From contig JAAOMT010000436.1 in assembly GCA_016748015.1 (NCBI GenBank), forward strand, positions 687,940-751,939: a stretch of DNA of 64,000 bases. The letters run 5' to 3'. Position numbers and translations under genes: made by a program. Positions 1-64,000 of the stretch are shown here, one piece after another. Source of the stretch: Geosiphon pyriformis (taxonomy: Eukaryota > Glomeromycota > Glomeromycetes > Archaeosporales > Geosiphonaceae). Positions within the stretch are counted from its first letter, which is position 1; every line of letters begins with the position of its first letter. Below the pieces are notes generated by a model that saw only the letters and a program-made list of their open reading frames with translations, searched no databases and was not told the DNA's origin.

Positions 1-539
1 CTGGTTTTAAAGCCAAATGAGATAAAATTTAGAGTTGATAAAATTATGATAAATTGAACAAGGAAACAAAAAGTTTTTTTTGTGTTAAATAATATATAAT
101 CTTATTAATATGTACTATTAAACTATATAAAAAATAATGTTTTTGCTAATATGATAAATAAGATCAGCATATATGAATTATTTTTGATAATTAATAATTT
201 GTTAGATAACAAAGCTGTTAGTCTATTTGGCATATTAAATGAGCTTTGAAAACATTATAATAATAAAATAATAGGATGTTTTTTGAGTTTACTAAACTTT
301 TTTTTGGTTTTTAATAAAGTTTTAATTCTTTAAAAAAGAGCTTAGGTCTTAATAATTTCTAAACTTTATAATTGAAATAGCATTTTAACAAACACACAAC
401 CTATTGCATTAAATAAAACAGCAAAAAAAATTTTGTTAAAGATTCTGTTAGACCAGATTTTGTTAGTTTATACCAGATATAATGTTTTTTGAGATGACAA
501 TTTTTTGGTTTTAAAGAGTATTTCAACTCAGTTTTTTGT

Positions 540-1829
540 ATTTGCTATTTATTTGGTTGTAGAAAATGCTTTGAAAAAAAACTGCAAAATTTGATTAGTT
601 CTACAAAACATATACAAAGCTTATAATTTAGTTAAAAGATATTACTTAAAAGCTAGTTTAAAATATATCAAAATATATAGCAGATTTATTAAGTTTTTTG
701 GCAATATATACAAAAACAGAATCAATAAGATAATAACAGATTTTGGTCTTTTAAATAATTACAAAATACAAGATAGGCTTGATTATAGCAAGATATTTTC
801 ACTATTTTTGTGAAGAATTTTTTATAATCTTTTTTTATGTGAGGTTAAAAGACAAGGACATTTATATAGATATAGAATTAATACAAACTTTATAGCAAAA
901 ACAGGCAGAGTAAAAATGAATAAAGATAGATTTTTTTTTTGCAGCAGATGTATTTGTCAATAATACAATTTGAATAAAAAATAGTTAAGTATCAACACAG
1001 TATATTTTGAATATAATTAATAAGTTTTTTATAATTAATAACATTTTTATTAACAATAACAAAACTGCAATAATTCTTATTAATTAAAGAATTGTAAATG
1101 CTTCTTTATACATTAGTGGTTAGCCAATATTTATGGCCAAACATAACAAGTTTCACAAATATTTGAAGATATTTGTATTAATAAAAGACATGTCTAAGTC
1201 TAATCTTGTTAAAACACATTTTGATATTAAGTTTTTTTTTAATCTAATATTTAAAAAAACAGTATTAAATAAACAATTCTCATATTTGGTTTCAATAGTT
1301 TTATAGTCTATCATTAATTACTGAATGCAGTTCAGTTTTATATCTAAAAATATGTGTTAAAAATGTGATGTTATATTAAGAAAAAGATTAAAATTCAAGA
1401 CTAATCTATCAAAAAACTTCTCTAACAAAACTTTGTATCATCTTTCACTTTATAGATTAAAAATTTTTGAACAAATTCAGACAGAAAACAAAATTGTTTT
1501 TTTTGGTTATGTTTGCTAATACATTAAGAATTCTTAAATAATTGTTCAAGTATTGTTTTCTGAACTTGCAAATTTTGGAATAGACTTTATAAAATCTTTT
1601 ACAATATCTTATTAAGTTGAAAATTAGTTCTGTAAATAATTTTTTAGCAGATATTGTGAAATTTTTTTTGGATAACAAGATTTTTATAGCCAATAGCTTA
1701 TTTAATACTTTTTATGATTCAAAGCATTTTTTGATATTAGAAATTTTAGGGAACTTCTTTTATTATAATGTAATTTACTTTTTGAAGTACTTTGATATTA
1801 TTTTTAATAACAGATTGTTGAATAAATAG
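540..1829 (+). pseudogene. LINE reverse transcriptase region (degenerate)
   Basis: Reading across stops on + gives RT text. It includes a block ending FGLLNNYKIQDRLDYSKIFS (723-800), then RIFYNLFLCEVKRQGHL near 820-870, FVNNT at the catalytic box (FxDD expected, so both Asp are lost), and INNDKT-like text near 1050. The open stretch 1617-1829 begins MKISSVNNFLADIVKFFLDN and belongs to the thumb or linker. RT would copy element RNA at the nicked target. Stops and Asp-to-Asn changes rule out activity. Confidence 0.75.
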
Positions 1830-2009
1830 GGATTGGTTATGAGTTAAAAAACTTTTTGTTAAATAAAAAGACTAAGTTTTAGAAGTCCAATGTCATTGTA
1901 ATTTAAAAAGACTTTAACTTATATAAATAATTATGATATAAGTTTTAATAAGACTATTTTTGCTTCTAATTGCTCAAATTTCTTTTATTCATCTACTTTT
2001 TTAAATGTT

Positions 2010-2460
2010 TGTAATTATTTGTATGGATTGTGGGCTAAATTATTTAATGTTTATACAGATAGATCATTAAAATTATTAAGTATTATAGAAATAGTTGATA
2101 GAATAACAGTTTGTTTTTTTGATATTAAAATAGATATAAATATAAAAATAAATAGAATGTTATTTTTTATAATGTCAGAACTTCAAAAAATTGCTTTGGT
2201 ATTGAAGTGTATTTTTTCATTATGCTTAATAATAGTATATATAAACAGTTAAGCAGCTTTAAATACATGTGTTTTAAAATTAGTGCTTCTTTTATTGAAC
2301 TTTTAGAACAAATGCTGAGTAGAAAAACATTATATAATTAACTTAATCAGATTTAATAATATTTCTGTTAAGTGGATTAAAGATTACTTAAGGAATATTA
2401 ATAATAACAAAGCTAATAATCTTACATGTAATACAGCAATTTTTGGCTTTGTTTTTCTTA
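2010..2460 (+). pseudogene. LINE RNase H domain (degenerate)
   Basis: The open stretch 2019-2252 contains VYTDRSLKLL, the usual IYTDGSL start of RNase H, then a SELQKIALVLKCI helix where the catalytic Glu sits in this family. The run VYINS, then a stop, then ALNTC (2236-2262) stands for the usual YSDSQAAL block, with its Asp and Gln codons mutated. The domain would remove RNA from the RNA-DNA hybrid. It is broken by several stops. Confidence 0.7.
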
Positions 2461-2579
2461 TTGGGATTTGTAAAAAGTTCATTATGGCTAATGACTAAAT
2501 TGTATTAGAAAATGCTTGCCACTTTGATTGAAATATTTGCAGAATAATTTGTAGAGCTTAGTAAAAGACAGACTCAGAT

Positions 2580-3327
2580 ATAAAAGTTGTAAATAAGACA
2601 TTGGTTGGAATTATAAATTGGATTAATACAACAGCAGTTTGGCATTCAAACTTCCATATGCTGTCAGATTTTATAGACAAAATTTCAACAATTCTTTGCA
2701 CATATCTGATAAGACCAGTTTATAAAAAACTATCAGTTGCTATTAGAAAGAAGCTTTATAATAAAGATTATTCAGAGGTGTTGTGTTTAATATGTAATAA
2801 TATTGAATTGCCTGATTATGTATTTACTTGCTTGAAAAATACTTTGATATATTCTGAGATTTTGCTAAGCCATATTAATTTGTAAAAATTTTTAGTGGTT
2901 GAATGTTTTCTATTATTGTCTTTGGTATTGTGTATTCTTTTTTCAAGAATATTAAATATTAGTATTTATGTAAATTTATGTAAGAATTTTGTCTTTAAAA
3001 AGTAAATTGATAAGGCAGTTTTGGTTTTTGGGGATAAAAAAAAGCTGTATTGGTAGTAATCAATTTTGTTTGCCATTTGGCTAAAAAATATTGAAATAAG
3101 TTGTGATTGTTCAAAGTAAAATTTAGAGTAAACATAAAAAAAAGTGGATTAGTTAGTAATATAAAAGTAGTTAATACTGCTTTTTATGCTGTGTCTAATT
3201 GTTTATTAATAGAAGTTGTTTATTTGCTTAATATTGTTGAATTATTTGCTGTTAGTTTTGGTTTGTGCAAAACTTGTTTGTTTTTTTCAGATATTTGTAA
3301 TAATATAAGAATATATATAAGTGTATA
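2580..3327 (+). pseudogene. LINE ORF2 C-terminal region with Cys/His knuckle
   Basis: Open stretch 2601-2885 reads WINTTAVWHSNFHMLSDF, then RKKLYNKDYSEVLCLICNN, then LPDYVFTC, a CxxC...Y/HxxxC knuckle in which the His codon has become Tyr. Open stretch 3107-3327 ends with FGLCKTCLFFSDICNN, the conserved tail of this LINE family, followed by a stop at 3326-3328. The same tail recurs at 3575-3640 (-), 12100-12180 (+) and 25078-25150 (-), which confirms a repeat family inside this window. Confidence 0.75.
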
Positions 3328-3470
3328 GTATTGTTTTAATTAGTTTGAATAACCAGTTATATGTAAAAAGCACATAAATTATATTTAGTTAAACTTACTT
3401 AGTTTGTTTCTATATATTAGATAGTAGTTAGGTCATACTTGTTAAATATAAAAAAAAAGACAGCTTAGTT

Positions 3471-3870
3471 ACTATTTAACATACAGAATTAAACTATGTA
3501 ATCTTAACTAAATATAATTTATACACTTACTACATATAATTAGCTACTTAAGCTAATTTAAACAATACTATGTATCTATATAAACTATTGAACTACTATT
3601 AATACCAAAAAAAAAACATAAGGCAAATGTTTATTAAAGCTTATTGTTATGAATTTAATAATATCAAGTATATAAACTACTTTATCTAATAAAATAAACT
3701 ACCTTATCTAATAAATCCAAATGTAATTTAATAGCCAACTTATTAACTCAGCTTTTTTTGTTTCCAATTTATTTTTCATATTAGCATATTATATCTTATG
3801 ATAATAAAAATTAACCAAATGGTAAGAAAAATTAATCAGTACATAAATAGCTTCTTTTTTATTGTTATAT
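3471..3870 (-). mobile_element. LINE 3' fragment, opposite orientation to copy A
   Basis: The reverse complement of 3484-3575 matches 3327-3420, so the 3' ends of two LINE copies face each other across about 60 bp. Reading - from 3870 gives degenerate C-terminal text ending FFFGINSSSIVYIDT and a stop, equivalent to the CLFFSDICNNIRIYISV end of copy A. The fragment is cut at 3870 by insertion of LTR element E1. Confidence 0.7.
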
Positions 3871-4502
3871 TGTTATGGTTGAAACCCATAATTTTTATTA
3901 GTTATCACATGTATTAGTCACTGATGTCATATAATTAGCCACTCTATTTTTAGATAATGATTATTGACCTAATCATTGACTACTTTCAATAGCTATATAA
4001 GCGATAAGTCTTTTAGCTATAGAAAATCATCTCTCAGACAAAAATCAAATAAATAAAAATAACAACTTTCATCTCAATTACTCTCTTATTACTAATTTTC
4101 CTTTCCCTACTTTCAAGTATCCAAATATCTTAGGATAAAAAATTACTTGTTGGTCTTTTCTTGTTTGAATAATTGTAGTATTTGAAGACTATTTGTATAA
4201 ACATGACTGAAGAGCACAAGTTGATACCTGATATTGAATTCTAAGAGTGCCGACATAAAAGCATAGAATTAATACCAGCGGTGATCAATTGTTGACAGTA
4301 TGGACTATCTCTTTACCTTCAAATTCCCCAGTTATCTTTGAAAAGAATAGCGACTGAGATATTTTATGAGACTGATCTTGCATATTGAATCCATACTCAT
4401 TCAATTTGCTCTTTAAAATTGAATTCCCTTTTGATTATTTCTATCACCCTACAATCCTGTTTTCCCTTGCTATCCATTAGCTTGTTACTTCAACCCATAA
4501 CA
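3871..4502 (+). repeat. E1 5' LTR (632 bp)
   Basis: It starts TGTTATGGTTG and ends CCCATAACA. TATATAA at 3994-4000 is the likely U3 promoter. It carries only two copies of a 12-bp TGACC-type unit at about 3959-3981, against eleven in the 3' LTR. Confidence 0.9.
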
Positions 4503-4530
4503 TAAAAGTAGTGCTCCCTGTGAGGTTGTC
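4503..4530 (+). other. E1 primer-binding site region
   Basis: Directly after the 5' LTR comes TAGTGCTCCCTGTGAGG. It aligns with the TTTGGTGCTCTCTGTGAG found at the same place in E2-E5, the minus-strand primer site. The expected TGG at the tRNA CCA end has changed to TAG. Confidence 0.6.
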
Positions 4531-4552
4531 AAAATTCACTTATTTCCTTATT

Positions 4553-6060
4553 GTATGGGTAATTACTCATATTTGCCATAGCAATTAGAAGAACACTTTG
4601 CAGTACACAACAGAAACGACTTGGATTTCATTGAACTTAATTCTCTGCCCTCCTGCTTGATCTGTTTTCCCATTGAAGAACAATCCAGCAGACAATTCCA
4701 AGACTTTTAGAACTGGTTCCTGAATGAGCATTCAGCTGAAACCTACACAGCCTACACAATCTATTACTTTGACCAAGCTTACTTTGAAAACAACTTTGAA
4801 GAAAAAAACAACAATATTAATCAGCTCTTATACTCAGCAACCTTTGAACAACAACCTTCTGAATTCGAATATCTAAATCACCAAATTCACATCTGGATTA
4901 CTGCCCATCAATTAGCTGAAACCTCTTTTGAAACAGAAAAAGAAAGTTACCAAACCACTCTTATTTTTGATTTCTTCCCAAGTGATTCAGATCATTCCAC
5001 TCAAACAGTAACTCCTGAACCAATGGTCTAAGATCCAATGCAAGCAAACATTTTAGCCGCCCTCCAAGGCATACAAACTGCTTTGGGGCAAAGAAACAAC
5101 ATCCCATTACCATTATTTAGAGGTGATACACAAGATCTAATTGAATGGTTGGACAATTTTGAAAGAGCAACCATTGCCAACTAATATGATAATGAGTACA
5201 AGTTCCAAATTGTTGGTGGCTACCTTCAAGGCTCTCCTGCCACATGGTTTTCACAAGAAACCAATGCCAATGTCCAGCACAGAATTATCAAATAGATACC
5301 AGCAGATGCAGAAGAAAACAATACCTCTTTCACTACCCAGTTTGAAAACAAGTTCAGAACCCCAATCTTAATATCTAAATGGTGCATGGAACTGGAAAAA
5401 AGAACCCAAAGTCCTGATGAAGTTGTAACCAAATATGCCAAAGCAAACAGAAAGTTAATCAAGTAAGTAGACTCTGGAAGAAACTGGACAGAAGAACAAA
5501 AGATTTACTCCTTTACAAAAGGATTGAAAACTAACTTATCTTATGCTCTTTGGCCTTTCTTGGCTCTAAAAAACAACTCTACAATGGATATGGCTATTGA
5601 ACTCACCCAAAGGATTGAAAATAACCAAAAGATGCATCTGGGATCCACACTTCCAGTTTTTGCTCCTGCTCCTGTCATGGCCCCTGCTCCTCAAGTAGCT
5701 GCTACTTTTTTTGCTGCCCAAACCCAAGACCCAAATGAACAATTGATAGATAGACTCACAGCTAATTTTGTCTGGTTATTAGAACCATTGGCACAAGCAG
5801 TCAGAGATAATTAGCAATCTCCCTATCAAAGACAGCAAAATCATGGCCCACCTGTGTGCTATTGTTGTGGATTAACTGGATATTATTCAAGAGATTATAA
5901 CAATCCTCCACTGCCTTCTTCAGCTCCCAGAAACAATAACAACCAAAACAACAGACCCAACAACAACAACAATGTCCCCAATCAAAGACCTAATCATGCC
6001 AACATCAATTTTTTTGGAGAGGATCTCCTAGTTGAAGTTGCTGTTTATCAGCCTTTAAAC
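4553..6060 (+). pseudogene. E1 Gag (degenerate)
   Basis: The frame opens at ATG 4553 and is interrupted by stops such as TAG in place of CAG. A Gag core lies at about 5040-5640. It includes PLPLFRGDTQDLIEWLDNF and YLQGSPATWF on one side of a frame change, and TEEQKIYSFTKGLKTNLSYA on the other. A Pro/Ala-rich linker follows. The zinc knuckle at about 5857-5900 reads CYCCGLTGYYSRDY, where CCHC is expected; His and the last Cys have both become Tyr. Gag would form the particle shell and bind RNA. Confidence 0.75.
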
Positions 6061-6299
6061 TAGTAGGCACATTTCCAAAAAGTGAGAGTACAAGCCAACC
6101 AGAAAAAAACTCCTTTTATGCTTTTAACTTAACTGATAATGACTATAACATAGATGAACTAGCAATCAACACCTCAGAACCAACCAGAAAGAAGAAGAAA
6201 GCCAAGGTTGATTTCGTTCTAGACCCCAACAAAGCCTCAACTTCTGCCGCTGATAACAATGAGCCACCAAAGGCTAAAGTTTTTAAGAATTCTCCAAAG

Positions 6300-6878
6300 T
6301 TGGAATCCCCAGAAATTGTACAAAAATCTGGACCCTATTCCATTGTTAAAGATATCATGGAAACCTCAGCACATATTACCTTTGGCCAGTTAATAACCCA
6401 CCCACAGTTTAGAAAGGATTTTCACAAATCCTTGATTCCAAAAAAGAAGACACCAAAAACCAACAAGCGTCCTCACCAAGCTGAACTTGCTGACAATAGC
6501 AATGTTATCCCTCTGATTTGTAAAGCCCAAGTGGCTGAATACTTCATTGACTTAATTCTAGACAGTGAATCATCTGTTAGTGTTATTGCCAAACACTTTT
6601 TGGAAGCAATTGGTAAAAGGATTGATAAACTTTCCACTAGACCAATAACCAACATACATGATGACAAAAAGAAAGGACTGGGTATTGCCAAAGCTGTTTC
6701 TGTCCACATCAATGGAATCAGTATTGAAACTGACATGGAAGTTTCTGAAGCCAAGGAATACACCATCATTGTTGGCAATGAATGGTTCAAGAAAACAAAA
6801 GCTTTACTTGATTATGAACTTTGTGAATTAACCATCAGATATGGTGAGAAACCCATTGTGGTTAAGTGTTGCCATTGA
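6300..6878 (+). pseudogene. E1 aspartic protease region
   Basis: This open frame of 192 codons contains FIDLILDSESSVSVIA (catalytic DSG changed to DSE, Asp kept), then VHINGISIETDMEV and IIVGNEWFKKTKALLDY, the flap and C-terminal landmarks of Gypsy proteases. It would process Gag-Pol. It sits between Gag and RT as expected. The next 300 bases hold a short Lys-rich stretch and a small Cys cluster, CAQCWCNK...CKSC, at about 7165-7215. Confidence 0.75.
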
Positions 6879-7193
6879 ACAACTTTCCCAGTACCCAAAC
6901 AAAACCAAGAAGAAGAACAATCAGATAAATCAGATGATGAAGAGAGCAATGAAGAAAAAGAACAAGAAGAGCAAGAAGAAACTACTAAACTCGCCTATAC
7001 TACCTTCACCAGCAATGGCAAACCACTGAACAATGTTAAAGCAGACAAAGAAGAAATCATTGTAAATGGCAAGCTGATCTGCTGGCTTTATTATGATATT
7101 CTTAAAAGAACTTTTGAAAGAAAACCTGGCAAGAAAGCCAAATACAGTTTTTGGTAGTATGGTCCTTGTGCCCAGTGTTGGTGCAACAAACTC

Positions 7194-8740
7194 TTGTATT
7201 CTCCAAGCAATGAATGCAAATCATGTCTGATCTATTACAAAGATTGGGAACCAATCAGTTTGATACCCAGAGAAGAATTGAAAGAAGTACAGAAGTCCTT
7301 TGAGAATGAACCACCTGAGATCCAATCACTGGTTGTAGAACAAAAAAAACCTTCTCCAGAAGAAAGAAAAATAGACATTGAAAATTTGCTGGCTAGAAAT
7401 AGCCCAGTTATTTCCAAAAAAGATGATACCCCTGGATGTACCCATGTAATACAACACACCATCACCACCAGAGAAACTCAACTCATCCATTTGAAGCCTT
7501 ATCAATCCAATCAGCACAATGATGAGTTTATCAAGAAAGAGATAAACTGGATGAAAAAACTTGAATTCATACAAGAAACCAAGAGTGAATGGGCTTTCCC
7601 AGTTGTAGTGATATCCAAGAAAGGTGGAACACTATGCTTCTGTGTCAACTACTGCCAATTAAATGCCATTACTGAAAGAGACATGTACCCACTTTCCAAG
7701 ATTGATGCAATATTAGATCAATTCAAAGATGCTGCTTTCTTTTCAATTATTGACTTAACTGCTGGATTCTGGCAAGTAGAGATGGATCCAGAAAGCAGAA
7801 AGAAAACTGCCTTCATTATCAAGTATGGCACCTATGAATTCACAGTCATGCCTTTTGGTCTTACCAATGCCCCTTCCACCTTTCAATGCTTAATGGATAA
7901 AGTATTTGAATCAGTCAAGGAAAACTTTGTTCTAGTCTATTTGAACGACATAATGGTATACTCAAAAACCTGGAATGAACATCTGGAACATTTACAAAAG
8001 GTTTTTGACCTCTTCAGAAATGCTGGCCTCAAAATCAACCCAATCAAATCTTTCTTTAGAAGACAATCCACCCAGTTTCTTGGTTATCTTATCACAAAAG
8101 ATGGAATTTTTTCTGACCCAGCCAAAGTTAAAAAAGTCCAAAACATCAAACAACCAATAAACATTTATGAACTATGTTTTTTTCTTGGTTTGGCCTCTTA
8201 TTATCGCAAATTTGTCAAGAATTTTTCCAAAATTGCCTTTCCTCTCAATCAGCTATTCAAGAAAAATGTCAATTACCATTGGAGAACACATTAGCAAAAA
8301 GCCTTTGAAACTTTAAAGAAAAAACTGGTTACAGAACCCATTCTCAAGCAATCTAATCTAGATTGACTCTTTATTCTTCACACTGATGCATCTGGCTTTG
8401 AACTTGGTGCTGTTTTCTCTCAGAAAAATGAAGATGGCAAAGAACATGCCATAGTCTATGTCAGTAGAACTCTTTCTCCAGCAGAACAGAACTATTCAGT
8501 CACTGAACAAGAATGCTTAGCAGTAGTATGGTCCACCAGTTACTGGAGTAAGTATTTTCTTGGTGTGAAGTTTTTGGTGGTAACAGATCACCAAGCTTTG
8601 GTTTGGCTGTGCAACAAAAAGAGGCTAGAACACAAACAGATAACTCGCTGGATACTCCACTTGGATAAATTTGACTATGATATTTAACATTGCAAAGGAG
8701 CTAATCATCAAAATGCCAATGCTCTCTCCAGACTTACTAT
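7194..8740 (+). pseudogene. E1 reverse transcriptase and RNase H
   Basis: The open frame 7194-8294 holds most of RT: FPVVVISKKGGTLCFCVNY, YPLSKIDAILDQF, FWQVEMDPESRKKTAF, MPFGLTNAPSTFQCLMD and the catalytic box as LVYLNDIMVYS (YLND, first Asp lost). After a stop at 8292 the same frame gives RNase H: LHTDASGFELGAVFSQ, YSVTEQECLAVVW and VTDHQALVWL (catalytic D, E, D visible), ending in NANALSRL near 8730. One stop lies inside HCKGANH. Apart from the point changes the family fit is very clear. Confidence 0.9.
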
Positions 8741-9012
8741 CCAGTAACAGAACAATTCTCTTAAACCAAACCAACTTAATTATTAGTAATTTCCCTTTTT
8801 TGACAAACACGATAATGGACTTGGACAACTATTCTGTCTTAATGGAATTTTTGGGTAAAGGACAATACTTACCAAAATACACATAACAACAAAGAGAACA
8901 TTTGCACAAACAATCAAATTTCTATTTAATTTGCTAGAACCAACTTTATAAAAAAAATAGAAAAGATTCTGATCATCCTCAGAGAGTCATCAGATTTGAA
9001 GAAAGAGAAATT

Positions 9013-10060
9013 GTGATCTACAATATGTATACTGATCTATTAGCTGGACACTTTGGAAAAACAAAAACAATTCAGAAAACTCTAGCTTGCTATTATTGGC
9101 CTACCTTGGGAAAAAACATTGCTGAATACATTAAAACCTGTGATATCTGCCAAAGAAGAGGAAAACCCAATCACAAAGAAGATATTCATCCAATCTTTGT
9201 TGGTCAACCCTTTGACAGAATTGGTATAGATGTTGTTAAACCTTTAACAATAACTCCTGATGGCAACAGATATATTATCACAGCTACTGACTATCTTACA
9301 AAGTGGGTAGAAGCAAGAACCACTCCAGACCAAACAGCAGTTTCAATAGCCAATTTCATTTATGAAGATATCATTTGTTGTCATGACTGCTCCAAAGAAC
9401 TTTTATCTGACAGAGGAAGAGCTTTTCTCAGTACACTTGTTGAAGAACTTTGCAGAAAAATGGGAATACATTACAAACTTTCCTCTTCTTATCACTCCCA
9501 AACAAATGGCCTAGTAGAACATTTCAATAGAACACTATGTAAAACCCTAGCCAAAACCAGCAAAGAAACAAACTTATGGGACAAAGTACTGCCTTCAGCT
9601 TTGTTTGCTTATAGAACTGTAAATCATGACATAACAAGTTATGAACCCTTTTATTTACTCTATGGACAAATGGCAACCCTACTAATAAAAACTGACATTG
9701 AGACAATACTCTTTGAAGAAATAACAATAGAAAATTACAAAGACATTTTGCAAAGAAGACTTGGTATTATTCTTGACTCATTAGTAGAAGCACAAATAAT
9801 TGTCTTTGAAAAGATAAAACCATTCTAAGAGAAGCTTAAAAAAAAGAAAACATATAAAACACTTTCCTTAAGTGTTGGCAACTTAGTTTTAGAATACCGT
9901 TCAGACAGAGACAATGTCTATGGTAATAAATTCTTTAACTGGTAGAAAGGACCCTTTATAGTCAACAAAGTTTTAAACAATAGTTTTTATATTTTACAAG
10001 ATCAATATGGAACAATCTTCAATAATTGCCTTGTTCATGACACATGACTCAAGAAATATC
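9013..10060 (+). pseudogene. E1 integrase
   Basis: The open frame 9013-9828 starts in the zinc-binding domain (AGHFGKTKTIQKTLACYYWP, then CDICQRRGK). The catalytic core follows with all three acidic residues: IGIDVVKP, LLSDRGRAF and GLVEHFNRTL. Reading past the stop at 9826, 9829-10060 gives a GPY/F-type end, KGPFIVNKVLNNSFYILQD, with stops. It would insert the cDNA; the 4-bp duplication around E1 fits its past action. Confidence 0.88.
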
Positions 10061-10792
10061 ACAAATGACCTGATTGGTTATTTGTTGTGGTAATACTGAC
10101 CCAAATGATCAACAAAAATCAGATATAAATAAATGCATCATTTTCAAAACAGAGATATCTTCAATCGATATAAACAATTATTTCCTAGATCAAAACATTC
10201 AAAACATTTTCTACACTCTTCATGAGCACTAGATCAAAAATTATCCAAATGCTACTCTGATCATTGGAAAACAAACCATCATAACTGATAACAGTGGAAC
10301 ACATACTGTTATTAGACCAAAGAAAACCACTACCAGAAGAGAAAAAATTAGCAAAATAGATAAGTATTTGCTGGAAAACATAACAGTAACAATACTTACA
10401 CCTTCTATGACAATTGAAAAAATGATTAAGAAAATCTTGCCCATAGACAAAAACTTGTCATATGAAAGACAACTAGAACTCTATGGTTGTCTTGGTAAAA
10501 TCATAGAAGAAATGAAGCTCATGAAGAAAACAACTTCAAAGATACAAGTGGAAATTTTGGGCATTATACATTTAGATATCCCAAGAGTTTTGACTATTAC
10601 AAGAAGAGCCAAAACTTTTATACAAAGATTTGGTCTCTTGGATACAAAGCTTATTTTGTCTCAAGTACTATACACTCTATTCACAAAAGACTTCAACAAA
10701 TTAGTTAGTTTTAAGTTAGACAAAACCCTTCAATTAAAATACTCTATAAATAGCTTGATTTTGCCGGAGCTTAATCTCTTTGGAGAGAATGA
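10061..10792 (+). pseudogene. E1 3' ORF of unknown function
   Basis: Between integrase and the 3' LTR, 10368 onward is open for 151 codons, running to a stop at 10821 inside the LTR. The text is Lys- and Leu-rich: MLENITVTILTPSMTIEKMI, then LSYERQLELYGCLGKIIEEM. No chromodomain or envelope signature is visible, and there is no signal or membrane segment. Upstream text (10230-10360) continues in a related frame. I do not recognise it. E2 and E3 also carry an ORF at this place, but the sequences look unrelated. Confidence 0.45.
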
Positions 10793-11533
10793 TGTTATGG
10801 TTGAAACTCATAATTTTTATTAGTTATCACATGTATTAGCCACTAATGTCATATAATTAGCCACTCTATTTTTAGATAGTAATCATTGATCTAATCAATG
10901 ATCTGACCATTGACCTAATCATTGACCTGATTATTGACTTAATCAATAATCTGATCATTGACCTGATCATTGACCTGATCATTGACTTAGTTGTTGACCT
11001 GGTCATTGACCACTTTCAATAACTATATAAGCGATGAGTCTCTTAGTTATAGAAAATCATCTCTTAGACAAGAATCAAATAAATAAAAATAACAACTTTT
11101 ATCTTAATCACTCTCTTATTGCTAATTTCTCTTTCTCTACCTTCAAGTATCCGAACATTTTAGGATAAAAAATTACTTGTTGGTCTTTTCCTGTTTGAAT
11201 AATTGTAGTATTTGAAAACTATTTGTATAAACATAACTGAAGAGCACAAGTTGATACCTGATATTTGAATTCTAAGAGTGCTGATGTGAAGGCATAGAAT
11301 TAATACCAGTGGTGATTAATTGTTAACAGTACAGACTATCCCTCTACTTTCAGATTCCCCAGTTATCTTTGAAAAAAATAGCGACTAAGATATTTTATGA
11401 GACTGATCTTGCACATTGAATCTATACTTATTCAATTCACTCTTTAAAGTTGAATTCCTCTTTGATTATTTCCATCACTCTATAATCCTGTTCTTCCTTG
11501 CTATCTGTTAGCTTGTTACTCCAACCTGTAACA
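10793..11533 (+). repeat. E1 3' LTR (741 bp)
   Basis: It matches 3871-4502 end to end, including TATATAA (11024-11030) and the TAACA end. It is about 109 bp longer, which is nearly nine 12-bp units. The purine-rich TTTGGAGAGAATGA just before it (10780-10792) is the likely polypurine tract. Confidence 0.9.
10881..11012 (+). repeat. 12-bp tandem repeat in E1 3' LTR U3
   Basis: Eleven head-to-tail units close to GATCATTGACCT lie just upstream of the TATA box. Several include the palindrome TGATCA. The 5' LTR has two units. Confidence 0.85.
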
Positions 11534-11689
11534 ATATATTATCAAAACATTTTTAAATCAAGATTTAAGAATAAATTTTTTGTAAAACACCATATATAGA
11601 AAAAAATTTTATAACAAAAAATATCCAAATATTTTGTGTTTACAGTATAAAAAAATTGAGTTTTTTAATCATGTGTTTATGTATTTTAA
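11534..11689. other. AT-rich flank of E1
   Basis: It starts with the right copy of the atat target duplication. The rest is AT-rich with no CG and no recognisable coding text. Confidence 0.4.
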
Positions 11690-12295
11690 AGAGTTTGATT
11701 TTTGTAAAAAAATTTTGCTTGACCAGATTGTGGTTTAAAAGTTTTTGACAGGATCTTGTTTTATATTTTTTTCTATGATTGTGGAATTTTTTTTCTTATG
11801 TTTGTCAAATATTGGTCTATACACACTTTTTGTAAAGACTTTGTATTTAAGAATTAATATGATAAAACTGTACAGATGTTTGAAGATCATAAGAAGACTG
11901 TTTAAATTTTGGTTGATTTTGTATGTAGTTTGGGTAAATAGTATTATTTTAATTTATAGAAGTTCAGATCTAAATACAAGACAAATATAAAAAAATGTGA
12001 TTTGGTCAATAATTTTAAAATAGTACTTATTGTATTTGGTAATTTGGTGTCAAGTTTATTAAATAGAATAATTAGATTAATTAATATTAATAAGTTTTTT
12101 GAAATTAGCTTTGATTTTTGCAAACTTTGCTTGTTTTATTTTGGTCTGAATAGTAATGTAATAGTTTATATAAGAGCTTAGTATTGTTTTAATTGGTTTG
12201 AGTAACTGGTTACATGTAATAAAAACATAAATTGCATATAGCTAAAATTCTTAGTTTTGACTTTGTATACTAAATAGTAATTGAACTGTATTTAT
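11690..12295 (+). mobile_element. LINE 3' fragment (C-terminal region and 3' tail)
   Basis: Reading + across stops gives CKDFVFKNWYDKTVQMFED, then KFRSKYKTNIKKCDLVNNF, and ends SFDFCKLCLFYFGLNSNVIV with a stop near 12181. The following 3' tail matches 3327-3420 base for base in many places. It is the same LINE family as copy A, 5'-truncated and inactive. Confidence 0.75.
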
Positions 12296-12299
12296 TAAA

Positions 12300-13530
12300 T
12301 CTTAATAAAAAATATATATATAATATTTTTAATATAATATTTTTTAAGTTAATATTAATTATAAAAGTTTAATAATATCAAAGTTATTATAAATATACAA
12401 ATATCTAAAACATATTTTAAAATTAATAAAATTATTTATAATTTAACTAATATTAAAAAAACCAAATTTAATATTTTAATATTAATATTTAAGCCAAAAC
12501 ATGAAAAAAATACAGCTGTTTTACTATTTATAACAGATATACTTAGTAATTTTAAAAAACCATTAGTAAATATATTTATAATTTTTAATTTTTTACTTAT
12601 TAAACTCATATTAATAACAATAAAATTAACCAATCTATATATATTATTAAGATAAAAATCACAAAACTAAGATAAATTAACACTACTAAAAACTTTTTAC
12701 TTTAAAAAATAAATTACTTAAACACAAAACTTTTAAAATCTAGTTTTTTCTAATAATAAAAACACTTCTAATTAAAATACACATTTTTTTGTTTAACAAT
12801 TGTTTAATAAATGCAATTCCAAATTTTTTTAAAAAGCAAAAAACATCAAAAAAACAGAAGTATTCAAAATAATTAAAATTAGTATATTATCAATAAAATA
12901 AAAAGTATTAAGCATATTATTAGTAAAAAAATATTATAATCCAAAAAGATTTTTGTAATACTAACCAAAAATTGTTCTTAAAGTTAATTTTTAATTTAAT
13001 AAGATATTGCAAAGAATATTTTAATATCCAATTAAGTATTTGTAAGTTCAAACTACAATAATTAAAAAGCCTATTTAAAATGTTTTTTATGTTTAAAAAA
13101 ACCACTACAAAAACCATTTTACTTTTTGTTTGAATTTGCTCAAATATTTTTAAATTATAAAAAAAAGATAATAGATGGCTTCATTGAAAAAATTATTAAA
13201 CAATCCAGCTTTTAATTTTAAGTCTTTTTTAATAATAATGTTCTATTTATTGTATACACTCTTCGAAATAAAGCTAAATTGAGACCTATAACTTATAATG
13301 AACTGTAAAACTGTTAACACTAAATAATAAAATTGTTTATTTGAAATAGCCTTTCTCAAAATCTTGTTTGAAAAAAGTCTAACATTTACATTTGTTTTAG
13401 CTAAGCTGGACTTAGTAAATAAGAAAATACCAAGATACTTATGTAATTTATTCTTTTTTGCTATTGAGATTGGGGATTTACTAATGCTTAAGAAGACAAT
13501 CTGAACTCTCTGATTGATAGAAATAGCCAC
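12300..13530 (-). mobile_element. LINE fragment, minus strand, RT to RNase H
   Basis: On - the frame 13243-13560 contains PISIAKKNKLHKYLGIFLFT, then LAKTNVNVRLFSNKILRKAI and YLVLTVLQFIISYRSQFSFI, the post-catalytic RT region of the family. Further down, 12920-13117 matches the reverse complement of 1530-1640 in copy A (thumb/linker), and 12436-12633 gives RNase H text (NIFTNGFLKLL, AVFFSCFGLN) with the first Asp lost. The 5' end near 13530 looks truncated, as is usual for LINEs. It meets the + fragment ending at 12295 tail to tail. Confidence 0.7.
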
Positions 13531-13957
13531 GGTGTTATCAACAAAAGCTCCAGTTATCAATAAAACTGCTGCATGGTTGGCTGGTTTGGTTCCTGGTAGT
13601 AATAGTTTGGTTGGGATTTCTCCTGTAGATTCAACGTAGTTTAGCCTTGGCTGGGCTTGTGTTTAATTTAGGACATTTTATGTATTAAAAAAAAATTTTA
13701 TAATAATAATAATAATAATAAATAACTTTTTTAAATATAAATCATTATTTTAATTAACTAATAATTTTAAAATAAAAATTTACAAAATTTTAGTTAATTT
13801 ATATTAATAAAAAATTATAATTGTATTTATTTATTAAAAAAGATTAATTTACGTGAAAATCTATAAATACATCAGATTTCTAAAAACGCGTCTTGTAATT
13901 AAATGTCTATGCGTATCTTCCCATTTTCAAATTTTACAAGTTCTTTTAAAGTTTATA
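13531..13957. promoter_or_regulatory. Upstream region of the fork-protein gene
   Basis: This 427-bp non-coding stretch begins with more balanced sequence (13560-13670). It then has an A-run, an (AAT)n microsatellite near 13700-13722, and an AT-rich segment. CG-containing sequence returns at about 13850. No clear TATA box can be fixed. An ATG at 13853 opens another frame and is ignored. Confidence 0.4.
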
Positions 13958-16900
13958 ATGGACCAAGACCAACTCAAAGAAACACTCCTAGCTGTCGTTC
14001 GAAACGCGTGTCTCGCTTTGGGTGAGTTTTCACTACTCTTCCCATATCCATTAGCCATTTTTCGGTCAACGCTAATTAACTTTTTGCTCATTTAAAGGTG
14101 GCAACGAAAAATCCAAAGAAAACAGCTCAGAAGAATTTTGCTATCAAATGGGTGTTGATTGTTTGGGTTAGTCTATAATAGCCCAGTCCAAATTTAACTT
14201 TTAAGCGATTACATTTTCCGGAATTATCACTGCTTTTCTTTTTAAACCCACAAACACTATTAGCTTCTTTAAGAGATATTACCAATTACATTGAATTGGA
14301 CAAAGATCTTGTAGTTTCTGAGCTTTCAAATCTTACCCTCGAAAAAGATCTGATTTCGATTCTAGAGTTAAACAAGGAAATGAAAAATAAAGTTGAACAA
14401 AATTATATTTACATCTGCGGTATAACTCTTTTACATTTTTTGAATCAAGAAGTTCCCTATTGCCTTATTTTCTAATCTCAATTCACTCACAAATTAGTCG
14501 ACTTAATCACACTAATCACTAATTCCTGCGAGAAAATCACTTCAGAAGATCTGGAAGATTGTGAACTCCTGCAGAGGAAAACACAGCAACAAGCATGCCA
14601 CGAAGCACAAATCAAATTCAAACAGACATTTATTTCATATACTTTGCCGCTGGAGATGGTGCTTCGTGTTGCATGCCAATACTTGGCAATCAATAAACTG
14701 TAGGTGATATCTCTCAATTTATTGGCTTTGAGAAGCTTTACAATATGCCGCATAAGATTTTTCTTTATGATTCAAATATATTATTTTCTTATTAAATCAC
14801 TAGGAAAAATACACAAAAAGAAATCGATAATGCGCGTAATAGTATTCAATGTTGCCTAAATTTCTTTCGAAATTTAGCTGCAATTGAAGAATCCACTTCG
14901 CTCCAAGATAATACATCTAAGCATCAGGTTCTAACAATAAAAAATTCAAACATATTGGAAGAAATAGCAAATTAACAAATCAATTTTCTTTCCAGAGTAA
15001 ATTAATTGAGTTATATAAAGAAAAACAAATATTTCGTCTTCTCATCGATCTTGCTTCTGATAACCGAAAAGTACGGGATTGGCATATCGTTATACTGGAA
15101 ATATTCTATCATCTTTTTAGTGGTATCAACCCTCAAGATCTATTTTCGGATGCCTCCACAAAGGTACAAAAGAGTTATAACCAAAATTTTTGGCGGTCAC
15201 CCATATGATAACACTTTGTTTTAGGGACCAATATCTCATTCCGAGATGAAGATTAAAGAAAGGACACAGAAGATTCATATAGGCAGGCACGGTCATTGGG
15301 GTGGGACACATAGCATGAAATTGGGCGTGAGTCAAAAATTTTTGCATTTGATTCCAAAATATTCTCAAACAAATTGGCTTTTCATATTTAATAGAAAGAC
15401 AGCTATTTCACAGTACATGGACAAACACCATCTCAGATGCCGGGTCCACAATTACCTGATATGGGTAAAAAGAAGTGGCAAAAGACCAAAATAATGGTAA
15501 ATATTCATAGAGAAACATGATAGTGTTATTGAACTAATCCAATGTTTATCTATTATAGGATGATTATGATAAAAGAAAAATGCTTACCTCCTCTGCGCTT
15601 CAATGTCTTAAAACAGTTGCCTCCGAATTTTTGGAATCTTGTGGATTTTCCAGTGAATAAGATTCTTATTTGAACATATAGTTTTTTTAAATTTAAAATA
15701 TCTGACAAAAATTTGCCAACACAGATTTAGTCTCGGAAGGAAAAAAGGCAATAGAATATGATAAGATGATTCCACAGCATCATAAATACTTTCTATATGT
15801 CGTAAGATTTTTCCTGGAAACTCACTTACTACTTTCAAAGGAACAACAAAAAAAGCAAAATTTACCTAGTGATCTTGACGCGTGTTCATATTTGGATGTC
15901 GTTTTGAAATCAAGCATTATGGAGTTGAGAGGATTTATTTTTATGCTTAAAAAAATGAGAGAATATCAGGAAGCAAAGGTGAGTTTTTAATGTTTATTAA
16001 TCTTTAATCAAAATATTTAAAAAGAGAATTTCACTCGTGTCTTTATTTTAAAAGTCATGGACGGAGTTGCACTTTTCGATCGAATGCTTCCATCAAATGG
16101 TAAATTTGACAAGGCCGTTGATAAATTGAAGTTATCTTATTTGAAAACATTTTTTATTAACCACGAATCATTTCACACAAAGCTAAATGTAGTGAAGGAA
16201 ATCGCTGAATCACCCTACGAAGATTATAATCAGCTAGCAGCCGAATTGCTCACACAAATTTTTTATGAGCAGTCTACATTTGACATGATTCTCAATTTTA
16301 TTCGGGATTACAAGACACAGTCCCTTGGGTAGGCATCCCTTAACTGTAATTGTGAATTTAACTACTATTTAAATTCTTCCTAAACCCATTCGTTTTCTCG
16401 TAGATTCCTGAATAGCCTCGTTAAAATGATTGATCTATTCATTTCTTTGCTTGAAGATTATGCAAGTCAGAGAAAGAATATGAAGATTAACAGAAAGGTA
16501 TCAAAGGGAAAAAAGAAAAGTCAGTATACAAACTTTCAAAAATTTTATTATTTCCCAAAATTAACTCACTCAAAGTTAATTCTATAAAATTACATTGTCT
16601 CGTGGCTTAGACAAGAAAGACGCGAACAGCGACTCGGAGAACGATCAAGAAGAGATAGAGGATCAAATCCAAGAAAAAAAAAATCAAGATTTGGAAAACT
16701 CCGAACGAATATTTCAATTTGAATCCTTTCAGCAAGTAATTACCTAGGCTGACTTGTTCTTCTAAGCTTAAAAGAGCGATCAAGAATAACAATAATGCCA
16801 AATTTTTAGCGGTTTGCGAGTGAGAAGATCGTCGAAATTTACTGCATCCTCTTGGAGACATATCAAGAGCTTGAGTGCCATTCTATCCAACATATTGTTA

Positions 16901-17860
16901 ACATGTTTAATCGAATAGCAATAAAGTGTAGGGGTGGCATAGGAGCATTTTTTAAGGTGAGTTTATTTCTATTGGTTTGAAGAAGATCGCGTTAACTAAT
17001 ACGGTTTGGTTTTACCACAAGTAGCTTTCAACATTGGAACTTTTTCATCGTATTCTCGGGGATCTTTCGAAAAACTCTGCTACAGAAGCTCATCTTAACC
17101 TTAAACAGTTTATTCAATTATGTGTAAGAGAGTTCTTGAAATTTGCGAAATTAGATCCTCTCCTATTGGCTAGTGTAAGTCGATAATCTTTTGACCAACT
17201 AGAAAGGAGTTAAATTATTATTATGTTCAAATTTCCTAACTAATTTTGTCGGGACAATAGATTCTTTTACCCAAAAAGTCTTCAGATTTTTTTTATAGCT
17301 CACAAGATATTGACAAAAAGGAGAAAGGGTACCATATAATTCAAACTGTCAAAAGTGATTAAAGGTATTTTCAATTAATTTGTTTTTTAACTTAGGAAGA
17401 AACCTCAGGAGCTTAAAGTAAGGCGTAAATTTGTATGGGAGGAACAAGTCCGTATTGTGGTGACTGCCCTCTTTGAGGATGAGAAAAAGGAATACTTGTT
17501 TTTCGTTGAACAGGTTAGGACCCTTTATAATTGCTTGTTGCAGACCAGTTAGTTATTCACATATCCACACTGACTACCCCTGCTTTTCTGTTTATAACAG
17601 GTGATTCATGCCTTTAAAAAAGATAGAAAGAAAATAGAGAAAAAATGGATCGACAATGAGAAAGATCCCAAATTTCATGAACGTAAGTTCCTTTTCCATG
17701 ATTGGCTTCTCCCTCATAATTAGCACTCACAATTAAATCAACAACCAATCCAACTTTTTGATAGTAATCTTGGATTGCAATGAAAAAATCATACAGACAA
17801 TCGAGAATGAAAAAATGCGATTACTTCTCAATTTACTGCAACTCAGCACTTATTATATAG
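13958..17860 (+). other. Timeless/Tof1 portion of the fork-protein gene (exons 1-19)
   Basis: Exons 1-10 (residues 1-445) hold the Timeless domain. It opens MDQDQLKETLLAVVRNACLA and continues with VDCLASLRDITNYIEL. Exons 11-15 hold SWTELHFSIECFHQM, KSYLK-type helices and MFNRIAIKCRGGIGAFFKLS. Exons 17-19 hold VFFVEQ-like text and VIHAFKKDRKKIEKKW. The start ATG at 13958 is chosen because the next residues match the usual N-terminus, and exon 1 splices in phase to LGGNEKS. It retains CG dinucleotides and balanced base use, unlike the flanking repeats. Confidence 0.88.
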
Positions 17861-20541
17861 GTATATGACGAGATACAAGTTATAGCTTCTACACAATGGT
17901 GCTTTTTTGTAACATTTCTTCATAAATAACTGTTATATCAGGAAAAGATGGAAAAGACGAAAAGAAAATTGGCATCCAACTCGATAAATCAGTTGATGTT
18001 GAACGTTTGAGAGATTATCAACGCATTATAAAGGAAACCATTGAAAAGCCTTTCAATCCTGAAGGACGTCCAGCCAAGGAGTATTTATATAAAAAACGTT
18101 CGATTAAGCCTAAGTCAAAGGCTCAAAATGCTGAAAAGCCTGACGAACAGATAAATAAGCATGAGAATGAAAAAAAACAAGAGAAATTAAACCAAGACTC
18201 GGAACACGATGATAAGTCTCAAGAAAGGCAAGAAGTGCAGCAGGAGTTGAATGCTGAACATACAATACTCATGAGCAAAGCAGGCGATGTTGAGTTGAAT
18301 ACAGCTGATACAGAATTCCCAGAAAAAGAACGGCAAGAAATGGAAAGTGAGGGGAATGATGATGACGCAACACTTATCAATGAAGTCGAAGAGATTCAAT
18401 TGAATACTCCGGAAATGAAGTCCCCAGTGGAAACTCAAGAGGCGCAACTGAAATTTAATCGTGATGATATTATACACATGAACGAAACTGGGTGTGAATT
18501 AAATATACCTAATATAGAACATTCAAGCTGCATTCAAGGTCCAGTTTTGGGTGCTAATCCTGCAAACCTATCACGTATTCATCGCGTGCCAATTTGGGAA
18601 TCTTATCGACAACAAAAGAAATCCGAGACTCGGGGGGATCTCCAATCACCTGCTGACTCAATTAAATTTGCTTTTAGTTCCAACAATTCGAATTCAGATG
18701 AAACCCATAGTGACATGTGCAAATCCAAAGAGTTCAAAACAAAAGACAGTTTTTTGGATGATATTGATTCCGATGAAAGAGAAGACTTCAGTGGGACACT
18801 AGAGTTTTCATTGGATGAAGATTATGATTCTGATTATAAGGAAAATGCTATTGAGACTTTAGATGGGTCTGAATTTGATGAAGGTTCTATCGATGTTCAA
18901 GCTCGTTATCTGGAAGATTCAGATGATATGGAAGATTTTGCAGTCGACGAAGACGAAGCAGAAGATGAAGAAGAGGAACCTGAGAGGGAAAACGAAAAGC
19001 AGTTGGAAAATTGCGAGGATTCTGATGTTGAAGAATCTGTGGATAGTACTAAGGAAGAACATCTCACGAGTATCACTTCATTAAATGAAGACATACAGAC
19101 GGAAAACAATTCAGAAAGAGATTTCGATCTCTCATCCCAAGACTCCAGGTTTGAAAATAAAGTAAAAAAATCTCTCTTTATCGAATATGAAGCGGTGGAG
19201 GAAGATGATGAATACATGGGCATGGGTGGAACAGATTGTGAAGACGATGAAGACGATGGAGAATCATTGGTTGATTTTATCACTAATGATAGACCCACAA
19301 CTCAAAATGAGTATACAACGGCGCGAAATTATTGGCAGTAAGTCTTCCAGGATAAGATCAGCCTCCATTTCAACCTTGAATCACTTTTCAATATTTTTTT
19401 CAAATTAAAAGAGAAAAAGAATTAGAGCAAGATCAAGCTGAAGTTACCGCTTTATACAAAGACATCACTACGGGTCGCCTTCGAAAAAGAACCCGTGGGG
19501 TGGAAGGGAGAATTTCTATAGATGATGATGATTCCTTTAAGCGAAAAAAGAAAAATAAAAAAATGGAGGATTCAGATGAAGAGAATTGTAAATATCTCTT
19601 AATATATATTAATTTCGAGCATCTAAAAAACTAGATAGTAATGTTATTTACCCCCAATCCCTTTGAATTATGGATAGATTCCGCCTTCATGCGAGCAGGC
19701 AAAGATGATATTAATTATGATGAAAGATTGGAGGACCTCAAATTTGGTGATATTACTTCATCACAGAATGACCAACAATCCAAAAATCAATCAATGGAAT
19801 TGTTCTGTGGCATCTTTGAAAATGAAGTGAACGATGAGTCTAGTAAACAGTATGAAAAATATGGTGGACATTTGAATACTTTTTCAAATAATGGCGAATC
19901 ATCCACATCGTGGGAATTTAATGAGGTTGTTCTTTCGTCTTTGGTTAGTAATTAAATTGATAACAAATTTTATTTTTGAGGATATAATCAGTTTCGCACA
20001 AAACTCACGTTAAATTTATTGCTTACATAGGCTGAAGAGGAAAAAATAGATGGTTTCGAAAAAGAGACCAATATTTTTTATTCTTGGGAGGCAAAATTTA
20101 AGGAAACGAATAAATTGAAGTCTTTTTCACCCGAGGTAAATGATTCACATAATTATACTGAAATTTACGCTGAATTTGTGTTATTCACAAAATTATTTAT
20201 TTTATACTAAAATATCATTAGAAGCGCAACTCTCTACTGGACATATCTCCCAGGAAACTTATTTCATTCTCAAATTTAGATGCCAAGGGTCGGCCTAATC
20301 TAGCAACTATGAAACCTGTTTTTCAGACAAAATTAAAACCAGCTTTACTAAAACCGAAAGCATTTTCTTCCGAACCACAGGCTAATCGAGTCGAAAAGGT
20401 AAGTTGAATCAATTTATCATCTTGACTGATTTATTACAAATCTCAAATATAACAAGATATTTCTAATCTTAGCAAAAACCTATAAAGCAAAAGAAAAAAG
20501 ATTACGAAGGAATGGAGAAGCTTAGGCAGGTTTTAGGCTAA
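13958..20541 (+). CDS. TOF1: Timeless/Tof1 (Swi1) fork-protection protein fused to a Mrc1/Claspin C-terminal core
   Basis: I read 25 exons: 13958-14021, 14098-14166, 14264-14419, 14498-14699, 14804-14927, 14996-15163, 15225-15326, 15395-15496, 15559-15652, 15725-15978, 16055-16328, 16404-16519, 16611-16735, 16810-16956, 17025-17174, 17261-17328, 17396-17513, 17601-17682, 17765-17860, 17942-19337, 19412-19587, 19639-19943, 20031-20135, 20222-20398, 20473-20541. All introns are GT-AG and every phase fits except one missing base in an A-run (16102-16104). The protein would be about 1579 residues. Timeless landmarks are LALGGNEKSKENSSEEF near residue 20, HIGRHGHWGGTH, LSYLKTFFINHESFHTKL, RFASEKIVEIYCILLETY and VWEEQVRIVVTALFED; GRPAKEYLYKKR (about 880) closes the Tof1 part. 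An acidic linker with SQ/TQ sites follows. Then comes a Mrc1/Claspin-like core at about 1247-1331 (EYMGMGGTD, then VTALYKDITTGRLRKR). In other fungi these are separate proteins that travel with the helicase, pause forks and relay the checkpoint signal. The role here is inferred from both families. Confidence 0.85.
19160..20541 (+). other. Mrc1/Claspin-like core and tail of the fork-protein gene
   Basis: Within exon 20, a KKSLFIEYEAVEEDDEYMGM block is followed by GGTDCEDDEDDGESLVDFI. After the splice at 19337/19412 comes EKELEQDQAEVTALYKDITT, then GRLRKRTRG and a D-rich patch. This order (E-E-D-E-aromatic, GxGGxD, acidic, basic helix, DIxxGxLRKR) is that of the Mrc1-like domain of yeast Mrc1 and Claspin. 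Exons 22-25 continue with NPFELWIDSAFM and a Lys-rich end, KKKDYEGMEKLRQVLG. SQ/TQ sites fit ATR/Mec1 targets (DKSQ, VETQ, LSSQ, PTTQ, TSSQ). Confidence 0.75.
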
Positions 20542-20898
20542 GCATATGATAAATTTTGAAAATACTTTATAAGTTTATTACAACATAATATAATATTTTT
20601 ACAATCATTATTTCTCCCATGCCAATTATGCGAGATCAAGAATTTGGAACCTTAAAAAGTTCTAGATTCCTATCACATGATCATTCCCATTAAATATGAT
20701 GAATAGTCATTGACACAGTACGATGTTGCAATCAACATTGACAATGATAAATACATTAATTATTTGTATTTGAAACATTTTTAATGATCAACATCAAATT
20801 TGTTTTTTTTTTACAATTATTTAACCAAAAGTTTTAAAAAATGAATAATCTTTCAAGCATTAGATAAAAAATTGCAAATGATTTGTAAGTTACTCATG
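20542..20898. other. Intergenic region between two convergent genes
   Basis: This 357-bp AT-rich stretch lies between the stop codons of the fork-protein gene (+) and the P450 gene (-). It presumably holds both 3' UTRs and polyadenylation signals. No gene or clear hairpin was seen. Confidence 0.6.
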
Positions 20899-22841
20899 TC
20901 AAAATAATTGTTTCTCGTAATTCACACCATCTCGCAGAAGAAATTTTAAGTTGTAATCATGGGGTAGGAAATTTAAGGAATGCCCGTGTCCCGTAAGATC
21001 AATTGCCTTGGGTCTGCCGGTCCTCAGATCAAGCTCTGGTTCAAATGAGAAGAATGCTAAAGTGTAGGCTGTGATAATTTGAATATCTCGAAGTGCCATT
21101 TCAGAGCCGGGACACCTTCGGCGACCCCGACTAAAGTTCTACACGTAATTGATGTAGTAAGTAATAAGACAACTTCAATTAAAGATTAAATTCTCAATTT
21201 GATAGCAGATTTATAAGTGGGTTCAAGGTGGCTTCAAAAAAAATAGGCATTTTTCAAATTGTAACTCACCCAAGGGTCGTAAGCATAATCAAAGTTTCTC
21301 AATTTACCATTTTCGTCGAGATATCGGTCAGGATTAAACTGGTCCGGGTTTTCATGTAATTTCGGGTTCATATGAATACCGTGAATATTCAGGACCACAA
21401 TACTACCAGCCTTGATCAGGTATCCACAGTAATTATCATCCTTCATCACTTGATGTGGAAGTGAGAAAAACGTCACCGGTCTTTTAAAATATAAGAGCAA
21501 ATGAAATATAAAAATGAAATATGGTTGTATCATATAATTTCAAGATTAAAAAATTCGCGGAATACTTGCCTATACCGTAAACTCTCTTTGACGGTAGCCT
21601 TCAAATAATGCAATTCGGACTCTTGCTCAATTTTCATAAAATTTCCTTTTCCCACCACATGATCTAATTCCGTCTGAATTTTGCGTTGCACCTCCGGATA
21701 CGTGGCCAATAATGCAAATAACCATTTTATTGATCCAATTGTGCTATGCGTGCCGGCGATAATTATATCATTGGATATGGTATTAATATCGAACCGATCA
21801 AAAACATAACTTCCTTCTTTATCCTTAATAAATTTGTGTGTAAAAGGGTCGGCCACAAGATTTTGATCCACTTTTACAGTGGTTAAAAGATGACCCACAA
21901 TACTTTGGTTACTTTCCACTCCATCCCTATCTAGATCTTTTTCAATCTGTGCTATCATCATGTCGAAAGATTCGTCGAGATCCTTACGTGTTTTTTTGGC
22001 TTGGTTTTCTAATCCGTTACCGATAATGGGAATGTAGCGGAGCCAAGGAAAGATTTCAAACGAATGACCTTTAGCTTCAATAAAGTCAAAGACTTGTTGA
22101 ATTGCTTTTTCATACAAGAGAAAAGCTGGACGGTTTTCTGGTGTTGTGACAATGCTGGGACCATAGATGATTGTCATGAAAATCGACATTATACAATGAG
22201 AAATTTGATCGACAGGGTTGAAGGGTGATTCAGAAAAATTGTGAATTCCTTTAAGGAAAATTTTCATTTGTTTATGGATAATAGGGTGGTAGGTGGTGTC
22301 AATGACACTTTGTCGAAATGCATTCGCCTCAAACATTCGCATGATTTTCCACCAGTCAGAGTACTAAGTTATCAAGATTTGAGATTGAGTCCATCAAAAA
22401 AATGAAATATCTCTTATGCTTACCGGGGCTAATGCAACGCTTTTACTTCCTCTCATAACAATCCGATTGAAAAGATAACTATCCTGCAGAAATTGAGTCA
22501 AATATGATTCATCCAATTTGAAACATTTTAATTACACATACCGGCCTCGAAGCATAAACCACTCCCCTATTCAAAAACAACTCCTTGCCAATCTCATGAT
22601 CATTCACCACGATCCATCGTTCCGCCCCCACCCTAACCTCGTAGATTGATCCATACTGATGCGCCAATTTCGTGAATCCAAGATGAAATGGAAAGCCAAT
22701 TTGGTGTAAATTGCCAATGATTGGTAATGGAATCGGAGAGGGAAGTGGTAAAGTGCCGTCAGGATGTTTTCTATTTCTCCTGAGAAAAAGAAAGTATAAA
22801 TAAACGGTGAAAAAGACGGCGAAAAGAATTAAGTTTAACAT
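20899..22841 (-). CDS. Cytochrome P450 monooxygenase, membrane-anchored
   Basis: Five exons on -: 22841-22542, 22483-22424, 22363-21570, 21480-21270 and 21138-20899, coding about 534 residues. It begins with a membrane anchor, MLNLILFAVFFTVYLYFLFL, then a basic RRNRKH and the Pro-rich hinge PLPSPIPLPIIGNLHQIG. Later motifs are I-helix IAGTHST (usual AGxDTT; Asp replaced by His), K-helix KESLR (ExxR), FNPDRY, and the haem loop FSRGRRRCPG with the Cys ligand. It would sit in the ER membrane and oxidise a lipid or other small substrate with electrons from a P450 reductase. The substrate cannot be told. An upstream ATG at 22913 is in frame, but 22841 gives the better anchor. Intron 3 uses a GC donor. 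Confidence 0.93.
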
Positions 22842-23008
22842 TTTTGGATAAAAAATTTTTCTATATAATTTGACAAAAAAAAAGTGGGCAGTCGACATTG
22901 CAAATGTCGTCACATATCTGTATATAGAAATTAGTCACGCTGGCTATGGCTTGTTGCATAGTCCATAATTACACCAATTTTCACATCTTTCGAAAACCCA
23001 ATATATTC
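22842..23008 (-). promoter_or_regulatory. P450 upstream region
   Basis: This 167-bp stretch lies between the P450 start and the hAT element. The element therefore sits close enough to influence the promoter. No definite TATA box is called. Confidence 0.35.
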
Positions 23009-23581
23009 CAGTGTTGGCACTGGACGTCCAGATTTTTCCAGAGTTCCAGTAATTCCAGTGGAAGCTCTCACTGGAACGATTATTCTACTGGAACCAATAT
23101 AATGTTAACCAATCAAAATGTAGGCATAGTAAATAATGTAACCAATAAAAATGTATACATTAATAGCGAAAACTAATTGTTATTATTTATAAAATTTGGT
23201 TCCCATTTTGCCCTGTTATCTATTGCTGGGTGTCTGTAATTACTTAACAAATCACCTTCCATATTGCCATTATTATCACGTTCTGCCTTTTCATCTTCTA
23301 ATCTGGCAATCTCCTCATCTATTAACATCTGTTCCCAGTCACGTAATTGATTTTCCCAATCATCGGGCGTTATTATACTTGATGGTTCATTATCCATCCT
23401 ATATTCATTTAGTTCGTTAGTAGGTTCATCGGTAGACTCATCGGCAACCTCATCGATGGGTACATTTTAATAGAGAAAAAATTTTCCCAAGCCACTGGAC
23501 ATCACTGGACGTCCATCCAGTCGGGTCCAGTGACATTCCAATTCCAGTAAATTCCACTGGACGTTCCAGCGAACATCACTG
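23009..23581. mobile_element. Non-autonomous hAT-type DNA transposon
   Basis: The left end is CAGTGTTGGCACTGGACGTC. The right end reads inward CAGTGATGTTCGCTGGAACG. Both continue into CCAG-rich subterminal repeats (CACTGGA, TTCCAG) in inverted orientation. The 8-bp flanks atatattc (23001-23008) and ctctattc (23582-23589) agree at 6 of 8 positions, consistent with an aged hAT target duplication. CAGTG ends and 8-bp duplications are hAT hallmarks. Inside is a leftover of a transposase C-terminus on -. Confidence 0.75.
23173..23470 (-). pseudogene. Remnant of a hAT transposase C-terminus
   Basis: On -, an open frame runs from the left of MDNEPSSIITPDDWENQLRD through WEQMLIDEEIARLEDEKAER to YRHPAIDNRAKWEP and a stop. 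The HPA-D-AKW ending resembles the extreme C-terminal tail I recall from fungal hAT transposases. Upstream, the frame is rich in Asp, Glu and Thr until a stop near 23470. There is no catalytic domain, so the element depends on a full copy elsewhere. Confidence 0.55.
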
Positions 23582-25009
23582 CTCTATTCTGTTATTTTCA
23601 TCTTTGTTGCATTGCTGAAAAAAATTATTAATCTTTTCTTTTAAAGCTCAAAGTGCTTTATTTACATTTTCAAATTTTATTGGGCAATAATTCTCAGTAA
23701 ATATTTAGTCTTGTCTTATTTTTATTAAATTTCTCTTACCAAATTTTATCGACTTATTTACAGTCAAGACAAAGTTTATTCACACAGCATCAATATTTTT
23801 TATAAATTGAAATGGCAGCATTCTGCTTAAAATTAACAAAGCAAACTTCATTTCAAACTTTGCATAAACTTAAACTCGAATTGAAAATAATTGGTGTAAT
23901 GCTAAAACAACAAAAGTTTGTTCAGTTCAATACTTATTTTGTATTTATACTTAATAAGAAAGAGAAGTTGAATCAAAAACATAAACACATATGAACTACA
24001 ATAATAAAATACTGGAGTTTTTTATTTTGTCTTAAGTACTATTTGAGCCATTACACAAATCAGCATACTTTAGCATAAAAAAAATATAAACTGTTATTAA
24101 ATACAAAGAAAACAGTGTATTTTAAAAATAAACAAAATTAGCAATCTTTTAATTTTTAATATAATAACAAAAATAGTTTTTTGAAATTCAATATTATCAA
24201 CAATAAAATTATAGATATTATTATTAATGGCTTATTTTTCTCTAAAAATAAACAAAATAACCAAAATTATATATGTATAATAATATTGTTTAAGAAAAAC
24301 AATAATGAGAACAATATTTATTATGTAAAAATCAAAAATATGTTTTAATTCTATCTTATTAAAGATTATATATTCAATAGTTTTTTTTTGCCAGATTAAA
24401 AATGTGCTCTATGTAATAAAATTATATATTAAATTGTTTTAAATTAACTGTTTAAGTAATATTTAAGTGTATAATATACTAAAGTAGTTTATACAATAAA
24501 TTTAAAACAAATAACAAAAATTTTAAATGATAGTTTTACTTGAATTTTCTTATTAACAAATAATTTTTTTATTTTTTATTAGTTTTTTTATTTTAACCAA
24601 TGTATTTAATTTTATTTTAAAGATATTTAATACAATTTTTATGTAATTATAATTTTAATATTTTAATATTTTAATATTATATCATTAAAAATATGTTTAA
24701 TCTTTTAATTACTTTTTCTAATGTATTATGTTTACAATAATATGCTAAACTTTTTAATTATAGCTTAAATAATATAATAATATAATAAAATATCATAATA
24801 ATATTATAATTTATATTAAAAAAAGACCAACTTTCTAATTATTTAAATTTAGTATAATTTTTATTTGCTTAAAGTTTTTAATTTAATAAATTGTAATAAA
24901 TCATATAAACAAATAGTTTTTAAAAAATAAATTTATTTTCAACAGTTTTTTTTATTATAATTAATAAGTAAAATTAAAATACTACTTAATATAATACATT
25001 AAATTAAGT
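23582..25009. other. AT-rich gap with no recognised gene
   Basis: This region of about 1.4 kb is very AT-rich. Short open runs such as 23812-23994 (+) show no family signature. Part of 24000-25009 may be eroded LINE tail, since its base make-up is the same as around the neighbouring fragment, but I cannot align it. Confidence 0.5.
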
Positions 25010-25428
25010 AATCTAAACTAAGCATAAATTATGTATTTGCTATATATAACTAATTATTTAAGTTAATTAAAACAATACTAAGCTTTTATATAAACAGAAA
25101 TATTATTGCCAATATCAAAAATAAATAAACATAAAATGTATATACTAAAACTAATATTTAAAATCTTAATAATACTAAACAATTTAAATATTTTTCTTAA
25201 TAATACAATTAAGAAACTATTAACAGAGAAAGATATTAAGCTATTTAGTAAAATTAAACCCAATTTTTCTATAATAATATAATACTTAAAATAAGCAAAC
25301 CAAATGTTATTTTTGTGTATTAAGCTTAAACCATACACAAAATTTATAATCTTATTAATAGTGTTACTTATAGAATATAGGAAGTATATTAGCATATAAA
25401 TTAGCCAACCAGAAATAGCCATAGTAAA
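25010..25428 (-). mobile_element. LINE 3' fragment, minus strand, cut by E4
   Basis: On -, 25422-25078 is open and reads NNIWFAYFKYYIIIEKLGLI, then IKILNISFSIYILCLFIFDI and GNNISVYIKA with a stop. It is the same C-terminal tail as in copy A. The 3' tail (25077 down to about 25010) matches the reverse complement of the copy A tail. The LTR of E4 begins at 25429, so E4 landed in this LINE; the 5' part should lie beyond the window. Confidence 0.78.
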
Positions 25429-26008
25429 TGTGGAATTCCAGAAATTTCAGGATTCTTGTACAAGGAATTGCGGAATTTCAGAATTCCAGAATTTCTCATA
25501 GAAAAATTGCAAGATTCCAGGAATTCCAGAATTTCTGGTGTAAAAAATTGAAGAATTGAGGAATCTCAATTATGTATATATAGTGGTAGCATTAGAAGTA
25601 GAAAAACAGACCTCTCAGTTTAGATTTAATCTAAGCAATCTTTTAATTCACAAATATTAATAAAGAGTTATTTGATATTTCAATCTATTCTCCACTATCA
25701 ACACTTCATGTTAATAGTCTTAAATACTTGACTACACTGGAACAATAGTTCTTGATCACAGCTATTGATAGAATACTAACAATCATTGTCTTGGCTTATT
25801 TTTTTTATTTTATTTTATTTTCTGTTATTATTTCTTTTGTGTATTACTAATTGGATTAAAAAGATTCATGCACGGAGATATTAACATCAGAATATAGCAC
25901 TGGTAAAAGACCCAGGAATAAGGGTAAACACTTGGAATTGAAGATAGTTTACCAGAAGGATTACCAGCTATTACACTAAAAAAAAAATTGACAAAACTGT
26001 GGTTTTAG
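25429..26008 (+). repeat. E4 5' LTR, left part (split by E2)
   Basis: It starts TGTGGAATTCC. From about 25571 it aligns with the E5 LTR (51671 onward), sharing TATATATAG, the CTTCATGTTAATAG block and the GACAAAACTG block. It stops at 26008 exactly where E2 begins, and the alignment with E5 resumes at 45991. The first 130 bp are a different, palindromic tandem repeat (GGAATTCCAG type). Confidence 0.85.
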
Positions 26009-26874
26009 TGTTACCTGAGTAGAAAAACCAAAAAGCTATGGAAAAACATGACAAAAAAACATAATAAGAAAAATGCAGTACAACTTAAGATAACACAGAG
26101 CAAATACAAGCAATAGCTAGCAATAGTGAAGCAATTGAAAGCAATCCTATAAAACCAAAAAAATGTATAAAAGCAAGTAGTTGTAGAAGTTGAAAAGTCA
26201 GACAATTAGTTAGAAATCAAATTTTACTTTGTATTATACTTATCATATATTCATAGTCTGAAATACAATAAATTATCAAAACCAAATTCAATTTACCAAT
26301 TCATATTCTCACATCTTATGGATTTTAATTGAAATTAAAATCAGTATTTTCTACTTTTGTTTTAGAACAGATGCTATTAGCATAAATGCTTTGAACCCTT
26401 AACAATTTGAACCAATTGCTCTTGATCACAACAATTGACAGGAACTAATTCTTTTTTTTTCTTTTTCTTTTTTTCTTTTTTTATTTTATTTATTTTATTT
26501 TTTTGAAGTGACAACATAGAAAAATCGACTGTCTTGGAATAGATTTCATGATAGTCTGGTAAAAGAAGGAAGCTTTCTCTAAGTTTTAGATATTTGATAG
26601 CTTACTAAAAAGGCAAAAAGACAACACCAGACTCTAATAACTGCGCTTGTTAGTGCAGAGAAAAAAGTTTACATTTACAGAAAACATTGCAATTGATGAA
26701 AGACAAACTTTGTGTCTTATAACCAAAGAACTCAATAGGTAAATTCACAGCTAGAAATAGACCTTCAAAGACTGATAACACTAATATGGTGGAAAAAACA
26801 GACAACTTTGAAAAATAAAATAAAATTAGAGCACCAAACATTACCACCATATCCTATCCAGTTTACCTGTAATA
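26009..26874 (+). repeat. E2 5' LTR (866 bp)
   Basis: It starts TGTTACCTGAG and ends ACCTGTAATA (the family ends TAACA). TATAAAAG at about 26163-26172 is the likely promoter. A pyrimidine-rich tract lies at 26450-26500. Confidence 0.88.
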
Positions 26875-26919
26875 TTTGGTGCTCTCTGTGAGATTATAAA
26901 TCCACAGAGACAAAGCACC
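26875..26919 (+). other. E2 primer-binding site in a hairpin
   Basis: TTTGGTGCTCTCTGTGAG follows the LTR. GGTGC and TCTCTGTG (26878-26890) can pair with CACAGAGA (26903-26910) and GCACC (26915-26919). Confidence 0.65.
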
Positions 26920-26932
26920 CTAAAGATATACA

Positions 26933-28545
26933 AAAGTGGTGACTATTGGAACAATAGGAAAAGACCACTTCTTGTATAGAAGAGCATTATTTCAATACTT
27001 TCGAAAAGATCTAGGAATACCAGCAGAAACCACTATCACAGAAAGTGATTTTTGCAACTATATTAATGCAAAAATCAACTGCTTGTTAGGCTGTGCAACT
27101 GATACAAAAAGACTTGAAGAACAAATCTATCAAAGCTTACTAGGGTACTCAACAACTACTACTACTCGAGCAATTGCTGAAACTCTACACATAGTCAATA
27201 TAGACATTAAACACTATATGACAAAACAATTTTCTCAAATACAACAACCAGTAGAATTTGATCTGGAAGAATATAAGAATAGATCCAATAATTTTACAAC
27301 TGTCCAAGACAAGTCTATGGTCAACAAGAAACCAAGATTTCTCTCCTCAACAATTTTACCATATCATTAAACACCCCAAAGTAGAATTGTATTCAATTCA
27401 CTCCGAGAAATCTAGTCAAAAACACCACAAATTCCTGAAAATCCACACTTTTGGGGCCAACACAGTTGGACTAAATCACTAAGAGAATACAGATTGCTGT
27501 TTGGAAATCTTACCTCAACAGCTGGTCAAACAGAAGGAAACATGTCAACTTGGAAACAGCCACCAGCACAAAACCCAGCAGAATCAGCATCTCTCCTGAT
27601 AGAAAGAACAGCTATCTTACAACCTATTGATTCCAGCAACAAAAAGAAACAACCAGCATTAGCACCCAGAGAACACTCAAATACATGGACACCAATCTCT
27701 TTAACTGTAATTAGTAACACCCCACCCATTAACCAGATCATGGCCTATCAGAATATTGCTAAATTGTAGAAATTCTCTGATGAAAAGATAACGCATATTC
27801 TTGGATCATGGACACTGAGAAAACAATTACCATTAATGGATAAAACAATGACCACACAATTCAGGCATTGCTGTTTTTTTTGACTGAAACCACCAATTCA
27901 TAGTACTAGAGCCTTGCAGAGAAGCCTACTTCCTTTACAGAGTTTAAACTCACTTTTCTGCAATACTTTTGTGACCCTAATACACTTATTTGATTGCAAA
28001 ATCAATTCAGTATAATAAAACAAAATGATCATAAAGTAGTAACTACTTATCTCAGAAGATTCAATCAGGTTCTTTGACAAATCCTAGCCATCGAGCAGAA
28101 TTATTATACCACTGCACAAGTCCTTAATCAATTCATTAAAAAACTAAAAAGCAGCCTTCTAAGATCCGTACAACCTCACCATCTGGCAAACCTACAAGAA
28201 GCAGTCACTCTCGCTCATGATTTTGAGTCCACAAAACAAGAAGTAAACCATACCCAAGCTGTTAACTTAGTCATCAATAGAACCTTTGACATCAACACAA
28301 AGATAACCCAATTAAGTGAAAAATTAACTCAAAAAATTGAGGGATTTTTAGCCAGAACCACAAAAACTTACCAACCACCACAATGAAAAGAAAATAACAA
28401 CAACAGCAGATATTCACTGCAACAGAATCATCAGCAATAGCAACAATCTTGGAGATTTGATCCCCATAACTGTTACTACTGCCAGAAACCTGGACATATT
28501 GCCCATGACTGCAGAAAAAAGATAATGAACCAAAATCAAGGAAAC
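26933..28545 (+). pseudogene. E2 Gag (degenerate)
   Basis: The frame opens with GTG GTG near 26933-26936 where E4 has ATG. An N-terminal domain of about 110 residues (YRRALFQYFRKDLGIPAETT, then YQSLLGYSTTTTTRAIAETL) recurs in E3-E6. A Pro/Gln linker follows, then the Gag core (about 27740-28300). The zinc knuckle CYYCQKPGHIAHDC at 28471-28512 is intact (CX2CX4HX4C). Stops interrupt throughout. The polymerised protein would package element RNA. Confidence 0.75.
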
Positions 28546-29079
28546 TAATACTAGCAACCAAGATATCAGCAAAACATGGTATCTCAATATTCTATCCCTC
28601 AAAATCCACTTCTTCAGTACACAAAACAAGTCCCGTACACTCAATCACCACCCCAGAATTACTATTAACCACTACCAATAACACAAGCAATTCCTTACTA
28701 TCAAACTCCCCCTTATAGCCAGCCCAGATCTTGAACTATAGACTATAATCAGAGATGGAAGAATCCTAACAACAATCAGGTACAAACCAATAGTGGACCA
28801 TCTCAACCAATTCCTTGTGGTCCTGCACAATCTCAACCAGTACCAACTGGATATCCAAATCAAGCTTCCTATCTCAGTCTCATAGAAGACCAGGATTTTG
28901 ATAAATCTACATCTATAGAAGAGAAGGATGTAGAACAAATCTCCCAACCTTCCAAGCAAACAAAAAACAATATCCCACCAGCCACACTGAGAACATCATC
29001 TTAGCTGCCATATTTTCTTTTGACATCAATAATTTGAACACCCACAGGCTTTTTAGTGGGACAGCCATCAATCAGAATA

Positions 29080-29420
29080 AACCAATAACAGCCCTATACA
29101 CCAATGCCAGAGTCGAAAGAATAGACATTAAATTAATCCTGAATAGTGGATCAGCTGGTAACATAATTATGAAGCAGCTCATAGACCAACTAAGTCACTG
29201 AGTAGACCATGCTGCTACTGCCTGGATCATTACAGCAGATGAAAACACAAAAACCCCAATAAGAGAAATTAACAACTTCCCCTTCGAGATTAATGAAATC
29301 CAGATTCCTACCAAGGTACTCGTTATAGAAGCTACTCAATATTAAGCTCTGATAGAAAATAATTGGTTGTCAAAAACCAATGCTATGCTCAACTGGAATA
29401 CCCAAAAACTTCAACTCACA
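29080..29420 (+). pseudogene. E2 aspartic protease region
   Basis: The text ALYTNARVERIDIKLILNSG is followed by SAGNIIMKQL and, later, TKVLVIEATQY. The catalytic DSG reads NSG (codon AAT at 29142-29144). It aligns throughout with E3. Confidence 0.72.
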
Positions 29421-29689
29421 TTTAATGAACAGCATGCCTGAGTTCCAGCTACATGTGGACATTTTAAAACCCAACATACTGAGGAACCCCTAATTGAATT
29501 CAAAGACACACCACTATCACCGACCATTGAGATCTATCAAGTTTCATGGGCAGACAATTATTAAACTGAACTATCCTCACCACTAACCTGGGAAGAAAAA
29601 AGAAAAAACAGAGCCAAAGAAGAACCCCAATTGTTATTACTAAGATATGTAACCTCAGACCAAAAAAATTTATTTTACCAATCTCCAAA

Positions 29690-30310
29690 ACTAATATGTG
29701 TTGATTGTGGAAAGAAGCTATCCATATATTGGAGACAATAAAGAATGGCCTACCACTACAAAATACTACTGCAAATCTTGTGTATTGGAAAAATTTAGAT
29801 GACTGAAATGACAAGGCAAGTGGGACAACATGCCATGCTTTGTATGTGGTGAGATTCTGCCCAATAAAAGACTCTAGAATAATGTGCCTGGCAGAGGAGA
29901 AACATGCAATGAAATTTGTCAGTACACCATATTAATCAACAATTGGGTATAAAAGGGAACTCCCATTGAGGATGCTTAGAAACAAGCACTTAATAAGCTG
30001 GACAGTTATCCACATGATGATCACAAAATTTGAAGAATGGCAAGCATCAAAGCCAAAGGCACCATGCCCAAAGAAATACAAGAAATCAAGAACAACTCTT
30101 AGATGCCTAAATATAATGGACCCAACTACCCCATAGATGATTTCTTTATAGATGACCCTGATGTATTTCAGAACTAATATCAAGAATTGGCTTTGACCCG
30201 AAAAAAGCAATAACAGTGGCTAGTTGATCTAAATACCAAACTATGCGATTACTGCTTAATTTCTTACCACTTTCAATATTGTGACAAGTGTGATCTTATG
30301 TTCAACCCAC
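29690..30310 (+). pseudogene. E2 Cys-rich module
   Basis: It aligns with the E3 Cys-rich module: ICVDCGKKLS-type, YYCKSCVLEKF and CFVCGEILP pairs, then FQYCDKCDLMF near 30275. Stops and at least one indel are present. See the E3 entry. Confidence 0.5.
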
Positions 30311-30479
30311 CTCCCAGAATTCTATACTCAATCACTAAATTACCTAAGCCTGAGAAAGAAGAGGAATTACTCACCAAGAACATGTTATTTTAAGAGCTGA
30401 ATTAGACTATCAAAATAGAATAATACCTCACATATCCTGATCTCTCCAAAAAATTAGAATTAAAATGGTATAATAACAA

Positions 30480-30870
30480 CAATGAAGGAATATGCCCAGA
30501 AAGAACACATAAAACCAATGCAGGTTTTAACTTAAGATACCCTGAACAATCACCCATAGTTATAGTTTCATATTCCCTGGTAAAAATAGATCTCAAAATA
30601 GTGCTAGAAATTTCTGTTAGCACTATGATACAAGTAGTGTCTAGATCGAGTCTTGCAAAGAAAAAAATTGACGTAAAAAAAGGAATTATTAATGCTAGAT
30701 ATACAGGAAATATCATTGTGATGCTACAAAACAATTCAGACAAATCCTATAAGATTAAATCTCATGAAAAGATTGCCTAAGCTATCTTCTTATCTTTAGT
30801 CAAAATATCCCAACTAGTCCCAATTACCACCCAAAAAGAATTAGGCCTTACTGCTTAAGGAATCAATGAG
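30480..30870 (+). pseudogene. E2 dUTPase-like domain
   Basis: The motifs align with E3: AGFNLRYP (motif 1, AGFDL expected), SRSSLAKKK (2), GIINARYTGNIIVMLQN (3, catalytic Asp to Asn) and EKIA-stop-AIF (4). The degenerate motif 5 region is near 30850. Inactive. Confidence 0.75.
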
Positions 30871-31339
30871 TTTGGCTTAAGTAGAAAAGAAAACATAACA
30901 GTCAATTTTATAAAGGAAGATAGTGACCAGGGAAAACTTATCTACACCAACATCATCATTTCCATCCCTCCTTATCAGTAGTACATTCTTAAAGTTGACT
31001 GGAGGATTTAAAACCAAGCACTAGTCTTCAAAGCCAATTCTGAGATCTGCTTGCTAGCCGATATTACTAATCTGTACTTACTAGCCAAAGCTTATAAACA
31101 CTTCAAATTCCCATTCACAATCTGGCTAAAAACATTATCAAAATTTCTAAGAGAACCCTTGTTGGTTCCATATCTTCAGATATTCAGAATCCAGAAAAAC
31201 TCCAGCTCATTCAAAATTTTGCTCAATTGTTCTTGTTCTGTGACATTACCTCACAAATATGAAACCTGCCAAAGGAAAGTTATTTGTTCATGCCGAAAGA
31301 AATCAATAAACTCAATCTGGGAAATCTGAGTATTTTACA

Positions 31340-32720
31340 GCAAATACAACTTAAGATTCTATTGAACTAATATGCCAATGTTTTTGCCAGTGAAAATGAG
31401 TTCGGATGCACTAACATTGTGAAACACCAGATTGACACTGAAGATGCTTGACCTATTAAGCAGTGAACTTATTGAGTACCTTCATCTGGCAATAATTTGA
31501 TTAAGCAAGAAGTACAACAAATGCTTGACAATGGACTGATTAAAGAATCATTAAGCCCTTGGTTCTTTCCAATGGTCTTAGTCACAAAAAAGAATGGAAA
31601 GATAGAATTCTGTGTGGATTACCAAAAATTAAACAGTGTTACCCAAAAAAATAGCTATTCCACTCCTATTATTCAAGAAATCTTAGACAACTTAGGAAAG
31701 AAGAAATGGTTCTCATCACTAGATCTAGCCAGTGAATATTGGCAAGTTGAAATGGACCCAAAAGACAAAGGGAAAACAGCATTCACCATCTGAGATAAAA
31801 ATTTTGAATTTAATATGATGCTTTTTGAACTGTGCAATACTTCCACTATCTTTCAATGTCTTATGGATGTCGTGTATAAAAGAATTTTGTGGAAATTAGT
31901 CATAGTATACTTGGATAACACCAATGTTTTTTTGGAAACATTCGATAAACATTTGCTCTATTTGCAACAAGTCTTCGAACACCTTTAAGATGTCAGATTA
32001 AAACTCAACCCTGATAAATGCTTTTTTAGGAAAACTGAACTGAAATTCTTAGAACATGTGATTAGCAAAAACAAAGTAAAACTCGACCTAGACAAAATCC
32101 AAAAAGTCAAAGATTTTCCAGTCCCAATCAATCTACAAGAGCTACAAAAATTTTTAGGATTGGCTGGATACTACCACCAATTTGTTAAAAGATTTTTAAC
32201 TATTGCAAAACCCATTTATCATTTATTGTCCAAATATGTGCCATACCTGTGGAAAAAAGAGCAACAAAAGATCTTTGACTATTTTAAACAGCAATTAATC
32301 ACATCTCCAATACTAATCTATTCTGACTTCACTAAATGATTCATTGTTGCTACAGATGTATCAAAAAATGCACTAAGAGCTATATTATCACAAATAGGAC
32401 CAGACAAAAAAGAACATCCAATTGTTTACACCAGTTGCAGTACCAGCCCTGCAAAAAAAATATATAGTACAACAGATTTGGAATGCCTTACCATTTATTG
32501 GGCTGTACAAACATAGAAACACTACCTCAGACAACTATTTGACCTATATACTGATCATAAAGGACTCATTTGGTTACTTAATAACCCATAGCTGAAAGAA
32601 AAATATGTGAAATGGAGTACTTATTTGCAATAATTCCCACTCAAAGTTCATTACAAGAAAGGATTCAAGAACACCAATGCTGACAGTTTGTCAAGAATGC
32701 TACAAACCTAATTTCAGACC
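31340..32720 (+). pseudogene. E2 reverse transcriptase and RNase H
   Basis: Open piece 31497-31793 has KQEVQQMLDNGLIKESLSPW, KKNGKIEFCVDYQKLN and FSSLDLASEYWQVEMDPKD. The catalytic box near 31905 reads VYLDNTNV (YLDD changed to YLDN). Open piece 32058-32339 carries FLGLAGYYHQFVKRF and TSPILIYSDF. RNase H (VATDVSKNALRAILSQ, YTDHKGLIWLL) follows with stops and ends in ADSLSRM near 32690. Confidence 0.85.
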
Positions 32721-32929
32721 CATGAACACACTTATTTATTAGCAATTACATCAGTACCTATTGACACTATATTTCAAAGAGATATTATCTCAACAGAAAC
32801 AAAATACCATACAGAAACAAGCACAAAATTACTTTATTCAAAATGACTAACTCTATTATTGAGAATAACGAAACCACACCACCTCACAACAATTGATTAA
32901 GGACAATAAAAAAGAAGCTATATTATATA

Positions 32930-33970
32930 GTATGCATTTCGACCCAATTGCAAAACACTTCAACAAAGATGCAACTCTGGAAAGAACAACAAATTTATAC
33001 TATTGGCCTATAATGTATAAGGATATCTTCGAATATGTTTGCAATTGTGATTTATGTCAATGAAGAGGAAGAGCCAGGATAACAAAACCACTTTGACCCA
33101 TTCCAGTTGGAAATCCATTTGATAGAATTGGGATCAATTTGGTTGGTCCTCTCTCAATTACATCTAAAGGAAATTGTTACATTGCTGTAGTCATAGACTA
33201 TCTTACAAAATGGCCAGAAGCCAGAGCAATCCAAGTAGCTGATGCCAAAACAGTAACTGAATTCATATACCAAGATCTAATACACAGACATAAATGCCTG
33301 AAAGAACTGTTATCAGACTAAGGAACACATTTTGTCAATACTATATTAACTAAATTGAGTCAATGTTTTGGTATAAAATGACTGTTATCATTACCATATT
33401 ACTCACAAACAAATGGACTGGTAGAATGGTTTAACAGAACATTATGTGAAACATTAGCAAAAATAAGTTACGAAAATGAACAAGAATGGGACTTATTTAT
33501 ATCTTCTGTACTCTTTGCATATTAAACATTAAAGCAAAATACAACACAGTTTACATCATTTGAATTAGTCTATAGAAGAAAAGCAACATTATCTATTGAA
33601 CAAGAAATAGCATTCTACTCAACAGAAACTATCAACAAAAAATTTTTGAAGATATCTTATGCCAAAGAATATACCAGCTAATAAAAATGTTAGAAAACAA
33701 TCATAAAATAGCAGCTAACAATATTAGTAATGCTCAAAAATGACAAAAAAAAAGACATAATAATCATCTATTCGAACAACCAATGGAATTTAAGATTGGA
33801 GACCAAGTATTGTTACATCATACAAAAGCAGAAAAACAATAGAGTGGAAAGTTTGACCCAAAGTGGAACAGCCCATTTTACATACATAAAGTGTTAGGAA
33901 ATAAAGCTTACAAATTACAATTAGAAAACAGGATTTTAAAAAAAATAGTTCATAGGAATCAATTAAAAAT
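32930..33970 (+). pseudogene. E2 integrase
   Basis: It contains KHFNKDATLERTTNLYYWPI, C-x2-C text near 33048, and the core blocks LVGPLSITSKGNCYIAVVID, KELLSD (33299-33320) and TNGLVEWFNRTLCETLAKIS (second Asp and Glu present). It ends with FDPKWNSPFYIHKVLGNKAY, a GPY/F-like module. It lies one base out of frame with RNase H, as in E3. Confidence 0.82.
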
Positions 33971-34161
33971 TTATCATGTGAAACAACAGTCATTGTCATC
34001 AGTACATCAACTAGGAACACAAATTCTATTAAGATATACCACGAGATCTGGAACCAATTATTGTTATTGAAACATAGACAACATATAGCAAATTAAATTG
34101 GAAAATTCAAGTATATATACTATCCAGAAAACAATGAGAAAACGATAGAACCTTTTTCAAC

Positions 34162-34896
34162 ATGAATCTTTCAGATCAAATTCTACAACTTTTGAAACAA
34201 CTGTTTGATGCAATTTAACAATCTTCTGCTCAAATTGAAATCACAATTGATAAAAAAGAGATATGATACAGAGATAGGAGCAAGAAAGAGGTGGATAAGA
34301 GTTCAATTAGAACTAAGCTGTTCCACCCTTACAAACAAACCTCTTTCTATGAAAAAAAAAGAAAAAGGGATATGACAGGGATAGGACCCAACACAGCTAA
34401 GGAGAAGGGAAAGGTAACAGAAATAGAACTGTGTTGGATGAGAATTGAAAAAATAAGGAAGGATCTGAACAAGCAAATACTGGAGCTGGTAATAGGAGAA
34501 TAGACACCTAAAAATGCAAAAAAATGAAAAAAAAAACTTCCACTCATCTATTGGCTATTTAAAATTGGGTTACAATTAGGATTAAATAGCCCATATGAAA
34601 ATCTCAACTGTTGAACAATCAACAAAAAAGCCCACAAACAAGTAGAAGAATTCGTGAGAAGAAACAACTTAAACCTATACTACAAAACAACATACTGACT
34701 ATATTCAGCATTTAAATACTGTCCAACGGTACTACTAAATAAAACTCTAAAAACTATCACAGTCAACAACATAGGATGGATGACAAACACCCAATTTGAA
34801 GTTCTACAAAAAGCAATACTGAAGACAACATTCGAGTTCTTTACAGAAAACACAAACTTGGCTAAAATAGATGATTTCGCAGAAGCTTAATTTTAA
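34162..34896 (+). pseudogene. E2 3' ORF of unknown function
   Basis: It starts MNLSDQILQLLKQLFDAI and contains ITIDKKEI. A variable charged middle follows, then a conserved C-terminal half (NNLNLYYKTTY, CPTVLLNKTLKTITVNNIG, QFEVLQKAIL). It pairs over its length with E3 44019-44753. There are several stops. No known domain is recognised. Confidence 0.55.
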
Positions 34897-34910
34897 AAAA
34901 AGAGGGATAA

Positions 34911-35539
34911 TGTTACCTGAGTAAAAAAACCAAAAAGCTATAAAAAAATGTGACAAAGAAATGTGACAAGAAAAATGCAGTACAACTTGAAGTAATACAG
35001 AATAAATGCAAGCAATAATTAGCAATAATAAGCAATAGCTAGCAATAGTGAAGCAATTGAAAGCAATTCTGTAAAACCAAAAGAATAAAAGCAAATAGTT
35101 GTAAAAGTTGAAAAGTCAGACAGTTAGTTAGGAATCAAATTTTACTTTGTATTATATTTATCATATATTCATAGTCTGAAATACAATAAATTATCAAAAC
35201 CAAATCCAATTTACCAATTCATGTTCTTTCATCTTATGGATTTTAATTGAAATTAAAATCAGTATTTCCTACTTTTGTTCTGGAACAGATGCCATTGGCA
35301 TAAATACCTTGAACTCTTAATGATTTGAACCAATTGCTCTTAATCACGGCAATTAATGAGAACTAATTCTTTTCTTTTTCTTTTTTTCTTTTTTTATTTT
35401 ATTTTTTTTATTTTTTTGGAGTGGCAACATAAGAAAATTGACTGTCTTGAAATAGACTTCGTGATAGCCTGGTAAAAGAGAAAAGCTTCCCCTAAGTTTT
35501 GGATATTAACATTATCTTGGTAGCTTACCAGAAGGACGA
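34911..35539 (+). repeat. E2 3' LTR, left part (split by E3)
   Basis: It starts TGTTACCTGAG and follows the 5' LTR to the AGCTTACCAGAAGG block, where the E3 LTR begins at 35540. The missing remainder is 45729-45990. AATTTTAAAAAAAGAGGGATAA just before it is the polypurine tract. Confidence 0.88.
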
Positions 35540-35597
35540 TGTTACCCGAATAGAAAAACCGATCCAAAGTTATGAAGAAATGTGACCAAAAACGTAA

Positions 35598-35780
35598 CAT
35601 AACACAGAATAACGTGCGATAACATTGGATAATGCGTTATAACATTGGATAACGTGTTATAATACAGAATAACACAGAATAGCATGCAATAACATAGGAT
35701 AACGTGTTATAATGCAGGATAACACAGAATAACATGTAATAATGTCAGATAACGTGTTATAACATAGGATAACTAGTGAT
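35598..35780 (+). repeat. U3 tandem repeat array of E3
   Basis: Units of about 18-20 bp are built from GATAACGTGTTATAACATAG-like sequence, with the palindrome GTTATAAC. A shorter version lies at 44768-44885 in the 3' LTR. Confidence 0.8.
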
Positions 35781-35817
35781 AACATAGAAAAATGAAGCAA
35801 TAACAGAAACAACAAAG

Positions 35818-35943
35818 CAATAGCTAGTGATAACAAGACAATTAAAAGCAATTCTGTAAAACCAAAAGAATGTATAAAAGCAATAGCTAGCAATAGCGAG
35901 ACAATTGAAAGCAATCCTGTAAAACTAAAAGAATGTATAAAAG
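35818..35943 (+). repeat. 63-bp tandem duplication carrying the TATA box
   Basis: Two adjacent 63-base units (35818-35880, 35881-35943) each begin CAATAGCTAG and end GTATAAAAG. The 3' LTR has one unit. Confidence 0.85.
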
Positions 35944-36257
35944 CAAGTAGTTGTAGAAGTGAGAAAAGATAGAGAAGAAAAAAATAGATATGAACCTCTA
36001 GACCAGAAATTAAAATATCCATACCCTTTCATTCTTTATTATCTTCCCTATTTCATCTCCTGAAATAAACCAATTATTAAAAGAAATCAGAATCGCGAAT
36101 TCATGTTCTCAAACTTCGTAAAATTTACATGAATTAACCCTTGTTTCGTACCTCCGTTCTAGAACAAATGCTCTTAGCATAACCGCCTCGAACCTATTAA
36201 CAATTTGGACCAATCGCTCTTGATCACGATGATTGATAATACTAATTTATCTTTTCT

Positions 36258-36307
<50 letters not shown>

Positions 36308-36708
36308 CTGTCTTAATTTTTTGTGGAGTGGCAACATAGTAAAATCGACTGTCTGGGAATAGACTTCATGATAGCCTGGTAAAAGAGGAAAGCTCCCCCT
36401 AAGTTTTGGATATTAACATTATCTTGTTAGCTTACCAGAAGGGTAAAAAGACAATGCCAGACCCTAATGACTGCACTTGTTAGCTCGGAGAAGAAAGCTC
36501 ACATTTATGAAAAATGTTGCAATCGACAAAAGACAAACTCTGTGCCTTATAACCAAAGAACTCAATAGGTAAAATTCACATCCAGGAATAGACCTTCAGA
36601 AACTGATAATCAAAACTAAGCCAACAGAATTATGTGGAAAATGCATCATCAATAATTAAGAGCACCAAATGTTACCATTTCCCATACTCACCAAGTTTAC
36701 CCGTAACA

Positions 36709-36753
36709 TTTGGTGCTCTCTGTGAGATTATAAATCCACAGAGACAGAACACC
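36709..36753 (+). other. E3 primer-binding site in a hairpin
   Basis: TTTGGTGCTCTCTGTGAG follows the LTR. TCTCTGTG (36717-36724) pairs with CACAGAGA (36737-36744), and GGTG with CACC (36750-36753). Confidence 0.65.
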
Positions 36754-36770
36754 TCCAAAAATATATAAAA

Positions 36771-38350
36771 GTGGTGACTATTGGAACAATAGGAAAGGAC
36801 CACTCCTCATACAGAAAAGCACTATTTTAATATTTTCGAAAAGACCTAGGAATACCAGCAGGAACTGCTTATGCAGAAAGTGATTTTTGTAACTATATCA
36901 ATGCAAAAATTGACTGCTTGTTAGGCCGTGCAACTGATACAAGAAGACTTGGAGAACAAATCTATCAAAGCTTACTAGGGTACTCAACAGCCACGACTAC
37001 CCGAGCAATTGCTAAAACTCTGTGCATAATTAATACAGACATTAAATATTATGTGGCACAACGATTCTCTCAAGTACAACAACCAGTGGAATCTGACCCT
37101 AAGGAATACAAAAACGAATCCAACAACCCCATAACTGCCCAAGCCAAGTCCACAGTCAACAAGAAACCAAGAGTCCTCTCCTCAACAACTTCATCATACT
37201 ATCAGACACCCCAAAGTAGAATTGTATTCAATCCACTCCCAGAAACCCAGTCAAAAACACCACAAACTCCTGAAAATCCACACTCTTGGAATCAACACAG
37301 TTGGACCAAATCACTAGGAGAATACGGATTGCTGTTTGGAAATCTTACCCCAGCAGCCGGTCAAACAGAAGGAAACCCATCAACTTGGGAACAGCCACCA
37401 GCACAAAACCTAGCAGAATCAGCATCTTCCCTGACGGAAAAAACAGCTATCTTACAACCTATTGGTTCAAGCGACAAAGGAAAGCAATCAGCATTAACAC
37501 CCGGAGAACACTCGAATATGCGGACACCAATCTTTTTAAACATAACCAGTAATACTCCACCCATTAACCGGATCATGGCTTACCAGGATATCACTAAATT
37601 GGAAAAATTCTCTGGTGAAGAAGATAATACATATTCTTGGATCGCAGATGCCGAAAAAACAATTACCACTAATGGTTGGAATGACGACCGCACAGTTCAG
37701 GCACTGCCGTTCTTTCTGACTGAAACTGCCAATTTGTGATACCAGAGCCTGGCAGAGAAGCCTACCTCCTTTACCGAGTTTAAACTCACATTTCTGCAAT
37801 ACTTCTGTGACCCCAATATGTTAATTTGATTGCAGAATCAATTCAGCATAATTAAACAAAAAGATCACGAAACAGTAACTACTTATCTCGGACGATTCAA
37901 TTAAATCCTGTGTCAAATATTAGCTATCAAAAGGGACTACTACACTGCAGCACAAGTTCTTAATCAATTCATTAAAGGATTGCGGAGTAGTATTCTAAGA
38001 TTCATAAGACCCCATCATCCAACCAGTTTACAAGACGCTGTCACTCTCACTCACAATTTTGAGTCTGCAGAACAAGAAGTGAATCATACCCAAGCCATTA
38101 ATTTAGCCATTAATGGAACCTTTAACATCGACACAAAGATAACCCAATTGAGTGAGAAACTAACTCAGAAAATTGAGGGATTCTTAGCCAGAACTACAGA
38201 AACTTATCAACCACCCCAATGGAGAGAAAATAACAACAACAGCAGATACCCACAACAACAGAACCATTAGCAACAGCAACAATCTTGGAGATCCAATCCC
38301 CACAACTGCTACTACTGCCAGAAACCTGAACACATTGTCCATGACTGCAG
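36771..38350 (+). pseudogene. E3 Gag (degenerate)
   Basis: It opens at GTG 36771 with VTIGTIGKDH. The conserved N-terminal domain is at 36790-37100 and the Pro/Ser-rich linker at 37140-37570. The Gag core runs from KLEKFSGEEDNTYSWIADAE through KGLRSSILRFIRP. A Gln-rich stretch follows, then the zinc knuckle CYYCQKPEHIVHDC (38307-38348). A few stops interrupt, at sites such as TGG, CAG and CAA. One frame throughout. Confidence 0.82.
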
Positions 38351-38919
38351 AAGGAAGATCATGGACCAAAATCAAGGAAACTCATACCAGCAACCCAGAT
38401 ATTAGCAAAACATGGTACCCCAATATTCCATACCTTAAAATCAACCACCCCTATACCCACAACAAGTCCCATACACTTAACCACTGCCCCAGAATTATTA
38501 TCAACCACCACCAATGACACAAGCAATCCCTCACTATCAAACTTCCCCTTACAGCCTGTTCAGACCTCGAGCTATAGACTATAATCAAGAATGGAGGAAT
38601 CCCAACAACAATCAGATACAAACCAACAGTGGACTGTTTCGACCAATCTCTCGCGGTTCTGCCCAATCTCGACCAACACCAACTGGATACCCGAATCAAG
38701 CTTCCTATCTCGGTCTTATGGAAAACCAGAGTTTTGATAAATCTACACCTGTGGAAGAGGGGGATATAGAACGAATCTTTCAACCTTCCAAGCAAACAAA
38801 AAGCAATATCCCACCAGCCACTATTACTGAAGACACCACCTTAGCCACCATATTTCCTTTTGACATTGATAATTTGAACACACATAGCCTTTTTAGTGGA
38901 GCAGCCATTAATCAGGATA

Positions 38920-39240
38920 AACCAATAACGGCCCTATACACTGATGCCAGAGTTGGAGGAATAGACATTAAATTAATCCTGAATAGTGGATCAGCTGGTA
39001 GCATAATTACGAAGCAGCTTATGGACCAACTAGGTTGCCAAGTAGACCATGCTGCTACTGCTCAGATCATTACAGTAGATGGGAACACAAAAACCCCAAT
39101 AGGAGAAATTGACAACTTCCCTTTTGAGATTAATGGAATCCAAATCCCTACCAAAGTACTCGTCATAGAAGCTACTCAATATCAAGCTCTAGTAGGAAAC
39201 AACTGGTTGTCAAAAGCCAACACTACTCTCGACTAAAACA
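38920..39240 (+). pseudogene. E3 aspartic protease
   Basis: ALYTDARVGGIDIKLILNSG, then SAGSIITKQL, PTKVLVIEATQYQALVGNNW and LSKANTTLD. The fold landmarks are all kept, but the catalytic Asp is Asn (AAT, 38982-38984). A stop at about 39235 follows. Confidence 0.8.
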
Positions 39241-39529
39241 CCCAAGAACTTCAACTTATGTTCAATGGACAGCATGCCTGAGTCCCAACTACGTGCAGAC
39301 ACTTTAAAAACCAATGTACCAAAGAACCCCTTATTGAATTCAAAAACACATCAATGCCACCAACCATTGAGACCTATCAGGTTTCATGGGCAGACGATTA
39401 TCGAACTGAACTACCCTTACCACCAACCTGGAAAGAAAAAGAAAAAAGCAGAGCTGAAGAAAAACCCCAATTATCATCACTAGGATATGTAACCTCAGAT
39501 CAAAAAAACTTATTTTACCAACTCCCAAG

Positions 39530-40170
39530 ACTAATATGTGTCAATTGTGAGAAAAAACTATCTACTATGGGCACATGTATCGGGGACAACAAAGAATGGC
39601 CCACTGCCACCAAATACTATTGCAGGTCTTGTTTACTGGAAAGATTTGGATGACCAAAATGACAAGACAAGTGGGACCACACATTGTGCCTCATATGTGG
39701 TAAAATCCTGCCAGATAAAGAACTCTAGAATGATGTGCCTGGCAGAGGAGGAACATGTGACAAGGCTTGTCAATACACCATATTAATCAATGATTGGATA
39801 TGAAAGGGAACCCTTATCGAAAACACTTGGAAATGAACACTCAACAGGCTAGACAGTTATCTACATGATGACCACAAAATCTGGAGAATGGCAAGCGCCA
39901 AGGCCGAAAGCACCACACCCAAAGAAATATGAGAAATTAAGGACAACCCTTGGATGCCCGAATATACTGGACCTGACTACCCTAAGGATGATTTCTTTAC
40001 AAATGACCCAGATGCATTTTAGAACCGATATCAGGAATTGGCCCCAACTCGCGAGGAACAGGAGCAAAGGTTGGCTGATTTGAATACCAAACTATGGAAT
40101 CACTGTTTGATCCCCTGTCACTTCCAGTACTGCGATGAATGTGATCTTATGTTCAATCTGCCTCCAAGAA
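39530..40170 (+). pseudogene. E3 Cys-rich module between protease and dUTPase
   Basis: It contains four or more CxxC-type pairs: CVNCEKKLSTMG, YYCRSCLLERFG, LCLICGKILPD and CDKACQY, then CHFQYCDECDLMF (40115-40155). The spacing suggests zinc binding. The same module recurs at 49310-49930 (E4), 55445-55990 (E5) and 59600-60200 (E6). It is not a standard Ty3/Gypsy domain that I know. It may bind nucleic acid or hold the polyprotein together. Confidence 0.6.
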
Positions 40171-40334
40171 TACTGTTTCCAATCACCAAACTACCTGAAC
40201 CCAAAGAAGAGGTATTGATCACCGAGGACATGTTGTTTCAAGATCCAACTGAGGATACCGAAACAGAACAGTATCTCATGTATCTTGACCTCTCCAAAGA
40301 ACTAGAGCTAAAATGGTACAGTGACAATGAGGAA

Positions 40335-40760
40335 GGAATCTGCCCTGAAAGAGCGCATAACACCAATGCCGGTTTCGACCTACAATACCCTGGACAATCA
40401 CCCATCATTATAGCCTCACATTCCCTCGTAAAAATAGATCTTAAGATAGCATTAGAAATTCCTGTTAGTACAATGATACAAGTTGCCTTTCGATCTAGTC
40501 TAGCCAAGAAAAGAATCAACATAAAAAAAGGAATCATCGATGCCGGTTACATGGGAAACATCATCGTGATGCTACAGAACAATTCGAACAGACCCTACAA
40601 AATAGAATCACAAGAAAAGATTGCTCAAGCTATCTTCCTACCCCTAGTCAAAATACCCCAATTAACCCCAGTAACAACCTGAAAAGAGTTAGGTCTCACT
40701 GCCTGAAGAATCAACAGGTTTGAATCAAGTGGAAAAGGAAACGTACCAGTTAATTTCATG
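40335..40760 (+). pseudogene. E3 dUTPase-like domain
   Basis: The trimeric dUTPase motifs appear in order: AGFDLQYP (motif 1, 40366), FRSSLAKK (2, about 40486), GIIDAGYMGNIIVMLQN (3, catalytic Asp kept), EKIAQAIFLP (4, about 40612) and a worn motif 5, RINRFESSGKG (about 40707), with a stop just before it. The enzyme splits dUTP to dUMP and so limits uracil in new DNA. It lies between protease and RT in the same frame. Confidence 0.85.
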
Positions 40761-40928
40761 GAGGAAGACAGTGACCAGGTAGAATTTATTTACACCAACA
40801 CCATCATCTCCATTCCCCCATACCAACAATACATCCTCAAGGTGAATCGAAAGATCTAAGATCAAGCCTTATTATTCGAAGCCAGTCCCGAAATCTGTTC
40901 CCTAGCCGATGTTGCTAATCTATACCTA

Positions 40929-42560
40929 TTGAACAAAGCCCATAAACACTTCAAAATCTCCATCCACAACTCGACAGAAGATGTCATTGAAATCCCCGAA
41001 AGGACTCTCATCAGTTCCATATTCGCAGATAGTCAGAATCCTAAAAAACTCCAGTCCATTCCAGATTTCGCACAATTATTTTTATTCTGTGACATTACCT
41101 CACAAGTATGGAATTTGCCAAAAGAAAGTTACTTGTTTACACCAGAAGAGATCAATAAATTGAATTTAGGAAATTTAAGTACCATGCAACAAATGCAACT
41201 CAAAGTTCTTCTGAATCAGTATGCCAATGTTTTTGCCAGCAAAAATGAGTTTGGATGCACTGACATCGTGAAGCATCAGATTGATACAGGAGACACTCAA
41301 CCAATTAAGCAACGAGCTTACCACGTACTCCCATCTGGTGATAACCTAATTAAGCAAGAAGTGCAACAGATGCTTGATAATGGCCTAATCAAAGAATTGT
41401 TAAGCCCTTGGTTTTTGCCAGTAGTCTTAGTTACCAAAAAAAATAGAAAAGTACGATTCTGCGTAGATTATTGAAAACTAAATAGTGTCACGTGAAGAGA
41501 TAGTTATCCCACTCCCCTCATCCAGGAAATTCTGGACAATCTAGGGAAAAAGAAATGGTTCTCGTCATTAGATTTAGCAAGTGGTTACTGGCAAGTTGAA
41601 ATGAACCCCAAAGACAAAGGAAAAACAGTGTTTACTACTCAAGACAGAAACTTCGAGTTTAATGTAATGTCTTTTGGACTTTGTAATGCTCCTGCCATAT
41701 TTCAACACTTGATGGATGTAGTATACAAAGGAATCCTTTGGAAATCAGTAGTAGTCTACCTAGACAACACAAACATGTTCTCCGAAACATTCGAAGACCA
41801 TCTGCTCTATCTGCAACAAGTTTTCGAACACCTTCGTAGTGCTAGATTGAAACTCAATTCCGAGAAGTGCTTCTTTGGAAAAACCAAGTTAAAATTCCTA
41901 GGACATGTAATCGGCAAGGACGGAGTTAAACCCAATCCAGATAAAGTACAAAAAGTCAAGGATTTTTCAGCCCCAATCAACCTCAGAGAATTATGAGAAT
42001 TTCTAGGATTAGCAGGATATTATCGTCAATTTGTCAAAGATTTCTCGAACATCGCAAAACCACTCTATCAATTGTTGTCTAAATACGTATCATACTTGTA
42101 AAAGGAAGATCAACAGAAAGCATTCAATTATCTCAAGCAGCGATTGATCACATCCCCAATTCTGATTTACCCAGATTTTACTAAACAGTTCATTATCGCT
42201 ATGGATGCCTCAAAAAATGCTCTAGGAGCAGTCTTATCACAGATAAGACCGGACAATAGAGAACACCCAGTTGCCTATGCTAGTCACAGCACTAGCCCAG
42301 CAGAAAAGAATTACAGCACAACAGATCTGGAATGTCTTGCCATTTATTGAGCCATACAAACTTGGAAACATTACCTCAGTCAACCATTTGACCTATATAC
42401 CGACCACAAAGGACTTATTTGGTTACTCAACAATCCACAACTAGAAAGAAAATATGTGAAATAGAGTACTTATCTGCAACAATTCTCACTCAAAGTTCAT
42501 TACAAAGAAGGATCCAAGAACACCAATGTCAACAGTTTGTCGAAGATGCCACAAACCTAA
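40929..42560 (+). pseudogene. E3 reverse transcriptase and RNase H
   Basis: RT: NEFGCTDIVKHQIDTGD, VQQMLDNGLIKELLSPW, FSSLDLASGYWQVEMNPKD, MSFGLCNAPAIFQHLMD, catalytic VVYLDNTNMF (YLDN) and FLGLAGYYRQFVKDF. RNase H: IIAMDASKNALGAVLSQ (DAS), STTDLECLAIY and YTDHKGLIWLL, ending NVNSLSK near 42545. Three or four stops lie at CGA or TGG sites. Confidence 0.9.
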
Positions 42561-42780
42561 TCCCAGACCCATGGACACACTCACTTATCAATGACTACAT
42601 CAGTATCTATTGACACTACATTTCAAGGAGATATTATCTCAACAGGAACAGAATACCATATGAAAACAAGCCTGAAATTATTTTATTCAAGACAACCAAC
42701 TATATCGACGAGAATGCCGAAACCACCCCAACTCACAACAACTAATCACAGACAGTGAAAAAAAAACTATACTATATAGT

Positions 42781-43860
42781 GTGCACTCAGATCTGACTGC
42801 AGGACACTTTAACAAAGACACTACCCTCAAAAAAACACTAAACTTATACTATTGGCCAATAATGCATAAAGACATTTTCGAATATGTGCTCAATTGTGAT
42901 GCATGTCAGCGAAGAGGAAGAGCAAGATCAACAGAACCACTTCGACCCATTCCAGTTGGAAATCTATTTGATAGAATCGGGATCGATTTGGTTGGACCTT
43001 TTTCAATTACATCCTAAGGAAATTGCTATATCGCTGTAGCCATAGACTATCTTACAAAATGGCCAGAAGCCAGAGCAATCCAAGTGGCCAATGCCAAAAC
43101 AGTCACTGAATTTGTGCATCAAAACCTAATTTGCCGACATGAATGTCCAAAAGAATTATTATCTGATCAAGAAACACACTTTGTTAATAATATGCTGACT
43201 GAACTAAGCCAATGATTTGGAATAAAGAGACTCTTATCGTCACCATACCACCCACAAACAAACGGACTGGTAGAACAGTTTAACAGAACACTGTGCAAAG
43301 CACTAGCAAAAATAAGTCATGAAAACAGACAAAAATGGGACTTATTCATACTTTCTGTACTCTTTGCATACCAAACATTGAAACAAAATACGACTCAGTT
43401 CACACTGTTCGAACTAATCTATGGAAGAAAAGCTACGTTACCAATTGAACAAGTAATACCATTATACCCAACAGAAACAATCAATGAAGAGAATTTTGAG
43501 GCTACCTTACACCAAAGAATGTACTAGCTAATGAAAACATTGGAAAACAATCGAAGAACAGCAGCTGACAATATTAGTCATGCTCAAGAACGACAAAAAA
43601 AAAGACATGATAAACACCTGCCAGAACAACCAATGGAATTCAAGATTGGAGACCAAGTACTATTACATTGTACAAAAGCTAAGAAACAGTGAAGTGGAAA
43701 GTTCGACCCAAAGTGGGACAGTTCATTCCACATACACGAAGTGTTAAGAAATAGAGCTTACAAACTACGATTGGAAGACAGGATTTTAAAGAAAGTAGCG
43801 CATGTAAATTGGTTAAAAATTTATCATGTAAAACAGGAATCATCATCATCAGTACCTTAA
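42781..43860 (+). pseudogene. E3 integrase
   Basis: Zinc domain AGHFNKDTTLKKTLNLYYWP then CDACQRRGR; core IGIDLVGPFS, KELLSDQETHF and GLVEQFNRTLCKALAKIS (all three acidic residues kept); end module FDPKWDSSFHIHEVLRNRAY. It lies +1 relative to the RT-RNase H frame. The change lies near 42560-42640, as in E2. Confidence 0.87.
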
Positions 43861-44018
43861 CTAGAAACACAAATTTCATTAATCAGACCAGAAGATATAC
43901 CATGAGATCTGAAACCAATTATTGTCATCGAAATGTAGACAATGAGCAGCAAATTAAATTGGGGAATTCAAATATATATAGCATCTGAAAAGCAGCAAAA
44001 AGTGATAGAAATTTCAAC

Positions 44019-44753
44019 ATGGACTTTCCAGATCAAATTTTAAAATTATCTAAACAATTATTTGAAACAATTCAAAAATCGACATCTCAAATAAAAATAA
44101 CAATTGATAAAAAAGAGATACGGTACAAAGATAAAAGCAGGAGAGGGGAGAACGAGAGATCAATTAGAACTAAACGTTCTCTTCCCTACCTACCACCTGA
44201 AAGGCAATATGGGAGAAAAAATTGCCTTCGGGCGAAGGGTGGAAAAGAAGGAAGCAAAGAATGAGAAAAAAGTTACAAAAGAAGATACTTGGTCTCCGAG
44301 CTCGAAGAAATAAAACAAGCTTTAGCTCGAGGGACCGAACTCCCTGAAACAGGGGAGTGGACACTTAACAACGCCCAGGAATGGAAAGAAAAACTTCCTC
44401 CAGCTTATTGGTTCTACAAAATTGAAGAACAGCTTGACTTGAAAACATCATACGAAGACCTCAGCCAGAAAACATTCAACAAAGAAGCAATACAACAAGT
44501 AGAAAAACTCATAAGGAAAAACAACCTGACCCTACATTACAAAGCAGCATACTGACTATACACTATCTTCTAACATTGCCCAAACGTACTACTAAACGGA
44601 TCTATGAAAACCATAATGGTTAACAGCATAGGACAAATAACCAATTAACAGTTCGAAGACCTATAAAAGACAATACTCGAAGCAACAATCAAACATTACA
44701 CGAACAAAGCCATGATAACAAATACATATGGTTTCACAGGAGCTCAATTTTAA
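44019..44753 (+). pseudogene. E3 3' ORF of unknown function
   Basis: It starts MDFPDQILKLSKQLFETIQK and contains ITIDKKEIRYKDK. A basic stretch follows, then LVSELEEIKQALARGTELPE, WKEKLPPAYWFYKIEEQLDL and NNLTLHYKAAY. About 244 codons lie in one frame with stops at 44262, 44553 and later. It ends just before the 3' LTR. The conserved half matches E2. No membrane segment or chromodomain was seen. Confidence 0.6.
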
Positions 44754-44767
44754 AAAGAGAGAGATAA

Positions 44768-45728
44768 TGTGTTATAATGCAGGATAACACAGAATAGCAT
44801 GCAATAATATAGAATAACATGTTATAACGCAGGATAACACAGAATAACATGTAATAACATCAGATAACGTGTTATAACATAGGATAACTAGCAATAATGT
44901 AGAAAAATGAAGCAATAACAGAAACAACAAAGCAATAGCTAGTGATAGCAAGACAATTGAAAGCAATCCTGTAAAACCAAAAGAATGTATAAAAGCAAGT
45001 AGTTGTAAAAGTGAGAAAAGACAGAAAAGAAAAAAATAGATATGAACCTTTAGACCAAAAATTAAAATATTCATACTTCTTCATTCTTTATTATCTTCTC
45101 TATTTCATCTCCTGAAATAAACCAATTATTAAAAGAAATCAGAATTGCAAATTCATGTTCTTAAATTTCGTGAAATTTACATGAATTAACCCTTGTCTTA
45201 TACCTCCATTCTAGAACAAATGCTCTTAGCATAACCATCTCAAACCTATTAACAATTTGGATCAATCACTCTTGATCATGGCAATTGACGATACTAATTT
45301 ATCTTTTCTCTCTTTTCTTTTCTTTTCTTTTTCTTTTTCTTTCTTAATTTTTTGTGAAATGGCAACATAATAAAATTGACTGTCTGGGAATAGACTTCAT
45401 GATAGCCTGGTAAAAGAGGGAAGCTCTCCCTAAGTTTTAGATATTAACATTATCTTGTTAGCTTACCAGAAGGGCAAAAAGACAATGCCAGACTCTAACG
45501 ACTGTGCTTGTTAGCTCAGAGAAGAAAGCTCACATTTACGAAAAACGTTGTAATCAACAAAAGACAAACTCTGTGCCTTATAACCCAGGTAAAATTCACA
45601 TCCAGGAATAGACCTTCAGAGACTGACAATCAAGACTAAGCCAACAAAATTATGCGAAAGATGCATCATCAATAATTGAGAGCACCAAACGTTACCATTT
45701 CCCATACCCACCAAGTTTATCCATAACA
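44768..45728 (+). repeat. E3 3' LTR (961 bp)
   Basis: It begins within the repeat array (TGTGTTATAATGC), so about the first 150 bases of the LTR are missing. It has a single TATAAAAG near 44989 and ends CCATAACA. Differences from the 5' LTR are mostly transitions. Confidence 0.88.
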
Positions 45729-45990
45729 GTGAAAAGACAATGCTAGACCCTAATGACTGCACTTATTAGTGCAGAGAAGAAAGTTCACATTTATAGAAAA
45801 CATTACAATTGATGAAAAACAAACTCTGTGCCTTATAACCAAAGAACTCAATGGGTAAATTCACAGCCAGAAATAGATTTTCAAAAACTGATAACACTGA
45901 CATGACAGAAAAAGCAGACAACTTTGAAAGATAACCCAAAACTAAAGCACTAAATGTTATCACCATACCCTACCCAGTTTACCTGTAATA
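45729..45990 (+). repeat. E2 3' LTR, right part
   Basis: It continues the E2 LTR after the E3 insertion (AAAAGACAATGC block to ACCTGTAATA). It joins logically to 34911-35539. Confidence 0.88.
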
Positions 45991-46148
45991 TCAGAAAACT
46001 ATAGATAAAAACAACCAATTACATCTCTGTCCATTATACAAAGAACTCTATAACAAAATTTTCAGATATCAACATACCAGAATACTATGCAAGCACCAAG
46101 TTACAAATTTGTTATTTGATTTAAAACCTCAAATAATTATTTATAACA
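45991..46148 (+). repeat. E4 5' LTR, right part
   Basis: It continues 25429-26008: TCAGAAAACTATAG here matches CGGAAAGCTACAG of the E5 LTR. It ends TTTATAACA. Confidence 0.85.
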
Positions 46149-46192
46149 ATTGGTGCTTTCTGTGAGATATAATTCTATAGAAAACTGGCACC
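46149..46192 (+). other. E4 primer-binding site in a hairpin
   Basis: GGTGC (46152-46156) pairs with GCACC (46188-46192). TTTCTGTG (46157-46164) pairs with TATAGAAA (46176-46183) through two G-U pairs. Confidence 0.65.
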
Positions 46193-46210
46193 AACAACAA
46201 TCATCTAAAA

Positions 46211-49200
46211 ATGGCAGAATCAGAAATCATAGGAGCAAACCATTTAGAATTCACCAAATCTTTGTTTCAACAGTACAGTCAACAATTAGGATTAAACAAT
46301 AACTATTTTCCAGCAAAATCAGTCTTTAACTTCTACATTAATGATAAAATCACAGACTGCATAGGAAAAACAGTTAACATTGAATCTACAAAAGAAAATT
46401 TTTATATGGAATTGTTTCAACATACCAACTTACCAAGAAATTACAGTTTTGTACCAATCATTAGAGAAATCAATCAAACTATTAAAAGATACACTCAACA
46501 ACAATTCCCTATCACCTATGCAAACAAAGGCAAAGGAAGACTACAAATACCAACAGTAACACCAAAAGGAATCCAACCATCCACATGAAAAAAAACCAGA
46601 ATTGAATCACCAACAAACCCATTATACTACTATATACTTGGAAGTACCATCAACATCTCATCAACAGACATGTCCACATCAAATGTAACATCAACATTTC
46701 AATGACTTCTATTTCAAAGTAAACAAAAAAAAACAGAGTTATTAGGAACCTATGGTGATTATTTTGAAAGATTTAAATCGCAAACAACCATCCCATCAGA
46801 ATATTGATCACCACTACCTCTATCAGATTTTGGAACAGCTGACCTGTAGAAGGTAATAGAATCAAAAGAGGAGAAAAAAAAAAAAGCTGAAGATCAGGAA
46901 TTTACTTACCAGAACTCGATTCCAGAAAACCCAGACATTGAAACCCCAAACTTTTAAACTCAGCAAAATCCAAATTTAGAAAATCTAGAAGTCAAAATTC
47001 TGAATATTCAACCACCAAAAAATCAGAATAATCTAAACTCCGAATTAATTAATCAACCAAATATACCTCCAATAATCATCATTGATCAACCACTGATTAA
47101 TCTAATAACTAAATCTCTACAACTAAATCAACAAATTTAACAATTCCTTTAACAATCACAACTGCTACAACAACCATCTTAACAACAAAACGTGAATCTA
47201 ATGACCTACACTCCAATTGCCAAACTCAAGAAATTCACCAGCAAAGAAAATGATGCCCAAGCATAGATCAATGATGTTGCCAAAGTTATCACCGCCAATA
47301 ACTGGAATGACAACAAAGCCCTTCAAGTGATTTCTTACTTTCTCCAAGATACTGCTGATTCATAATATCAGAGTCTAGCAGCCAGACTACAAACCTTCCA
47401 GGAATTCAAATCTGAATTCTTGAGATATTTTAGTAATAATAATAGCATTAATCACTTGGTCAATATCTTCACCACCATCAAACAGAGAGATACTGAAGCA
47501 GTTACCAATTACTTGGGACACTTTTAGCAAAATCTGTGTCAAATTTAAGCAATTAATGCTAACTACTTCACAGAACCACAAATCTTGAATCAGTTCATCC
47601 ATGGTCTGTACAGTAGCATCTTATAACATGTACATCTGTTACATGCAGCCACTTTTCAAGATGCAGTCACACATGTCAGGGACTTTGAATCAGCTGAATT
47701 AGAAGCCAATTACACCCAAGCTGTAAATCTAGTAATGAATGAATCATCTGAATTAGATTCCAAATTGAAACAATTCAGTAATTCAATTAATCAGAAACTA
47801 GAGAGATACTTAGCTAGCAATAATCAGGCAATTTATCAACTCTCACAATAATGCAGTAATCAAGGAAACACAAATCATTTCCAACATCAGTCACGACTAT
47901 CATCATTCAATCAGTCATGGCAGTTAGAGATATGTGTTTGCCACAACTGTAAAAGACAAGACCATCTAAGAATTGACTGCTGATCTAATAATAATAACCA
48001 ACAATTAGAAAATCAATACAAAAACCCCAATTGCCAGTTTCAAATCTGAATCCTTATTCAAACCAAAATCAATATTAACCTATATATCTGCCAATAATGC
48101 AGTAGCCAATCTATTAACCACCAGTATATTAAACTCCAATTTATTAGCTGTAGCCACAAGTAATATATTAACCACAGCCACCAATAATCTATTAACCCCA
48201 ACAAATTCAAACACTGTCACAAAACTTACCTTAAAACAGAACACATAGGCTGAGAATGACACAACAAAACTGGAGATTGGCAATGATAGTTTACCAACCA
48301 ATCCCCAGTTCATCAGCCCAACAATCAGGATTTTGTCAGCAGAATTCAGGCACCAGTCATGTTTAAAACCTGAATTCCCAGAACTATTTAAGTTTTCTGG
48401 TTACTTCAAAAGGCATCTCATCCAACAATCCAGAACTCAACCAGAATCAGCCACTTACTAATAATATCCCACCAGCAACTATTTCTAATGACAAATCTTT
48501 AGCAGCTATTTTTTTTTTCAAACTAGAGGAAACCACACCAGTCCTATTATTTAGTGGAGCCATTTTTGACACCAAACTGATTGTTACCATGTATACTAAC
48601 ACAAAAGTTGATGGTTATCCCATCAAACTGATTCTAAATAGTGGATCAGCTGGCAGCATCATTACATGACATCTCATGGACCTATTAGGTTGCCAAGTTG
48701 ATTATGCTGTTAGCGTATGCATAATTACTACTGATGGAGCGACCGATCAGCAAAATTGATAACCTCCCTATAGAGGTCAATAGCATCATTATGCCAATCA
48801 AAGTATTAGTTATGGAAGCCACCCAATATCAAGCTCTAGTTGGGAATGATTGGCTGTTCAAAACCAATATGATGCTTGACTGGACCACCCAAGAATTACA
48901 AATCAGCCAAAACAGCCAACACATGCAAGCACCAGCAATGTGCAGTTATTTCAAGACCACTAATGTGCCAGCACTGTTAATAGAACTTGAGAAAAAAGTA
49001 AGCAAACCTCTTTGGAAAGCCTATTAAGTCTTGTGGGCCAATAAAAACCACAATGAGCTATCACTGATACTCTTATGAGACAAACAAAAAAAAAAGTGCA
49101 CAGAAGAACTTACCTGAAGAACTAACCAAAACACGTGGAATAACAATAATTAAAATAAAATGTCACCAATTCTAGACTGAGAAGAAAAGAACAAAAGAAA

Positions 49201-51395
49201 AGAGAAAAAAAAGGAAAAAGACATATCTAAAGAAACTAATAACACCACCATAATAAGCGGTTGGAGAAATACATACTCAATAGATACCAGGCCAGAACCA
49301 CCTTATATTTCCCTTAAGTGCAAAGACTGCAAAAAAAAACTGTCTTCTATGGGAGCTTGGGTTGCACCAAACAAAGATTACTAGATGTGAACTTATTACT
49401 ATTGCAAGCCTTGCCACTGCAAATGCTATGGCTACCCAAAAAGACAAGACAAGTGGGACAATAAACCATGTCTCACTTGTGGCAAACAACTGTTCAATGA
49501 AGGAATATGAAATGATATTTCTGGTTGAGAAGGAACGTGTGACACTTTGTGCCAGTATACAATCCTCATTAACAATTGGGTGAGTCATGGTATGCCAATA
49601 ACTGCTGCCTGGCATTGTGTGATCTCTCATTTGAATGGTTACTCATATGATAAGGACAAGATCTGGTGGATAATAAATGCCAAAGTAGAAGATACTATGC
49701 CCAGCAAAATATTGGAAATCAAGAACAATCCTCCAGAACCAGTCAGCATTGTTCTGATTTCCAACTCAGACACTTTCTTAGACCTGAAAGCAGGCCCAGA
49801 AGAATTCTATGAACACTACCAAAATTTAGCACCAACAAGAAAGAAACAAGAGCAGTGTTTAGTCCAAATAAACATCTAATTATGTGACTACTGTTTGATC
49901 TCATGTGACTTTCAATATTGTAATAAGTGTGATCTTATTTACAATTCACCACCATGGATAATCTACATGATCCCAGAAGAGGAAGAACCAATCAGCAGCT
50001 GCACATTAGAATCAGAATCAAAGTTCAATCCCAATTCAAACTCTGACAATGATGACAACAAAAACAACAGTTCCAGCTCTGCTCAATATGGCCATAATAA
50101 CAACAACAATTTAAACTCAGATTCAAACTCCAATCTAAACTACAAACAATATATCGTGTTCCTGGACCTTACCAAGAAGCAGGAACTGAAATAGTTCAGC
50201 AATAACAATGAGAGTATCATGTCAGAATATGCACATGATACTGATGCAGAATTTGATCTAAGGTATCCAGAAAAAGATGCCATTAAATTGGAACCACATT
50301 TACATATCTGCATCAATCTCAAAATAGCACTGGAAATTCCAGCAACAACCATGATTCAACTAGCATTCAAGAGTAGTTTAGCGAAAAAGGGAATCAACAT
50401 CAGAGGAGAGATAATTGACACAGGATATGTAAGAAATATCATTGCTATGCTATAAAATGATTCAGAAAAGGCCTATATTATAGAGCCAAATGAAAAGATA
50501 GCATAGGCAATATTCCTGTCTTTGGTGAAAATAGCTCAACTAATATCAATAGGAAACAGGAAAAAATTAGAGATTACAGCTAGAGAGATATAGGGATTTG
50601 AATCCACAGATAGAATAGAAGTACCAGTCAATATGGCAGAAGAAAAAATTGTTAACAAGGGAGAAATTATTTTTACCCATTAACCAATTTCCATTCTGTC
50701 ATATAACCAGTATATGGTAACTATAAAGAAAAAAGTAAAGAATCAGGTTCAAATTTTTGAAACAGAAGCAACTCTTTGTGAATCAGAAAAAATTGGATTA
50801 GTTAATCTATACATACCAGCCAAAAACCACAACCACATCAAAATTTCTATTTACAACTACACAGAAAATATCATTGAGATACCAGAAGAAACCATCATTG
50901 GATATTTAACCACCAAAATTGAAGAACAATCATCAAACACCATTCCAGACTTTTCACAACTATGCAGATATGTGAATATTACATTTTAGACAATATACAG
51001 ATGAGAAGAATGTTATCTGCTCCAACCAGAACAATTAGAACAAATGAACTTGGGAAATTTAGACTCACTACAATATATGCAACTCAAGATGTTACTCAAT
51101 AACTTCAATGACATCTTTGCCAGTGAAAATGAATTTGGCAAAACTAATATAATCTAACATCAAATTAAAACTGGAGATGCAATGTTAATTAAACAAAGAA
51201 CATACAGGGTACCACCAGCCAGCCATGAGATCATTCATCAAGAAATCAATTGGATGCTTGACAACAAGTTAATTCAACCATCAATGAGTCCATAGTCATT
51301 ACCAGTGGTACTAGTCCATAAGAAAAATGGAAAAATCCACTTTTGTGTAAATTACAGAAAACTGAATGAAGTGACCAAAGGAGATAGCTATCTGA
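46211..51395 (+). pseudogene. E4 Gag-Pol polyprotein, cut by E5 inside RT
   Basis: One frame from ATG 46211 to 51395 with stops but no net frame change. Order: N-terminal domain (LEFTKSLFQQYSQQLGLN); Gag core about 47200-47700 with the zinc knuckle CHNCKRQDHLRIDC (47939-47980); protease about 48590-48900 (LILNSGSAGS, Asp to Asn); Cys-rich module 49310-49930; an Asn/Ser-rich linker near 50030-50130; dUTPase 50205-50640 (AEFDLRYP, FKSSLAKKG, GEIIDTGY, EKIA); RT from about 51080 (NEFGKTNI, KKNGKIHFCVNYRKLN). RT stops at the E5 LTR. The rest should lie beyond the window. Confidence 0.85.
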
Positions 51396-52240
51396 TGTTA
51401 CTTATAAAAAAAAAACAGATATAGAAAATAGCAGACCAATGAAAGAATAATATTTAGCATGTAAGCATATTGCTCAGCAATATGGAGCAATGTCAGAAAT
51501 CATGGCACATTGCTCAGCAATGTGGAGTAATGTCAGAAAACACGGCACATTGCTTAGCAATATGGAGCAATATTAGAAAATTGGAGCACATCGCTCAGCA
51601 ATGTGAGCATTGTTTAAGAAATCATAGCACATCATTCAAAAATGTGAGTGATCTCATAGAACATCAATTTTGTATATATAGCAGTAGCATTAAAAGTAGA
51701 AAAAGCAGAATTCTTTAGTTAGAAATCTTCCATTTACAAATATTGAATAAATAAATTATTTACCATCCAAATTCACTCTTCACTATCAACACTCCATGTT
51801 GATAGCAATTGATACTTAACCATACTGGAACAATAGCTTTTGATCATGGCTATTGATAGATACTAACTTGCATATTGTCTTGGCTTATTTCTTTATGTTA
51901 TTTCTTTTATTTTCTTGTCTTAATTTTTGTTATTACTAATTCTATTAAGGATTAACACGTGGGATACTGACGTTAAGATATAGCACTAGTAAAAGACCCA
52001 GAAATAAGAGTAGGACACTCGATTGAGATTAGCTTACCAGGAGAAAGAAATTGACAAAACTGCAGTTTCGGAAAGCTACAGATAAAACTATTACCACTGA
52101 ATCTGTGTCTATTATACAAAGAACTCAACCAAAACCTTCAGATAAACACATCTTCAGATTTCCATCATCGACAACAGCCTTAAGCACCAAGTTACGGGTT
52201 TGCTATTTACTCTAACAACCAACAAAGTTCACCTGTAACA
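51396..52240 (+). repeat. E5 5' LTR (845 bp)
   Basis: It starts TGTTACTTATAAA and ends ACCTGTAACA. A tandem array lies at 51460-51655, TATATATAG at about 51674, and a body aligned with the E4 LTR follows. Confidence 0.88.
51460..51655 (+). repeat. U3 tandem repeat of E5 with palindromes
   Basis: Four to five units of about 40 bp are built around CATTGCTCAGCAATG (51508-51522), a palindrome with a 3-base centre, followed by TGGAGCAATGTCAGAAA. Confidence 0.8.
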
Positions 52241-52284
52241 TTTGTTGCTCTCTGTGAGATATAATTCTACAGAGAACCAGTACC
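52241..52284 (+). other. E5 primer-binding site in a hairpin
   Basis: TCTCTGTG (52249-52256) pairs with TACAGAGA (52268-52275). The outer arm is worn (GTTGC against GTACC). Confidence 0.55.
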
Positions 52285-52300
52285 AACAAATAAATCAACA

Positions 52301-55300
52301 GTAGCAGAATCAGAAAGTATAGAAGCAAACCATTTAGAATTTGTGAAATCTTTATTTTAACACTACTGTCAATACTTGGGATTGAACCACAATTAGATGT
52401 CAACAGAATCAGCTTTCAATTTCTACATTAACAAAAAAATTGCCTATTTGTTAGAAACACTAGTAAACACTAAATCAGCAAGAAAAACTTTTTACCATGA
52501 ATTAATCCAAAACACCAGCTTACCAACAAATTATAATTTCACATCTATTATCACTGAGATTAATAAAGAAATTGAATATCACATACAACAAAAATACCCA
52601 ATCACTTATGTCAGTAAAGACAAAAGAAAATTACAAACACTGATAGTAACACCTCAATAAATCCAACCATCCACTTAGAAGAAACACAGAATTGAATCAC
52701 CTACAAATTCATCATATTATTATACTCCTAGAAGCACCATCAATATTGCATCAGCAGACACATCTACATCAAATGTGACATCAACATTTGGATGATTTCT
52801 ATTCCAAAGTAAACAAAAGAAAGAAGATCTATTAGAACCATATAGCACATACTTCAAGAGATTCAAATTGAGATCACCAATGCCATCAGGAGTTTGATTA
52901 CCACTACCTCAACCAGATTTCAGAATTACTGATTCATATGAACCAACCAAATTGGAAAAAGAACAAAAAGAAAAAGAGGAAAAAGAATCTGAAAATCAAG
53001 AATTTACTTATCAGAACCTGATTACTGAGAACCCAGATATTAGAACCCCAAATTTTCAGACTTAGCAAAATCAAAATCTAGAAAATCCAGAAATCAAAAC
53101 TCCGCCAAATCAGAATGACCAAAATCCTGACTTAATTAATCAACAAAACTTACCTCTGAATATTGTTATCAATCAACCACCAATTGAATCAATTATCAAA
53201 CCAATTTAACAGCAGCAAATACCCCTTCAACAGCCACTACTACAGCAACTTATTCAACAACCAGTTCAACAACTGCAACAACCACTTTAACCACCAATAC
53301 AACAACAGCAACTGATTGCACTAATGGCTTTTGCACTAATCACAAAATTTGAGAAGTTCACTAGCGAAGAGAATGATGCCCAGACATGGATTAATGACAT
53401 CACCAAAGCCATCACTGCAAATAATTGAGATAACACAAAAACAATACAAGTCATCTCATATTTCTTAAAGAATACTGCCAACTCATGATATCATAGCTTG
53501 GCCCAGAAACCCCAAAATTTTAATGCATTTAAAACAGAATTCCTAAGATATTTCAGTGATAATAACAGCATTAACTGTCTGGCAAGTACTTTCACCATCC
53601 TAAAACAAGGGGACACAGAAGCAGTTACCACCTATTTGGAATACTTCCACAGAAATCTGTGCCAAATCCAAGCTATCCAAGCTGATTACTTTACAGTGCC
53701 ACAAATCTTAAATCAGTTTATTAGAGGCTTACGCAGCAGCATTCTCCAATGAGTACGTTCAATGCATCTGGTAGATTTTCCTACCACAGTCACTCATGCT
53801 AAAAATTTTGAAGCTGCTGAGTTAGAAGCCAACCATGCCCAAGCTGTGAATTTAGTAATGAATGGATCATCTGACTTGGATTCTAAACTGAAACAATTTA
53901 GTGATTTCATTAATCAGAAATTAGAGGAATACTTAGCTGACAATTACCCAATTTATCAGTCTTCTTAATGATGTAATAATTAGGGAAATGCAAATCATTT
54001 CCAAAATTAGTCGCATTCATCATTATTAACAAATCAGCCATGGCAACAAGAAATGTGAATTTGTCACAACTGTGGTAAACAAGGTTACCTTAGAGCCAAT
54101 TGCCATGTTTATAGTAACCCATGATTGGAAAATCAATATTAAAATTCTGATCACTGGTTCCCAACTCCGAATTATTACTCAAATCAAAATCAATATTAAT
54201 CTACTTACCTGTTAATGATGCTGCTGCCAATCTATCAAACACCAGTATATCAACCTCAAATATATCAACTGCAGCCACCTATAATATATCAATTACAGCC
54301 ATAAATAGTTTATTAATCACAACAATTAATTCAAACACCACCACAAAATCCAGCTATGATAACATCTGAAAACCCCAAATCCAGAGTAACCCAAAACTGG
54401 AGATCGGCGATAGTGGTTCACCAACCAATCCCCAGTTCAACAAATCAACCATTAAGATTACACCAGTGGAATTCAGGAACTGGGTATAACCAAAACCTGA
54501 GTTTCCAGAACTACTTAAGTCTTTTGGTTACCCCAGAAGATGTAGCATCCAGCAAACAGGAAACCAATCAGAAGCCACTTACCTGCAACATTTTACCAGC
54601 CGCCAGCACTGAAGATGAATCACTTGCTACCATATTTCCATTTGAACTTGAGGAAATCATATCAGTTCTATTATTCAGTGGAGCCACTCTGGACATTAAA
54701 CCAATAACCATGATGTATACTGATGCCAAAGTTAATGGTCAGTATATCAAACTGATCCTGAATAGTAGATTAGCTGGTAGCATCATTACCAAACAACTCA
54801 TGAATCAATTAAGTCACCAAGTTGACTGAGCTGTCAGTACAAGGATCATTACAGCTGATGGAGCAACCAAAACTCTTATTGGTGAAATTGACGACTTCTC
54901 TTTTGAAGTCAACAGCATTATAGTCCCTATCAAAGTTTTGGTGATGAAAGCCACTCAATACCAAGCACTAGTTGGTAATAACTGGCTCACTAAAACAAAT
55001 GCCATACTAGATTGGACAATACAAGAGCTCCAACTCAGCCAAAATGGTCAACATACATGCATACCAGCCACGTGCGGCCACTTCAAGACCATCAACACAC
55101 CAGCACCACTTATCAAGTTTAAAGAAGAAGAGAAAAAACCTATCTGGGAAGCCTATCAAGTCTCGTGGGCTGATGATGACCATAATGAACTACCACCAAT
55201 ACTCTTCTGAGATGACAATGATAATGAAAAAGAAAAACAAAGAAAAAAACATACCTGGAGAACCACCATTAATGCTTGGACTAATGACAACCAAAGTGAG

Positions 55301-55998
55301 TTACTATCAACAATAAGCTGAGAAGAAAAAAGGAAAGATAAGGAAAAAGAAAAAAATATATCTGAAGAAATCAAACCAACAGAAAACACAACCAAAGAAT
55401 GAACAAGTTCATACTCTGTTCACCAGCCGCTACCACAGCCACCATTTATTCTACTTAAATGCAAAGACTATGGAAAGAAACTCTTATCCATGAGAGCATG
55501 GATTGTACCAGACAAAGACCACTGGACATGAACATATTACTACTGCAAACTGTGCCATTGCAAATGCTATAAATATTCAAAGCACCAAGGCAAGTGGAAC
55601 AACAAACCATGTCTTGCTTGTGGTGAACAGCTATTCGACAAAAAGATGTGGAACGACATTTCTAGTCAAGGAGGAACATGCAATGCTTTATGCCAGTACA
55701 TGATTCTCATCAGTAATTGGGTAAGTTGTGACATGCCCATAACAGCAGCTTGGCATAAAGTGATTAACTGATTGGATGATTACCCACACGATGAGGACGA
55801 GATCTGGCAAATGGCAAATACCAAAGTCCAAGGAGCCACGCCCAGTAAAATTCTGGAAATTAAAAACAACCTGTCTGAACAGGTTGACATCATCTTTGTT
55901 CTAAATCCAAATGCCTTTCTTGACATAAAAACCAATCCAAAAGACTTCCATGAGCATTACCAAAACTTGGCACTATTACCAGACAAAATTAGAGATAT
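52301..55998 (+). pseudogene. E5 Gag-protease-Cys-rich polyprotein (degenerate, truncated)
   Basis: The start codon site reads GTA where E4 has ATG. N-terminal domain at 52301-52660 (ESAFNFYINKKIAYLLETLV). A Gln-rich linker lies at 53200-53310. Gag core 53320-53960 (FEKFTSEENDAQTWINDITK, FIRGLRSSILQ). Zinc knuckle at about 54055-54100 (CHNCGKQGYLRANC, His to Tyr). Protease 54700-55010 (LILNSRLAGSIITKQL, Asp to Asn and Gly to Arg; KATQYQALVGNNWLTKTNAI). Cys-rich module 55445-55990. Same frame all through, with stops. Confidence 0.82.
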
Positions 55999-56934
55999 TG
56001 TTTAGCATAAAATTACCCTTATAAATCTTATTATTAATTAGCATATATTATTATTTCAAATTATCACTTATTATATTAGCAAAATATCCGAAATTATCAT
56101 TTAATTAATAACCCAATTGGTACATAACACAAATGTAATCTAATTGTGATGATCAATTATGCAATACCCCAAACTATGTAACATTCAAAAAGTTCGCCGA
56201 AATTTGTAAGAAATTTGCCAAAATATCTAATAGTTCACAGAAATAACTTGTAGTTTGCCAAAATATATCTTTAGTTCAGCAAAATTATAGAAAATAGCAA
56301 AGTTCAAGTTCATAAAATAGTGTTATGACAAGTTGTATAAAAGAAGAGCTTTTCTTTTCAAGGAAATGTATCTTACTTTAGATTTATTTCTTAAAACTGT
56401 TCCTACACACACAAAAAGAAATAAATATCAAATAATTCGAAAAACCAAATTCTTTAATTATTGTACTTGGAAAATCCCCAAAACCCAACTAATATTTCGA
56501 AATTGATTAGCTACCAATTTCAGTAAACTGTTAGTGACTCCAGGTCTGAATAGAAAACGTTTCTCTTGACAGAATTCTATTTTTTTTACATTTTTTTTAT
56601 TTTTCTTTTATTTTCTGATTACAATCATTAAGGTAGCCTACAGACAAGATTCCTGTAGAAGAGTTGACTTTCACAGCAAAGTAACTACACATTTTTAGTG
56701 AGCTTTCAGACAAGCAGTTCCTGAGAAAGAGTTGACGTTTACTACAACATAACTACATAAAGTAACTGGCAAGGAATTGGCCATTCTACTTATAAGCCCA
56801 GCAGTTCAAATTATAAAAGATAATTTGAAGATAAATTCAGTTACTGGAGGTTCAACCACATCCAGAAAATGTGAATTCACAGCAAACAGGCATCAACAAC
56901 ATTTAAAAAAAGAGACCAAAAACCTCCGATAACA
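55999..56934 (+). repeat. E6 5' LTR (936 bp)
   Basis: It starts TGTTTAGCATAAAA and ends CCGATAACA. AGTTTGCCAAAATAT-like direct repeats lie at 56190-56290, and GTATAAAAG at about 56336 is the likely promoter. Confidence 0.85.
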
Positions 56935-56955
56935 TTTGGTGCTCTCTTACGGAAA
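56935..56955 (+). other. E6 primer-binding site
   Basis: TTTGGTGCTCTCTTACGG shares the first 13 bases with the other elements but then differs. It lacks the hairpin partner. Confidence 0.6.
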
Positions 56956-59900
56956 CAACACAGCAAAAACAAATTCAAAGTGGCGACCACACTAGACGCA
57001 ACAACTCTAGAGTACTACCAGTCAATTTACACCCACTGCAAGCAAAGATTCAACATTCCAGACGGAATTGAAGTTGTCAAAAAATCAGTATACCAATACA
57101 TTGAAAACCGCATCAACAATTATCTTTTTGGAAATTACAATATCTCAGAAGTTAGAAGCAATCTTTACAATAATTTAGCACACTATTCACAGTTGGGAGC
57201 TGAAGACCTTAATAGTGAAACACTTGCCACTTACTTTCAAGAACTTAATTTTAACATTATCAAGTACTGTGAAGAAACATATCCAGTGCAGTCTCAATAC
57301 TCTATTGATTTTGAATTGGAAACAAAAACAAGCAACAAAGGCAAACACAAATTGAAGCAATACTCAAAAACCACTCCAAATACTCCAATACTACCAAAAA
57401 CAACTGCCAAACACTTACAAACACCTGAACAAGGAACAAGTTCAAAACTCCCACTCACCATCACACCTTTTCTAGCTTCACTTGCACAAGCACAAATACC
57501 TAATTCACCCTTGAATTGATTTGTAAGACCAGAAGATTTTACATCACTTAGAAGTCCCACCAGACAGCAAGAACCCCTTCAAACTAGTTCCAATCTTCTT
57601 GATTTTCTAGCTGAAAATTAAAGTGAGCACTCTGAGACAGCAGCAAATAAAGAAAACAACTCTGAAATAACTAAAAAAGAATCAATAGACAGTGAAAACA
57701 AAGAAGACGAAATGACAGCATACATCGCAAAAATCCCTGAATTTAATAGAGAAAACATTAAGACCAGTCCCCAAGAATGGCTCGATCAAGTTACTAAAGC
57801 TGGAGATGCAAATAGATGGAATGCTGCCAGAATGTTAAGAACAATTCCCTACTTTCTCAAAGAAACAGCAGGTAAATGGTTTGAAAACTTGGCCACTTCA
57901 TTCAATGATTGGGATGCTTTTAAAGCAGCCTTCCTTGAACAGTTCACCGACAATAATACCTCCATCACTCTTCGAAATTGGTTTCACAATATTAAACAAG
58001 AATTTTCTGAATCTGTTATGATTTATATTAGAAAATTCAACAAACTTCTCAGACAAATTTGCCAACTCGAAACAAATGATTATTATTCTGATGCTCAAAT
58101 CTTGGATTAATTTATCACTGGTTTAAAGGATAAACTGATTAAAAAGATTTGCCCACATGCCCCAGAAGATTTAAACTCTGTCATTCAGCATGCAAAGAGA
58201 TATGAAATGGCCATAGAAGAAGCCAATCATACAAAACTTGTGAATTTAGCCATTGGAGAAACCAGCTCAGCAGCTGAAGAGAAAATTGACCAACTCGCAA
58301 AGAAAGTTGAAAACTATTTCACCAACCAACAACAACAGCAACCCCAAAGATATCAACCACCCCAAAGACGGAATCAAAACAATTTCATATCATCCTCTAA
58401 TAACCAGTCTCAGAATTGCCATTACTGTGAAATTCCTGGCCACTGGAAAAGAGATTGCAGAAAACTACAATGAGACCAACAAAATAGGAGTAATCAACGT
58501 TACCTTCTACCACAGCAATCTTATTATCAACCACCACCACTAGCTCACTATCCACCAAGACCCCAATACCAAAATAACTATTATCAGCCCACCCCACAGC
58601 CAATCCAACAGCAATACCAACAACCACCCACACAACATTATCAAGTACCTGCTCGAAGACTAATTACACAAAATCAATTCACACCACAAAACCAATACCA
58701 AGTAAACAACAATAGAATCAGTTCAAACAACCAATTGGTTCCCCGAAATTCCACTTAACCAAGACCCAACCACTATCACACTCAACCCAGTTATCTAACA
58801 ATGCCAGAAGAACAGGATTTTTACCATATTGCACCCTCAGAAGGTAAAGCTGCAGCACAACAACAAAACCCTTCCTATACTTCCATCATAATCCCACCAG
58901 CCAAAATCGCTGAAAATGCCAACCTTTCAAATATATTCTTTTTCGAATTTAAAGCAAATAAAACACCATTTTTGCTTAGCAATACAGCGGCTAATGAGCA
59001 AAAAGCCATCACTGCAATGTATACAGAAGCTAAAGTAGAAGGAAAGTCAATTCACTTAATCCTAGACAGTGGATCCGCTGGAAGCATCATCACATATCAA
59101 TTGATACAGCAGCTAAAAAGAAATGTTGACTGATCAGCTCAGACAATCATTGTCACTGCTGATGGCATGAAAAAGACTCCAGTAAGAAAGATTGACAATT
59201 TCCCATTCACAATTGATGGAATCACCATTCCAGTCAAAGTTCTGGTCATGGATGCTCCCCAATACCAAGCTCTTGTTGGAAATAATTGGCTCCAAAAAGC
59301 CAATGCAAAATTAGACTGGAAAACCCAAGAACTACAAATCTCTTACCAAGGACAACATGCTCGAGTATCTGCCATTTGTGATACATTTAACAAATGTTCC
59401 AAAAAAGCCCTGGCTTTTGAATTCAAACCAAAAGAAGAAAAACCAATAATCAAAACATTCATGGCTCTTGAATCAATGTCCAATTGGGTCGACAAAACTG
59501 AACAAGAATATTTTACACCACACTCTAAACTCAAAACCCCTGGATAGAATATTCCTTACTTAAAGCCTGAACCAAGGAAACAACACCCCTACATTCCCCT
59601 TAAATGTAAGGACTGCCACAAGAAACTATTGTCAATGGGGGCCTGCATTTTACCTGAAGAAGAATATGAAAATCATACTTGTTACTACTATAAGGCTTGC
59701 CACAGAAAATGATGGGGCCATCTAATAAAAAGAAGTAGAAAATAGGATAACACCCCTTGTTTGACTTGTGAAGATATGCTACCAGAAGAATACAATTGGA
59801 TTGATGTAGCAATGAAAGGAGGAGTCTGTGATCAGACCTGCCAATATGCTTTATCAATTTCAGAAAAAGTAAAAAGAGGAACACCCTTTAATGTGGCATA

Positions 59901-60329
59901 CAACAGTGCTTTCAACAAACTTTATCACTACCCCCATGATGCTGAAATGATTTTCGACCTAGCAATAGCATTAATTAATGGAGCTACCAAAGAAGATATC
60001 TGTCAAATGAAGGAAGCAGAATACATTGAATACACCATAGAATTAGCTGGATTCAATTACGAAGATGAAGTAGAAGTCTACCACCAAATTGCAAGTCATA
60101 TCTACTCAACCCAAAAAGCTCAAATTCAATAATTAGAGCAAATAAACATTAAGCTATGTGAAGAATACATTATGTCTTGTGATGAACAGTAATGTCCTGA
60201 ATGCTACGCTCTTAGCATCCCCTTGCCCAGCGAAAGTGATGAGAATGAAATTGAATTTGGAAAACCTGTAGCAACGGAAGAAATTGAAACAACACTCATT
60301 TATCTTATCGAAAATCAGCCTGTCTTACA

Positions 60330-60760
60330 ACTCAAATACTTCAACAACAATGGACAAGGAATAAAACCTGAAAAAGCACACGAAATTGATGCTGAATATG
60401 ACCTAAGATATCCAGACAAGGATACTCTTGTTCTCAAACCCAAATCTCTCACAAAAATCAACCTCAAAATTGCACTTGAAATCCCACCAGGAGCAATGGT
60501 TCAAATTGCCTCCCAGTTCTCTCTGGCAAGCAAAGAAATTAATGTCAGAGGAGGAATAATCAATGCTGGATATACTGGAGACATTACAGTAATGCTTCAA
60601 AATGAAACTAACAAACCATTTAAGATCGAACATGCTGAAAAAATTGCCCAAGCTATTTACCTACTCCTAATCAACATTTTAGGTTTGCAACTAGTTAATC
60701 AAAGAGAACAATTAGGAAAAAGCAATAGAGGAACCCAAGATTTTGGTTCAACTGAATGAT
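60330..60760 (+). pseudogene. E6 dUTPase-like domain
   Basis: All five motifs are visible: AEYDLRYP (1), QFSLASKE (2), GIINAGYTGDITVMLQN (3, catalytic Asp to Asn), EKIAQAIYLL (4) and RGTQDFGSTE (5, close to the usual RGxxGFGSTG). This copy makes the identification of the worn motif 5 in E3 secure. Confidence 0.87.
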
Positions 60761-62849
60761 TTACAGTTTCAATTAATATAGCTCTTAATACACAAAACAA
60801 ATCTCACCAGATTCTCAGACTTCCACAATCAATTACCATCTTACTCTTTAGAGAACATCCAGAAATCTACACCTGCTCAAAGCCAACAACCACACAACAA
60901 ATTTTTGAGTCCAATGAACAAGTCTGCTTGGAACATAATATTTTGATCCCAAACATTTATATTCCAGAAGGAACAAAGAAAGTCCGAATTACTTTTTACA
61001 ATCCCAACAATTACCTCATAGTTTTATTAAATAATTTAGAAATTAGAGTTATTCACAGTAATATATTTCAACAAGAATTACCCCAAACAGTCTCTGATTT
61101 CTCTAAAATTATTGAACATTCACTACCAAAAATCAACCCAAACTCCAGCTCTGAAAACTATTATGTTGTCATGGAAAAACTATCTCAAATCAACATAGGA
61201 CAACTTGAACCACAACAACAAAACCAGCTCAAAGAGCTAATTGCAGAATTTGCTGATATCTTTGCCGAAAACAACAATGACTTAGGAAAAACCAATTTGG
61301 TTCAACATCAAATCTACACAGAAGATGCCAAACCAAGGCAACAACAAGCCTACTGAGTTGCTCTAGAAAGCCACCAATTCATCCGAGAAGAAATACAATG
61401 AATGCTTAACAACGGGCTCATCCAACCTTCCATAAGTCCTTGGGCTTCACCTGTAGTGCTAGTTAAAAAAAAAAATGGAAAGATACGATTTTGTGTTGAC
61501 TATCAACAACTCAACAGCATTACAATTGGAGATGCCTACCCCCTTTTCCGAATTGATAACATGTTAGATATCCTTAGAAAATCCAAATACTTTTCAACAC
61601 TAGATTTAGAAAGCAGTTACTGGCAAGTTGCTATGGATCTCAAAAATTGCCCCAAAACAGCATTTACCACCCAAGATGGAAATTACGAGTTCAATGTAAT
61701 GCTTTTCGGATTATGCAATGCACCAGCAATGTTTCAAAGATTAATAGATATTGTGTACCAAGGACTCCTTTAGAAGTCAGTAGTCATTTATTTTGACGAT
61801 ACTGATGTTTATTCTCCATCATTCGAATTACACTTAAAACACCTATGAGAAGTTTTTTAACGATTATGAAAAGCAAGACTAAAACTCAACATTGAAAAAT
61901 ACTACTTTGGAAAAACAAGCTTGGTCTTCCTTGGTCATATTATTAGTAAAGATGGAATCAAACCGGACCCTGAAAAAATCAGTGCTGTCAAAAACTTCAA
62001 AATTCCTCAAAACACTACAGAACTAAGAGAATTCATAGGGTTAGTCTTTTACTTTCGGAAGTTTATCAAAAAATTCTCAGAAATCGCAAAACCTCTCAAC
62101 CAGCTTACCACCAAAAACGTCAAATACAAATGGACTGCTAAATGCCAAAATGCATTTGAAATCCTCAAAAAAAAACTAATGACAGCTCCAATTCTCACCT
62201 ACCCAGATTTTGACAACCAATTCCAATTAGCAACAGATGCCTTTTATACTGCCTTTGGTACTATCCTATCACAATTGGATGACAATAGAAACAAGCGAGT
62301 AATTGTCTATGCTAGCAGAACATCAAAACCAGCTGAAAAAAATTATCCTGCCACTGAATTGGAAACAACAGCTGTAATTTGGGCCCTACATTATTTCAAC
62401 CTTTATCTCCAGCCAAAGGAATTCGATATTATCACTGATAATATTGGACTCAAATGGTTTCAGAACAAAAATACTTAGCTGAATGCAAAACAAACCTGAT
62501 GAACAGGATTTCTAGCAAACTATCAATACATAGTACATCACAAACCAGGAAAACTCTACACCAATGTTGACTGTCTCTTCAGAATGAGACAAGATTAGAA
62601 AACACAAAAACCAACACTCAACTTAACCAACCAAAACAGCCAACAAACAATGAATTTGGAAAACTACAACAATCTCAAAAAATATTTGGAAACATTAACA
62701 ATCCCAATAGATTGGTCTCCAGATGAAAAACATCGACTACAACAACAAGCCAAACAATATTTTCTATACAACAACATTATTTATCATCAAAATTTCAAAA
62801 ACCCTGACAAACCACTCAGATTAATACAAGAACAGGAAAAAGAGACTAT

Positions 62850-63870
62850 ATTATACAACATGTACTTAGATCCTTCATCAGCACACTTTGGAAAAGACAA
62901 TACCACCCAAAGAACACTAGAATACTACTTTTGGCCTCGAATGAAAAAAGACATTCACAAATATGTCGAATCTTATGATAGTTGTCAAAGAAGAGGAAAA
63001 ACACATCCTACTGAACCATTAAATCCAATCAAAGTTGGACAACTCTTCGACTGAGTTGGTATCGATTTAGTCGGACCACTATCTATTATCACTCAAGGAA
63101 ACCGTTATATTGCAGTAGCTGTAGACTATCTTACTAAATGGCCCGAAGTCAGAGCCATTCAATGAGCAGATGCAAAATCAGTAGCAAATTTCATCTACAA
63201 AGACATCATTTGTAGACACAGATGTCCAATTGAACTTTTATTTGATCAAGGAACACACTTTGTAAACAACCTGATACAAGAAATTTGCGAACAATTCAAT
63301 GTCAAAAGGCCTCTGTCTTCATTCTACCATCCACAAACAAACAGACTTGTGGAACGTTTTAACAAAACATTGTGTGAGTCATTAGCCAAAGTCTCAACTG
63401 ATTTTGAGCAAGAGTGAGATATCTTTATTCTATCAGTGTTACTAGCATATAGAACACTAAAACAAGATACCACAAAACACACACCATTTGATTTAACTTA
63501 TGGAAGGATAGCAACATTACCAATTAGTTTCACAGTAGAAACATACCCAGCACAACCAATCAATAAAAACAATTTCCAGGAAACACTACAATGAAGAGCC
63601 TACACTCTGCTTAGCACATTGGAAAGAAAATGACAAATAGCAGCAACTTATATTGAACATTCTCAAGCTTAACAAAAAGAAAGACATGACAACAAATTAC
63701 CACCTATTACCAATGAATTTAAAGTTGGAAATAAAGTTCTTTTACACAGAACTAAAGCTGAAAAACAATGGAGTGAAAAATTTGAAAATAAATGGGATGG
63801 ACCATTCTTTATTCATAAAATTCTAGGCAATAGATCATATAAGCTAAGACTTGATGACAAAATCCTAGCA
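62850..63870 (+). pseudogene. E6 integrase domain
   Basis: Zinc domain, DDE core and GPY/F-like end follow RNase H in the same frame, unlike E2 and E3 where integrase is one base out. Stops at 63052, about 63164 and 63415 lie within the core. Confidence 0.85.
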
Positions 63871-64000
63871 AAAGTTGCACATGGAGATCATTTGAAACAC
63901 TATAATTCCAGAAACAATTCGAACCATTAATTCCACAAATTGGCACACATTCCCCTTTAATCAATTCTGAAGATATTTCCTGGAATTTAGAACCAATAGT

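Follow-up and report, generated by a model that had tools for sequence, protein, structure and literature searches.

The locus, part of a eukaryotic and probably fungal genome, raises the question of whether a single gene encodes, in one chain, a Tof1/Timeless protein and a Mrc1/Claspin protein, which are described as separate proteins in yeasts and animals in the parts of the published work considered here. Our analyses suggest that the gene is probably a natural fusion of a Tof1 core with the C-terminal half of Mrc1, in which the covalent link replaces docking, with a probable Csm3 being encoded separately. The gene structure, both domains and the absence of a second match in the assembly are direct results. 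The window, i.e. the whole 64-kb stretch of DNA analysed, contains no Rfam family and no tRNA, and the gene within it is organised as follows.

13958..20541, plus strand: whole fusion gene, 26 exons, 1532 amino acids
13958..17860, plus strand: exons 1-20, Tof1/Timeless core, residues 1-810
17942..19337, plus strand: exon 21 (1396 bases), end of the Tof1 core, acidic linker and first half of the MRC1 domain
18064..18099, plus strand: last Tof1-like motif GRPAKEYLYKKR, residues 851-862, pairing with GKKASDLLTK of Mycena proteins
18100..19158, plus strand: linker, residues 863-1215 (353 residues)
19159..19571, plus strand: MRC1-like domain, residues 1216-1328, interrupted by the intron 19338-19411
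19412..20541, plus strand: exons 22-26, remainder of the MRC1 domain, SAF motif (residue 1335) and C-tail to residue 1532

All 25 introns (61-105 bases) show GT-AG borders, the phase is kept at 25 of 25 junctions and the sole stop codon is the terminal one. A preliminary description of this DNA had given the same span and strand and a constant phase, both recovered in the new model, but had counted 25 exons instead of 26. It had also placed the last Tof1 motif and the MRC1 start within the exon 17942-19337 with no stop between them, and exon 21 is indeed open over 465 codons, running from the terminal Tof1 core motif (851-862) into the first half of the MRC1 domain. In random sequence of the same composition the frame of exon 21 would stay open with a chance of ~2e-16, and the chance for 18096-19170 alone is ~1e-12. 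A codon score trained on the Tof1 core, the value of +0.43 there hence describing the training set, reaches +0.59 bits per codon in the frame of the linker compared to -0.03 to -0.55 in the five other frames and approximately -0.55 in the introns. The low chance for 18096-19170 together with the coding-like codon score rules out a chance open frame, in agreement with the earlier view that this is no chance read-through.

We infer that the gene is expressed as a single protein. Two proteins might instead arise from the locus if exon 21 held an alternative poly(A) site or promoter, or if the fusion protein were cleaved, which we regard as improbable. Exon 21 does contain AATAAA/ATTAAA hexamers at 18186, 18498, 18661, 19080 and 19156, i.e. 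five in 1396 bases compared to 13 in the remaining 5188 bases, but these do not discriminate because the sequence is A+T-rich. Codon use remains coding across the linker, and a short Tof1 would require termination within an exon since the Tof1 frame has no stop ahead of the MRC1 domain.

The preliminary description had proposed HMM searches for both domains, and both were found. The TIMELESS domain (PF04821) matches residues 37-290 with 110.7 bits against a cut-off of 25 and E 1e-31 in Pfam. PDB chain 6xwx_A matches the Tof1 part with E 3.4e-30 at residues 33-252 and 346-706 and human TIMELESS 7pfo_K with E 3e-20 at residues 37-551 and 558-688, the matches to the Tof1/Timeless solenoid thereby extending past the first domain (6xwx_A 346-706; 7pfo_K 558-688). 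The full fusion protein, used as query, is 23% identical over 56% of its length to the Mycena Tof1 protein P0001; an alignment with the Mycena proteins extends to approximately residue 860. Tof1 text had been reported up to about residue 890 and its last motif at 18060-18095; the Tof1 part and the motif both stand, the motif lying at residues 851-862 and 18064-18099. The Timeless C-terminal family PF05029 is absent from the scan of the fusion, performed with a library which also misses it in the scanned Mycena protein; the protein database lists PF05029 for both Mycena Tof1 proteins. A SQ/TQ cluster for checkpoint kinase comprises at least three sites in 100 residues, and the one group of this density in the whole protein, at 484, 505 and 530, is located within the Tof1 core.

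The MRC1 domain (PF09444) was identified at residues 1216-1328 with 67.9 bits against a cut-off of 25 and E 1.8e-18 in Pfam, spanning positions 2-115 of the 141 profile positions. Each of the two exons scores above the cut-off by itself, the first (32.8 bits) against profile positions 2-55 and the next (35.1 bits) against 58-115 without overlap, which rules out an artefact of acidic low-complexity sequence. The domain is thus located where a Mrc1 core had been proposed, its limits being 1216-1328 by Pfam rather than about 1247-1331. The region ahead of it is acidic, with 31% D/E over residues 896-1250. No family was found in the linker with Pfam or in the Mrc1 part with NCBIfam, and neither residues 862-1532 nor the MRC1 region found a match in the PDB, which says nothing on the linker since the same searches miss Claspin even for the MRC1 domain.

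These results argue against the gene being an assembly joining error, a decaying gene or a non-functional read-through. The fusion is known from a single genome with no relatives seen, as such an artefact would be, but its 26 exons are intact without internal stops, both domains score well above the cut-off, the join lies within one open exon and a second copy of either half is absent from the assembly; we consider this explanation very improbable.

Histone contacts were compared in an ungapped register of published S. pombe residue numbers anchored on the RKR triplet (784-786), no Mrc1 sequence being aligned; the contact positions and the DSE motif were taken from the parts of PMC11380579 and PMC11383432 that were accessible. 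The RKR match is not counted as evidence because it anchors the register. Three of six independent contact positions are identical (E763=E, D767=D, L774=L), and the remaining ones are an aromatic exchange (F758=Y), M755=A and N787=T. Agreement of E and D within acidic sequence easily arises by chance. The acidic DSE motif of S. pombe falls on SIDDDDS at equal offset. A possible counterpart of the Mcm2-contacting KAF is SAF at residue 1335, 36 residues past the RKR compared to 49, i.e. 13 residues nearer.

Past residue 863, i.e. in the linker and the Mrc1 part, no SQ/TQ cluster is seen, the maximum being two sites per 100 residues. A look for the motif of the Timeless-docking segment found no FF dipeptide after residue 746, a search which a diverged form could escape; in the text seen of PMC8634136, this segment comprises Claspin 284-319 with F317 and F318, and F325 and F326 of Mrc1. 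According to the sections considered of PMC11383432, the S. pombe NTHBS (396-535, with a Mcm2 contact) is also required for silencing; looked for without a profile, a counterpart was not recognised in the fusion. The docking and checkpoint parts of Mrc1 may have been lost. The earlier proposal of a Tof1-Mrc1 fusion holds for the single gene but is not supported for two complete proteins, since of Mrc1 no more than the MRC1-like domain and the C-tail can be recognised.

The 124.7-Mb assembly (406 contigs) was searched exon by exon, only the best candidates being scored. TIMELESS gave one match, MRC1 two and the whole protein 26, every one at the fusion locus. As 26 of 26 whole-protein matches lie there, a further copy of either half among the assembled contigs was rejected on the basis of this exon-by-exon search. 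A check for a separate Mrc1/Claspin gene had also been proposed, and no other MRC1-domain match was found in the assembly with E up to 10, only two exons of the fusion locus matching. A full Mrc1 could nevertheless be present but unassembled or too diverged, the gene described here then being a Tof1 that has acquired an MRC1 domain. The 406 contigs, the scoring of best candidates only and the scope of the search, which was confined to the MRC1 domain in the C-terminal half of Mrc1, leave room for this. We judge it unlikely, as the MRC1 search returned just two exons, both of the fusion locus, while the same type of search did surface a weak Csm3/Swi3 candidate. This candidate, a separate gene on the minus strand of L004, had E 0.32 in the genome search and 21.9 bits, below the Pfam cut-off of 25; judged by sequence, Csm3/Swi3 is probably encoded separately in the same genome.

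Searching the protein database with the full protein, two of 6745 candidates matched, both being Mycena Tof1 proteins with no listed MRC1 domain; residues 1205-1360 gave none of 278 and residues 560-690 none of 201 candidates. These nulls are weak on relatives because the method requires shared 5-residue words. Among viral and prokaryote contigs, 19 and 41 pattern matches, respectively, were obtained, none of them a relative. A second species with a Tof1-MRC1 fusion was thus not found in the protein database by 5-residue words or in the viral and prokaryote contigs, and, as no relative carrying it was found, the fusion could be limited to a single strain. The preliminary description knew of no described fusion, and we likewise found no description of a natural Tof1-Mrc1 fusion in the portions of the open-access literature consulted.

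Reading the gene as a natural fusion would be compatible with a model according to which the acidic linker of ~350 residues extends from the Tof1 C-terminus and brings the MRC1 domain to Mcm2, where the domain would take up parental H3-H4. Both the placement of the domain and the histone transfer are deduced here from the domain order and published work. The covalent link would take over from the Timeless-docking segment in the N-terminal part of Mrc1, and this segment could be lost because the link does its job. In a published model, as far as presented in the text available of PMC11380579, Swi1 and the Mrc1 histone-binding domain form one histone 'distribution hub'. The same source, in the parts seen, reports that deletion of the Swi1-binding residues 208-263 of S. 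pombe Mrc1 leaves heterochromatin unaffected, so that selection may have kept the fusion for something other than the replacement of docking. The earlier suggestion that a single polypeptide fixes the Tof1:Mrc1 ratio and a position behind the helicase is not supported as worded, and the passages seen of PMC11383432 and PMC8634136 locate Tof1/Timeless at the front of the helicase. More tentatively, it is possible that the lineage rebuilt its fork protection complex, with the Tof1-Mrc1 chain as a histone hub at the fork front, the docking and checkpoint-mediator half gone and a still-encoded Chk2/Cds1-type kinase activated otherwise.

Recent work, in the parts consulted, assigns the checkpoint role and histone recycling to different parts of Mrc1. 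A natural fusion in which only the histone-recycling part is retained would represent an evolutionary experiment, hinting at the half of Mrc1 that counts alongside Tof1. It predicts that a Tof1-MRC1-domain chimera in yeast lacking Mrc1 rescues histone inheritance but not checkpoint signalling, and it raises the question of how the Chk2/Cds1-type kinase of the organism becomes activated.

Compared to known systems, the fusion has the TIMELESS domain of Tof1/Swi1/Timeless and matches the solved chains 6xwx_A and 7pfo_K as well as two Mycena Tof1 proteins. Past the last shared motif both Mycena proteins have their own tails, in place of which the fusion carries the linker and the MRC1 domain; this domain is listed for neither Mycena Tof1 and was not found in the one scanned. 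Recruitment of topoisomerase I in budding yeast depends on the Tof1 tail (982-1238; PMC10247859, in the part seen). The candidate Csm3/Swi3/Tipin gene lies outside the fusion chain. To Mrc1/Claspin, as far as the sources consulted describe it, the likeness consists of the MRC1-like domain, to which the RKR triplet, three of six further contacts and the DSE-like acidic motif may be added in the anchored register; SAF may stand in place of KAF, and M755 and N787 differ. In S. pombe Mrc1, the MRC1-like domain (701-837), which binds H3-H4 tetramers and provides the connection to Mcm2, is preceded by 700 residues (PMC11380579, sections considered) having no recognised counterpart in the fusion, which has 353 linker residues instead. 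The C-tails are of similar length, with ~200 residues in the fusion and ~183 in S. pombe Mrc1 by the residue numbers given in the accessible parts of PMC11380579 and PMC11383432.

For the fusion gene (13958-20541, forward strand), exon ends were chosen manually from GT-AG signals together with open frames, then verified by script; the resulting model is one gene with 26 exons, 25 introns (61-105 bases) and a single stop after 1532 residues. Phase is maintained at all junctions, as the preliminary description had claimed, its count of 25 exons being corrected to 26. Both domains it had assigned to the predicted protein are recovered by Pfam (cut-off 25): TIMELESS scores 110.7 bits (E 1e-31) over residues 37-290, and MRC1 scores 67.9 bits (E 1.8e-18) over residues 1216-1328, covering 2-115 of the 141 profile positions; Katanin con80 reaches 17 bits, under its own cut-off of 27. 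The neighbouring features of the window, with frames read by eye, are:

20899-22934, reverse strand, cytochrome P450-like gene adjoining the fusion gene downstream
6036-10823, forward strand, Ty3/gypsy-like retroelement region
36831-41996, forward strand, Ty3/gypsy-like retroelement region
54317-63054, forward strand, Ty3/gypsy-like retroelement region

In two of the three Ty3/gypsy-like regions dUTPase-like frames (40023-40682 and 60193-60759) precede the polymerase frames.

The join lies within a single exon:

17942-19337, forward strand, exon 21, 1396 bases: end of the Tof1 core, acidic linker, start of the MRC1 domain

This exon contains GRPAKEYLYKKR (residues 851-862, bases 18064-18099) and stays open over 465 codons, for which the chance in random sequence of the same composition is ~2e-16, and ~1e-12 for 18096-19170 alone. 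Measured against codon frequencies learned from the Tof1 core, which itself scores +0.43 bits per codon, the linker reaches +0.59 in its own frame and is negative in each of the five others. For the MRC1 domain the in-frame value is +0.55, a single alternative frame reaching +0.20, and the introns of the gene score ~-0.55. The linker is thus coding sequence in the same frame as the Tof1 core, and the earlier reading of both parts in one exon without a stop holds. Exon 21 measures 1396 bases whereas the remaining 25 exons measure 45-254; placed exactly at the join, it may be a trace of how two genes merged.

The PDB sequence search of the Tof1 part returned 6xwx_A (E 3.4e-30, two aligned pieces within residues 33-706), an entry listed as uncharacterized which we take to be the crystal structure of Chaetomium thermophilum Tof1. 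Human TIMELESS 7pfo_K also matched (E 3e-20, two aligned pieces within residues 37-688). Two Mycena Tof1 proteins, the better one 23% identical across 56% of the query, can be aligned up to about residue 860, beyond which each has its own tail. The Tof1 core can thus be aligned through to its C-terminal side. The Timeless C-terminal family is database-listed for both Mycena proteins; the Pfam scan reported it in neither the fusion nor the scanned Mycena protein. These two proteins were all that protein database searches and scans of viral and prokaryote contigs recovered, none being a relative with the fusion, and as the nearest hits they mark the genome as probably fungal. We found no description of a natural Tof1-Mrc1 fusion in the open-access library searched.

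Exon-by-exon searches of the assembly (124,688,122 bases, 406 contigs), scoring only the best candidates, place the one TIMELESS match (E up to 0.001), both MRC1 matches and all 26 matches of the whole fusion protein (E up to 10 each) at the fusion locus, leaving no separate MRC1-domain match among the candidates scored. For the Csm3 family (PF07962) two matches came up, both weak (E 0.32 and 0.89), the better one lying in the first of two further loci:

L004, 2200-1293, reverse strand, Csm3/Swi3/Tipin candidate, four exons, 219 residues
L014, 1306-3027, forward strand, FHA-kinase frame, 573 residues

The first is probably a separate Csm3 gene, judged from its predicted protein, which scores 21.9 bits against PF07962 (E 1.7e-4), short of the cut-off of 25; DUF4100 also matches this protein weakly (16 bits versus a cut-off of 27.9), and the PDB search gave chance-level matches only. 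The second has Chk2 as its nearest PDB match (E 7.5e-69), with Rad53 (E 7.9e-50) among many kinases matched, which means that the genome encodes a kinase of the type served by Mrc1 elsewhere. Kinase-like motifs close to FHA matches at two loci of one contig (L022 and L025, C314) mark a possible second FHA-kinase.

In S. pombe, the MRC1-like domain (residues 701-837) binds H3-H4, and the Hsk1-bypass segment overlapping it connects to Mcm2 (PMC11380579, PMC11383432). Contacts were registered by published S. pombe residue numbers in place of an Mrc1 sequence alignment, ungapped from the RKR triplet 784-786, the triplet, as anchor, not counting as evidence. Three of six further contact positions are identical (E763, D767, L774), E/D identity within an acidic stretch being an easy chance agreement, and three are exchanged (F758 to Y, M755 to A, N787 to T). 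By the same register, SIDDDDS occupies the DSE motif position and SAF, 13 residues closer, is the putative KAF counterpart. Motif inspection, used in place of a profile of the Mrc1 N-terminal half, revealed no SQ/TQ cluster in the linker and Mrc1 part (maximum two per 100 residues), the sole group of three per 100 residues sitting in the Tof1 core (484, 505, 530), and no FF dipeptide, the type docking Claspin and Mrc1 on Timeless (PMC8634136), beyond residue 746.

In the replisome, Claspin/Mrc1 starts at Timeless and runs across Mcm6 and Mcm2 towards Cdc45 (PMC8634136); in the fusion, the Tof1 C-terminus passes directly into the linker and then the MRC1 domain. This suggests a model according to which the covalent link would take over from the docking segment. 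Against it counts that S. pombe Mrc1 lacking the Swi1-binding segment 208-263 leaves heterochromatin unaffected (PMC11380579), qualified by the hydroxyurea sensitivity that follows docking-site disruption (PMC8634136). In the same model the predicted protein would retain the histone-relay half of Mrc1, with the checkpoint half lost or strongly reduced. A second S. pombe Mrc1 region required for silencing, 396-535 (PMC11383432), has no counterpart recognised in the fusion, which also counts against the model. PMC11380579 proposes Swi1 and the Mrc1 histone-binding domain as a histone distribution hub, FACT reportedly being bound by the Swi1 C-terminal region, and the budding yeast Tof1 tail recruits topoisomerase I (PMC10247859). 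With the S. pombe lengths derived from the published residue numbers, the MRC1 domain is preceded by 353 linker residues in the fusion versus 700 residues in S. pombe Mrc1, and is followed by a C-tail of ~200 versus ~183 residues.
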